From: Phoenix dactylifera
Taxonomy: Eukaryota; Streptophyta; Magnoliopsida; Arecales; Arecaceae
DNA: 64,000 bases
Direction of reading: 5' to 3'
Assembly: GCF_009389715.1 (NCBI RefSeq)
Contig: NW_024067666.1
Location: 3,389,001-3,453,000 of the forward strand
Below, one piece after another: positions 1-64,000 of this stretch. The notes below the pieces were generated by a model. The model had not been told where the DNA came from. It searched no databases and was given only the letters and a program-made list of their open reading frames with translations. Position 1 is the first letter of the stretch. Every line of letters starts with the position of its first letter. A program made the position numbers and the translations under genes.

Positions 1-900
1 TCAGTCTTATCAGAAATAAGTTATTGGCAGTCATAAGATTCTCTTATTTTAAATAATGTCCATAATTGCAAGGAAACTGGTAGTTACAATTGGTAGGAGA
101 TGAGCTCGAAAGTTCAAAAGGTAGAAACTCAGGACTCTTTACTTCATTATATTTATGGGCAATTTCAGATTTTTTGAAAGAATGGAAAAGGGATGTTTCA
201 ATTTTGGACCCAACTCATAAAACTCCTTGCCGTCTTCTTGGACCGCCAATCTGTTTGCTTTACCATTTCTACCTTCCTATGGAATTACTGAGGTTCAATC
301 ATATTTTGTTTCTTCTTTCACCAAAACATTGCTGAACAATACAAAGAATAGGGTAGCTACTAATGAAATTCAGCTCCTGCATTCCAAATTTCCAATGTGA
401 TAACAAAATGACCTAATTTAACCAATTAACCTTTAATATGACACTGTATGTTTGTCTGGCTCTTTCTCACACTATATGCCCTAGACCATTCATCATATGG
501 CAGTCAGAATCTATCTTGGACAGCTTGCTCGGAACTTCTAGACAGCTGCAGGCATAAATGCTACATGAACCTACATGTTTGATTTGTTTGGATATTCTGC
601 AATTTAAGTTAACTTTTCCCTGTTGTTTGATTGTAATGTTTGACATTTTTTGAGGTCAAATAGGATGATATATTGTCGAACCATAATAGTATTACGATAA
701 AGGCTTGCTCACTTTTCTTTTATCTAGCTGGAGATTCATATCTTGCTCTCTTCTTCATGACAATTTCCTTTTCCAAGTCTGCTATCGTGGCATCAGTTGT
801 TTTCGTTCTTGCTTTTTACGTTCATTAAGTGATTATTTGACTTGTTCTCTTGTGATTTCTTCCTAGTTAAATGTTTTCACTATGCCATGTTGCAATCCAG
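1..900 (+). other. Intron of the ATP synthase gamma gene (3' part)
   Basis: I see no coding exon here. The stretch is AT-rich and ends in a pyrimidine-rich run and an AG acceptor at 899-900, directly before the first recognisable gamma-subunit exon. That exon begins in mid-codon, so at least one earlier exon must lie before the window. An 81-codon open frame at 90-335 resembles nothing known to me and is probably chance. Confidence 0.6.
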
Positions 901-3839
901 GTGTTGATGTGAAGAAGAATGTTATTGTGACTATCACCTCTGACAAAGGTCTTTGTGGGGGCATCAATTCTACATCAGTCAAAATCAGCAAGTCTCTTTA
1001 CAAATTGATTTCCGGTACTGTGAAGATAATTGTATGCTTTGGTAGCTTCTTTTTTTATGATAACTTTATTCTCAGTTTTTTTGTGTTTTGCTATTAGGTC
1101 CTGAAAAAGAAACAAGATATGTTTTATTGGGAGAAAAAGGGAAGGTTCAAATGGTACGTGACTCAAAGAGTAGCATTGAGATGACCATAACTGAGTTGCA
1201 GAAGAATCCGCTAAATTATACTCAGGTCAGTGTACTGATTATGATTATTATGTTGCAAGAAATTTGTAGAATTTGCATTATTTTGATTCTTGTCTTGTTA
1301 GGTTGCTACATCTAGGTTTTGTCATAGAATGATAATGCATTATCATTGCCTTGATATTTTCATTTTACTATATCTTCACATGGGATGTTCCATTTTTCGT
1401 GGTTTCCTTGTGTTGAAAATTTGTTCTTTTGAAAAGAAATGTTCTAAGTCACAAATTCACTTTTGGTGGCATTAGATATTCCAATTACATGCAAGACCAG
1501 GGAGGTGAAAAATAAGATGGTGTGAGCCTGGCTCAAACAGGTCCCATATATTAGATGCCCAGATCCAACTAAAAAGCCAATAACTGAGCTTGGGCCTATT
1601 TAAGCTTGGCATATGCTTGACAATTGAAATTTGCCGATTAGACATTTGAACTCAATGCGTAGTTTTCTCTTCTCAAGAAAAAAAAAGAGAACTTAATGTG
1701 TAGTTTGGGTGGAAAGGCTGAGCCGCTTAAGCCTAACCTGAAATCCAGGATACCATTCCTAAGCTTGGTCATTCAACACCGGCATATATTTGTCAATCCA
1801 AATTTTGCTCTCTCTTAAGAAATAGAAACATGCAAGGCTCGCAATCTCAATTGTGGATCCTATACCGGTACCATGTTGGGGCAATGTCGGTGCATGCAGT
1901 ACGGGATTTGGTTCTGGGTGCACTGACACTTGGTATTGTCCTCCATAGTGGTATTGTCCTGTGAACCTTGGGAGGATGTTAACTTTAACGAGGTTGTCAA
2001 CTCCAAAAACTGTAGATGGTCCTAAGGTCATGCAGTGATAATTCAAATAAAAGAAGCTTAGTATATCATTTCAGGAAAAAGCTCGAAAATTAGCTTTTCC
2101 CATTGGAGGTTGCATTTTTTTCCCTCCCAGAAAGTTCGTTGCTACCTTATTCTTTATGGAAACTCGGCAATATTCTTTTTAGTCATTTTGGTTCTTGACA
2201 TTTTATGATGTGCATGCTTTGAGATAGCTTTTGGTAACTGACAATATAGCCCTGTAATATAAATGCATGATAAATCTGAAACACTTATGACTACAAATGT
2301 GTTGCTAAAATTTCTTTCTTCTTGTTGGCCATCTTCTCATTGTCTGTTGTCAGGTTTCTGTTCTTGCTGATGATATTCTAAAGAATGTTGAATATGAGGC
2401 CTTGAGGATCGTTTTTAACAAGTTCCATTCTGTCGTCTCATTTCTTCCAACAGTTTCAACCATACTATCTCCTGCGGTGATTGGAGCTTTCTTTGTTACT
2501 GCTTTCACACATCTTAACCCTAACATAATTGAGCAAAGATAAATGCTATACTTCATACTGCATGCAGGTAGCGGAGAGAGAGTCAGAATCAGGTGGTAAG
2601 CTTGGTGATTTGGACTCATATGAAATAGAAGGGGGTGAATCGAAAGCTGAAGTGCTTCAGAATCTAGCAGAGTTCCAGTTCTCTTGTGTATGCCTTATCT
2701 CTTCACAAGCTTAAGCATTATACATTATATAAAATGCATCTTATAGTTCATCTCTTTTCATTTTGTATAGAACTGTTTCAGTCATCTCCTAGGCTCATAC
2801 AAGGACAAGGATGATGATGTTTAGAATCTGGTTTTTCAGAAATTTAAATTAGTTTAAGAGAAGCTGTTCAAAATGGGTTCTATTGGATTGGGCGGTGGAT
2901 GTGAAAAATGTTAGGAGTGGCGTAGTCATATTATGAAAATGGGTAATGCTAAGTCAGCTATGTTGCGATCTCCCCTTGCTGAAGGATAGATATGCTGGTA
3001 CTTTTAGGAACAAAGGTGGGAAAAGTCAATGACTGTCTGAAGAATCAAATGGCAGGTATTAGAAGCAGGGTCTACAATAGCAAATTTAGCATAAGTAACT
3101 GGAAGAGTATTTGGGTATATTGAAGACCACCACCAAAAGAAATAATGAGCATCAACTTTAATGCTGCTTCTAGCATAGAAGGGTTTGTTGCTACCATGGA
3201 ATTTATATGTCGTGATTAGAGAGGAAGGCCAATCTTTGTAATAGCTGATTTTGGAGATCTGTGCAGTGAGACAAGCCCGCTTGGGCCAAGCAGGAAGGAT
3301 ATGGAAATATTTAGGCCAAATTAGATGCTATGTTGATTGTTGGACATATAAATGGTCAATATACCTTTGGCTGCCGGAGAGATTTTCTTGCCTATTTTGC
3401 TTCGTCATTTGGTGGCAAAGTTTTGGGTTTTCATCAGTGTCCTATATCTAGAGAGAAGCAAAATGGCTGTATATTCAGTGACTAATTTTGAAAGGTTTGA
3501 AAATGTGCATGTCGTTGGTACAGTTTTTTCTAGCGAGCCTGTACTGAATTTTTCTGTCAGAAATGATTCTTAAGAGTTTACTATTAGCTCTCGGATCATT
3601 TATGTTGTAAGCTTGCTTGCTGTACTCTGTTAAGTTCTACATGATCCATTGGTGATGACTAGTCATGCATTAGTTGTGTCGTGACTGTGCTACTTGGATT
3701 CTAAAGATCCCTGTTGTGGCAGGTTATGTTCAATGCTGTCCTGGAAAATGCATGCAGTGAATTGGGAGCAAGAATGTCGGCCATGGATAGCTCCAGCAGG
3801 AATGCTGGCGAAATGCTTGACCGCCTCACCCTCACTTAT

Positions 3840-3903
<64 letters not shown>

Positions 3904-4041
3904 CCCCAAGTTTACAGTTTTGATGCCAAAACTTGAGTGCTGACACCACCCTTTTTAAAACCTATCCAAAGGACCCGTCAAGCATCAATTACGACGGAGC
4001 TCATCGAGATCATATCAGGAGCATCAGCTCTCACTGGCTAG
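901..4041 (+). CDS. ATPC: Mitochondrial ATP synthase F1 gamma subunit, C-terminal part (5' end outside window)
   Basis: This is the rotor shaft of mitochondrial F1-ATPase: it turns inside the alpha3-beta3 ring and couples proton flow to ATP synthesis on the matrix face of the inner membrane. Six exons are visible: 901-1014, 1098-1225, 2354-2476, 2568-2687, 3723-3844 and 3972-4041. All have GT/AG borders and matching phases, giving about 225 residues. Family motifs are clear: [11 protein letters not shown] in the first exon, the [11 protein letters not shown] segment, [19 protein letters not shown], and the C-terminal helix [17 protein letters not shown], which sits in the catalytic hexamer. 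It stops at TAG 4039-4041 after ALTG, as in other plants. The transit peptide and N-terminal helix lie upstream of the window. The last intron (3845-3971) is short and filled by a CT microsatellite. I see no frameshift or internal stop, so the gene looks functional. Confidence 0.95.
3846..3900 (+). repeat. (CT)n microsatellite in the last gamma-subunit intron
   Basis: About 27 uninterrupted CT units begin right after the GT donor of a 127-base intron and end before a run of six C. The tract takes up nearly half of this intron and is pyrimidine-rich on the transcribed strand. It is likely to vary in length between individuals. Confidence 0.95.
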
Positions 4042-4495
4042 ATTCGAGTTCAAGAGTTGCTTTCTTTTTTTTTTTTTCCATGTGCTTTCTGATGTTCCTT
4101 AAGATTATTCTGCGTCAAGATTTTGCAATAATTGGCCCAGATATTGACGAAGTCATGGGAGTAATATGTTCCTCTTGCTCTACAGTACATTCCTAATGGG
4201 ATTGACCAATTCTTTGGTTTGTGCGGTTATTCCAATGATTGTTCATTAAAAGTCTTCAGCATGCAGTTAGGCAGGGCTTTTTACTTGCATTACTGCATGT
4301 TTGGATAATTACCAAACAAAAGTTGTTCCTCAACCGCGGCAAGCAATCAAACGTTTCATCTGAGAAGAATGGTGGCTGGGCCCGGCATTATCTGAAACCA
4401 TCGGACCAATTTTAGCAGCTGGTCTGAACCCTGGTCACGGTTATAGCACTTGTGGATGAGTACCGGTCGAGGTATTGTTTAATCATAAAATCCTT

Positions 4496-4900
4496 TGTTT
4501 TTTTATTGATGATAAGGGAGGCAATACCACCCGGCTTTTGTTAAAAAGCAGCAGCAAACGGAGTACAAGTAGAGGAGAAAAGAAAAGTTGCTTCTAAGTA
4601 GGATTGTCAAGTCATTTGATGGTGTGTAACTGGAAACAACCCAGCTCTTTGAGGACAGGTCTCGCAAGTCTTTTGGCATGCATGCAACTTTTGCGTCTCG
4701 GATGGATGGGTAAAATAATATCGGAGAGAGCAACCCCTTCATCCGAACGTTTTAAACTGATCAGGTTTAGCCAATCTCTTTTAGTCAAATCTCATCCCAG
4801 AGAGTAGAGAAATCCCTGCTCTGTCTTCAATTGTCTAGTCCCCCGTGGGATAGGAGTAGTCTCTAATTTTGCCCTCCCATCTCTGTTGCAGCGAGCCTCA
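4496..4900 (-). mobile_element. Possible LINE 3' end (minus orientation)
   Basis: Read on the minus strand, the stretch ends with a GCCTCCCTTATCATCAATAA-type tail followed by A residues (the T run at 4496-4504 on the plus strand). This is the style of plant L1-type 3' ends. No reverse transcriptase domain is readable upstream, so only a tail or a very decayed copy is present. I could not find a target-site duplication. The rest of 4042-5392 has no gene I can support. Confidence 0.35.
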
Positions 4901-5392
4901 TTTACTAGGCCTATCTATAATGGGCAGAAATTAACGGTCTCTTAGTACCGATGGCAAAATAGAAACGAAAACTGAAGCATCTACAACACAACGAGGATCA
5001 AGTGGAAACACAATACTTCTGTGCATTTGAAAAAAGAAATCAATTAGAACAAGATGAAGAAATTTTGTGCCTCAAATGCAATGCATTATGATTCAGGCCC
5101 AAAACGCCCAAACAGTAATTGGAGCCCTACCGTTCTCTCCTTCTAAGACCAATGGGCTTGAAAGCTTCTGGTTTTGGAACACAAGCCTTGTCTCTTGAAG
5201 GACATGCAGCTTGCGGCATTCATGTCTCCCATTTCACTTACATAACTCTTATCCACGGAGCCATTTTCTTCAAAACCTCTTACCTTCCTCCTATCAAACG
5301 CCCCGAAGAGTGAAGAAAAGAACATGAAAGACTCAACAACATCTCTAACAAAAACATGGAAGAAGAAGAAGAAGAAGGCATAGCTGCTCCAG

Positions 5393-7812
5393 TCATCCGG
5401 CGTGGTTGTCGTCGTTGTCTTGCTCTCTCTTGAGGTCGGCCGGTGGCAGGAAGACCTCCATCGACAGACCCCATAGGTTGAATCCCACTTCCTCGATGGT
5501 CCAAATCTCCTCCATTCTCCTCTTGTGATTCACCGACCCCTCCCCATACCGGAACAGCGTGACGCCGGTCTTGCCGGCGTGCGCGATGTTGACGCCATCG
5601 ACGTAGCGGTAGTCCTCGATCACCGACTCCATGCTGGTCTCCCAGAAGATGCTCTCCCCACGGCGGCCGGACTTCATGCGGAGGAGGTGGGAGTCCTCGA
5701 GCTCGATGAGGAGGCCTGTGCGCTGGCTGAAGCAGCCCCAGATGGTGTGATGGATGATTTCGAAGGTGGCGGCGCTGCGCGCCTTGAGAGTCGCTGCGTT
5801 CGCTTCTAGCTTCAGGATGAAGCACTCCTCGCCATGGATGACCTTCTCGCCGATGCACACTGCTTCGGAGAAGAGGTTGGCGGTGGACCTGGGGTCCAAG
5901 CCCTGCCGGTAGAAAGAGTGAAGCAAAAGTATATATGAGGAAACAAATTAAGGACTAGATGCAGTCTCGCTCTTATTAGCTCCAATTTAAAAGGCTCCTA
6001 TTGCTTTATTAGGGAGGGAGCGAGGGATGCAACGACTGTATTCTGTGTGTTGAACTTGGCCAAAATCAAAGCCAGAATAAATAATGTTGACATGCCTATA
6101 GGGTTCCCTACTTTCCTCGGAACATGCATGCATGCACCCCTGTTGAACCACAAACACTTTCGTTGTTGTCCAAATGCCATCTTTCATATTTATATATAAT
6201 TTCCAACTACTATGTTATATATGAGTTTAAAAAATGAAAACCAGTGGTAGAACCTGAAATCGAATGGCATTCTTCACTTCACAATCCAACCTTTCTTTTT
6301 TTTGCGTGTGTTTCCTCACTTAGTTTCATAAAGATTAACCAAACAATATCTCCATAAAATTTCCTGAGTTTTGTACCTCTTTCCCTTTAACTCGCCTACA
6401 TAAAATCTAAAACCAACCACCCAGTCTATATAAAAACTCGAATTAAGGTGCCCAACCTGCAGTGATCGACGCAATGGCCGTGGAGGGCCTCTGGAGGCAT
6501 GCGATTGCTCCGAAGCCGACTGCCTCCATGCCACCTTTCCATCGCTCCCAGCGCTCATCTTGCTGCCGCCCATGATGAGCTCGAAATACCAGAGATCAGG
6601 GCTCTTTTGCCACAAAACATACCCTCCAACCTCGCCATTCCCTTTGGCTTGTGCCTGCACGCTCTCGTCGCCGACGTGGAACTCCGACGCGCTCATCTTC
6701 ACCTTCCCCACGGCATACATGCTGCTTACCGACATCAGCGCTGCCTGCCCTCCCGTCGCTGCAATGTATTGTTGGATGATGTATTTGGCCGTCGACGCTT
6801 GCTTTCAAAACCACAAAACAAGAGAATAATAAAGGTGCCGCATCATAAGTGCTAAAGATTAATTTAAATCCTGTGCTTTCTTTTTTCTTTTTTCCATTTT
6901 TCTATGATCATGATGAGAGATTGCTATGCATTTTAGTCATGAGAATTTATTTTGTTGGACATGTAGATGCCAATTAATCTGTAGTCACATTGCTTGACAT
7001 ATACTAATTTAATTTCCCCTTCTTTCATTACTTTTTTTTCATTTAATAACTACTTGCTTTTAGCTATGACGTAGAGAAGTTATAGCACAAACCCTGTATC
7101 ATGTTCGGCGAAGAAGTATAGGAATAGGATTACCCTTATATTGTCAAAAGAATCTCCGCAAAAACAAAAAGTTGTTTCTTTAGAAAGCCCTGCGAATAGA
7201 GTTCCAACTTAAGGATTTAACGCCCACACATTGTTAATGCTACCAAGAATTCTAATATATGTTTATGATGACGCAAAAGAAGGTTTAAACATGGGGAGAG
7301 ATTAATGAGAGAGAGAGAGGACGGATCCAATAAGAATTATATAGGAACGGATTATAAAGAATAATGACATTTGTTTTCCTATATAAGAAGTTAAGAATTA
7401 ACGTAGAATGAACCAAGATCCATGCAAATGTTGGTTCTAATATTTGTATTAACAAAACCACGACATGCAAATGGTGTTAAAGATATGGAAATGAGTACGT
7501 AAAAGGTTGTGCAGATCTTACAATGGAGCAGTCGCGGATGGAGCGGGTGAATGCTAGGTCATGGGGGAGGGGGCAGGGGATGAGGGGGGAGCCAACGACA
7601 TTGAGAAGGAGCTGCAGCTCGGCGTTGCGGCCGGTGAGCAGGGGCGGAGCCTCGGCGGCCTTGTCGAAGGCCTGAGCCTTGAGCCAGTTCCTCATGTTCT
7701 GCCACCTGGCGCCGCCGGTGCCCATGCCGGCGAACATCTCCTCGGGGATGGGCACCTCGAGCACGGTATCGAGGCCATCCTCGCGATCAAAGTTGGGACA
7801 GAGCTTTCTCAT
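5393..7812 (-). CDS. DUF620 family protein
   Basis: This plant-specific protein family (PF04788) has no established biochemical role. Three exons on the minus strand read 7812-7522, 6801-6457 and 5902-5393, all in phase 0, for 381 residues. I chose the start at 7812 because family members begin MRKLCPNFDREDGL. An in-frame ATG at 7905 would add a low-complexity stretch with runs of His and Arg. Exon 1 holds LDTVLEVPIPEEMF and NAELQLLLNVVGSPLIPCPL. Exon 2 holds TAKYIIQQYIAATGGQAAL and the SMYAVGKVKMSASEF block. Exon 3 holds GLDPRSTANLFSEAVCIGEK and ends with the family C-terminus GLSMEVFLPPADLK. Length and motif order match the family, with no break. There are no membrane segments or signal peptide, so it is probably a soluble cytosolic or nuclear protein; that is inference only. 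Confidence 0.9.
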
Positions 7813-8081
7813 GTGGGGGTGATAAAGGTGGTGGTGGTGGTGGCGGCGGCGGCGGTGGCGGGCAGAGAGAAGCGGGCTCTCAGGGAAGGCCCACCCACCC
7901 TCCACCCGGGCGCAGGGTAACGGCTTTGTTGTTGGACGAAGGCACGGAAGAAGAGGAGGAGGAGGAGGAGGAGGGAGGAGAAGCCATTTTGGGGTTGGTT
8001 GACACCAAGAAAGGCCTCTCCTTGCTTGTAGATGGCTTGTGGACTGGTTTCCTCCTCATACCTATCTTTCAGGGGTTGCAA
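7813..8081 (-). promoter_or_regulatory. 5' leader of the DUF620 gene with a purine/pyrimidine triplet tract
   Basis: The sequence just upstream of the DUF620 start is GC-rich and holds a GGC/GGT triplet run (about 7830-7860) and a GAG/GGA run (about 7941-7980). Both look like leader DNA. The boundary of transcription cannot be read from sequence alone. Confidence 0.35.
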
Positions 8082-10309
8082 ATGAGTATGCCTTTTTACG
8101 TGGCTTTTTGACCACTTGGTCTTGACTCATGGGAAAATTTTGTTAATTTTTCCATGTTTTGCTCAGCATAAAATATTCTGCTAGTTAGGCTGATCAAAAC
8201 CAAATTTCGAAATATTATTTAAAACTAGTTATATATTTCAGCTCATTTTTTATTGAAATAATATATTTAATCTTTAGAAGAAGGGAAATTCTTATTTCAT
8301 AAATTCACCTAGATGCCTGCAGCCTCTTGATTGGACTCTAGGGTTGTGCATTATGCAGTGTTTTGGAGTCAAGAATGCACAACATGGTGAGCTAAGCTTG
8401 ATGCTTGATGCTTGATGCAATATGTTTTTTTGCTATTTGTATATATTTCATCATGCAGATTAACATAGATTTCATCATTTAAACTTCAGTTTCCTGATTC
8501 AAAATTAGATGTCTTTTGTAAAAATTGACATCTTTTGCGACCCGATTTTTTCTTATCTTTTGCTTATGCTTTTGCTTTTGCTTCAGATCCACAATTGGTA
8601 TATCTGAGTTTATTTCAATATAAATCCATTTCTATGATGACAGAGCTTGGCTTTGCCTCTGTTGGCTGAAATTTTACTCAGCAATGTGCAGTCTTCATAC
8701 TTGGACAGATGCATTTGCCCCTGGCATCCCACAGAAAGACTAGGGTAAAAACATAGAAGAGATAGTTCAAAGCATGAGGTTGTTTCTGTCACTTAAAAGG
8801 CATTTTTTTAGATAGGTTTAGATAATAAGGGCATTAGGTGACTTCTAAATGGGAAGTTGGAGGATATGTCTCCTTTTGTCATTTATTAAGATAATGATAT
8901 ATTTTAAGGGACTAAATATATCTCTGTCTGTATTAAAATGAAGATAGGTCATATAAAATTTTTCAGGGCATTAATGTTTCTCATCCTGAACCTTCACAAA
9001 TAGATGGTAAAGTAAGGTTAGATCAATTATCATATCATAGTAATCATCATCGACAAATCTATGATGATGTGTTTGAATCAAAATCTGGGTATGGTTTCTA
9101 TAAAACTCCTGACTGAGATGAGGTAGACTCCTCCATTTTGCATTCTTTAGAGGATCCAAGTGGTGCAAGGAATGTTTCTTCCATGCCAAAATTGAGTAGG
9201 TTCATTAAGATATCTCAGTACTATAGCTTCAGTTTGGTAACCTCATTCGCCTGCAGAAGTTGAGATTGAATTCAAACATGAAATTAATATCAAAGTGTCG
9301 AGTTTCTGGGTCATTAAAACAAGATCAGAGAAATATTTCAAATTTTCTTTTGTATGTTTAGCCTTTCTAATTTTTAGCATAACATTTCCCTCAAAAAAAA
9401 AAAAAAATAGTACAGCATGCCCAATGTTAACTGAATTTATTTTTGTGTTGATTCGTTCCCCAGCTGACGGCGATTTTTCTTAATAAGTTGATTTTCCTTT
9501 TGTCTTGATTTTTCTTTCAGTTACTCTGCTCAAGCTTGTGGAAAAACACTTCAGATAAATTAGAGATTTTATTATCCATAAACTCAGTTTTAGCCCAGCA
9601 GTTGCTCCCCTACTCAAAGTTTTATTTCCATCTACTAAGAAGTGTTTGTTGAGTGTTTGATGTAGTTAATTTAGCTTGGTGGTTCTCCCACGCTGCTAAG
9701 ATATTTTTTTCTAGATGAAAAAGATAAGCAAACTTATTTCATGTCCCTTTTATTGTCAAACTTTTCTCTCGATCTAAAGATTCCTATTCAACCTGATTTA
9801 TCCAATTTGACTAACTCGACCCAATCCAAATTTAACTCAAAAAAAGGTTGAATAATTGGATTGGGATAAGAGGACATAAAAATTGGATTTAGGCTCATCT
9901 TTAATTCAACCCAACCTATCTGAATTGCAGCCCTAATTATAATGGTTTTAAAATAGATCCAACATATTGGGTGCATTGCACGTGCACTATAAAAAAAAAT
10001 AATAACTACAACCCAACTTATATGTTTCCATGTTAGGAAACTTTACAATGTTGTTTTTGTCCTAGAACAATTGTTGTTAACTCATATACAATGTTTTGAT
10101 TAGGACTTACACAAAATTTATTCAAATACATGAAAAATTACGAAGTTAAAACCTAAAGAGATGGCCATTATTTAAGGGTAAAAATTATCAAGCATGTCCA
10201 TATAAAAGAGCATTGTTAGCATCATCTATTCGAACTAATCTTGTGTGATCGCTCAATTAATCTAGCATATTATAACACACAAACCATTTGTGACGTGCTT
10301 CTAGTTGTA
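8082..10309. other. Spacer without recognisable genes
   Basis: This AT-rich DNA has only short, chance open frames. A stretch at about 9780-9980 is made of variants of CCAACCC/GGTTGGG like those at 13585-13790, 14065-14206 and 48827-49147, so it is probably repeat-derived. I recognise nothing else. Confidence 0.5.
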
Positions 10310-10318
10310 GAGTTGAAA

Positions 10319-10791
10319 TTGGATCGGATATTAGAATATTCATATCCATATTTGCTTTATTAGACGAATAGATACAGATGTTAGTCGGATGCAAAAATTT
10401 ATATCCCTATTTTAAATGAATACGAATATAAATCACATACTAAAAATATAGATATAAATACGGATATAAATCGAATAATTAAACTTTATGATCACAGTAT
10501 CAACAATATTACTCAGTGGATAATAAATCAAGTTAATAGCATACTAATATGACCATTTATTTTTTAAAAAAAATTATGAGTGGCATATAAAATTAAATAG
10601 AGTTACAAATCAAATCAGATATTTAGATACGGATCACATAATTTCTATCCATAGTCATATTCATTTTTCTTTGACAGTTATGGGTACGGATATGGATATT
10701 AGTCGGATGCTCAAATTTCTATTTATATTTAGATACAATCGAATACGAAAATAGATACGAATAGATATTATCCAATCCACTCTCATCCTTA
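10319..10791. mobile_element. Mutator-type MITE with 9-bp target duplication
   Basis: A 473-bp AT-rich, non-coding element is bracketed by the 9-bp direct repeat TCTAGTTGT (10310-10318 and 10792-10800). Its ends are imperfect inverted repeats: AGAGTTGAAATTGGATCGG at the left against AAGGATGAGAGTGGATTGG on the reverse strand at the right. The similarity continues inwards as variants of GGATATTCATATCCATATTT. A 9-bp duplication is the hallmark of Mutator-like elements. The inside is full of GATAC/GGATAT variants. Text of the same kind occurs at about 60100-60310, which suggests a family. It has no coding capacity. Confidence 0.7.
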
Positions 10792-10800
10792 TCTAGTTGT

Positions 10801-11889
10801 GACTATTGTTCTAAATCAAGATCTATTTCGGCAACCGATCTATCAAGTATTCCTTTCTCTATGAAACATATGCACTAGACATGATGCATTCTTGGCGACC
10901 ATCCGATGCATGTCTCTCTACTCGATCAATCATATACTTGGATCAAACTCTTCTCAAACACTCCTACAATATATTTATGTTAGGCCAAAGAGAAGGCTAG
11001 CAAGAGCTTTCAAACCCTGGACTCAACAACCACCCCAAACCCCACCACATTGTATTCCTTTCAAATTAGAGAACTAAATATCTATCAACGTCTAAAATGA
11101 CATTCCCGTCCCTAAATCTTCCCATTTCACATTCTTGATATAATTTTTCTATTTATGCGTGACTCGACCTCACGTCACGAACTCTGTAGAATTTTAAGTA
11201 GGATCCTATTGGCTCCCGAGTGACACGATCATGGCCGTTCATATGGTAAAACGGAGGATACAACGGTGGAGATTATTCATACACATTTCTACCGTATTGC
11301 CCCACTTTCCAATATATTTCGCCCATCGGCCCATTGGAAGTCTCGAACACGGCGAGTGCGATATTATATGGGGGAGAACTGGAGGGACGAAAAAAAAATC
11401 TCATCTTTTTTGTTTTCTCTAGGTTTGGATTTTGCTCATAGCTTCCGCTCCTCGATCCATCTGGAATCTGTGTCTGGTCCGGCTGTCGCCGTTCTGGGGT
11501 AAGAACCCCAAAGTCCCTCTCTTTCTCTCGTTCTTCTTTGTTTTCTTTCGATTTGGGCGCTTTATTGCGATGGATTTCGTCCAATGTTGGCCTTTTTAAA
11601 GCCAAGATTGAATATTTTTTGCTTTTACGATCATTTTTTCGTTGCAGTTTGAATTTTAATCGGCTCGGCACGGAAGGATTGATGCTGGATTGATGGGGTT
11701 TACCTGAGATCGGAGTTTTTGTGGTTTCTGCTATCAGCTCTCAAGGCTTCTGCGTGTCTCTGGTTTTATGGAAAATTTTCATCCATGGAGTGTTCCACAT
11801 TGAGGGTTTGCTTGAATTAAAATGATGAATTCTCGGAGGTTCCGGCTCATTGGGTTGGTGTTCGTTTCGTCAAGAGGGGTGAAACATAG
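10801..11889 (+). promoter_or_regulatory. Promoter and 5' leader of the POLAR-like gene, with a probable leader intron
   Basis: No gene is seen up to the POLAR-like start. A good donor (GG|GTAAGAAC at 11499) and acceptor (TTCGTTGCAG ending at 11647) suggest a 149-base intron in the 5' UTR. Several ATGs lie between 11647 and 11890 in other frames, so either they are spliced out or they act as short upstream ORFs. The exact transcription start is not visible. Confidence 0.45.
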
Positions 11890-14800
11890 ATGGACTTGTG
11901 GGTAGCTGCGGGAGCGAGTGGCGCGGGGTATTTGGTCGAGCGTTGGCGAAAGGTTGTGAAGAAGGGGGAGGAATGCTCGTTAGAGTCACTTCATAGAGGC
12001 TTTACTCGCACGAAACCCAAAATGCCGTCGTCGATGGACAAGAAGAATGATCGGAAGAGCTTTGAATCTGGGGGCAGTATTTTTTGTAGATTGATTCGAA
12101 GGAAAACTGCAGAAGATGCTTCTTCTTGTAATGACAAGGTCCCTTGTAATACCCCTAGAAGGTCTTTGGGATCAAGGGTTAATGCTCCATTTGAGGGAAT
12201 GGCTTCTAATGGTGGTGTTAAAGGAGACACTTTGATGAGTTCAGGCGAGTATATAAGGGACCACAATAATCTTTTGAGTTTGCAGCCGTGGATTTTTAGA
12301 AAAGACAGTACTCAAATATGTGAGGAAGGGGTGAAGGTGAATGGTGAGTTTTCTGATAAATCTGGGTATGAAATGAACAGTTTCGGCAATGCCTCACTAG
12401 TTGATGTTTCTCCGATAAGTGTGAGTCTTGGTTATGGGCATGGTAAAGGCCGAAGAACTCTTAGGAGCAGACGGTCTCGCAGGCATTCTGTGAAGCCTCT
12501 TACTTCTACAGAGACCTGTCTCGTCCCTCAGCTTTACGAAGAAAATTTTGAAATTGAAGAATATGTATTTAGTTCACTCTCGCCACCTAGTGCACAAGCT
12601 GCAAAGCCATTTGTTATAACTGATGGGAACAGAGTAATCAGCAAATCAAGCCATGAACCTTTGGGTAACAATGGCTTGCTTAAGGATGTTGGAGTTAGTT
12701 CAGGAGTGAAGGAAACTGTTGTTGGAGTTTCTCCTCTTCCAGATTTAAAGAAACTGAAACGGAAGAGCAGGGAGATGCAGAATGGAAGGTTGGTCTCTTC
12801 CACTTCTCAGAGATCCTGCAAATTTCCACATTCACAAGGTAGCATAATCAACCTCGGCTTATGCTTTTTAAGCCATGACATCTTATATATCATAATGAAC
12901 TTTCTATGTTTGTTTACCTTTTGCATTAGCGATAGACTATGTTAAGAATATGAAACTTCCTAAAATATATAACATATGAAATGAGAAAACGGCATCACAA
13001 AAAGTTTGGAATATGAACTTGCAGTGCGAAATGTTCTGAATAAAGTATTGGTATATAATCCCAAATTGTTTACACTGAATATATAATGGTTAGCTTGTTT
13101 TTTGTTAAGTGTAGTAGTTCATGAACTATTCATTCTCCTGTACATAAGGACCAGAAACCTCCTTTTGGGTCCTGACATTTGATGACTGCACACTCTGAGT
13201 CTGATTGACATCAATGCACAAATTGAATCACATAATTGATTTGTTAATTACATTATCTTGGATGTTTGCTGGATTCTTTTTTTTTTTTTTTTTTTTTTTT
13301 TTTGCGGTTGGGGGGTGGTTTTGGGGGGGTGGGGTGTCATTTGTTTTCAGGTTAAAGAATCTTATCAGATATGTAGGTCCACCTGTTGTGTCATCCTAAG
13401 TAATGGCCGATCCCGAAACCAGATAAAAATAATGATCCTATATTAGGCCCCTTTACATTTTATATTGCAAATGCTGCATTCAAATGTTCTTTTACCAATA
13501 CTATTAATGTAATATCTTCTTCAAGAAGTCCTACAATCTAGAACCCACGCCATTTTACTGTTATTGTAGGGATAGTGAATTCTGATCTGCACCCACCAAC
13601 CTACCTGGACCCACCCAGAATAAATAGGTTGGGGTAGGATTTTTTAAATTTGGGTTGTTTCTGGGTCAAGCTAAAATAGTATTGATAATAAATGGGCAGG
13701 TATGATTTTAGGCTTTTAGCCCCTTGGACCTAATGGGTCACCCTGGAGTGAACTAGATGGGAACCAGTCAGCACCCAAACCCAACATAGTTGATAGTTCT
13801 CTGATTATTTCCATGTTGTTTGGTTCTAAGCAAAAGGGGAAAAAAGGCTTATAGAGAGTAATGGATAGGACAAACTGCAGGATTTTGGAATGCATTTAGC
13901 TACTTTCTTCTTAATTAGTTTATGATTATTATATCCCAAATTTCTATTTTTTTTTTTCAATTATGATGATATAGTTGAAGTTGAATTTGATTTTGTTATT
14001 TGATCTTCGCATACCATGTTTTCCTTTGTTTTTCAGTTATATATATGATTGACAATTGAAAACTTATATGAGTTGGTGGGTGGGTGTGGGTTATGTAAAA
14101 TAGATGGCTTTGGTATGGGTTTACATTTTCCAACCTGATTATAAAAGGATCGGGTATGGGTTGATGGTTTTCTGACTTGAACCTGGCTCTACCTGACCCA
14201 ACTCATTGTCGTTTTATTTGGTGAAGGGAACAAGAAGGAAAAAAAGAAAATATGCTGAAATAATGATGTGTTTAATGCCTAAGAAATTGAAGTTTTGGAG
14301 TGATTGATGCAACCCTGTTAGCTCAGGTTCTTTGTCTACTTCGTGTCTGTAGACCATCAGTCCTTTGTGTTTCAGTGCTACTGGGTTTAAAGTTAGCTGG
14401 CTTTTCTGACCCCTGGCCTTCCAGAATGTTTGTGCTATCCGGCAAACCTTTAGTTCTGTTTGAATAAGTGGTGACTTAAACCAAGCATGTTTCTTCCTTA
14501 CAAAAGGCTGCTGAATGGTAATACTCTTCATCCTCAACGAATATTCTCAATACACATGTATTAAATAATATTTTTCCAGAAAACTAAAACACTGAAAGAG
14601 AATTGTTACCATGTAGAAAAGCACAAGGCAAACCCGTAGGAATCTCAACCAGAAGTTTGCATTGCATGATTTGCATCTAGATCAGTTTTATAATGAATAA
14701 ATTCATAGATGATGAGCAATATCCAATTTGACTATAGGTTGATTTATTTGGTGTGCATCCTCATGACAAGACTGTGCACAATTATCATAGCCAGGGATAT

Positions 14801-17742
14801 CACATGAGAACTCCCACCATTTCAAGCAAAAGGAAGGGAGGGATGGAGAGAGGGAGAGGATGTAGGATAATAAGATCAAGAGGAGTAGATATAGAATAAA
14901 TGACAGACAGAGAGAGAGATAGAATAGTAAAGAGGAAATCCTCTCATGGAATGATTTCATTTACTATTTGGAATATTTCATGACAAGTATCTTAAGAGGG
15001 AAGGAGGGAGGGTGATAGGGAGAGGGTGCTTTCGCACTAGGAGGCATGGCCAATAGGAGAAGTCATAGAAAGGGGAAAAAGAGAGGAGTAGACAAGGAGT
15101 CTTCCCATGGAATGATTTTATCCACTAGTAGGGAGATTTTATAACAATATCTTATCAAGGTTATGGATAATTGTCCCAAAAGGAAAAGATGTCCCCAGAG
15201 CAAATTTCCTTCGGATTTTAGAGGTATGGGTGGTTGGTGCCCCCAGCAATTAGGTAGGATCTCGGGAATATGTGAATGAGGAGGTCAAAGAAGTTGTTTT
15301 GATAATTTTTTCCTTCTGTTGATAAATATGGATTTTTGGGTATTTTTTATCCTGGTTTATAAACCTTACCTGTCCTTTCTGTTTTCTTAATACTATCCTT
15401 GCAACTTTTGGTGGCTTCTTGCACCGACTCCCCATGCATTGAATCCCCATGATTGGTATCTACTTGTCATCAGTATGGTTTATTTTGCATTTGGAACAAT
15501 CAGGCACTAAGACAACAGCTTCTCTAGCGTTTATTTTTAAAATTCTGTGTATGCACCCTTTCAACAGGCTCATGCATATTCTCCCTACTTGTTCAACCTA
15601 TTTGTATTTATCATCAAGACAGTTTGATCATGCATTTAGCGATATAGATCAAATATAAAGGCTCAATTTCTTGCAAAAACATTTTATTTGGTATCACAAA
15701 ACTTTTTTTCTTTATTATCGCATATGCGTGCAATGACAACACTATCATATGTAATTGCTTCAAATATCATCTATTTTCTTAGTTGTTACATTTTAGCTTT
15801 TCTTATAAGCACAAGCTTTATTCATATTCTTCAAATTCCAAGTATATTATCTGTAGTGAATCTTTTGGCTTTGGTTCGTTCTAAAACAGCTTTTCTTCTT
15901 TTTTTTCTTCCTCTTCTTTTGCTTTTTCAGAGTCACTTGATGGAACGCTTGTTTTCTGTCTTGGAGCGAGCATTGGTGTGATATCCACTATTATGTCACA
16001 TAGAAAAGAAGTTGAAAAATTAAATGACCAACTGAAGCACACACAAAACTTGGTTCAAGATTTACAGGAGGAGTTGGAGATGAAAGAATCACTGACTGTT
16101 AAGGAATTGGCTAATGAATCTTGTGGAAGCCATGGACATGATTACAGCAAGGCAAAAACAGAAGATTCTATTGAATCCTTTAAGGAGCAGGTTCCGACAT
16201 CTTATTTTCCTGAAAAAGAAACAGTGGAATGTAACAAACTGCCGTTGTCCAATGTTGAGTCAATGAGTGAAATCGAAGCAGAGCTTGAAGCTGAACTTGA
16301 GAGACTTGAATTGAACATGAATGCTGATAGTCAGGATGGAAGAATCTCTGCCTTTGGTGAGGTATAGCCTAAACCTATAGATTATCAAAGCCTAAGCACT
16401 AAATTAATACAATGAAATGTTTATTTGTCATTTGTTTGCTGGAACTTCTCTTGTTTCTTATTTTAACCTAATATATCCTTTGAACTGGCATTTTAGTAGT
16501 GGATGTTCTGTGACATTTTTCAAATAAAACTTGCTAAGTAGGATTGTTTTATATTTTTCTGTCTCTCTTACGCATGCCCAGACTTGACATTGTTGTATGC
16601 AGTAATTTCTCATGGATAAAAGAATATAATATTTTTCTTTTCAAAAGAGTATTATATTTCATTCTCGGAATTAGCAACAGTATTATCACAATTAATCTAA
16701 TTCACAGCTATTCTCGATCACGCTTGTCTTGCATGCTTTTATTGCAATTGAAATTTCTTTAATCATGATATTTTCATCTTTTGTGTCATCTAAGTGATGA
16801 CAGTCATATGATGGAGCCAGTAACTATTTTGTGATGGTTGGTTCGATGTTTACATACTATTTCCCCTTTACTCCTGGTAGAAATCTAAATGCCTCATTTG
16901 ATTTTACGAAAGTTTTAGTTTACAAGATGGAAATCTGATTGCAGTTTGATGAAGACCTCATAGCTGATGTCGTTCATGGGGAGCTGCGAGAAGATATGCT
17001 TGAAGGGGGAGTTCATAACAGGAAAGGTGATAATGATACAGACAGCAAGAGAACCTCCACAACTGAGACACATGATGCGAATTATGCTATCTCACCTAGA
17101 GAGCTCAGCTTACGGCTCCATGAAGTGATCCAACTCAGACTAGAAGGACGAATTAAAGAGCTTGAAGGGGCACTCGAGCAAAGCCAGAAGCAAGTGCAGT
17201 TGATGGAAGTTGATAGAGTTCTCTCTCAGAAAGCCTTCTCGAGCAGTGATGTGGGATCCTATTCCACCCAAGAAAGCCTGACCAGGATGGGAACTGATAA
17301 TTCTCCAAGTCAAGCAGTCTGCTTAAACCTAACAGGAGACGCATTAAATGCATATGATGAGGCGTATGAGGAGTTCTTGCAAATGCCCAATACTGAGGAG
17401 GAGAATGTGCAATTAACCGCCAACGTGAGTAATAAAAAATTTTGTATGGATGGGCTGCATGCCGATTGGAGTCCGATATGGGGTATGGAAGGTGGCAGTG
17501 CAGACAAGTTACCAAGATGTGCACAATTTTTTGAAAAGGAGCCAAGAGAGGAGCAGTTTAAGCAAAGCAAGGAATCAAATGATGCTCATGAGAGCCATGG
17601 AGATAATGAAGATGAATCTGATGATGATGATGATGATGTTGTTGTTGATGATGAATTGATCCAACAGATTGTAGAGAGGACAAGGCAAGGGTCACCTGTA
17701 GTGTTACATGCTCAAAGAATGCTCTTTTCATTGGATGAGTAA
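11890..17742 (+). CDS. POLAR-like protein (stomatal-lineage polarity family)
   Basis: The founding member of this family, POLAR, marks the cell cortex during asymmetric division in the stomatal lineage and scaffolds kinases. Three exons (11890-12838, 15931-16361, 16945-17742) join in phase to 725 residues. The N-terminus MDLWVAAGASGAGYLVERW is typical of the family. The second exon opens with SLDGTLVFCLGASIGVIST (about residues 318-336), a short hydrophobic stretch that could touch membrane. It is followed by a coiled coil (about 339-375) and the family motif MSEIEAELEAELERLELNM (about 428-446). The third exon holds LSLRLHEVIQLRLEGRIKEL (about 515-534) with more coiled coil, then an acidic run encoded by GAT repeats near residues 690-705. 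Intron 1 is 3.1 kb. Whether this copy acts in stomata is not shown by sequence; the C-terminal coiled-coil block is shared by several paralogues. Confidence 0.85.
13277..13303 (+). repeat. Poly-T tract in POLAR-like intron 1
   Basis: Twenty-seven consecutive T are followed by a G-rich run to about 13335. This could be the A-tail of an old retroposed sequence in minus orientation or simple slippage. No coding remnant lies beside it. Confidence 0.8.
13585..14206. repeat. Degenerate GGGTTGGG/CCAACCC repeat arms in POLAR-like intron 1
   Basis: Two stretches rich in ACCCAACC and GGGTTGGG variants (about 13585-13790 and 14065-14206) flank AT-rich DNA inside the intron. They resemble the text of the element at 48827-49147. 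I could not align clear terminal inverted repeats, so family and borders are uncertain. Confidence 0.35.
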
Positions 17743-18567
17743 ATGAGGAGGAAGGTTTGTTTTTGCTTCAGCTTGAGAAAGGTTGCTCATTTCCATGAGC
17801 AAACCATTAAGCATCTTGAATCAACTAGGCTCATGATTACAATCTGAAAATAATACTTGGAATTGCCAGATTAAGAGACTAACCACATCACCTGTCCTGA
17901 AATCGCAACTGTTACGTACTGCACGTAATTATTATTGAATAAGAATCTTATGCCATGAGCTAAAGAATAAAAGCTCTCATGACAAACAGCGTTGTAGTAT
18001 AGAAAACTGAAACAGAACGTAAAACCTTGCTAGCACTCTAGATCCACATTGTATTTTGCTGAACCAATGGTCCTCAGACCGTGCAGAGCATCAGCCATAG
18101 AATAATCCAAGCCTGAATCTGAGGACCTAGTCTGTAGAACCATTCAATAACTTCCCATTTATAAAAGCTGAATCATATATTGCAATAAGAAATCCTGATT
18201 CGGATTTTTGGTGGTTCACTTGCAGATAGGACAATAATTTGTAAAGCCTTGTAAAATTTATATAAGGGGGAAAGGCCATATCAACCTGTACAGAGAAAGA
18301 CAGTCATTCTCTAAAGCAAAACCCATTGCATCTTTCCCATCAAATTTGAAACAATTTATCAAAAATTACTTTTCAACTGATTAAGAACAAAAAAGTCCAA
18401 TCCCATACCTTCATTGTCCAAAATTTTGAAACAAAGATCAAGGAAAAGATAACAAAGAGATGTAACACAGGATATATTGTCCCCCAAGTTTAGGCTCAAT
18501 GCTTAGTTTGTGTCATCCTAGCTGTTCTATTCTCACTTGGATGTGGTAGGTGAGCTTGGTGCTTTAA
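17743..18567. other. Convergent 3' region between the POLAR-like and GRP genes
   Basis: The two genes converge here, so this stretch should hold both 3' UTRs. Several AATAA-type motifs occur on both strands. I see no other gene. Confidence 0.5.
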
Positions 18568-21500
18568 TCAGGCTTGCTTGGTGGCATGGCCATCGGGCTC
18601 ATCAAACTCATGATTGCTGCCCAAATCCGGGTTGCTGTTATCATAACCACCACCTGTGCTGCTGCTCGTAGTGCTATTATACTGGTTGCTACCACTACCA
18701 TAGCCGATTGTCCCGCTCCCACCATACCCACCTGAGCTGCTGCCACTGGCATAGCCGTTGCCGGCAACACCACCAACATAGTTGTCACTGTAACCATCAC
18801 CTCCAGCAATAGTGTAATTTCCACCACCTGTGCTACCCCCATAATTCCCACCATAGTTTTCGCTACCACCACCACCACCACCTCCACCAACAGTATAATT
18901 CCCACCGGCGGTGCTTCCACCATTTCCAGCACTGTTTCCACCATAGTTGCCAGGCCTACTGCTGTAGTTATTTCCACCGTAGGTACCTCCACTAGTGCTA
19001 TAGCTATCCCCACCGTAGTTACCGCCGCCACTGTTGTAGCTATCCCCACCGTAGTTACCGCCGCCGCCACTGTTGTAGCTATCCCCACCATAGTTACCAC
19101 CACCACTAGCATAGCCGCCGCCACCATAAGCGCCATAGCCGCCGCCACCATAAGCGCCATAGCCGCCGGCACCATAGCCACCACCACTGCCATATGCGCT
19201 GCGGCGTTCATTAGCATAGTTTACTCTAACAATGCGGCCATGTAGATCCTAATCACAATGGAATAAGAGGCCATAAATGACACCTGATCTAGGAGTTGCA
19301 GCATTTTTCACGTAAAAAAGGCCTACAATATGCTGACTTGAAAAATAAAAAAGTTCTGCAAGTCCAGTAATCATTCAATTCTATTAAGCTGGTTACAGGT
19401 GATTTTTTTGTTTCTATAAAATGAGACAAAGACATGGTCTTGCAAATACAAATAACATACAAAGGTAGTCCTCACGCCAATCTATAAGAAGTCAACAACT
19501 CAATTATGGGCAACAGCTTACAGGAAAGAAGTGTTGTTGTGGCATGACATATGCTAAGCTGATAGATGGACTTAAGCCCCCTAAAGCATCTAAGAGTGTG
19601 TTTGGAATTGGTTTTGATCTTTTTTTCGAATTGCTTTTCAAAAAGCGTTGTCATAAAAGTGCATCAAAAAAAATCATGCATGGTGTAAAAGCACTCACCA
19701 ATGAAGGAGACAAGTGCATACAAAAATGTAGACACAAATGGGTTTCATCAACTTCAGGTCTGATTTAAACTAAATCTAACACAAATTGGACATGAATTTT
19801 AAAAAGACAGGAGACGAAGCAATACTCAAGTTAATATAATTTTGTTTGATCCAATTGTTGTAGAAAATAAATCTGATATGCTTGCCCTTTAGTGTCTGCA
19901 TTAAGAACTTAGATCCAACCCGCATGTTTAAATATTGGATTTGGATTTCAGTTCATGATGATAAGATTAAATTTGGTTAAATTGCACCTCCAAACATTTT
20001 GTTCTTGAAAGAGTCAGTCAAATTTAGAAACATTGTCATGGATTCAAAAAAGCATAAAACCAATAGCGAGATCTTTTAGCTTCTGCTGAAAGCTGCTTTC
20101 TGACTACTGCTTACTTGATAAGAAACTATTATATGGCACTTCTAAACACAAACTTTTCCTATGAAAAGTGTTTTTTGCTTTAAAATCCACTAAAGAGTCA
20201 TGCTAAACAAGCCCAGTGTCACCCACACAGACATCCATTAGTTACCTACTCAAATGCACTAACTTTCTTGTTGCCTTGTCTAACTTGCATAAGACATCTC
20301 AAGTTTCTTTTCTTGCAAACATTCTAGATTTTGTCCAATGGATGTAAAGGAAATTGTCATCAACTCAAAATGTACTCCTGGCTATACATTTTTTTTAAAA
20401 AATTTCAATGTTACATGTCAAATGTTCCAAATTGAGATCTTTATTCTTCCTAAATGAGCTCAGATTGTGATCCATTTGCTTATCTCACCCTCGGTAAGAC
20501 AAATTTAGTCACTCCATCATCTTTCCTTGTTTAAAGGTGTGAGAAAAAAATAAGACAAGTTCATTAATTCAAAGTGCAAAAGAATTATGAAAGTCATGAA
20601 ATTTTGTTTGTTAGGAAGATTTTGTTCCAAAATGTACTGAGGAGATTGAGACAAATACGAAATTAAAATTCAATTGAAGCACTCAATTCAAACATTATTA
20701 AGTGGCAAGAAATGGCACACATGGGTTAGTAATGAATATCATTTTATCAATCAAATCAATACACATTATTTTAGCAACTTTATATGTGGAAAGAAGTTTA
20801 TATTATATATGTGTGTTGATTTAATCAATTGTCATAAACAACATATTTTGCTCTTTTCAAGAAGAAGAAAGGTCTTCATTTTAAAAGGATGCTCAGGTAC
20901 CTCCTCTTCATCCTACTATATGCATGATAAATTAATATTATGCACATCACTTTTTATTAGAAGAGGCCAACTCAAGTGAGTAAAAAAAAAATTAAATTCA
21001 AGTACATGAAGAGGAAATGAGCCCTGTTCTGACAAATAACCATTGATATTATCAAGGCTGAAAAGAACATTTTCTAAGGCTAACTGCCATATAAGTCAAA
21101 ATGTGCATCAAAGGGGAAGCAAAGTTTAAGATCAGCATCGCAGACAACGATGTTGAATTGAGTTCTGGTACTGGATAGGGGTCTTGCAATAAGGTTGAAT
21201 AGTCACCATAAACTGGAAGACCAAACAAGAATTGGAGGCTTGGTAGTAGTACAGTATTAATAGGAATAGTTGTTTTAAGATAAAACTTTGGATGTACAGC
21301 ATACTTTTCCAAATCTCGATAAGCTCTTCAGTTCATTAAGGATTTAAACGGCAATTTGATGGATATTATCATTTTTTTGTTTTCAAATATAAACAACAAT
21401 ATGTTTACTGAGCTAAGTGCTTGAATTCATGGAGGCTCTACTTTAAGATTGACTTATAAATTATAATTCAAATAATTAACAAGAAGATGTCTCATTTTTA

Positions 21501-21994
21501 GTACCTTTCCATCCATGCTACTGATGGCAGCAGAGGCCTCTTCACTTGATGTGAAAGTTATAAAGCCAAACCCTCTGGACCTACCAGTTTCCCGATCCAT
21601 GATAATCCTAGCTGCACAGAAGGAAAATCTGAACTGAAGGAAAAATCACGTACAAATCATTGCTATCAGAAACAGTTTGCTAGGGAAAAAAAAAGAAAAA
21701 TTGGATAAAACACATACCTTCAATTACTTCACCATAGCTGGTGAAGGCTTCTCTTAAGCTCTGATCGTCTGTGCTATATGAGAGTCCTATAAGATAGGTA
21801 TTTTGGACATCAAAAGATGTGAGATACCTAGAATCTTTTTTTTAAAAAAAAAGGAGAAAATAAGATTGGAAGTAATAGGGCAAACCTCCAACGAATAGCT
21901 TTGAGGATGACATGCATCGTATTGCTTGGTATATGGACGGATTGGAAGTTATAGTTTGCTTAATCAGATTACCGACTTTATTAACAAAAGCCAT
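18568..21994 (-). CDS. Glycine-rich RNA-binding protein, mitochondrial type
   Basis: It is an RRM protein that binds single-stranded RNA or DNA. Plant members of this type are imported into mitochondria and act in RNA editing, splicing or cold response. Four coding exons on the minus strand (21994-21886, 21786-21718, 21611-21505, 19248-18568) join in phase to 321 residues. The N-terminus MAFVNKVGNLIKQTI and the later IYQAIRCMSSSKLF look like a mitochondrial presequence running into the RRM. RNP2 is LFVGGL (33-38) and RNP1 is RGFGFITF (72-79). The RRM ends in DLHGRIVRVNYANERR at the start of the last exon. After about residue 112 comes a long Gly/Tyr/Ser domain with GGYG, GGGNYGG and YGGDSYN-like units. 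The last 30 or so residues are different: charged and Asn/Asp-rich, ending ATKQA. The 2.3 kb intron before the last exon separates the RRM from the glycine-rich domain. Confidence 0.93.
19595..20215. mobile_element. Possible hAT-like MITE in the GRP intron
   Basis: The left end (TGTTTGGAAT) and the reversed right end (TGTTTAGCAT) match at 8 of 10 bases, and both belong to the TGTTTGG-type termini common in plant MITEs. The middle is AT-rich and non-coding. No target duplication could be confirmed, so this is a weak call. Confidence 0.3.
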
Positions 21995-22003
21995 TGTTAA
22001 GAA

Positions 22004-23442
22004 TCTGAAACCAATGCACCAAGAAACATGGAAACTATCAGAAATTTGTTGCTGGAATAGAACGGCGTAGAAAACTAATCATCTATGCAACATTGATTTC
22101 ATCTTTGCAAAATCCATTATTCAGAATCTCAAACCATTGTCCAGAGAAAGATGAAAAACTATGAGTCTGTTTTGAAATAGAATACAATAGTTATGCTATA
22201 TAAAATTGGTTACCTCTTATGCACTCATTTTGGAGGGTGACAAGCATGAGTTGGACATAGACAAGACAAGCTTTAAGCCAAATTCTTAGCTCTAAGCACA
22301 TAAGCATTTAGAGCATTAAGATTGGATCCGCATTCCATAGAGCAATTGCAATGGACTAATGGCTCCGGTCACCTCTCAATTAGCAAAAATGAAAACTCTA
22401 TCTAATATTCCATCAACCTCATATTGCTACAGTGAGTAACAGTTTTCAAAGTGTGACTATAGATGAAGGTTGCATTGATATCAATTGATTATGCATACAG
22501 ATACATGCAAAACTACAGTAAAGATAATACACCAATGAGTAGGCTCAGCATCCAAACAATTTTGGACAGGATAGCTCAAGCGATCAACAGGACATCTCCT
22601 TAATCAGCACTATCCTAAAGTTTATCATGATCCAGCCTTTTGGCATCAATTGTTAGATGCCTTATAATGCCTTAGTATGTACTTCAATAAATATGAACTG
22701 CAAACCCCAATAAAAAAGCAATAACAAAAATTTTGAAAAAGAGAAAATTTCAACTCCATCATTTAATCTACCACCATTCAATTTAGATATATTTTCAATT
22801 AATAAGGCAATAAGCTCGAAAACAATTATATACATATATATAAACTAAAAAGGAAAAAAGAAAAAAAAACAAGACAGCAGCGAATAAATCAAAACCAAGA
22901 TAGCTAGAATGCTTCAACTTCAGCATCGTCCTGATTATATCACCCAAATGAAATTGACCAGAATCAACGAAAAAAATAATAAAAGGTATATAGACATATG
23001 ATATAATCAACGAAAGCATTTTCTATTTCCTGATACAACAAGTATATTAACAAAAAGAAAAAAAATCTTGGAACAATACCAACATCAGTCATCACCATCC
23101 ACATACACATCAAAATCTTCACTATCCCAACACATATGCAAGAGAAAAACAAAAAAAAAAGGCGGGAACGCCGCAGCATAATAACAGCAAAAGAAAGAGC
23201 TACAAAACAAAGAGTAATCGATTCCCAAACTAATAATATCTATACATGAACTCTTAAAAGAGAAACGAAAAGATTAAAGAATGCCTCCGCCCAGAAGCAT
23301 GGAACCCTAAAAATTAAGATATGGCAATTAGGGTTAGGGTTTTAGAGGCGCAGTACCTGAGAGAGGTTTCCTCGACGACAGCCCTCGAGGTTTTAGGAAA
23401 AGAGCCGGCTTTTGAGGTCGCCGTGCATCAGGGGGTTTTATA
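22004..23442 (-). promoter_or_regulatory. GRP promoter, 5' UTR and leader intron
   Basis: On the minus strand a TATA box, TATAAAA, lies at 23442-23436. A non-coding first exon ends at 23357 with the donor CTCTCAG|GTACTG. The matching acceptor TTTCAG ends at 22005, ten bases before the ATG at 21994, so the leader intron is 23356-22005 (about 1.35 kb). Close to the donor the intron carries the telo-box-like run AAAACCCTAACCCTAA (about 23342-23327). This motif is common near the starts of translation-related and RNA-binding plant genes. Confidence 0.65.
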
Positions 23443-24866
23443 GGGCCGTCGGCATTCGGGGAGGAGTACTGACCGTTGGATTAGAGCAGCGGGTTGATAT
23501 CATTTGGAAGGAAAGGCGTCGGGTGATAATTCTGGTGATCCTGCGGAAGGAAAATCCTTAGCCTGTTTCTGCATTCTATTAGAACTTTTAATTTTTTCCA
23601 ATATAGAGCACAAACATATGCAAGGAGTCATATTACTTTGGTGAAGATAGAATTATATGAAATTATTGGTATTCCGATGGTACACAATGTACAACAATTG
23701 TAGCTAATTCTTTTTTGATTAGCAGAAAACAACCAACTTTTTGTGCAAGTATGATATGTATCAATTTTGAATTATTTTGGTCATGACACATGAAATACCA
23801 CCATATTGCGGCTTCTCTTTAAATGAATCATGTTTTTTCTTCCTATAAGCTGAAGAATGATATAAAAGATCGATACAATATATTATGATATTGTTCGTAT
23901 GATCGGGCAGGTATTGATGGTGAGGATCAAAATAAAACTCTATTACGATGATGAAATTAGTGGGAAGTTTGGTTCAATAGAATCGAACATGACCCTAGCA
24001 ACAAATCTTGGTTTACTGTTAGTAAGAATGCTTGATTACAATTGATCATAGCTTGATGTAACTGCAGGTTCATATATATTTGCTAAAACATGCAACATTT
24101 TCCTAACATATTTGAAAACACTTTCAAAGTGAACTAAGGAACTACCTTGATAAAAGTTCAACCAGTTAGGGTTTTCTAAGTTGAAAACAAATTAAGGGTC
24201 CACTGATATTTGTTTGTGAAGAATTTGGCACATCATCAAGCACTTAATTGGATTTGTACTTGCTTTGAAGCTCAAGATTCCAAAATTGTGCCTACAATAA
24301 CTGATTCAATTTATGAATCAAGTCAAAGCCATACCACATGATTTGTATAAAAATATTAAATGCATACTCAGAAATTCAAGACAATCTCCTCGTCTTCTTC
24401 CTTTATCTCCATATTTTTTTATTATTATCTGAGTGATACAATATATTCATCATGAATAAACAAATGTTGGATTTTTTTTATTTTTGTAAAATATTTTACA
24501 ATTTACTTATTATTAGACATAACTTGAAAAGGGATTTGCTTGAAATTGATCTTTCTAAAAAAAAATATTTCCTTATTCTTTCTAAGCAATATTTTACAAT
24601 ATCTTATGAAATATAAAACACTCTAATTTGAAAATACTATATGCCCATAGCTAATAGTTGGTGTGTCATTGTCCTATCATGTTCTAATTTTGTTGTCATA
24701 TCACATCCAAGTCACTAAACTTTAAACTTTTCATGACTCCAAGGGTAAAAGAAGGTCTAAGAGCAAATCAGTTAGAAAAGTAAGTTATTTTTACCAAAGA
24801 ATTTGTACTACCCTTGAGAAGATCAACCAATCATAAAATGAACACATGGCCTTTAAACCCATTTTC
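23443..24866. other. AT-rich spacer without recognisable genes
   Basis: It has only short chance frames. I see no tRNA-like or coding signal. Confidence 0.5.
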
Positions 24867-25412
24867 ACAATTTGTAGATCATTTAATCTAGGATTTTTTG
24901 CACGAATACCCTCCTAAATATCAAATTTTGCGTGAATACCCTTTCAAAATCGATATTTGCATGTATACCCTTTTAAAATACTTGTTTTACTATTCTATCC
25001 TTTTTTTAATTCTTGTTTTTGCATATGTAACCATGCCATCTAACGCCGTTAAAAAATTAACAGTTCCAAATTAAAATAACTAAAACATCCTTAATGGGTA
25101 GATGTGGAAACAGAAATATTTATAAAGGATCGCGATCGCGACTCCGATGGCAGAAGAAAAAGACAGAGACAATAGCATAATTTTAAAATTTTATCTTATT
25201 TTTAATTAATATAAATATGATTTTTCTTAACACCATTAGAACAATTGTTATTTTAGGAGCATTTGTGTAATAACACAGTTTTATGAGGGTATATATGTAA
25301 ATATTAATTTTAGAAGGATATCCATGCAAAATCTGATATTTAGAAGGGTATTCATGTAAAAAATTCTTTGATCTCTTAAAAAAAAAAAGAAGACAATTTG
25401 TAGATCATTTAA
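24867..25412. mobile_element. Fold-back (MITE-like) insertion with 20-bp flanking direct repeats
   Basis: The identical 20-mer ACAATTTGTAGATCATTTAA occurs at 24867-24886 and 25393-25412. Between them lies a 506-bp AT-rich segment whose two ends are inverted copies over about 88 bases. The left arm starts near 24891 and the right arm ends near 25362; both read like GAATACCCT.CTAAATATCA and about 80 percent of bases agree. An A-rich run (25378-25389) sits between the right arm and the second 20-mer. A shorter 9-base near-duplication (TTTAATCTA / TTTGATCTC) lies directly against the arms. It has no coding capacity. Confidence 0.7.
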
Positions 25413-26233
25413 GGACTCTCATAATAAGTTATAGCTTGCATACATACACTTTTTTGAGCAATTTACCACCTTGTAAACCATTTCTATTGTACCAACCAAA
25501 AATATGGTAACAATAAGCTATATATCTGTTATTTATCTAGCTCTATCAAATATTTTTTATTAAAGTTAAAAGAAGAAATTGGTACATGTTCAAATTCCAA
25601 TGTCATCCTTGCCAAATAATATTGCTCGGTAAAATAGCTGCCACTTCCCCCTATCTTCCAACCATTAATTTATTTAGGATGTATTTGGTTGGCAGAAAGA
25701 ATTCATCCTCATTGGAATGCGTTTTCTAGGAAGTTAACATTTAGTGATTTTTATATATTTGATTGATTATAAAAAATAATATAAAATAATTTATATTTAG
25801 TTGGATATTTATTTTATTTAAAAAATATATAAAATATTTATTATATTTCTGATATTTTTTTTTGTCATTTTAGGATTCTGGCTGAGAGTTTCGGAGCACT
25901 TCTGAAAAAAACATAAAAATTAGACGTTCTTATATTCTTCATATTTTTTTATAAAATATAAAATTTTATTTATATTAAAATTTTAATTTTATTATTTTTT
26001 AAATTACTTATATATATATATATAGTGTTTATTGACCATACTTCTCTTTCCTTTTTTTTTTCTTTTTTTTTTTTTCCTACTGAACCAAATCTGGTTCAAA
26101 GGAAAGGCAAAGAATAATAATTAAAGAAAAGAGAATAGAAAGGGGAAAAGCCTCCGCATCCCTCGCAAGGAAGAACCCCAATCCGGTCAGTAGCTTCCGC
26201 ATCTACCGACACCCTCCTCCTCTCTTGAATCCG
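25413..26233. other. AT-rich spacer and presenilin-like 5' leader
   Basis: The DNA is AT-rich up to about 26080, then a purine-rich leader runs into the presenilin-like start. A TATTTGGTTGG near 25682 and an AACCAAATCTGGTT near 26083 could be MITE ends, but I cannot support borders. Confidence 0.35.
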
Positions 26234-27520
26234 ATGGCGCAGGACCCCGACTCCACCCCCAGCCTCCTCGACTCCCTGGGCGAGGAGATCATCCGCATCG
26301 TCGCCCCCGTCTCCGCCTGCATGCTCCTCGTCGTCCTCCTCGTCTCCACCCTCTCCTCATCCACCTCCCCACTCTCTTCCCTCGCCGCCGCCGCCTACTC
26401 TGACCCCTCATCCTCCTCCTCCGCCGCCTCCATCTGGGACAAGCTCTCCGGCGCCCTCTTGAGCTCCCTTGTCTTCATCGCCTCCGTCACCCTCCTCACC
26501 TTCCTCCTCGTCCTCCTCTTCTACCTCCGCTGCACCCGATTCCTCAAATCCTACATGGCCTTCTCCTCCTTTGTCGTCCTCGCGTTCCTCGGCGGCGAGA
26601 TCCTCCTCCTCCTCGTCACCCACTTCAGTTTCCCTATCGATGCTATCACCTTCTCCCTTCTCCTCCTCAACTTCTCCGTCGTCGGGGTCATGGCGGTCTT
26701 CATGACCAAGATGCCAATTTCCGTGAACCAGGGGTATTTGGTCATCATCGGCGTGCTCGTCGCCTACTGGTTCACTCTCCTCCCGGAGTGGACCACCTGG
26801 GCCCTATTGGTAGCCATGGCACTGTATGATCTTGCCGCTGTCTTGTTGCCTGGTGGACCGCTAAGGCTTCTGGTGGAGCTTGCAATCTCTCGGGACGAGG
26901 ATATACCAGCTTTGGTGTATGAGGCGAGGCCCGTGGAGCCTCGCCCGGGTGCGAGGAGGAGATTGTGGAGAGAAAGAAGAGATTATGGTACGAATTCAGG
27001 TTCTAATGCCAATCCTTCATCACTTGGAAACATGTCTCCGGTGACAGATGAAAGGAGAGATTTGGGTACCAATTCAAGTTTGAACTCCAACAATTCGATG
27101 ACTGGAGAGGCGTTGCCAGAGACGAGGTTGGTTATCAGTGAACAGGAGTCTGCTGGGGGTTCTTCGCGATCAGAGTTGAGAGCACCCTTGGTGCAAACCC
27201 AATTAGATAGTCGTGGAGAAGGGGAAATTGAAGGAATTGGATTGGGTTCATCAGGGGCGATCAAGTTAGGGTTGGGGGATTTTATCTTTTACAGCGTCTT
27301 GGTTGGGAGGGCGGCGATGTATGATTTCATGACAGTGTATGCTTGTTATCTTGCTATTATAGCTGGACTTGGTATCACTCTGTTACTTTTAGCATTCTAT
27401 CGGAAGGCATTGCCTGCTCTTCCGGTGTCTATAATGCTTGGTGTGTTCGTTTATTTTTTGACCAGGGTCTTGCTAGAGGTGTTTGTGGTCCAGTGTTCAA
27501 CAAATCTATTGATGTTTTAG
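26234..27520 (+). CDS. Presenilin-like aspartyl intramembrane protease
   Basis: Presenilin is the catalytic subunit of gamma-secretase and cuts type I membrane proteins within the bilayer. In plants it sits in endomembranes and its substrates are little known. A single intronless frame encodes 428 residues. I take ATG 26234 as start, since it opens the family-like MAQDPD sequence. Hydrophobic segments alternate through residues 22-42, 78-98, 105-130, 137-157, 167-183 and 187-206, with three more after 342. The two catalytic aspartates are both present: D199 in LYDLAAVLLP and D349 in GLGDFIFYS. The PAL motif that shapes the active site is at 394-396. Between the halves lies a hydrophilic Ser/Asn/Gly-rich loop (about 225-340), where presenilins self-cleave. 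All key residues are intact, so it should be active. Lack of introns is usual for plant presenilins. Confidence 0.94.
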   Translation: MAQDPDSTPSLLDSLGEEIIRIVAPVSACMLLVVLLVSTLSSSTSPLSSLAAAAYSDPSSSSSAASIWDKLSGALLSSLVFIASVTLLTFLLVLLFYLRCTRFLKSYMAFSSFVVLAFLGGEILLLLVTHFSFPIDAITFSLLLLNFSVVGVMAVFMTKMPISVNQGYLVIIGVLVAYWFTLLPEWTTWALLVAMALYDLAAVLLPGGPLRLLVELAISRDEDIPALVYEARPVEPRPGARRRLWRERRDYGTNSGSNANPSSLGNMSPVTDERRDLGTNSSLNSNNSMTGEALPETRLVISEQESAGGSSRSELRAPLVQTQLDSRGEGEIEGIGLGSSGAIKLGLGDFIFYSVLVGRAAMYDFMTVYACYLAIIAGLGITLLLLAFYRKALPALPVSIMLGVFVYFLTRVLLEVFVVQCSTNLLMF

Positions 27521-28825
27521 AATGAAATTACTGTTTAATAGGAGGACATTTAGCCTATTCCTGTATGATGCTTTCTGCAATTTCCACTTTAAATGAAAAT
27601 GCATCGAAAAACTGGATGGGATTCCATGGGTTGATAAATTTATTATTGCATGAAAGTTTTTCATGTAGTACCTTTTGTTTCAACATTTTTCCTATCACTT
27701 AATTATGTCTGTAGATATTGTAAATTGCTCATGTTCAGGAGATTGTGAAGGGAAGGAGGTTAAAGAGCAGCCTGTATTTTTATGGGCCAACATTCATGCT
27801 AGTTGTTGTCTTAATGAAAAAAGAAACTGTTTTCCATGCTTTAGTCTCCAGGATAATACTTTTACTGAAATAATATCTCTTTGCCTAGTTCATGTTGAAC
27901 TGCTGAAGTTAATTCTCAATTGCATGAAGCTTAAATACTTCAGACCTGTTGCTAATGACGAGAAGAATGCCTGACACCACAAAATCATTGGAGAGGTCCT
28001 GCTTTGGAATTTCTTGACTAATTCAGGTGCTCGTCACATCATTTGCTCATTTAGTTACTAACTTAATATCATGTATCCCTATTTATTTGTATTTTTGGCA
28101 GCCTAGCTCAGTTGAAGTTTTATTCAGTATTTGCTGATTGAGTGAATCAGCCACAACATGTTCTGGTCAAGTAAACTAGATCTGGTGCTTTGCAAAGAGA
28201 AAAGAATGAGGATACACCTTACATCTTTGATAACTGGTAAATGGGCAAGCCAGGGTGGAAAATTATCCAAATTTGTTAAGCTTTGAAACTACCTTATCTA
28301 TGTTCATGGCTTTCTGCAGAAAAAAAATATATAAAAGTGTTGCACTAGAAAAAATTCTGAAAAAAGGTAGGTGGAACTTGTTCTTGCTGTTTCTTTCCTA
28401 GTGTAAATGCAAATATACATCATGGCTGCAATTCATGTTATGCTATAAATAAAAGTACACCTGCATTGATTTTTCTACCTGTAACTGTGCAACTATCACA
28501 CTTGTATGTTTTAAATAGTAATTTTTCTGGTTGCTATTCTCTAAGGTTCACATAAGCTTCCCATGTTTCACAGTTGGCCCCGATCTGCTTATGTCTTAAT
28601 CATCTGTCGAGTTGCTGCAATTTTTTTTTTTTTTTTGGCTAAGATTGCAACTTGTTTCATTTGTAGATATTTTGTTTTACAATGCGATTCAGCTTTAGAA
28701 ATCTTCAAGTAAGCAGTGGCTGCAATCAATATAGCATGGAAAGAGAAGTGATCTCCAACTTTTTGCATGTGCAAATGATTTTATCCCTTATTCCACTAGT
28801 GTGCTCCATCATTTGAATTCTCTTG
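27521..28825 (+). other. Presenilin-like 3' UTR and downstream DNA (parent copy of the duplicated block)
   Basis: This region is matched piece by piece by 31083-32225. A 99-codon open frame at 27675-27974 is not kept open in the copy, so I regard it as non-coding. A T tract at 28621-28637 followed by GGCTAAGATTGCAACTTG may mark a retroposed tail in minus orientation. Confidence 0.5.
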
Positions 28826-30912
28826 TGCACCCAAGATTCTATTAGCTCTTTCTCAATATCAGTTGGTTTAGTCAGTTCCCTTATGCTGAATCAAGATCTG
28901 TTTTGGAAAGAAAACGGTCCTAAATGAAACAAATTTTTTGACATGTAAGTGTTACTCATGTATGAAGCATGTTCTTGGACGATATGTAAACCTGTCATTA
29001 TATGAGGCCAACCAGGACTAACATAAAAAGAATAATGATTTTAAGTCTCCCACTCATGAACTTTTCTATAAAAAGGGGCACCTAAAAGCTAGAAGTAGAT
29101 CTTCCTAGCTCAGCTCAAATAATTAATAAAGTATTTCAGATGGACTGGAAAAAGTTAATTCCATGCCATTCATTGTCTTAGTTGATTTTTAAACCCCATC
29201 AGTAACCATGTTGTTAAATTTTATTACCAACAACACAATTGTGTGGTTCTTGCATAAACTTTTTAAACTAACACCTAATTAACCTCTGCAATGATTTTAC
29301 GGAGATCTATTTGGAAGAGAAACTTGTCCTAAGAAGAACTAACTATTTGATGAGCCAAAGACTCTTGTGAAGCAAGAAGATTCATAAACTGTACCGAGGA
29401 TCATTGCTGAACTTATCCTTGAATTAAGGACTCTCTCTTTGGACTGTGAATGATGTATTGCTTTATCCATGCCTTTGAAATATGATTCTTTGGTTCCAAT
29501 ATCAACATCTTGAAAAATATTCTTTTCCCCGTATTTCTAAATATCCTAAAGAGATATTGTGATATTGAGATATCACCTTGTATGACATTGGCCAATTCAT
29601 TCTCTAGCAATTACAAGCAGACCAAGTTCTTCTCATTGAACTCGTCAAGAGTTGTCCAAATATCACAAGGTAATTGCAACTTATAATATGCTCAATGATA
29701 TTAGAAGTGGATCTCTTGTAGATGAATTGTGGGTTTATATTTGAAGGCCTCGGCATTCTCTCTAGTGTTTGCTGGAGCAACTTTTACATTTGCACCAACA
29801 ACCTGCCGTAAATCTTTGCCAAAGAGATAAGGCCCCATAAGTGCCCTCCATATTGTGTTTGGTGTGGCTTAGTAACTCTGCTCCAAGTTTGCTCAAACAA
29901 TTATTTAAAATCCACAGTTGGAGAATTGATAGCTCTCATATCAACAGGAATCTTGAAATGCATAGATTGCCATGCCCTAACTTTTATAACATGTGGAGAA
30001 AGGAGATTTCACTTTTCACATGCCAGAAAGTCCCCTTCTCAAGTAGTTATTACATTAGGTTCAAACTAGCCCAAGATCGACAACCAAATGTAGAACAAAA
30101 TGTTGGGGTTCTCGAACCTACAAGATTGTGCAGATAGACTTTAACAACACTAGCTTCAGAGAACATAGAAAGGGGACGTATTCTAGTAGCTTCAGGCTCT
30201 TTAGGTTCAACAATCTTGCATCTGTAGTGTCTTATGGAGATTCATGAAATTGTTGAGTTGTCACAAAGATAGAACAAAGGTTGGTGTGAAGGAAGAACAT
30301 GAAGTTTTCTCATTAAGAATGATGAGAGGCTTCAACAAAGAGGAGGCATTAATGAGGTGGGTGGATGTTAGGCAATAATGGTCTAAGGGTGATATGCTTG
30401 AGTGAGCTAGCATTAAATGAGTATATTCAAAGTTCGAATTTGGTTAGAGTGCCAAATGGAAGTGGCAGGGATAAGTTTATACCAAATATGTGTGGCTCAC
30501 ATACGTGCGAGCTACAAAAATGAGTGTTCATCAACCCATGCATATGTCACACCTAGGACTTGCTTTTCCTTAGCCGTGATGCCAATTATAAGTGATATAT
30601 GATTGTTCCAAATAAAATCATGGAGGTAGAACAAAATCTGTACAAAGAAATTCTCTATGCATGTTTCCATGGTCAAGCTTTGATTTTGAAGCAGAAGGTA
30701 AAATTGGTTAAGATGGGTGCAAGGTTTGTTGGCCTACAGTGGTGTAGCAATAATGATAGCATGCTAAACTATTCCCACCAAATGACACATTTGCTAAGGA
30801 AAATAAAATAAACTAGCTACCAACATGACAACATGACCATAATTTCAAAAATTACTCTCTACAAGGGAGTCAAATTTTCCCTTAAAAAAAAGAGTGTTAA
30901 ATTTGTGATCTA
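28826..30912. other. Spacer between the two presenilin-like blocks
   Basis: About 2.1 kb without a recognisable gene. Open frames up to 98 codons (for example 29841-30137) carry no family motif that I know. It may include decayed transposon DNA. Confidence 0.4.
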
Positions 30913-32225
30913 ATTTCATGACAGTTTATGCTTTTTATCTTGTGATCATAGCTAAACTTGGTATCACTTATTTACTTCTAGCATTATATAAGAAGGCATT
31001 GCCATCCCTTTCAGTGTCCATATTGGTTAGTGTGTTCTTTTATTTATTGACTAGGGTATTGTTAGAAGCATTTGTGGTTTAGTTTCAACAAATGTATTGA
31101 TATTTTAGAATGATGTTGCTTTTTAATAGGAAATTGAAGCCTATTGTTGGATGATGCTTTCTGCATTAACTATTTCAAAGACAAATGCTTAACAGATCTG
31201 GACAAGATTCCATGTATTGATAAATTTAGTATTTCATGAAAGACTTAGATATCACCAATTTCTCTATCACATATCTCTTAGTTGCATGCTTATAAATATC
31301 ATGCATTTTCACAGTTTGGGTGATTGTTGAGGAAACTCGTTACAGAGCTGCCTATGTTTTCGAAATCTAGTATTGTGCTCGTCATTTCTTCCATAATGGA
31401 AAGGAAAAAAATGTGCACCACACTTTACTCTGGAGGATAATGCTTGTATGGAAATAATTCATCTTTAACTAAGTTTTGTTCACTATCTTGATTCAATTCT
31501 CAAATCCGTGAAGATAAAGGATTCTAGACCTGTTACCTATGATGAAAGAATGATTGACAGTTACAAAAACATTGAAAAGGTTCTGCTTTGAATTTTTTTA
31601 ACTAATTTAGGTACTCATTAGACCATTTTTTCCGTTTATCTCATTTCATGCATCCCCCTCTGCAAATTTGCTGGGATATATATGGTTTAGAACAAAATAA
31701 TTTTGATGACTTCCCGCTTGTATTTTGGCAGGCTAAGTTGCGGCTGTCATCAGTATATTTTTAATTGAGTGAATAAATCACACCAAAGTCTCGCAAAGTA
31801 AACTAGACTCTTCTGCTTCACAAAGCTCAAATTAAAAAGTTGATCCAGTTTGTATCTTTGATTACTGCTAAATTGGCAAGCCAGGGTGAAAATGATGAGA
31901 ATTTGTTACAATTTGCAATTCCTTAAGATGAAAATACACTTCTATTGACTTCCACATGTATCCATGCAGCTATCATCCTTGTATATCTTAAATAGTGAAC
32001 TTGTTGCTTTGTAGATTTTCTGGTTTATAATGAACTTCACGTTTAGGAATGGCCTCTTGAGTAGTCGCATCAAGATAGTACGAAAATAAAAGTTATTTTG
32101 GTGCATTCTATGTAATTTTTGCTTGATGATATCCTCAACCTTTTGTGTGATTGTAACTTGTTTTATGCCTTTTTGTACTAGTGCGCTCCATCGATCCTCT
32201 GCTTCCAAATTTCTATTATTAAGCA
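30913..32225 (+). pseudogene. Truncated presenilin-like duplicate (3' end and flank)
   Basis: From 30913 the sequence follows the parent from 27323 onward: the last coding part, the 3' UTR and about 1.2 kb of downstream DNA, with substitutions and small gaps. The frame from ATG 30918 reads 54 residues (MTVYAFYLVIIAKLGITYLL and on, including LTRVLLEAFVV) and ends at TAG 31080-31082, where the parent has the CAG codon of Q420. The PAL motif has become PSL. Both catalytic aspartates and everything before parent residue about 364 are missing. No promoter or start context is evident. It is best read as a decayed tandem duplication. Confidence 0.85.
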
Positions 32226-32466
32226 ACATACCTCTAACAACATGGGAAATGATTTAGTTATTCAGAAATTTCATTCAAACAAATCACACTATTGGAATTT
32301 AGGGTATCAGTTTGTGGAGCAATCTAATTTCTGAAGCTATCTAATTTTTTCAAGCAGAAATTAGTTTTGCAATGAAGATGAACTCATGCACAACTCCTAA
32401 ACCACCACCCCCATCTCCCAATTTTCACTTTCTCAATCTTCAACGATAACTACCTCTAGTTTCTAA

Positions 32467-33257
32467 ATGAATGAGAAACCAACTGCTATCCAGGTTCCCA
32501 GACAGGCAAAGATTTTGCAGATCTTTTCAGTGTGTTGTATTTGTTGTCATCTCTGTGGTAAAAAAAATAATACATTTTATTTGTCTATTGTCACCTTTCT
32601 TTGTTCCTATTCTTCTTTAATTTTGATGTGGTATTACAGGATTTTAAGCCCAGACCAATTCAATTCCCTGTGTCAAAAAGATTCTTCCGCTGGAAGCACC
32701 AAGAGCAGCATGACCTTATGACAAGCAAAAAAACAATTACGGGTAGTAATTTTGAAAATCCCAGATCAGGAACAGTTGCTAATGAGCAGTTGTCAGTCAC
32801 CAAGATCTTGATTAGTGAAAATAAACATTTCTTTTCCTAGATACAGGATCAACAATAGCAGAATGCAGCTGTCTCTGGGAATGAAGTATTCGACAGGCAC
32901 AGGGAGTAATTCAGAATGTTGGCTTCTGCTAGTCTATGACCAAGCTCTTTTGTTCATGAAGAATTCCAAAAGCTCCATTGCTGCCACTGTTAATTACGTA
33001 AGACTTTTGTACATGGATTTTAAATTCTTCCATAATGAATTTACATGAATGCTGACCACCAGAAAGGATCTCCCCCTGCCCCCCTCCAACCTCGCCTTCG
33101 ATCTCAAGCTCACAAACCAACCTGACAGGTTGATCAACGACAGCATCAACAGCATCGAGCCTGGCAAGATCAGGTATTCAGGTGGCAGGACATTGCCAGG
33201 TTACTTTCACAGCCAGCCCTTCGGCCTGACCCTAGGTTCTTTCAGAGGCAGAATGTG
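32467..33257 (+). other. Unrecognised open segments, possible gene fragment
   Basis: Three open stretches follow each other on the plus strand: 32467-32535 (KPTAIQVPRQAKILQIF), 32640-32840 after an acceptor-like TGGTATTACAG (DFKPRPIQFPVSKRFFRW and on), and 33049-33258, a locally GC-richer frame (SNLAFDLKLTNQPDRLIND and IRYSGGRTLPGYFHSQPF). The composition is more protein-like than the surroundings, but I do not recognise a family. The last two cannot be joined into one long frame with certainty. It could be the remains of a host gene or the 3' end of an unlisted gene. Confidence 0.25.
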
Positions 33258-35321
33258 AATATGCCCTTCTCCTCCGAACTGCAGAAACCTGCTCATGATT
33301 TCTTAGTCAGTAAGAGGAGATGCTGCAATTAGCAGCAGCATGTTCTTTTAATTTACAGAAGCAGCATCACATAATTGCGGAAAATGCAAGAATGGAGAGG
33401 GAGAGATTCATCTATCCTTGCTGATTTAGTTGTAAGATTGAAAATCTAAACGAAACTCATTGTAGAAGATATGCGTGCACGTGTGTACAAAATCTCAAGC
33501 ACCACATGATTATGAGGTAGCAAATCAAGTAAAATGTCAGGTACAAAGACTTAATTCATATCTCTTGACATATGGTTATAACTTCTAACTTGCAGGCCAT
33601 TGGGACAACTGAACTAAAACCATGTTTCATAAAAAAGAACTAGGTAACCAGGCATGTGATTGATAACAAAACTCTACTTCCCCAATTTACAATCCCTGAA
33701 CCAAGTAAACAATGTTGTTTCACATTTGAAGTATACTTATGTTTCTTGTTTTGTGGAACTTTACAGATTTAACAGTTCATGACATCTAGATACTTTACTT
33801 TGAGTGCACATGTATCCCAGTAAGATGTAGTCATACCACATGAAAAACCATTCCCATTTTCAGCCAAAAGAAAAGGTTGATATAGATCAGCAACAAATGA
33901 CAGCAAGATGTCTGGATGAAGTTTTGAGCAGAAGATATGCTGTACCTTCATATAAAGCTTATTATGTTCCCTCATCTGTGGCTGTTCTGAATTGACAGTG
34001 GGGGCAAAGTCTACCAGTTAGCAATAACAGAGTTTGTCTAAAAGAGGGAGTTTTTCTAAAGAATAATGACTGCTTGCCTACAATGTGGAGGCACATGACA
34101 TGGCACCAATATCAAGAATAAAAGGGATATGGGAAAAAAAATTTAAAAAAAGCAAAAAAAATGTTTTTTTTCTTCTCATTGGACAACAATTATATTCTTT
34201 GCACTTGTGAAAAATTACAGTTGTCGTATGAAAATATGTATTCAAGGGACCTTTTACTTGTCTCAAGATAATTTTGGGTTGGGTTCTCTTGTTTCTTTTT
34301 TAATAGGCTTATGATTACTTTTATTCACTATCCATTTTACTTGCTTAAACTCATAATCCTTGAGTTTTTATTTTTGTTTTTTAAATATCCTTGATAAGTA
34401 TGAATACCCAGCTTAGCATATTTTGTGTCATCATCAAAAGAAGCCTTATTCTCTTTACATGTATGCAGACAAGAAAAACTAATCTGCAACATGGCTGACT
34501 TTTAACACTAGAACTCTTTGTAATTGTTCATGAGACATTGTTCTCTCATGTTATGCAGGCTATGCACAAAAGAACCTTTTTGCCGGTTTTATCAAAACAA
34601 GAAACTACAATGACTCATACAACCTTAAATAACATTTTCTAATTTACACAATACTGTAAAACACTAAAGCCTTCAGATTTTATATTTTTCTTGATTGCAA
34701 GTCCAATGTTTTGCTTGCAAAATAACCACGTTCCAAAATCATGAGACTTGAGTCATGAAATTCCCAAAATTCAAAGCATTCTTATAAATACTTAAAGCCC
34801 ACCTCATTCTTGGAGTTATCTATTTTCGCCGCGGTAACAGCACCCCCTACTACTACTCCAGCGGGGCATTCGCTCAAAGTTCACCCTAGAGGTTTCAAAG
34901 TATTTAGGAGCATTGCAAATGGACATGATCAAGACGTGCATTTCGGACTTGCATTCCGATCCATCTAGGACTCACATCCGGGTCCGCTAGGTCGCATGCC
35001 TCAAGTGGACGGATCGAGGCAACCGACGCGCCATGCACGACCACCGCTGCAAGCCGAAGGCATGTGAGCGGCAGGGCAACGTTATGCTGGAGCAAACATC
35101 GTTGAGGCAATAGAGCGCAGCAAGTCTGCTGTGAGCCAACGAGCATGCGGCTACAGTACAATGGGCCCGCCACGGCAGCAAATCATAATACCATCAAAAT
35201 CATCTTTTTAAAATAATAAACAATATCACTAAACACTATGCAAGTAAATTTACGATTTTGTTTTTTCCAAGCAATAAAACACACTTACCCCTAGCTTCCA
35301 ATATGTTTGTTTTTTCCTTAG
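33258..35321. other. Spacer; includes a GC-rich island of unknown origin
   Basis: It is mostly AT-rich without genes. About 34907-35175 is sharply GC-richer and is open on the minus strand for 89 codons (34904-35173), yet shows no known motif. It may be a fragment of a transposable element or of a foreign gene. Confidence 0.4.
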
Positions 35322-35640
35322 AGCTCGTTTGGTTTGCGGAAAAAGAAGAGGAAAAAGTGTGGCCAATGAAAAAGTAATGAGATGCTTCTTGTTTGGTTGA
35401 AGTTTTCAAAGGAAAGATATGGAAAAACTACTTTCTCATGAGGCGGAAATCATTCCATTTTTTACTTTTTTTTTCCAAAAAGCTCTTCAACATTAAAGAA
35501 GCATTAAAGAGACATTAAAAACCTAATTTTTATTAAGGGCATAATATGAATTATCCATAATTTTTATTGGAAAGTGGATGGCCGACCAAATATAAGCATT
35601 TTAGAAATTTGTCACTTTTTTTTAATCAACCAAACATGCT
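35322..35640. mobile_element. Possible MITE with GTTTGGTT ends
   Basis: The left end AGCTCGTTTGGTT and the reversed right end AGCATGTTTGGTT match at 11 of 13 bases. They enclose 319 bp of non-coding AT-rich DNA in front of the PB1-MuDR gene. Such ends are common in plant hAT and Harbinger MITEs. I found no convincing target duplication. Confidence 0.4.
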
Positions 35641-36287
35641 AAAAGTAATTTTCTAAATATTCTCTTTCTAAAAATTTATTTTTTAAAATTAATATTTTTA
35701 GAAGTAAAAATGCTTCCGGAGCCCACGCTGGCCTTTTGTCCGGTTTGGTGATAATAGGAAGGCGTGGATAAAGCGTACTTGAAGGGGAAAACGTTCGCAA
35801 ACTTTCGCTCCCAGAATACCCCCGGTCTACGTTATATCCCCATTCTGCCCCGACGATTACCAAAATTTCTCAAATGCCCCCACAAAGTTTCCAAACTTTA
35901 CTCCCTTCCCCTCCTCCTCCTCAGATTCTATTCCTCAAATGCCCCTCCCCCTTCCCACCTCCTCTGTACGGCCGATTCCGGCTGCCGGAGCTCGATCCTC
36001 CGCCGAATTCCGACGATCCAGATTGTACTTCCACAATCCCCTTTTTCCTTATTTCAATCCAATTATCGATGGTTTTCTTTCTGATTCGTTCAACTTTGAA
36101 TTTTTGTGCAGTTTTCTTCGATTTTTCTCCCAATTTACGATCCTCTTCGTTTTCTTTGATCCTTCAATTGCTACGAGGTAACCAAAATCGGAAGTGGATC
36201 CGGAATCTGGGTTCGGTTTCCAGGTATAGGGTTGAGAATTTTGGATTGGAGAGCTAGAATTAGGGCTAGGGTTTCCGAACTTTTAGT

Positions 36288-39200
36288 ATGGCGGGAGAGA
36301 AGGCGAAGCTCCTCTGTAGCTTTGGCGGCGAATTTATAAGCCAGCAGGGGAAGCCCTTCTATGTAGGGGGAAAAACTCGGCTGGTGTCAATCGATCGGTC
36401 TGCGAGCTTCCGATCCCTCCTATCAAAGATGTCGGAGCTCTGCGATGCCGATCCGAGCTCACTGGATATCAAATTTCAGCTCCCAGATGGCGGGCTTGAG
36501 TCGCGGCTCGTGTCGGTGGAGACTGATGATGATGTGAGGAATATGATGGAGGAGTTCGATTCTAATCGGAAAATTTCCATCTTTTTGTTCACTGATAAGA
36601 CACAGAACACAGATGATGATGACATTGCTGTCCAAGACGATGTGCCCACACTCGAAGCTGTTGCGACGGAGGCCGTCAGGTACTGCACCTCAATTACTGG
36701 AGTCGTTCATTTATATTTTAGTGGGAAAAAAAAAGAGAAGTATATTTGTTGGATCCTATATAAGCTTAAGTTACAAATTCTTCTTTCTTTGTGAATTTTA
36801 TTGAATTTTATGTAGATTGTTCGAATCTGGATTTTCCATAAAAAAATCAATTGGTAACTTTATAGAATTAATTACCCATAATAAAAAAAGTTTTCAACAA
36901 AATAATTTGACTATAATCTGAAAGATTGCACATTCTTCTTATTTAATTCAATTATAGTTGCTCTTGTCAGAAGTTGTTAAAAAATTTTCAGCTGAACCAC
37001 AGCCCAAATTTTTAATAATTATCGGATCATTTTTCGAGTCACTTATTTATGTAACTTTAGAAAAATATTTATTTTACCTGCTGTTCTTTATTCTGGATTT
37101 TGTTGAATTACTAAAGATTATTCCTAAAAAAGAAACTACAGAGAGCTGACAACTGCAGCAGCTGAAGAGCCGCTTGAGAGCCAAAGTGATCGAAGCACTT
37201 CGGCAACATCTGCCAGAAGAGATTATGGCAGACACTCATTAGTTGGTCCAAGCATGTCTGGAGAGAGATTTCGAAGAGAATCACAGTCATTAGTTGTCGG
37301 TCAGGAATATGAGGATGTGCAGACATTTCGAAATGCACTGACAAGTGCTGCCATTGCTGCTAATTTTGAGCTTCACATGATCCGATCAGATCAGCGCCGT
37401 GTCACAGCCAGGTTGCAGCCAGCATCATATCTATATGTATAAGCTATCATTATATTATTAAATGTATGAACTAAAACATAAATTATAGTTTCATTTCAAA
37501 TCATTTGATGAAGATTGGATAGTCAACCTCCCAGCCTTTTAGCCCAGAGTTCTAGCACAAGCTGCATATTTTTATTTGCCTATGAAAATGCCAGTTTATA
37601 ATCCTACCTCAAATTTACTCTCAAGATTGTCACCTAATTAGAATAGTTCAGAAAGAAACATTATGCTATGAATGCCAACAATGTAAGTGGATAAAATACA
37701 AGATGGCTTTTTTTCTTTAGATTCCATCTTCATTGAAACAAGCTTTCAGGAGATCAGTTAGTTTCAGGATACATTTTTTCAATGCTTACTTAGATCCTTC
37801 CTAGCAAAGAAGAGTTGCAGATAGCTGCAGCTCATATCATTCAAGGTTATCTCATTTTTGACTTCACACATGAAGCCTAGTCTATTGGATTCACATTGAA
37901 GGAATGAATGGTGATAGATTGTCTTTTTATAAAAGAAATCATAAATTTGTAAAAGAATAAGAGTCCCGAACTGCCTTTGACACCTTTTAGAACTATGAAT
38001 GCCATTGAAAAAAATCAAAGATCTGATATGTTTGATACCGCTATCTGGTTACATGATTTACATCATCTTTAAGAATATAGTCTGGTTTCTGAAGAAAAAA
38101 TTAGGGTGAACCTATTTGTATCTTGAGCTTTCTCCATATTTTATTTTTATGAAAGTCTTTTTCGTTGCGCATTATATTTTTCAAACCCATGTCTAATGCT
38201 CTGCCCATCCAAACTGATTTCCAAAGCTAGTATCTTAAGCTTGGATCGAGTTTCTTATCTGATCAGCTATCTTTCTAGAAAGTAGAAACACCCTATACAA
38301 CAAACCTCTACCAAAATTTCTAATGAACAGTCTTGTTGTTGTTGTGCTTATGTCTCTTTAAAACCAAATAATTTAAAATCCTTGGCTGCAAGGAATTTTT
38401 CCTATTTTAACGAACTACAACTCTATATGTCTTCCTTCAATGCCCTTAGTTTATGGGTTATTTTTCTACGTTGCTTCCAATTTAATGATTTTCTGAATCA
38501 ACTTATAAAGACCTTGATGGGTCGAAGTCCAGAAAAGAACAGTCTTTCCAACTTCACACGTCGCACAAAATGCAAATGAGAGCGCCCTTTTTAACCTGCC
38601 ATTTTTTATGTTCTATCATTTTCTCCTGCCATTTTACACAAGAGGCCCCTTCTTCCTCCAAATCCAACACCAAAACCTTGTCATACTTGGCTAAGTTACA
38701 AATTCTCTAGTTATTTCCTTCAGATAACCCATATGAAACCTTCCAGGCTTGTTTCCTCTATAGTCTATATTCTAATTCTTGCAACCCATCCCATCTATAC
38801 TCCCCTCTGCTCATCTTATTAAATTACTACCGGCAAACCTAGAAACCCAATTCTCTCAATATGTCCATCACAACTCGGACGTTTCTATCTTGTTGTCACG
38901 TTTCTTGTTTTTCACTGAAGTAGCTTCTATGTTGTGGCTGCTTGAATCAATGTTTGTCATGTCATTATGTCGCTAAGAATTTAATTTCTGGATATATTTC
39001 ACAGGTGTGCTGCAGAAGGATGCATGTGGCGTGTGCATGCATCAAAACTCCCACAAGTCAGCACATTTAGAATAAGGACCTTAACACCAGAGCACACTTG
39101 TGTAAGATCAGAAGATGCTGGCCACCGACAGGCCACTGCAAAGTGGATTGCCAACTGCATAAGAGACAAGCTTCGGCAAAATCGAAACTATAAGCCACGG

Positions 39201-39518
39201 GAAATTTTGAATGACATACACCGGGAGTATGGGGTGCTTATTACATACAAGAGGGCTTTCCTTGGCAGGGAGAAGGCATTGGAAGAGCTACGTGCTGAGC
39301 CAGCAAGGAATATGGCTCCCATAGAGAGCAGTTATGAGGCTATCATGGAGAACCATTCAGAAGTTCAAACATGGGGTCAGATACATGATCCCCCAAGAAA
39401 GAAACGGGCTTATAGACCCCATCAACCCAAGGAAGTGCGGCCATTGCACTGTACTCGGTGTAACCAGATCGGGCATAATAGAAGGACTTGCACAGTAGCC
39501 GAATCAATGCAAGGTTGA
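36288..39518 (+). CDS. PB1 / MuDR N-terminal / CCHC protein, MUSTANG-like domesticated transposase without DDE core
   Basis: Three exons (36288-36679, 37142-37411, 39005-39518) join in phase to 391 residues. Residues about 8-100 form a PB1 domain (KLLCSFGGEF, the basic patch near GGKTRLVSIDR, and IKFQLPDGGLESRLVSVETD). After a Ser-rich linker, residues 183-253 form the MuDR N-terminal zinc-binding fold: VGQEYEDVQTFRNAL, then C222, C227, H251 and C253 in a WRKY/FLYWCH-like spacing. The helical region to about 290 includes YKRAFLGREKALEELR, which in MULE transposases leads into the DDE domain. Here the sequence passes directly, within one exon, to a basic Pro-rich tail (DPPRKKRAYRPHQPKE) and a CCHC zinc knuckle (C370, C373, H378, C383). 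Neither a DDE transposase domain nor a SWIM finger is present. The PB1 plus MuDR pairing is typical of the host-owned MUSTANG-B group. Probable role: nuclear DNA-binding or regulatory protein, unable to transpose. This is inferred from the domains. Confidence 0.85.
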
Positions 39519-40149
39519 GCTTGTTCCTTGTTTCTTGCTTTATATTGTAACAGATTATTTCTCTTGTATGTTAGCATCTTGCAGTTGCTTTTGCTAAAAC
39601 ACTCTTTCATTTCCTTGCAGATGGAATCAGATAGGGCATATGTATCAGCAAGATAGCCCGTTTCAGTAAAGTTACAAGATGTAGATGTTCCATGGTCCTC
39701 AGCCTTCATATGGCTGGTGCGATGATTATTCATGCTTCCGTAAAGCTACCAATGAGGGGTCTTTACAAGCATTCTTTGAGGCGGAGAGTATCAGCTTCTA
39801 TCCATTCTTTCTTTCTTTCCCTCAAGATAATCAAATTAAAGAGTTTCAGTAACTGTATCATAAGGCAGATGTGCATTTGGCTACAGGATATAGACAAAAG
39901 CAAAGAATGTTTTGCAGTTATTATAGTTTGCTGTAAACTTTCAACTTTGCTGTCAATTGGAAAATAGATTTAAGGCTTTCAGAAAACCCAACGTATCAAA
40001 GTTTTCCTGACAATGTGGGAATGTCTGTTTCAAGTCAAGTGATTACTGCAATGGATACTTCAACTAAATATCTTCTCCGAACCATATGTTTGAATCGGCG
40101 CAACTGTCTGAAGTGATAATGTCTGTGCACTTGATGGAGGACCTTCCAA
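39519..40149 (+). other. 3' region of the PB1-MuDR gene
   Basis: No further coding exon is supported; the stop at 39516-39518 follows the zinc knuckle closely. A frame at 39692-39967 has no known motif. This stretch probably contains the 3' UTR, perhaps with an intron. Confidence 0.35.
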
Positions 40150-40450
40150 TAAGAAATTGAGATGCACTTTTGTTGGTTGCAAATATCAAAATCAGTAAAT
40201 TCTATTTTATTTGAAAATTGGAGAGTATTATTTTTATTTTTATTTTATTTCTATGTGGATTTCTATTGGGGTTTGGGGTCTATATAAACTATGGCTATGT
40301 AATTGAGAACACAAGTTTGCATTATTGAGATATGAGAATATTGAGTTACCCTCTTCTTTTTTCTTCTTCTCCTCCTTTTTTTTTTCTTCTCTTTTTTTCT
40401 CTCTTTCTTCTTCTTCTTCTATTCTGCCTTGGTTGGTGTCAGAGCATGCT
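40150..40450 (+). mobile_element. Copia-like LTR fossil, 3' part with primer-binding site
   Basis: A TATA-like box (TCTATATAAAC near 40278) is followed by a pyrimidine-rich leader. Then comes TGGTGTCAGAGC at about 40434-40445, one base away from the initiator-methionine tRNA primer site usual in plant Ty1/copia elements. No gag or pol reading was recognised downstream. It is a broken, old fragment whose outer border is uncertain. Confidence 0.4.
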
Positions 40451-43400
40451 ATTCTCCCTGCGACCTGAGCAAAGAATGATGAGGTAAACCTGTCTGCTGC
40501 TCAAAACAGGCAATGCTGAACTTGGAGAGGAAGACAGGATACAGCTAGCTATCTGTCGATGGAGTGATGGATGCAGCACTTATTTTTAATGAGAATTAAA
40601 TTATCACTAAGCAGTTGGTGTCTTTGATCCCATTAGATGTTGAGAACATTATACACATTATTATTTCGCTGAGGATTGCCCATTCTGGGAACCTGGGTGG
40701 GATAAACACTGAGGTCATCCTTTATGATGAGACAAACTAGGGCAAGGTCTTTTGCAATGTGAAATAGCATCCCTCGATGCAGTGGACTCTGCAATATTCC
40801 TAGTCCACCAACATTCAGATTTAAGTGAAACATATAATCTAACCACTCTATTATTGAATAACAGCAGCCATATCAAAACTGCTCGAGTGCTCGGAGCTTC
40901 TATAAACTTAAGAGTTTCTTCAGCTGCAATGTTTTTGCTGCACTTTGAAATAGGCTTAAAATTTTACTAGAAGATGGATGCTAGAAGGGACAAATCGTCA
41001 TCCTTTGGTTCACAATCGATCCAGTTATGTGCAACAAAAACATATTAGATCCAACAAATCTAGAATCTCACACTGAAAAGAACATAAGGGGAAAAAACAT
41101 ACTGATATGGACTGAAAAGTGACAACCATTATGGTTGCTAGCTGATGCTAGTCAAGAATAACAAAAAAGCTCCATATTGGTGTTCTTTGATTTTTTAAGT
41201 GAGATCTCGAAGCCACTACAACATTCCTGATCAAATTATTCATCCAACCGACAATTTTTTCTTCCCAAAAGCCTATCGATCTTTTCGGCTATCAGTATCG
41301 AGGGTGCCAACTGACTCGGTAAAACTACAGAGAATAGTCAATATTAGTTCATACCAATTATGTGATGAGAAGGTCTCTTTCCAATGAACCACCTAACCTC
41401 CACTTAGCCCTTGGAGTATTGGATGAGCCTACTTGCTATCAGTTCAACACATGGTCCCACCAAAGTCCAAACCCTAATGTGACCCAAAGCCAATCTCCAA
41501 GGTGCCTTCCCCATCTCATTCAGCTCTCACTGTAAGGGAGCTGAGTCCCACCCCACAGTGGACTCCTCATCGTCCAATATTTCCACCAAAAGTCTAAGCT
41601 TCAGGCCCCCCTCGCTCACTCTCCGTCTTTGGACTTAATTTTTTTTTTTTTTGGTAGCTTGGAGATGGTTGCAGGTCTCGCACGTTAGCTTTAAATGATC
41701 CAAGAGTTGCTTCACCTGATGTAATAATGATTTGAGTCCATAATAAAGAAAAAGGTGTATAAATTGATGAAAAAAAAGTTATCTTTCTCAGCCTTGAATG
41801 ATTGGAGATAAGTTTATTTGAGCATTTTACTCAATCATTTAGTGAGCCCTTACATTAATGGCCCATTGATAAAGGAGCATCCATGGTGGGGCCCATGTTG
41901 ACTAATCCATCTACTTACTTGTCTACATTGTTTTTTTTCTGGCCTTCCAATCCCTATCAGCTTCCTTACTCTATTACCATTACAACTAGATTTGTACTAG
42001 CTGTCTTGCATCGGTTTATGGAATCTCACTATAGCCTTATTTTGTTTAGGAGCACATTCCTTTGTTACAACTTAGGCCAGTTTATTCATATTCAAAAAAA
42101 AAAAAACTTAGGTCAGTTTATGCTTTCCTACATTCTAAGATGGAGGCATACGTACAAGCTCTTAACCTAAACTAGCTTTGTCATATCTTCATCATGGTAC
42201 ATGATGTACAATATGAGTGATTCACTAGCTTTAACAATAAATTTTTAGAAATAATTTTGTCTATTCATGATGGATGGTACCAATAATGTATGCTGTCACC
42301 TTTTCTAATCGGATACTCCCTACCACAAGTTTTATATTAGAAGCCTTGTTTGTGTATTGTAAAATTCATCCTATAATTTAAAAGGCACATGATGCCCCTT
42401 GACATGATCAATCTTGCATTTACTCAAGGGGTCTCTCTCTTTCTACTATTATATTTGGTAAAATATACCAAAAAATAATTTCTATATCTATATAGTCTTA
42501 AATAATGTACAATAGTAATGCCCATAATAGATGAGAATTACAGTCCACTATAACTATGTACATATCAACAACTTTTTTTGATTTTCATTTCTTATATAAA
42601 AAAGTTTTTTAGTATATGCTCGCGCTTCATTTTCCCAAATAGCTATTTTGCATCTATCTTCAAATTAGTAATTACAAAAATTTTGCTTAAAAAACATTTC
42701 TTAAACGGTTGTGCAAAATCTAGTAATTGCACCATAATTAATAAAGATTCACAAAAAAGGGAACGTACATTATGTAGGCTCATTTATATTGCCAATTAAT
42801 AAAGAATTATGTTAAGTAAGCCGATTTTGATATTTGTAACACCAAGTTTTATGCAACCTCCTTGATTGAATGTTCCCTCTTATTTTAAAGAGTTTTTCTT
42901 CACAATATTTTGAATGGACGGTCTTAAAAATCCCAAAGTTTCTCCAAACAACTGTTATAATAATAATTACCAGACAACGAACAACTTCCACTGCAGCCTA
43001 CACTTTTTTAAAGGTGCAATCTCTAGACTCAATCTTAGTCACCACGAGAGACACTACCAGTAGACTTTCTTCGAAATATAGCCATCATAGGCGATTCAAG
43101 ATAGCAACGATGGCTACTGTGGTTCCCAATTGGATTTATGAACATTTTATTAATACCATAATAATCAATTGCAGCAGGACAATAGTTTCTTTAATTTAAT
43201 TTCATTTACACCGGACCCAGGAAACCCCTTCGAATATTCGTAGGGACACACGGCCATCCTCGAGAAGGGAGCAACTATCGTGGACCCCGCCTTCTCCTGC
43301 CACGTGAACACTCCACGCGGTGCGGGACCCACATACCCTCGCCGCCCTCTTGACCGTCTGATGCACGTGTTGACCAGAGTCGGCGTTTCCATCAGCTCTC

Positions 43401-43500
43401 CCATCTCAAACACCAAACACAACTCCACACCACTCATCCTCCTCCTCCTCCCCCTTCCATGCGATCCTTGGTTGATATCGTCCTGTCAACCCCTGACACG
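40451..43500. other. Spacer before the receptor kinase gene
   Basis: About 3 kb of AT-rich DNA without recognisable genes. A T tract at about 41639-41653 followed by GGTAGCTTGGAGATGG could be a retroposed tail in minus orientation. GC content rises after 43200 as the receptor kinase promoter is reached. Confidence 0.4.
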
Positions 43501-43851
43501 TCATCAAAGGCAGGTTGCTGTTTGAGACCTGCACAGCTGATTCCTCCATCCTGTCGGGGGGCCCCCAGGAAAGATGGCGCAAGAGATCATTTAAAATTGG
43601 AGAAGGAAACCCGAAAAAGTACCCACGAAGCAGCAGCCATAGAAGAAAGACAGCCTCGTCTTTCTCCCCTCAAACCCCCTCAATTAGCGAAAATTATTTC
43701 CTACTCCTCCTCCTTCCCTCCCCTCCTTCCTCGCTCACCGATGCCCGGATAATTACCGCCGAGGCCTTCTCTTCCGAGACATTTGCCATTCTCATACCCC
43801 AAGAAAGGGGTTCGGGCGTGTCCGTTGATGCCCGGCCCTTCGCCGTCGGCG

Positions 43852-46800
43852 ATGGCGCAGCGCCGGCCCTCGGCTATCTCTTTGTTCCTTCTCTTCCTCG
43901 CGGCCGCCGTCGCCGCCACCTCGCCGGACGCGTCCACACGCGGCGAGGAGAAGGCCGCCCTTCTCCGGCTCAGGAGCTTCTTCTCCGACACTGCCGGCCT
44001 CCTCCGCCGGTGGTCCGCGGCCCCCGGCTCCGACCACTGCTCCTGGCCCGGCGTCTCCTGCGACTCGAGATTCCGCGTCGTCTCCCTCAACATCTCCGCC
44101 AGAGCGAGCGACGGCGCTTCCTCTTCTTCTTCCTGCTCCCTATCGGGGCCATTTCTGCGGGGCTGCTCGGATCCCGCCCGGAGGCTTGCCGGGAAGCTGA
44201 GTCCGGCGGTGGGTAAGCTCTCCGAGCTCAGGGTTCTTTCGCTGCCGTTCCACGGCTTCGATGGGGAGATCCCCGGCGAGATCTGGGGGCTGGAGAACCT
44301 GGAGGTGCTCGATCTTGAGGGGAATTCGCTCTCCGGCGCCCTCCCCTCGCGGTTCCCTCTGCGGCTCCGTGTCTTGAATTTGGCGTCTAATCTGATCCAA
44401 GGTGAGATCCCACTCTTCCTCTCGAGCTGTGCAAATTTAGAAACCCTAGACCTCTCTGGAAACCAGCTCAACGGTTCCATTCCTCGGTCTCTGGGTAATG
44501 CCTCCAAATTGAGAGAGCTGTATCTCTCTTTTAACCGGCTCGAAGGGTCCATCCCTGATGAAATTGGTGCTGGATGCCGCAACCTGGAGTACCTGGACCT
44601 ATCAGGAAATCGACTGGTCAATGGCATTCCTTCTAATTTGGGCAACTGCGCGGAGCTTCGAGCTCTGCTGCTGTTCTCCAATCTTTTGGTTGGTTCCATT
44701 CCCTCTGATCTTGGACAGCTGAGAAAGCTTCGAGTTTTAGATGTTTCAAGGAACAGCTTACGTGGCCCTGTGCCTGCAGAGCTTGGGAACTGCCTAGAAT
44801 TATCTGTTCTTGTTCTTCTGAATCTGTATGATCCGATGCCCAGCGAGGACTCTTCGAGGTTTGTCGATGATGATGAATTCAATAGTTTCGAAGGTGGGCT
44901 TCCTGAAAAAATCACGTCCTTGCCGAAGCTTAGGTTGCTTTGGGCTCCGAGAGGAATGCTGGAAGGGGACATTCCGAGCAATTGGGGTACTTGCGAGAGC
45001 TTGGAAATGGTTAATTTGGGTCAGAATCTATTCACCGGAGCAATTCCAAAGGTGTTGGGCCGATGTAAAAACCTTGAATTTCTTAACCTCAGCTCGAATA
45101 AATTGATGGGTTGGCTTGATGAAGAGCTTCCCGTGCCTTGTATGGCTGTCTTTGATGTCAGTGCGAATCGGCTGTCAGGCTCCATCCCAAGGTTTAGTTA
45201 CAAGCAGTGCCCTTCTTCTCAATTCTTACCCAATGACCTGTCGTCTGCTTATTCTGCATTCTTCACGTATAGGACTCATATGGGACTGCCTTTCCCTTCT
45301 TTTGAATCCGGTGGTGGCTTTGCAATATATCACAATTTTGGCAAGAATAATTTCACAGGTTCCCTGCCATCTTTACCGCTTGCCACCAACAGATATGGAA
45401 ACCAGACTATTTATGCATTTCTTGCTGAAGGGAATATTCTCAGCGGATCATTAAATGCCATTATCTTGGAGAAGTGCAGGAATTTGAATGGGTTGATCAC
45501 TGACTTAAGTAACAATATGATATCGGGTGGAATTTCACCAGAAATTGGTGCCTTGTGCAGATCTCTTATGGTTTTTGATGTAGCAGGTAATCACATCGCT
45601 GGAACAATTCCCCCAAGTCTTGGGTTATTGGGTAATCTCGTTAGTCTGGACTTGAGTAGGAACTGTCTTCAGGACAAGATACCTGCAAGTTTTAGCCAGT
45701 TGAAGAGCTTGAAGTATCTATCATTAGCTGGTAATAATATTAGTGGTCACATCCCCTCTGGCTTGGCTCAGTTACCATCTCTTGAGGTTTTGGATCTCTC
45801 ATCAAATTCTCTCACTGGTGAAATTCCTGGTGAACTTGTGAACTTGAGAAATCTCACTGCCCTTCTACTTAACAACAATAAGCTTTCTGGAAAGATTCCT
45901 TCTGCTTTTGCCAATGCTACAGCACTTTCCATGTTTAATGTGTCGTTCAATAATTTGTCTGGGCCACTGCCATTGAATGCCAGTACAATGAGATGTGATA
46001 GAGTTCTTGGAAACCCTTTACTCCAGTCTTGTCGGGTATTTTCTCTTTCTATTCCGCCATCAGATGTGGAGGGTCACAGCGAGGATTCACAAGCATATAC
46101 TGATCCACCACTAGGAAGCTCTCCTACTAGGAGTGGCAGTAGTGATTTCAGTCCTATTGAGATTGCTTCAATTACTTCGGCAGCAGCCATTGTTTCTGTC
46201 CTATTAGCTCTGATTGTCCTCTATATATACACAAGGAAATGTGCACCAAGGCCTGCCATCCAGTCTTCAGGAAGAAGGGAAGTCACAGTTTTTGTGGACA
46301 TTGGGGTTCCACTGACTTATGAGAGTGTTGTCCGAGCCACGGGGAATTTCAATGCAAGCAACTGTATTGGAAGTGGGGGATTTGGTGCCACGTACAAGGC
46401 TGAGATTTCACCAGGAGTTTTAGTGGCTATAAAGAGACTTGCGGTTGGAAGGTTCCAAGGCATGCAACAGTTCCATGCAGAGATCAAGACTCTTGGGAGA
46501 TGGCGGCATCCCAATCTTGTGACTCTAATAGGATATCATGTTGGCAACACAGAAATGTTTCTCATATATAACTATCTGCCTGGGGGTAATTTGGAAAGGT
46601 TTCTTCAGGAAAGATCAAAGAGACCTGTGAATTGGAGGATGCTTCACAAAATTGCTTTAGATGTTGCATGTGCACTTGCTTATCTGCATGACCATTGTGT
46701 GCCCCGCATCCTTCATCGGGATGTTAAACCAAGCAATATTTTGTTGGACAATGAATTCAATGCTTGTCTCTCCGACTTTGGATTGGCAAGGCTTCTGGGA

Positions 46801-47190
46801 AATTCTGAAACCCATGCAACCACTGGTGTGGCTGGAACTTTCGGATATGTTGCTCCAGAATATGCAATGACATGTCGTGTCTCTGACAAAGCAGATGTAT
46901 ATAGCTACGGCGTGGTGCTACTGGAATTAATCTCAGATAAAAAAGCCTTGGATCCTTCCTTCTCTCCATATGGTAATGGTTTCAATATTGTTGCTTGGGC
47001 ATGCATGCTGCTGGAGAAAGGCAGGGCACGTGAGTTTTTCACTGAGGGGCTGTGGGAGGTGGCACCCCATGATGATTTGGTAGAAACCTTACACTTGGGT
47101 GTCAAGTGTACGGTCGATTCACTTTCTATCAGGCCAACAATGAAGCAAGTTGTTGGACGGCTAAAGGAACTGCAACCCCGACCTTGCTAA
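43852..47190 (+). CDS. RPK2: LRR receptor-like serine/threonine kinase, RPK2/TOAD2-like
   Basis: It is a plasma-membrane receptor kinase of the group that includes Arabidopsis RPK2 (TOADSTOOL 2), which acts in CLV3/CLE peptide signalling, anther tapetum and embryo patterning. It is intronless. I favour ATG 43852 (MAQRRPSAISLFLLFLAAA), which gives a clean signal peptide and 1112 residues; ATGs at 43828 and 43783 are in frame and would lengthen the N-terminus. The ectodomain has an N-terminal cap with CSWPGVSCD, two LRR blocks, and an island near the middle where LRR text is interrupted, as in RPK2. The membrane segment is about residues 771-793. The kinase is complete: glycine loop GSGGFG (840-845), VAIK lysine 861, HRD 955-957 with K959, DFG 975-977 and APE later. 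It looks active, with the RD-type HRD arginine. It ends at TAA 47188-47190. Confidence 0.93.
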   Translation: MAQRRPSAISLFLLFLAAAVAATSPDASTRGEEKAALLRLRSFFSDTAGLLRRWSAAPGSDHCSWPGVSCDSRFRVVSLNISARASDGASSSSSCSLSGPFLRGCSDPARRLAGKLSPAVGKLSELRVLSLPFHGFDGEIPGEIWGLENLEVLDLEGNSLSGALPSRFPLRLRVLNLASNLIQGEIPLFLSSCANLETLDLSGNQLNGSIPRSLGNASKLRELYLSFNRLEGSIPDEIGAGCRNLEYLDLSGNRLVNGIPSNLGNCAELRALLLFSNLLVGSIPSDLGQLRKLRVLDVSRNSLRGPVPAELGNCLELSVLVLLNLYDPMPSEDSSRFVDDDEFNSFEGGLPEKITSLPKLRLLWAPRGMLEGDIPSNWGTCESLEMVNLGQNLFTGAIPKVLGRCKNLEFLNLSSNKLMGWLDEELPVPCMAVFDVSANRLSGSIPRFSYKQCPSSQFLPNDLSSAYSAFFTYRTHMGLPFPSFESGGGFAIYHNFGKNNFTGSLPSLPLATNRYGNQTIYAFLAEGNILSGSLNAIILEKCRNLNGLITDLSNNMISGGISPEIGALCRSLMVFDVAGNHIAGTIPPSLGLLGNLVSLDLSRNCLQDKIPASFSQLKSLKYLSLAGNNISGHIPSGLAQLPSLEVLDLSSNSLTGEIPGELVNLRNLTALLLNNNKLSGKIPSAFANATALSMFNVSFNNLSGPLPLNASTMRCDRVLGNPLLQSCRVFSLSIPPSDVEGHSEDSQAYTDPPLGSSPTRSGSSDFSPIEIASITSAAAIVSVLLALIVLYIYTRKCAPRPAIQSSGRREVTVFVDIGVPLTYESVVRATGNFNASNCIGSGGFGATYKAEISPGVLVAIKRLAVGRFQGMQQFHAEIKTLGRWRHPNLVTLIGYHVGNTEMFLIYNYLPGGNLERFLQERSKRPVNWRMLHKIALDVACALAYLHDHCVPRILHRDVKPSNILLDNEFNACLSDFGLARLLGNSETHATTGVAGTFGYVAPEYAMTCRVSDKADVYSYGVVLLELISDKKALDPSFSPYGNGFNIVAWACMLLEKGRAREFFTEGLWEVAPHDDLVETLHLGVKCTVDSLSIRPTMKQVVGRLKELQPRPC

Positions 47191-47332
47191 CACCAGTAAT
47201 ATATGCTTGATTAGCATATTCACACTTAGAAAGGTAGACATGACCTGTAACATCATTGATTATATGTTGTTCAATTTTCTAATCACCTCTCAGGCTTGAA
47301 AATGAGTTCTTGATGTTATCTTTGTAATTTCT

Positions 47333-47366
47333 TTGTGTGTGTGTGTGTGTGTGTGTTTGTGTGTGT
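47333..47366 (+). repeat. (GT)n microsatellite in the receptor kinase 3' region
   Basis: About 16 GT units, with one interruption, lie some 150 bases after the stop codon, within the likely 3' UTR. Confidence 0.85.
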
Positions 47367-48294
47367 TCCTCCTGGGATAGCTTTACTGATGAAGAAAAAA
47401 CCAGATGTATGTTGACTGGATCAATTTTTAAGATATTCAGTTTCATACCTATGTATTCTCTAGAGTCTTTCAGAGTATACATAATTGATTTTGTTAACCA
47501 TTCCTGCTTTTCAATTGCCCAGATAAGCAACATTGATGACATTGGTCTTCATTAACAAAAAAAAAAAAAAAAGTGGTGATTTATTTATAAAGCTAAATTA
47601 ATGTGTACTCATCCAAGCTTTATCAAGGTGTAACATGTGCTTTTTGAGCATCTGATAAAAGAAGTTTGAAAATGAAGTAAGTAAATCAAAAGCTTCATAT
47701 TCCAGGATATATGTCTTGATAAGCCAGAAATAGTGGAGTTATGAGTTTATTAAGAAGCAAACAACCTTAAGTATTAGGGAAGAAAATTGGATACGAATAT
47801 TGTTGCAGAGGGTATTTATTATTATATTTTAATATTGTTTGCTTCTGTTGGGGACGTGCTTTTGTTAACACTTGCTTTTGTGGATTCTTTGCTTGCAGCC
47901 TCGCATAAGTTGTGCATGAAATGGGAGGCAATCCATGCCACTTCGTGCAGAATAAATTTGCAATTTCTTCATTTTATGTTGCTTTCAATGTTAAAAAAGA
48001 TGTTTTTGACGTATGACAACAGGTGATATTGTATAGATGCATGCAATCTCTTTGTTCTGCAGTAACCGAGGCATCCTAAGTTCATGATCGTGTCCTGCAG
48101 TTAATATAAGTCCAAGTAAGTATGTTAGACATAATGATATTTCTCACCTCGCATATTATTATTGTCTCTTATCATCTTATAATTGATCTGCAAAATGTTT
48201 TAATTATCATATTGTACTAGTCCGTAGTGTGCATGTTGTAACATATCGGTAGGAAACTGATACCTGGTATTCCAATATACCATCAATACGGAGC
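47367..48294. other. Spacer without recognisable genes
   Basis: AT-rich DNA with an A tract at about 47555-47571. Nothing else is seen. Confidence 0.4.
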
Positions 48295-48545
48295 ATGGTC
48301 TGCCGTACCGATCTGTACGGGCCGGTACGGACCGGTACCGGACGGAACCGGTACGGTACATCTATATTTTTCGGTTCCGACTATTCGCAACTCGTACCGG
48401 CTCATACCGATCGGTACCGGCCCGTACCGACCTTAAAATTTTTTGGCTTTTGGCCTGAACCAGCCGAACTGGTACAATACCGGTTCGGTACCGTACCGGT
48501 ACCGGTGCCCACCGGTACATCGGTACGGTCGGTATAGCGAACCTT
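48295..48545. repeat. GGTACC-rich palindromic element
   Basis: Over about 250 bases the sequence is made almost wholly of variants of CCGGTACCG, CGGTACGG and ACCGGTAC, themselves palindromic. The outer parts also mirror each other (GGTCTGCCGTACCGA at the left against GGTTCGCTATACCGA reversed at the right). Related GGTACCGGTAT text is found at about 62450 and 62850. It is probably a degenerate fold-back element; the open frames inside it are artefacts of the repeat. Confidence 0.6.
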
Positions 48546-48826
48546 GGTACCAAGAAATATACCATTCTGACACTGTACGGTACAGGCACGGATACCAAAA
48601 TTAGTACTTAAAACCTTTGTTTTGCATGCTTGTTATATAACCTTATATTGTAAAATTTATCCTATACTTTCTACAATATATAGATTATTTTATTCATTGC
48701 TTGTAGTCTTAATGTCAAAATCTTGTTGGTTTGAGGGATTTCTAATACTAACTTCTTTATCATTAGAAATATATTTTCTATTTATTTGTTAGCAGACTTA
48801 TTATCAGTTGGCATGCAAGTGGGTTG

Positions 48827-49147
48827 GGTAGACCTAGATTCAACCCATGGCAAACCCAATCTGTGCCGAAGCAATACCATAAATTCCAATCCATGGGTTG
48901 GACCTGTAACCAAGACCGCAACTCTGACTTGCTCATGTATCGATCTAGTAAAATTGGACCCAACCTAGTCAGAACTGAACTGATCTGATTAAAGTTGATA
49001 AAGCTTAGATCATTGCGTGTCCTATGAAAGCTGCATTCACTTTGAAATTAACCTGTGCCACCAAGTGAATGGGTCGAAAATGGGCCTAAACTTTTGACCA
49101 AAAGGCAGTTTTGTTTTGATCCAGGTTAAGTTGGACCCAACCCACTT
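48827..49147. mobile_element. MITE-like element with 13-bp perfect terminal inverted repeats
   Basis: AAGTGGGTTGGGT at 48827-48839 is exactly mirrored by ACCCAACCCACTT at 49135-49147. The 321-bp inside holds more CCAACCC/GGGTTGG variants and no gene. Flanking target duplication is unclear. The same kind of text recurs at about 9780, 13585 and 14065. Confidence 0.55.
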
Positions 49148-51002
49148 CCAGCATCAATCATTAAAGAGACTAAATTCTTATCGCCTATGTGAATTTCCTC
49201 ATAGTTTGAAAAGATGTGAAGTTCATTTAATTGGAAAGACAAATTGTCGGTAAAAAATATCATATAAATAAAACTACTCATATGAAACTACCATTAGACA
49301 ATGTGACCTGGACCCTTTGTTTTAGTCTAAAGTACCTATACCTGCACTTAAATATGGGCATTGATATGACACTCGGACTTGGGTCCATTGGGAAAAATTG
49401 TTAAAAAATTGAAAGTATCAGACACTTAGACATGTACTTGACAGTTGGGACCGAGTCCACACAGCACAGCCGTTAAATGATACTTCTTTCTAATTCAATG
49501 GTCCGAGCGCAAGTCCATCTAGCAGTAAATAAACTTTGACTGTTAAAACTATCCATGGTTATATTAAAACTCCAAAGAACTATATCCAAACACGAACCGT
49601 AAAAGTTGGGCCCTTAAAACTTGAAGATTCATAGTTTCACATGGGGAATACTTGAATAGTATGATACATTGCATTTAGAAAGTAATTATGGAGTCATGAC
49701 AGCTGTAGCTAATGCTGAAGCTGAAGAAAGATCAAAGTGCTTGGGGAGGTGTGGGTGAGAGTGAGTCTCGATGGTGGATCTGTCTGCTAATATGGAAGTT
49801 TCCTGCTACCGAACTTCCATAGTATGTTTGATACTCTTTTTCGAGTGGTCGCAGTATCTTTGATACTCAGTTATAAATAGTTTGTACCAGCAGTATTTAC
49901 TTCATTGACATTGTCTCTCAGTGAATTACAGACACTATTCATATAAATGTTTGTTTGTTTAGGTGAGCTTGTTTTCTGATACTGGATCATGTTTATCGAA
50001 TAGCATACAACTTGAAAGCTCCTTGGCTTTTCACGTAGGTAAGCTGCAGGAGGTTCTTTAGGAGAAAAGTGCTTGCAGAAGATACTGCATGAGACAACAA
50101 CTTACGTACATGGCATGTACACCACAGCCCATTATTTCGATAGTTGGCAGGAGGATGAGCCACAGATGTTACTCTTCAGGGGCATTGCTGCTGATATGAG
50201 GTTCTGGTTTTTGGTGACATGGACGACTTTCTTGGCTGGGAAAAGGAAAACTTATTGAACTCAAGAGGTTTGTGGGTTCCTCAAAACAGCATTCAATCTC
50301 AGTTTCTGTGAACTTGGAAAGACAGAAAACAATTGTCACCCATTTTTATACACCATGCAGCCAGGATGGTATTCCCATCGAATGCTGTAGGAAATCACGA
50401 TCTATCACCAATCCATGCCGATCTATTCCTGCAAGGGAATATGTTTGTACAGTCTTCCTGGCCTGCATTACCTGGGGTGAGCTGAAGATTCCCTAAAATC
50501 AGTTTAGCAGCTGCAGCTAGTCAGAGAACACGTAGCTTAATGGAAAGAAAATTTATCTGAAGAAACTCCTAGCTGGTAAGTGTTATGGGTATATGCCTAT
50601 TTGGAGAGCGATCAGTTTAGCATCTGCTGACTGTATGTTTGCTTTTCTTTTCTTTTCTTTTATGATCAGATTAGGAGAGACCAAGAGATTGCCCCAACTT
50701 CTGTAATGGTCAAAACAACTTATCTGTTGCTGTTTCCTCACAAGGAGCTTGTGCCTGTGTGTCTCATTTGCCACCAAAAAGTATGCTATCTGTTTGCCGT
50801 GTTTCCTTTCTTGAAAAGAATTAAGGCTAAGCGGAAGGAAGATGGTTGATCAGTGTATAAGTTCAGTCATCATAAGCCATTTTCGTTGTTTCCGGTGTCT
50901 GTATTTGGTTCTTTTGAATGATAACATTGACAAACCCACCACATGCTTGGAAGAAGGCTACTTCGGCTATTGTCCTGGGTAATGAAGGGGTGACCACCAT
51001 CA
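49148..51002. other. Spacer and probable AFP 3' UTR
   Basis: No gene is recognised. Short open frames (for example 50073-50258) show no motif. The last few hundred bases before 51002 are likely the 3' UTR of the minus-strand AFP gene. Confidence 0.4.
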
Positions 51003-53248
51003 TCACAAGAAGCCCGACCGGGTTGGGTTGACAAGAATGTGCCTGAGGGGGTGAGCCACATTCCCAGCTCCCGCATGCCTTACAAACTCCGCGGGCGTGA
51101 GGAAGCTGCCATGGCACGCGCACACAATCCTCACCTCCTTCCCTTCCCCGTATCCGTAGAGGAACCCTTCAATCCTCCTCCCATTTGGACCATCCCCCGT
51201 CGCGGACACACGTGGCATCTCTTGCACCTCGTTCCACTCCCATCTCTCTCCTAATCCAAGTTGGTCTCCCTGCAATCTTCTTCGAGGATTCTTCTACCTC
51301 TCTCGCAGAGCCAACTGCTTCATGATTGCTATGCTCGGGCAATGAAGGGGTCGTTGAGGGACGACTCCTGACTTCTGCACAGCCATTTCATCCAAAGGCA
51401 TTCAACCCAGACTTAAATATGACAAGAGAGTCACAAATGCATAAAGAAGGGCAATATCTGAAGTTCCAACAGGATTCTTGCGAATTAGTCATAAAACAGC
51501 TAGCTTTTTGTTGGAACGGATTCACCAGAAGAGTCCGAATCTTCTGCGCAGGTGAAGGAGAAGCCCAATCCCAAAAATTCGTAGCTGTTATAACAGCTGT
51601 AAATTTAAAATTCAAATTTGTTGTTACAAATTTTTGAGATTGAGCTTCTTCTTCACCTGCACAGAAGACTCGAACTCTTTTAGCGTGTTCGTTCCAACAC
51701 TTCTCTACCTTCTGTTATATGGGTTGTACTTTGCAAGAGCCACATAATTCAAATTAATGCTTATCTTTAAGTTGGAGAACACATAAAAATATTGTGAATC
51801 TTGAGCTTTGTATCTTTTGTTCCTAATAAGCTTTTGTATCTTGACAGACCAATAGAGTTTTTTGCAATTTTTTTATAAAACAAAGAAAATATCAAAATAA
51901 TAAATTAAAGAAGTCGGAATAAAGGGCAAAAGGCAAATAAGTAGTGAAATAGTTATTTTTTCCCCTCTTGTAATTTTCTAATAATCAATAGAAAGAATTA
52001 GAAACAGTAAGTTACAGCAAACTAAAGATGTTTTAAGCAAAAAGGAAATGGAAAGGGCCACATACCGACTTCCTCGATTAACAAATAGCAGATGTTTGCC
52101 TAAAAGTAGGTGTAGAAAAGAAACAATTCTCCATCAAGGAAAACTAAAAACGAAAGCAAACCAAACTAAAGAACACCAACCAAGATTAATCAATTAAAGA
52201 CACGGTGGGGAGCCAAAAACCAAAAAAATAGAAGGAAAAAAAAAAAAGACCATAAGAAATCAATCAACACCCCAACCATCCACTTCAAAATTTCCTAAAG
52301 AGTGGGAAAAACAAGCAGCCAAGTAACAAGTCTCTTTCCAACTCAAATTACCATCAAACCCTAAGCCAATATACATCAGATTCCCATCATCAACTAAGTA
52401 AACAAGCAAGACCACTAGCTTGAGCATGATCTCTGAACATCTAAGTTGAAGGGAGAAAAAAGGATGGAAAATCTTGTCAATTAACTCAGCAAACAAGCAA
52501 GACCAGTAGCTTGAGCATGATCTCTAAACCTCTAAATGGTTAAGGGAGAAAAAAAGGATTGGATATATATATATATATATATTGTCATACTCCAGCAAAT
52601 ACTGGAAGTGCACTGAACTAAAATTGTACCTTGCACCATATGGCTCTCGAAATTGGACACACCAGAGGAGCTACTCCCCTGCGATCCGATGGACCACCGA
52701 GATGCTGGTCTGAAGCATCCGGATGCATCTACTTGCCGAGCACCGGCCGCCGTCGAAGCCGGTCCAGGGAGAACCCTACCATGCCCAGCATTCATTCCCT
52801 CATTAGAATTCTCCTCCCTCTGATCTCTCGCCACCAGCTTAGACAAATTTCTCCTCTCCGATCTCTTCCTCTTGACCTCCAATCTCTTCAAGCTCTGCAG
52901 CTCCTTCCTCTTTCTGTGCTCCTCCTCTGCCTCCGTCGGCAGCGAGCACGTCCTTGGGAGGGGAGCAGCCACCGGAAAGTCGTTCTCCGATGGGAACATC
53001 GACAGGGTGGCGATCGACGATGACCGAACAAGCCTCTTTTTTTCCTCGGGCTCCACTCCAAAACGACCGCCCAGAGACAACCCAAGACTAAGCTCAATCT
53101 CTTCCACCTCCTCTCCCGCCGCCGCCGCCGCCGCCGGTCGCTCATCATGACAACTATTACCTCCAAATCGCCTCAGAAAATCTCTTGGACGGCCCTCTAT
53201 CCTGCCGGCAAGCGCCTCTATCTCCCCTTCTGTCGCCTCCGCCGCCAT
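51003..53248 (-). CDS. Ninja-family protein AFP (ABI5-binding protein type)
   Basis: AFP/NINJA proteins are nuclear co-repressor adaptors. AFPs bind the bZIP factor ABI5 and recruit TOPLESS to damp abscisic-acid signalling. Exon 1 is 53248-52630 and the last exon begins at 51265 and ends at TGA 51003, giving 293 residues. The EAR repression motif [10 protein letters not shown] is at 51-60 and a basic nuclear-localisation stretch lies at about 112-133. The Ser-rich block [18 protein letters not shown] is at 187-203. The C-terminal domain runs from [17 protein letters not shown] to [18 protein letters not shown] (about 220-286). The linker between the blocks is shorter than usual for the family. 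A second pairing, donor after M204 (52637) with the acceptor TTGCAG at 51270, also keeps the frame (292 residues). A missed middle exon cannot be excluded. The 1.36 kb intron holds a near-palindromic MITE. Confidence 0.88.
51509..51699. mobile_element. 191-bp near-palindromic MITE in the AFP intron
   Basis: The two halves are inverted copies. Left TGTTGGAACG, AAGAGTCCGAATCTTCTGCG and CAGGTGAAGGAGAAGC are mirrored on the right with few changes over about 80 bases. The differing bases are mostly C or G in the left arm against T or A in the right. Only a short loop lies between the arms, so a transcript across it would fold into a long hairpin. It has no coding frame and no clear target duplication. 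Confidence 0.75.
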
Positions 53249-53652
53249 TGCGACAGAGAGAGAAAAAATCGATCCTTTTTCGTAATGTTTCGCTAATTCT
53301 CTCTTCTACTCGCAGTCTAAATAAGCTTCGATGCTGGATTTTGTTATGTTATAAGAAAGTGTAGCAACTCGGAAGAAAAACTCGTAAAACCGAGGAGAGA
53401 GAGGATAACGAATTGAGAAAATCAGGAAGAGTAAGAGATCTGTTGGCCTTCTCAAATCGAGAAAAGGATATAAGGATCTGTTAAAGAAGGCCAACAACAC
53501 GAGGTCCCAAGGAGATCGAGCATAGGAGCACAGAGATTAGAACAGAGGTGGTGGAAGAGATAAAAGAGCGAGAGAGATATACGCGGAGGGGGACGCGGAG
53601 AAGAAAGAGAGAGAGAGAGGGAGGAGATCTTTGTAAATCTAGATTGCGTAGC

Positions 53653-53961
53653 CACGTGTCGACGTATTAGGAGCCAGTTGGACACGTGGCTAGATTTGGT
53701 AGCCAATGGCGACGCCAAACAGGAGTCTCCTCCACACTCGGCTGCCCTAGATCCTCGAACCCAAGATCCCGCCCCTGGCCACGGCACGTGTCTGTCGGTT
53801 TCCAGAGCTAGACACGTGTCGGAATCTTCGCACCCGACCCCACGAATTGCGCGCCCCGAGGAAATCGAAAACCGGGGGCGGGGGGCCGACGGCAGGAACC
53901 GCGCGCGACGCCTCGCTGTCCTGTCCTCCGACATCCTGCAACGCTTTTTGGATGACGTGGC
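53653..53961. promoter_or_regulatory. G-box/ABRE cluster upstream of the AFP gene
   Basis: Four CACGTG cores occur at 53653-53658, 53683-53688, 53785-53790 and 53813-53818, in ABRE contexts (CCACGTGTC, GACACGTGGC, GCACGTGTC and the perfect 10-bp palindrome GACACGTGTC). A fifth ACGT core, TGACGTGGC, is at 53953-53961. They lie about 400-715 bases upstream of the AFP start codon. These are binding sites for ABF/ABI5-type bZIP factors, so ABA induction is likely by inference. Confidence 0.75.
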
Positions 53962-55409
53962 ACGATCCTGTAGGTTCATATATCGGTGCCCGCGTACGTT
54001 CTGTGGGCTCCGTATCGAACGTAAGAGAGCAGATCAGCGAGACGGGTCCGGGTTGATTGATCTTCTTTCGCAACTACAACCGTTGGATAGCTCTTTTTAC
54101 GAATATCAAAGCATTCCGATTTTTTTTTCCTTTAAGATTAAGAAGGGCTATCTCCCATCCCGTTTGAAGGCTTATATATCAACTCAGAACGGAACCTGAT
54201 TTCCAGTGGCCTCTGTTATACAAAAAGCTTATATCTTAGAAAAGGAAAATCATGATGCCCTTAATCAATAAAAAGTTTGCTCCAGTTAGAGAAGCTAAAA
54301 GCCATCAAATACATCTATTTTTTTTACCCAAAAAAGGGCGAAGGCCCGAGTTAACTACAAACCCCAGGAAAGGAACCAACACGATCCAATATAGAAAATT
54401 TACTAAAATAAGCAAGTTTGAACATGAGTTTTTTGCTTATATTGATTCTGTCCTGATTAGATACTGCTCATAGCCTGCAAAGACTGTTGACTTCCCCTTA
54501 CTTGGTCAGAAGAAGAAGTTCACCAAGAACACTGAGGATGGCTTGCAACAGTTTTCAATTGGCTTCTATTTTGAACATGAAGAATGTTGACTACGTACCA
54601 TGCATCAAGTACAAAAAGGCTTGTCATGAAGAATAAGCCTATTTCCATGAAAGGAGGGAAGGTGAAACCTGCTTGGCTTTGGTTTGGGCAACGCGGAATA
54701 AGAGTATTTGATGAGAATAATAGGGATGCAAGCTTAGATTGTAGTAGCACCAAATTTCTGGCTTGCTACCATTCATCAGTGATGACGCATTTCATAATAA
54801 GACTGCACTCTTGATGATCACGAACTAGGAGAATTTATAAATGATATTTTTATGCACTCTTCTTAAGATGGCCAGGCCATTCATTATAAGGGAATGAATC
54901 ACCTGATGCATTGTTTTGAAACAAGTTGCAAATACCCACTCCCTGCTTTAAAAAATATGAATAAAAAAAAGGATGTTTCAAGGAACAATCCCCAATTGCT
55001 GTCAATCACAATCAAGATCTCCATAATAAACTGAACTCTGGATATTACCATAATCCATATCAGAGGGATTCATGACAAAAAGGCAGTGATAAACTAATAT
55101 GGCAAAGTCGTATTAACAAGGCCATGCCATGAATATTCAAACGATCTCAAATAAACCACCACAGGAATTATAAATAATCAGGAAATATTAACCAATGATC
55201 TAAACAAACATATCACCATCAAACTCTTGTACCTTGTATAACACAAGTTATACCGGAGAGTACAACTCATACAAAAATTATTCAATAACAAACCAAGAGG
55301 AACATCCAAGGAAGAGGTGGAAGGCTAAAGTGAAGAAATGTAATGTCACCATTTGCAGCATGCTAAAGAAAAAGGGAACACTAAGGAGTCAATGCTGCCA
55401 CCTATGCTC
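53962..55409. other. Spacer between AFP and TOM5, with a possible LINE tail at 54318-54420
   Basis: On the minus strand the text GGGCCTTCGCCCTTTTTTGG followed by A residues (about 54345-54318) resembles the 3' end of a plant L1-type LINE. No domain of such an element is readable next to it. The rest has no gene; the part nearest 55409 should be the TOM5 3' UTR. Confidence 0.4.
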
Positions 55410-57589
55410 TTAAATGGCCATAAGATCGCCAAAGTTGCGCATAAAAAGTATTGAGCCAGCAAATAGCCCAGCAGCACCCAGTAGCTTCTGTAAACACCAA
55501 CATAGTCACAAATTCAATTAATATTGAGACAGAAGGCTATACCACATCAAGTTTATTCTAGATAGTAAAACAAAGAGGCACATGAAACTGATTCAATGCA
55601 GCATCTGAGCTTCCTGTACCTCTTTTACTGGATAGGAAGGCTGATAAAACAAAACAGTTTCAGTTTCAGAGGAATCCCGCATTAATAATTGAATACTGAA
55701 AGGAAGTTGTATCACTAATATGTAGCTTTTTGGTGGTTATGCTACATGAGTTTACATAGTTGGAGAAAGCATTGGGATAGCTGAGGTTTTTTGCCCATTA
55801 CAAAGGGTTAACTTGATATCCTAAAGTGGGAATATGGAAGTTTTATAGTTACATGTGCACATAATGCTTAAAAGATGAACTACGATTGGTTAATATAACT
55901 GATTACTGTCAGGTATGTTGGTGTTTCTAATTTTGCAGCAATGGTACTTCAGAATGTTCAAACCCTAATACATATACATGTATATTTTTTTAAAAAAATC
56001 AAATTCCACATAAGTTTAAGAGACCTAGATGGGAAAAAATGCATTTTGATTGAGCAATTGTACATGTTAATAGACAAGGTAAAGACAACGAGAAATACAT
56101 GGAACAAAAGGTAATTGAAAGAATGTGTTATCCACAAACTTGATAATCGCTAAACGCAGCGACCATGAACAATATGGGGTTGCCAATAGGTATATGAAAC
56201 AATCTTCAAATTAGATTGTACAACATAGCATTGGTGGGGACTCATGCTCGTTTTTAAGGGGTACAAGGAAGAGGTATCCATCAAAATTAGGAGACTGATA
56301 CAGATTGAAACATTATTTGGTAAGGGCCTATTCAGCATTATTGTCGTTTCTGTGTTCTTGTTTCTCTAAAAGTTAGCAAAATATCACATGACGATTGAGG
56401 CAGATCTTAGCATTTGTGCAAAACTTAGGTTATTCCTTGCTTTTTTTATTTACACTCTTTTTAAAAGCAATAAACCTTTGCTGTCAAAAGCTCTAAAGAT
56501 TTTTCAAACAATTTGAAGAAATAAAAGGGATTCATCACATATGGTTTTAGTCTAGTTCATTTCTTCTTGTGCTTGAAAAAGAAAAGAAAAGAAAAACACA
56601 AGCAATACCAAACAGGCCTTAAGCAACACGTTATTTTGGAATAGCAACACATTATTTCGGAATAAGGTTGTTGCCCAACAAGCATCAGAGTAATCAAGTC
56701 CTCCCTAGTAGTACAAGTTTCTAACTCCCTATATGATAACTACAGCTATCACACAATTTCTTTAAAAAAAAAAAAAAACTAGCAGACAGCAAACCAATTT
56801 TAGCTCAAATATGACTCCAGGAAATTTATACTCGAGATTGTAACAGTTTCATATATCTTTAGAATGCTCTGCTATGAAGCATAGACACAAATTCATGATA
56901 CAGATACGATATGACAAATATTAAAAAGGTAGGATCAGATATGACTAAGTATGACAATCAAAATGCAAGTGGGTTATCAAAATAACATAATTTTTATTTT
57001 ATACTCTATACAATAGCATCTACATCCACAAAGTCTATCATTTAATTGTCATTTAAATTCATAGAACACACTCCACACTTTATATAATAATATTCATGTG
57101 ATGAATTTCAAAATTAACCATTCATCATTAAAAGGTCAATGTTCATCAAAAATAAAAGAAAATAAAGGGGAAAAAGCCCTCCCTCATTCTTGGAGGTGCG
57201 GGAAAGTATCTTGTGTGTATCTAAGAAGTATCCAAAGCCTTTATATATATATATATATATATTTTAAAAAATCATAATTAAAATAAGTACTTATCCTACA
57301 AGTATCTGACAAGTATCAATATTTGATACGTATCCATATAGACACGGCACACAATGTCAAATATCCATGCTAAATGCTCTGGTACTCACTATAGACCTCT
57401 TAGGCTATAGCATTGTTCAAAAAACAATTTGCTACTAGCAAACAATAACAAATTTTAGCTCTAATACGATGAAATATTACACAGGAAGCATGGTATCATG
57501 CACTCTCTTCTCATTCTTCTGAGAAGACTTTGCTACTCTAGAAAGGCATTGGTTACCTAAATGAGAGAAGGGGAGGGTTTTTTTTTTTT

Positions 57590-57621
<32 letters not shown>

Positions 57622-59695
57622 CACAAACATGCCTTCCCAGCTTAGGTTACTAATTTATGCTCACTTAATTGTGGTTTCGCCCTTAATAAGAAATCCTCAA
57701 CTTGTGTTTATGCGAAAAAATGATGGTCTTGATTTGATAAAGAAAAGGCTTCATTTAAAACAAACAGCAGTGATCAATAAAGACATACTTGGCCTGGGAC
57801 TGATAATCTGATGCTTGTATAATACAGCATGATATGACAAGCATCAAACATATCACAGAGATGTACTATACCATGTAGGCCCTACTTACTGGCTGATATA
57901 CCTTTACACGGTTATTTAGGACGTATACTAGCCAAACAAAGTTGCAGCTAGAACAATACACAGCAAAACTTAAAATCAGTTATATGATTACCATAGCATG
58001 TAGGCCCTACTTACTGGCTGATATATCTTTACGTGGTTATTTAAGATGTATACTAGCCCAACAAAGTTGCCATTAGAACAATACACAGCAAAACTTAAAA
58101 TCAGTTATATGATTAGCATAGCATTAGGCTCTACTTACTAGCTGATATATCTTTACACAGTTATTTAAGATGTACACTAGCCAAACAAAGTTGCAATTAG
58201 AACATGCAGCAAAACTTTAAAAAAAGTTATATGATTAGCATAGAATGGGTTCACTTGAAGCCTAAAGAGATGCAGCATCTAGAAAAAAAAATTAGCAGCC
58301 ATCTGTGAATCTATTTCAAAATGAAATTTTCTAGAGATGCTCTTGCATTATCAATCTAATGTAAAACCCTGCAAATCTATAAGCATCTAAATTATCTCTT
58401 TCTCAAAATACTTGCTAGAGTCGAGTCAAGTTGGCCAGGTCCTTACAAAACAAACTGTCTGAAAATTACACATATATTATCTAGCATTGTGCAATCATGG
58501 ATAAGCAACTCAAGAAAGGGCTCTTTTCTTTTCAGCTTACAATCTTCATCCATAGTCTTAATCAAACACAATAGCCTACTATCAACTTTCAAACGAAAGA
58601 AGAAAGAGGGAAAAAACCAAACTATGGGATTTGGGATAACTTAAGGTATCCCACCTTTTTTTCTTGAACTAGGACCCAGTGTTTCTCTATTTTGGAATTC
58701 ACCAGAGTCCCACCATATAGAATTTTGAGTTAATTCCCTCACAACAGGTTTAACATCCTGCATCGAATTTACAAGATTCAAAGACCCTTCAAGTGACATT
58801 TGAAGACTTTTCAACCCAATATCTAACTATCTAGGGCTTCCTTATTCCAAGGCATAGCAAAACTATTGGCTTTTCTTTCCTCTGAAGTGATCCTCAACTC
58901 TTCATGCACTCTTAATTGTACCAACTTAAAATTTAACAGCGGATAATTGTTAAAATTAGATTACCAATTTCTTATAATTTCAAAAGCTTATATAAATTGC
59001 AAACTCATTAATCAAGCATGCACTGGTACTATATTTTCATTTTCCAAAGAAGGTTCCCAACCCATTATACTTTGTTTCCCTGTTGTAGAAGTGATGAATT
59101 TCATTGTACATAATTTATCCTGCAAGTGCCGCATGATAAGGACCAGATAAGTGGTATCGCACAATCCAATCAAACATCAAGCGGATGAACTCTCGCCCTA
59201 AATAGATGGATTTGGCTTATTTGTTATATATAAGCATGTCAGAAGCCCTTCAATCCAATTAGGTACTTCTAGTCATAATTATACAAATCTTTCAAGCAAA
59301 AAGAACAAAAAATTGATTTTCAAAACAACCATCACCGGAATATAAAGTACAACAAACAAGTGAACTGTTCATCAAACAAAAGAACATCTAGACACATAGA
59401 CTTCCATGTCCTGAAATCTTGTTTTCGGGCCCAAAAAATCATAATCCCTCCAAAATATCATATGAAAACACGAAAAACTGAAAAAAAAATCAGAACCAAG
59501 CCAAAGAACTCCATGAATCCTTCATTACTAGAGCAGACACCTAACAGATTAAAGAAATCTAAAGGAGAAAGAGAAGAAAGATCGGAGGAGATGGAAGGAA
59601 GAGAAGAATACCGAGTTGACAGCCCACTTGTCATCGTCGTAGATCTGAGAGTTCAAGAACTCCTTTATCTTCTCCATGGAGGATGCAGGCGCCAT
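55410..59695 (-). CDS. TOM5: Mitochondrial import receptor subunit TOM5 homologue
   Basis: TOM5 is a small tail-anchored subunit of the outer-membrane TOM complex that passes precursors to the TOM40 pore and helps its assembly. Two exons on the minus strand, 59695-59612 (28 codons) and 55487-55410 (25 codons plus TAA), join in phase 0 to 53 residues, the usual length. The first exon encodes MAPASSMEKIKEFLNSQIYD and DDKWAVNS. The second encodes KLLGAAGLFAGSILFMRNFG and ends DLMAI, a single membrane segment. The order of a cytosolic acidic/basic part, WAVN, membrane helix and GDLM tail matches plant TOM5. The ATG at 59749 is in frame but opens a non-family extension, so I reject it. The single intron, 55488-59611, is 4.1 kb, about 26 times the coding length, and holds tandem repeats and homopolymers. 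Confidence 0.9.
57578..57620 (+). repeat. T22-G21 homopolymer pair
   Basis: Twenty-two T at 57578-57599 run straight into twenty-one G at 57600-57620. It is unusual and may be a sequencing or assembly artefact. It lies within the TOM5 intron, so it has no coding effect. Confidence 0.85.
57872..58246. repeat. Three tandem copies of a 125-bp unit in the TOM5 intron
   Basis: Units start at about 57872, 57997 and 58122, each opening CATGTAGGCCCTACTTAC or a close variant and ending in ATCAGTTATATGATTA. Copies 1 and 2 are nearly identical; copy 3 has more changes and a small deletion. No frame stays open across them. Confidence 0.9.
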
Positions 59696-59699
59696 TGGC

Positions 59700-59760
59700 A
59701 ATCGCTCGCTAGGGTTTAGGGTTTTGGTTTCGCGCTCCTTTCTCTCCACTTTCGCTAAGA
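59700..59760 (-). promoter_or_regulatory. TOM5 5' leader with telo-box
   Basis: Just before the TOM5 start the minus strand reads AAAACCCTAAACCCT (59725-59711), a double telo-box. Such motifs are frequent in the first bases of plant housekeeping transcripts for translation and mitochondria. Confidence 0.6.
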
Positions 59761-61355
59761 ACTCGTGAAGCCGAAAATGAGTCGGGAAAAGGGTTCCGGA
59801 TATTACATAAAATTAAAATAAAGACCATAAAATCCAGAATCTCTGATCCCGTCTTCTTCCTAGTTTTCAACCGATAATTACAATCGAAAAATGCCGTAAG
59901 ATATCTCGGAGGTGCCATAATTTTCATCACTTTATTGACAAGCAATCTTAAACGATATATTTTTTATAAAATTTTTAATTTTTATTATTAACAAAATTTA
60001 GTTAAAATTATATATTTTTAAATCATTTGTTATAATCATATTTTTATTGCCTATTTTTATTATTAAATTTTGCTCAAAATTTAATTAATATCTAAAAAAA
60101 TTTATATTCGTATTTGAATAAAAAAATAAATATAATATATAATTCATATCGACTATCCGTCCATAATAAATATGGATATACTTAATATCCAATTTGTATC
60201 TTTATCTATTTATAATAGATACCAAGTTTGATATTCGTCTAATATACACATTCATATTTCTTAAAAAAATAAATATAAATAAATATAGTAATATTCGATG
60301 CATAACTAATCTATTTTCAGCTATAGTGAAGCCACCCGCATCACCAATATAAACAAACTTAATGTAATTAATAGCACTTGCAACCAACATTTTGAGAAGA
60401 ACGCAACACAAAAAGCTACGGTCCAAAAAAAAAAAAAAAAAAAGACCAAGCAAACGCATTGGTCCAATCAAAAGTGCCTTTCCTATAAGATGTTTGTAGG
60501 TGATGCCTGAAAAATCTAAAGGAAACTCCATGCCACGAGAATAACTAAAAATTCAAAAATCTACCATTCAAAAGAAGATGAGATATGTGTAGTGCCAATG
60601 AGGAACGAAAACCTTAATAGCCATCACTTCAATTTGTGACTAGAAACATCATTCAAGTGATCTTAACCTTCAAATTCAATTCTCAAGGAGAACTGTAACT
60701 TTATGAAAACTGGAACGGGCTTATCATAGCGACATAAACTGATGGAAGTAAAATTTAAGTGCCATCATTGCTAAAAAGATAAAAGGAAAGGAGAAAATCA
60801 TATTTATATCCGAAATGCGATAGCAATAACATGAGACTATCAAACACAGTACAAGCCCATTTGGTTTTCGGGTGCCCCTGCACCACACTTAGACATGGTT
60901 ATTCTCGTGAGAGTATGAGACTTTGGCTACGAATTGTAAGAATAAATTGGAAATTAGAAGAAACCAATAGCTGGACATGCACCTGCCCTGAACACAGATG
61001 GGTCCCAAATATGATCACAGTTTTGGCATATTTCTAGGGGTGATGTAAGCGTGTGAGACTGGTCAACATTTATTTGCCATCCCTCGTGGCATGGCGTCAA
61101 GATTTGAATATCAAGTCTAGCTAACAAATCATATATATTTATATATACAAATGTATATATAAATATAAATATAAATAAATAAATAAATATATAAATATAT
61201 ATATATATATATATACAGACGTATATATGTAGGTGTCTGAAAACTGTGTGATGCATAACGAGGCCCATCTCTTCAACCCAAAAAACAACAATAACAAGGA
61301 TCCTGATTCCATCATCCTCTTCCCCATATGCTATCGATTCAGGCACTACTAGTAT
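59761..61355. other. AT-rich spacer
   Basis: It includes GATAT/TATCC text at about 60100-60310 resembling the MITE at 10319-10791, an A tract at about 60425-60444, and TA-rich runs at about 61130-61225. The long minus-strand frame across the TA run is low complexity and not a gene. Confidence 0.45.
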
Positions 61356-62380
61356 TGATGGGAGGCAAAATGGATCGTCCCGCCTAGAGCAAGGAATCAT
61401 CCCACAACACCGACTGGGCAGGACCATAGCCTTGCTCAGAATTGGCCCAATCTCAGACTCCGCCGAAGGCTCAGTTAACCTCGGCTGGATCTCTCCACTA
61501 CTACAACCTGCCGTAACTTCTTCTGCCTATAATGACGTCCCGAGCCCGAGCTCGGAACGCCCTGCTGAGTCAGTTGCGAACCAAAGAGCTCCTTCGACCG
61601 TGGAACTATTTAACAACGCGCCCTGACCGAGCTCAGAGCACCCTTGATATTCGCCGACACACCCCGACCAAGCTTGGGGCGCCTTTTATATTCGCTGACG
61701 CGCCCCAATCCGAGCTTGGAGTGCCCTTAATATTTGACGATATGCTCCAGCCAAGTTCAGGGCGCCCCATCTAACAACGCGCCTCGACCTTTGAGCTCGG
61801 AGCGCCCTACTGAGCAAACCTCAAAATCGGAAAAGCTAGGCCGACCTCAGCACTCGCTAAAACAACCTCGTCGAACACATGATGCGACCCCTCATCGAGC
61901 TTGGCTTCGCCCATGACCGCATCCACGTACATGCCCACACCCGCCTACGTGGCCATACATTACAATGTCACCGCGTCATGCTTTACTTGCTGGCCAACGA
62001 TAGTTAAGAACAACGCCATGCTACTCCAACTATACCCCGTCGCACCTATCGACACCTTACCGTTCACAGGAATGGCCTACGCCGTGCGCCTCAAGCAAGC
62101 TCTAGCTGTGCATCATCTGTTTGAAACCTATCTCCTCCCATGCTGAGGACAGACCATACCTCCGCCACCTGGACACCTCTCCGAGGGCTATATACAGCCT
62201 CATCAGGTAATACTAAGGGAACCTTTTTGGACCAAATGGAGGGCCCTCACCGGAACCACCAGTGAGGCTTTGTGCAGGTACACCGCCGCACGGAAGGTGG
62301 CTCTTCTTCTTCCGCTCCAGCTGGCAGCTCCCTCGACTCCTCCGGCATGGTCACCCTCGTGTCAAATTTGAACCACAACA
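61356..62380. mobile_element. Probable solo LTR (gypsy-like), GC-rich
   Basis: The segment begins TG and ends CA, is 1025 bp long, and is flanked by AGTAT at 61351-61355 and AGTAC at 62381-62385, a near target duplication. A TATA-like GGCTATATACAGCC lies near 62190. It is much GC-richer than its surroundings and carries a 41-bp tandem repeat. No internal region of a retroelement is seen beside it. It looks like an old solo LTR; the family assignment is tentative. Confidence 0.5.
61540..61810. repeat. 41-bp minisatellite
   Basis: GAGCTC/AAGCTT-type cores recur at 61548, 61629, 61670, 61712, 61753 and 61793, with spacings of 40-42 bases (one double step of 81). Each is followed by GGAGCGCCC variants and a TATTCGCCGAC variant. 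The copies have diverged, so the array is not recent. Confidence 0.75.
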
Positions 62381-63038
62381 AGTACATTCACTGTGCAACA
62401 ACTCGATCGAATAAGAGGAGCCAATAAGCCTTCTTTCTATGGTATGCAGTACCGGTCTAAATCAAATAGTATATAACATATTGTATCTTATTTGTTCAGT
62501 GCCAATATTCGATATGTATAGTATACCGATATTTAATATATTAAAAAAAATATAAAATTAACTGGTATCTGGTGATTTTGCACCACCTGGGGAACTCGCA
62601 CAGTTTCCAGGCAATCCTAGCAACCCCTCCCCCGATTGCTTGAAGATGCGCGCGCGATACGAAAAAGGAGGAACCAATGAAAAGCCAGGGTAGAGCCCAA
62701 AGAGAAGGATTCGAGAATCAACCACTCATCCTAGAAAAGAAAGGCAAGCAAAGCCCTCATCGTTCTGCCGGAAAATCCGCCTGTGGATAGGAAGAGCCAA
62801 GCTTTTAATATATTAAAAAAAGTATCATATAATTTTATACTAGTATGGTACCGGTATGAAATTCAGTCCGGCGAAATCCGGCTTCCTCTGCGTATATCTT
62901 GGATTCGGGTACCATCGGTACAAGCACCGCATAATAACTCGACCGAAAGAGAGGACCCGACAAGCCTAAGGGAATATCCGAAATAACTCCCATTCTCTCT
63001 CGAATTCCACATCCGTCTCTCCCCTCCTCCCGCCGCCG
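62381..63038 (+). promoter_or_regulatory. Spacer and promoter of the 131-residue gene
   Basis: Fragments near 62450-62580 and 62800-62870 carry GGTACCGGTAT and AATATATTAAAAAAA text seen in the GGTACC element. The last 100 bases are C-rich leader DNA before the ATG. No TATA box can be chosen with confidence. Confidence 0.35.
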
Positions 63039-63434
63039 ATGGCCGCCTCCTCTTCCTCCTCCGCCGCCAAATCCTTCTTCCATTCCCTCAAGAGATTCTT
63101 CAAGGCTCCCTGGGAGATCACCGGCCCCTGTGCCGACCCCGAGTACCGCACTGCCGTCCCCAAAGCCACCGAATACCGCCGGTTCTGCCCGGCCACTGTG
63201 CCGGCCAAGGCCTGCGTCCCCACCGCCGACCCCGGGACCGTTTTCGACATCAAGTACCACATCCGCGATCGCCGCCGCGACCGGCCTCCCGTCCGCCGGA
63301 CCGTGCTGAAGAAGGCCGACGTAGAGAAGATGATGGCCGAGAAGACCTTCGGCGCTGCGGACTTCCCGCCGGTGTACCTCACTGAGCGGGTCCAGGAGGA
63401 CGAAAACGCCAGGGGAGGCGGGTACCAGAAATAG
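63039..63434 (+). CDS. Conserved plant protein of unknown function (131 residues)
   Basis: I recognise this as a plant-conserved type but cannot name a function. The start at 63039 opens MAASSSSSAAKSFFHSLKRF, a Ser/Ala-rich, basic, acid-poor N-terminus that could be an organelle presequence. The middle holds APWEITGPCADPEYRTAVPK and ATEYRRFCPATVPAKACVP with three cysteines, then GTVFDIKYHIRDRRRDRPPV and RRTVLKKADVEKMMAEKTF. The end is a short acidic and Gly-rich tail, ARGGGYQK. There is no membrane segment. The whole frame lies in one exon with GC-rich third positions like the other 5'-GC-rich genes here. Directly after the TAG (63432-63434) stands a strong donor, GTTAGT, so the 3' UTR is probably spliced. 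Confidence 0.75.
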   Translation: MAASSSSSAAKSFFHSLKRFFKAPWEITGPCADPEYRTAVPKATEYRRFCPATVPAKACVPTADPGTVFDIKYHIRDRRRDRPPVRRTVLKKADVEKMMAEKTFGAADFPPVYLTERVQEDENARGGGYQK

Positions 63435-63963
63435 GTTAGTGAACCCTTCTTGTGTCTGTAGATTTTAATCGATATTAGGTTTTCGAGACTTGGTGGAGAT
63501 TTCTCTCAGAGGGTTCTGATGGTAGGTTCGATAAACATTTCATTCTTATTTTTCTGTTACGTTCTCTGGAGGAAGAAAAACTCGATGATGTTCTTTGATT
63601 TGGTGTTTTTGGGTGTCGGAAATAGTCGAGCAAACCTTCTCATCGATTGCTTTTGATTGGATTAGGGTTTCAGAAGTTGTAGAATCCACAAAAAATCCTT
63701 TTCATTTGCTTTCGTTAGAATGAAAAGAAAATTTTGATGATGCTATGTTGTTTGGGTCGGTGATGATTGCTTATGAATTAGGTGCTTCATCTGCTTTCGT
63801 GGGATCAATTTTCTGTTTCAGAGGTTTTATTAGAAGGTTCTCTGAAGATTTTTTTTCTTATTGGGAAAAGAAAAATTACACTGTTTCATGAATGGGTTAT
63901 TGGGATTCGTAGAATGCGTGCCCTGTTGAAATGATCTGCTAAATAAGATGTTTTCTTTTGTAG
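63435..63963 (+). other. Probable 3' UTR intron of the 131-residue gene
   Basis: Donor AG|GTTAGT begins at the base after the stop codon, and a good acceptor TTTTCTTTTGTAG ends at 63963. The DNA between is T-rich and has no open frame. Because the junction would lie right at the stop codon, the mRNA should escape nonsense-mediated decay. Confidence 0.5.
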
Positions 63964-64000
63964 AATTTGGTTGCAAATAGGGTTTGATTGAATTTTCTTG

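What the first reader, a model, noticed from the sequence alone, without database searches (positions are those of the whole stretch)
36288..39518. Domesticated MULE protein that lost its catalytic core in frame
PB1, the MuDR zinc-binding N-terminus and a C-terminal CCHC knuckle are intact, but the DDE domain and SWIM finger expected between YKRAFLGREKALEELR and the zinc knuckle are absent inside one continuous exon. So the loss is genomic, not alternative splicing. All remaining zinc ligands are kept, which suggests selection for a binding-only, possibly dominant-negative or adaptor role.
Basis: partly seen in the sequence, partly recalled or inferred. Interest (0 to 1): 0.72.

Follow-up and report, generated by a model that had tools for sequence, protein, structure and literature searches.

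The report
Transposase-derived gene without its catalytic core
A plant gene that descends from a jumping-gene enzyme has kept its DNA-binding head and two small binding modules but has lost the cutting machinery in between, so it can probably only bind; whether it is kept by selection is not yet proven.

Summary
A three-exon model (36288-36679, 37142-37411, 39005-39518) encodes 391 aa with PB1 (E 5.8e-12), a MuDR DNA-binding domain (E 2.3e-21) and a C-terminal CCHC knuckle. MULE/DDE and SWIM were not found, while two full-length paralogues score for both. Only 159 bp separate the last alignable pre-DDE residue from the knuckle, within one exon: the loss is genomic.

The label needs correcting. 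On the DNA-binding block the gene sits beside PB1-less (MUGA-like) paralogues of its own genome (100/99); grouping it with PB1-bearing (MUGB-like) ones is rejected (p-AU 0.004). Yet it has a PB1 exon, with a QLP motif absent from five MUGB-like PB1 exons, and a 1.6-kb intron inside the DNA-binding domain.

The DNA-binding domain is nearly as conserved as between full-length lineages, the helical segment less so, the remnant beside the deletion not at all. This suggests, without proving, an old loss with binding modules retained. FRF proteins are the precedent. Orthologues, dN/dS and transcripts could not be tested. New variant of a known kind.

The parts
36288..36679 (+). exon 1: start codon and PB1 domain (aa 21-101 by Pfam)
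36680..37141 (+). intron 1 (GT-AG)
37142..37411 (+). exon 2: linker and first part of the MuDR DNA-binding domain
37412..39004 (+). intron 2, inside the DNA-binding domain; no MULE/SWIM in its three + frames
39005..39518 (+). exon 3: rest of DNA-binding domain, helical pre-DDE segment, junction, CCHC knuckle, stop
39291..39392 (+). junction aa 317-350, where MULE/DDE and SWIM sit in the full-length paralogues
39450..39491 (+). CCHC zinc knuckle, aa 370-383
39514..39620 (+). possible alternative last intron, giving SMQDGIR and stop

Best explanation
The locus is a short, probably functional host gene of the MUSTANG kind. An ancestor related to the MUGA-like genes lost, within one exon, the DNA encoding the DDE domain and SWIM finger (net about 360 aa by comparison with L013). 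The gene carries an N-terminal PB1 exon. The protein most likely works as a binding-only nuclear regulator: the MuDR zinc domain recognises DNA, PB1 joins it to itself or to other PB1 proteins, and the knuckle adds nucleic-acid or protein contacts. Without DDE and SWIM it would act as a competitor or adaptor at sites used by full-length MUSTANG proteins. Shown: anatomy, loss at the DNA level, kinship of the DNA-binding block. Inferred: function, selection, binding, partners.
For: Open three-exon frame with domain-consistent splices. No MULE/SWIM found, with two positive controls. DNA-binding block groups with the five MUGA-like paralogues at 100/99; MUGB-like placement rejected, p-AU 0.004. 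DBD identity to the five MUGA-like is 39-41 of 72, close to the 41-48 of 72 between MUGA-like lineages, whereas the pre-DDE remnant is 1-2 of 22 against 12-14 of 22. Of residues invariant in nine paralogues the gene keeps 12 of 15 (DBD), 8 of 10 (helical), 0 of 4 (remnant) and 5 of 5 (knuckle). Net loss of about 360 aa: window aa 313 to 351 corresponds to L005/L013 aa 138 to 540. In a simple model an unconstrained frame with its splice sites would rarely survive 5% divergence (0.0006; 0.124 for stops and start codon alone). It lies among ordinary genes. Truncated FAR1-type FRFs keep only the DNA-binding domain and FRF1 binds a promoter element (PMC6000157 passages).
Against: No orthologue, dN/dS, transcript or protein evidence. 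The remnant may not be homologous where aligned, so its divergence may not date the loss. The helical segment is less conserved than between full-length MUGA-like lineages (24-28 of 64 against 33-42 of 64), which may mean relaxed constraint. Kinship rests on the DBD part: in the helical segment it is as close to MUGB-like (22-29 of 64) as to MUGA-like, and the knuckle does not discriminate (7-11 of 18 for both). The gene is a long branch (0.76). Two residues invariant in the nine paralogues, the proline of CPW and the tryptophan after the helical YxQ, are M and F here.
Confidence: 0.5

Rival explanations
1. A young deletion derivative on the way to becoming a pseudogene: the gene was full-length until recently, and its open frame and zinc ligands are leftovers.
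For: Survival of an unconstrained frame is likely while divergence is small (P 0.65 at 1% for stops and start alone). Single sequence, no orthologue. The helical segment is less conserved than in full-length lineages.
Against: The remnant next to the deletion has diverged far more than the DNA-binding domain (1-2 of 22 against 39-41 of 72), which a very recent loss would not give unless the segment is not homologous.
Confidence: 0.25
2. An ordinary, already catalogued unnamed plant gene: the short PB1-MuDR-knuckle protein is a widespread monocot family that databases hold as uncharacterized proteins, and only the literature lacks it.
For: The DNA-binding block is a separate branch outside the five MUGA-like genes (95/90).
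Against: The paper listings that I saw did not show such a form; no plant protein database was available, so this is weak.
Confidence: 0.2
3. A TE-made chimera: a MULE captured a PB1 exon and fragments of a MUSTANG gene (Pack-MULE-like) and the product has no host role.
For: PB1 of MUGB is thought to have come by transduplication (PMC8616336 passages). PB1 with a MUGA-side DNA-binding domain is unexpected. Short inverted pairs do flank the gene, the longest 34 nt at 71% (35183-35216 with 42880-42913).
Against: All 20 inverted pairs in 33000-43500 are 20-34 nt, many of them A/T-rich, as chance would give; target-site duplications were not tested. The order of the retained modules matches the full-length paralogues.
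Confidence: 0.07
4. Assembly artefact: a full-length gene collapsed at this place.
For: Single assembly, not checked against reads.
Against: The junction is in frame, the remnant is diverged rather than cut clean, and no displaced MULE/SWIM sequence was found in the stretches scanned.
Confidence: 0.03

Closest known systems
MUSTANG A (MUGA) domesticated transposases
   Same: DNA-binding block groups with MUGA-like paralogues of the same genome (L009, L010, L013-L015; label mine); same module order; knuckle HCxRCNQxGH as in L009, L010 and L013
   Different: No MULE and no SWIM found; has a PB1 exon; intron inside the DNA-binding domain
MUSTANG B (MUGB)
   Same: N-terminal PB1 in a separate 5' exon, MuDR domain, knuckle
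   Different: MULE and SWIM missing; DNA-binding block not MUGB-like (p-AU 0.004); PB1 reads KFQLP where the five MUGB-like PB1 exons read KYFLP or KYCLP; the published form has all three domains in one exon (PMC3435246 passages), although a sugarcane MUGB is tabulated with three exons, 720 aa (PMC3418495 passages)
FRS-RELATED FACTORs (FRF1-4) of the FAR1/FHY3 family
   Same: Truncated MULE-derived protein with DNA-binding domain but no transposase core and no SWIM; proposed to compete for sites (PMC6000157 passages)
   Different: Other MULE lineage (FAR1-type domain); no PB1 or C-terminal knuckle is mentioned in the passages seen
Shortened FAR1 genes (F and FM types, rice OFF)
   Same: Shortened MULE-derived genes; one, OFF, acts in rice fertility (PMC8599713 passages)
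   Different: Shortened by premature stop, or by frameshift and nonsense changes that alter exon-intron structure; here the loss is internal and the C-terminal knuckle is kept

Membership tests
MUSTANG (MUG) family | MuDR DNA-binding domain PF03108 | tested here: met
   75.6 bits, E 2.3e-21
MUSTANG (MUG) family | core MULE transposase domain PF10551 | tested here: not met
   not found; present in L005/L013 and the L001 protein
MUSTANG (MUG) family | SWIM zinc finger PF04434 | tested here: not met
   not found; present in L005/L013 and the L001 protein
MUSTANG A subfamily | groups with MUGA members | tested here: inconclusive
   100/99 with five MUGA-like paralogues, outside them at 95/90, long branch, unrooted; no Arabidopsis MUG sequence was available, MUGA/MUGB labels are mine, by architecture
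MUSTANG A subfamily | no PB1 exon | tested here: not met
   PB1 E 5.8e-12
MUSTANG B subfamily | 5' exon encoding PB1 | tested here: met
   exon 1
MUSTANG B subfamily | groups with MUGB members | tested here: not met
   clade with the five MUGB-like paralogues rejected, p-AU 0.00415
MUSTANG B subfamily | MuDR, MULE and SWIM in a single exon | tested here: not met
   MuDR split by a 1.6-kb intron
FRF-like truncated regulator (works like) | DNA-binding domain kept, core and SWIM absent | tested here: met
FRF family | FAR1-type DNA-binding domain | tested here: not met
   the Pfam scan lists PF03108 and no FAR1 model at E up to 1
Conserved domesticated gene | orthologues under purifying selection and expression | not testable with these tools
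   no plant relatives held; viral and bacterial collections gave nothing; the exon search of the own genome did not complete

The most novel reading that the evidence does not exclude
A third MUSTANG lineage that acquired its own PB1 domain, of the kind found in PB1 kinases and not from MUGB, and then shed DDE and SWIM, giving a standing family of oligomerising, DNA-binding-only antagonists of MUSTANG proteins, convergent with the FRFs of the FAR1 family.
Probability: 0.25. Interest if true: 0.6.

Novelty: new variant of a known kind. Interest (0 to 1): 0.45.

Why it matters
MUSTANG double mutants have growth and fertility defects in Arabidopsis, and most MUG proteins have lost at least one DDE residue (PMC3435246 passages), so what the retained core does is open. 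A natural relative that dropped both core and SWIM but kept the binding modules would separate the two roles and make the question testable: what does the core add if DNA binding and PB1 suffice? It would also show the same route (truncation to a binder) in two MULE-derived regulator families.

Tried and rejected
MUSTANG-B membership: considered first because of PB1; rejected on the DNA-binding block. Hidden DDE exons: none in the three + frames of 37000 to about 40360, nor in six open frames from 40731 to 43196. Second copy: apart from its own exons, tblastn gave no match in the window at E below 1. In the genome no other pair of matches 4-44 plus 42-67 was listed among 150 scored of 209 candidates. 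Ten partial or odd matches, picked by eye from the 150 rows, were fetched; I read all ten as the TE-type MULE (like L019-L022), not as nearer kin. Flanking repeats: 20 inverted pairs of 20-34 nt in 33000-43500, some of which flank the gene; I judged them chance, without a test of target-site duplications. Relatives in viral contigs, genome contigs and plasmids: none. PDB by sequence: four weak matches, best E 0.13, taken as chance. Single-sequence folds of exon 1 and exon 3 were of low confidence (mean pLDDT 46.7 and 46.8). The exon 1 fold search listed several PB1 chains among SUMO, superantigen and other folds, the best two not PB1 and none at E 0.001 or below, so I draw little from it. A PB1 tree against PB1 kinases of the same genome was wanted and could not be made.

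The tblastn test for PB1 exons in paralogues is weak: with the PB1 query it found 3 of 5 MUGB-like loci (L016-L018), while L011 and L012 were seen only by reading their open frames (the whole-protein query did span L012). The absence of PB1 from five MUGA-like loci therefore rests partly on the published gene structure (PMC3435246). The alignment and the counts use nine paralogues; L012 was left out of them, and L019-L022 too. Papers of which I saw passages: PMC3435246, PMC2528002, PMC3418495, PMC8599713, PMC6000157, PMC6446971, PMC8616336, PMC7051960; of the others only listings.

Full report
OBSERVATION. Three exons, 36288-36679, 37142-37411 and 39005-39518, join in phase over GT-AG introns and give 391 aa. 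Pfam finds PB1 at aa 21-101 (E 5.8e-12) and the MuDR DNA-binding domain at aa 181-244 (E 2.3e-21). A canonical C-x2-C-x4-H-x4-C knuckle lies at aa 370-383; no Pfam zinc model reaches its cut-off there (zf-C2H2_10 E 0.47, zf-CCHC_2 E 0.92). The second splice is supported by the profile: in the genome search exon 2 alone matches profile positions 4-44 (36.9 bits) and exon 3 alone 42-67 (29.4 bits), and spliced they match 4-67 at 75.6 bits. The exons are richer in G+C than their introns.

LOSS OF THE CORE. MULE PF10551 and SWIM PF04434 were not found in the protein, in the three + frames of 37000 to about 40360 with X at stops, or in six open frames between 40731 and 43196; the minus strand and the rest of the window were not scanned for them. 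The same scan gives MULE 8.8e-17 and SWIM 1.3e-10 for the full-length paralogue L005/L013, and 6.7e-18 and 2.5e-7 for the L001 protein, typed with its N-terminal repeat left out. In the alignment with nine paralogues the window protein follows them through the DNA-binding domain and a helical segment up to about aa 316 and rejoins them near the HCTRCNQIGH knuckle and the basic stretch before it. Only 39291-39449 lies between aa 316 and the knuckle, within exon 3. Window aa 313 to 351 corresponds to aa 138 to 540 of L005/L013, a net loss of about 360 aa. The loss is in the DNA and not in splicing.

WHOSE RELATIVE. The window lies in G000, contig C19:3389001-3453000, of a 773,078,369-base genome in 2391 contigs. 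That size and contig number fit the date palm assembly as I recall it; this was not tested. One search with PF03108 was answered: 150 matches scored out of 209 candidates; the best nine lie in open frames of 582-753 aa. I fetched 14 loci with flanks. Five (L009, L010, L013, L014, L015) show no PB1 hit at E up to 1; five (L011, L012, L016, L017, L018) have a PB1 exon; four (L019-L022) I take as TE copies from their numbers in the genome and broken frames. I call the first MUGA-like and the second MUGB-like after the published architecture (PMC3435246, passages). No Arabidopsis MUG sequence was available to check the labels, and the tblastn test for PB1 missed 2 of the 5 positives. On a 167-column block the window gene groups with the five MUGA-like rows (100/99) and outside them (95/90), on a long branch of 0.76. 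Forcing it with the MUGB-like rows costs 16 log units (p-AU 0.00415), and with the TE rows as much (0.00489). The tree is unrooted, so the gene is either a stem MUGA lineage or a third lineage. Against this: the signal comes from the DBD part (39-41 of 72 identical with MUGA-like, 26-30 of 72 with the four MUGB-like in the alignment). The helical segment favours neither side (24-28 of 64 against 22-29 of 64), nor does the knuckle (7-11 of 18 for both).

PB1. [quoted passage not shown] 'MuDR' had no occurrence in its main text (PMC7051960, 12 of 21 places seen), and its search listing shows none of 'transposase'. The window PB1 reads KFQLP; the five MUGB-like PB1 exons of the same genome read KYFLP (four) or KYCLP (one). 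The window PB1 matches three of them at 30-35% identity. This hints at a separate source of PB1. It is a hint only, because the search for PB1 genes in the genome did not complete. The single-sequence fold of exon 1 has the strand-strand-helix-strand-strand-helix-strand order of a beta-grasp but low confidence.

HOW OLD, AND IS IT KEPT. Two results bear on it. First, the DNA-binding domain is nearly as close to MUGA-like genes (39-41 of 72) as these are to each other across lineages (41-48 of 72), while the 22 residues next to the deletion are 1-2 of 22 identical with MUGA-like (3 of 22 with MUGB-like) against 12-14 of 22 between MUGA-like lineages. Of residues invariant in nine paralogues the window gene keeps 12 of 15, 8 of 10, 0 of 4 and 5 of 5 in DBD, helical segment, remnant and knuckle. 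The helical segment stands in between: 24-28 of 64 against 33-42 of 64 between MUGA-like lineages, so it is less conserved than in full-length genes. If the remnant is homologous as aligned, it has had time to erode while the DNA-binding domain and knuckle did not. Second, in a simple simulation the frame would stay open by luck with probability 0.65, 0.12 and 0.02 at 1, 5 and 10% divergence (stops and start codon only), and 0.22, 0.0006 and 0.0 (as printed) if indels at an assumed tenth of the substitution rate and the splice sites are counted. Together these favour retention by selection but do not prove it. A young loss, with a junction segment that was never homologous, remains possible.

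SURROUNDINGS. The neighbourhood holds ordinary genes: an LRR receptor kinase, a presenilin, DUF620 and a NINJA/AFP-type protein. There is no second copy in the window at E below 1. The 20 inverted pairs found in 33000-43500 are 20-34 nt; the longest (71% complementary) does flank the gene, and I take it as chance. Among the 150 scored matches no other locus shows the split domain. Ten partial or odd matches fetched by choice read as TE-type copies.

MECHANISM. Most likely a binding-only regulator: zinc domain on DNA, PB1 for self- or hetero-association, knuckle as an extra contact, competing with or recruiting full-length MUSTANG proteins. The steps beyond anatomy are inference. The precedent is FRF1-4, truncated FRS proteins with only the DNA-binding domain, one of which binds a promoter element and which were proposed to compete with FRSs (PMC6000157 passages). 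Shortened FAR1 genes can be functional (OFF in rice, PMC8599713 passages).

NOVELTY. The passages seen state that all MUG genes have MuDR, MULE and SWIM (PMC3435246). The listings of my paper searches (of these 25, 36 and 88 showed only 15 of 257, 8 of 135 and 10 of 46 papers) showed no PB1-MuDR-knuckle protein without the core. That library lacks most subscription papers; I did not see the 2016 MUSTANG phylogeny that PMC8616336 and PMC6000157 draw on. Sequence databases of plant proteins could not be searched, so it may well be present there without a name. I rate it a new variant of a known kind.

Noticed in passing
window 43753-47190 (+), antisense open frame 43704-45020 (-): Uninterrupted LRR receptor kinase frame of 1145 codons stop to stop (LRR and kinase by Pfam; RPK2-like by recall), with a 439-codon open frame on the opposite strand.
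   Followed up: no
window 26084-27517 (+): Presenilin in one open frame (Pfam E 1.2e-123, profile 3-408 of 408).
   Followed up: no
window 5396-6804 (-) and 52535-53305 (-): DUF620 gene in at least two pieces, and a NINJA/AFP-type EAR protein.
   Followed up: no
G000, L021 and nine further rows: Ten PF03108 matches are listed with an open frame of exactly 362 aa (one of them with a TAA inside the match), which looks like a recently amplified MULE family.
   Followed up: partly
window 37412-39004: An intron of 1.6 kb inside the MuDR domain, where the full-length paralogues and most TE copies listed are uninterrupted; its origin is unexplained.
   Followed up: partly
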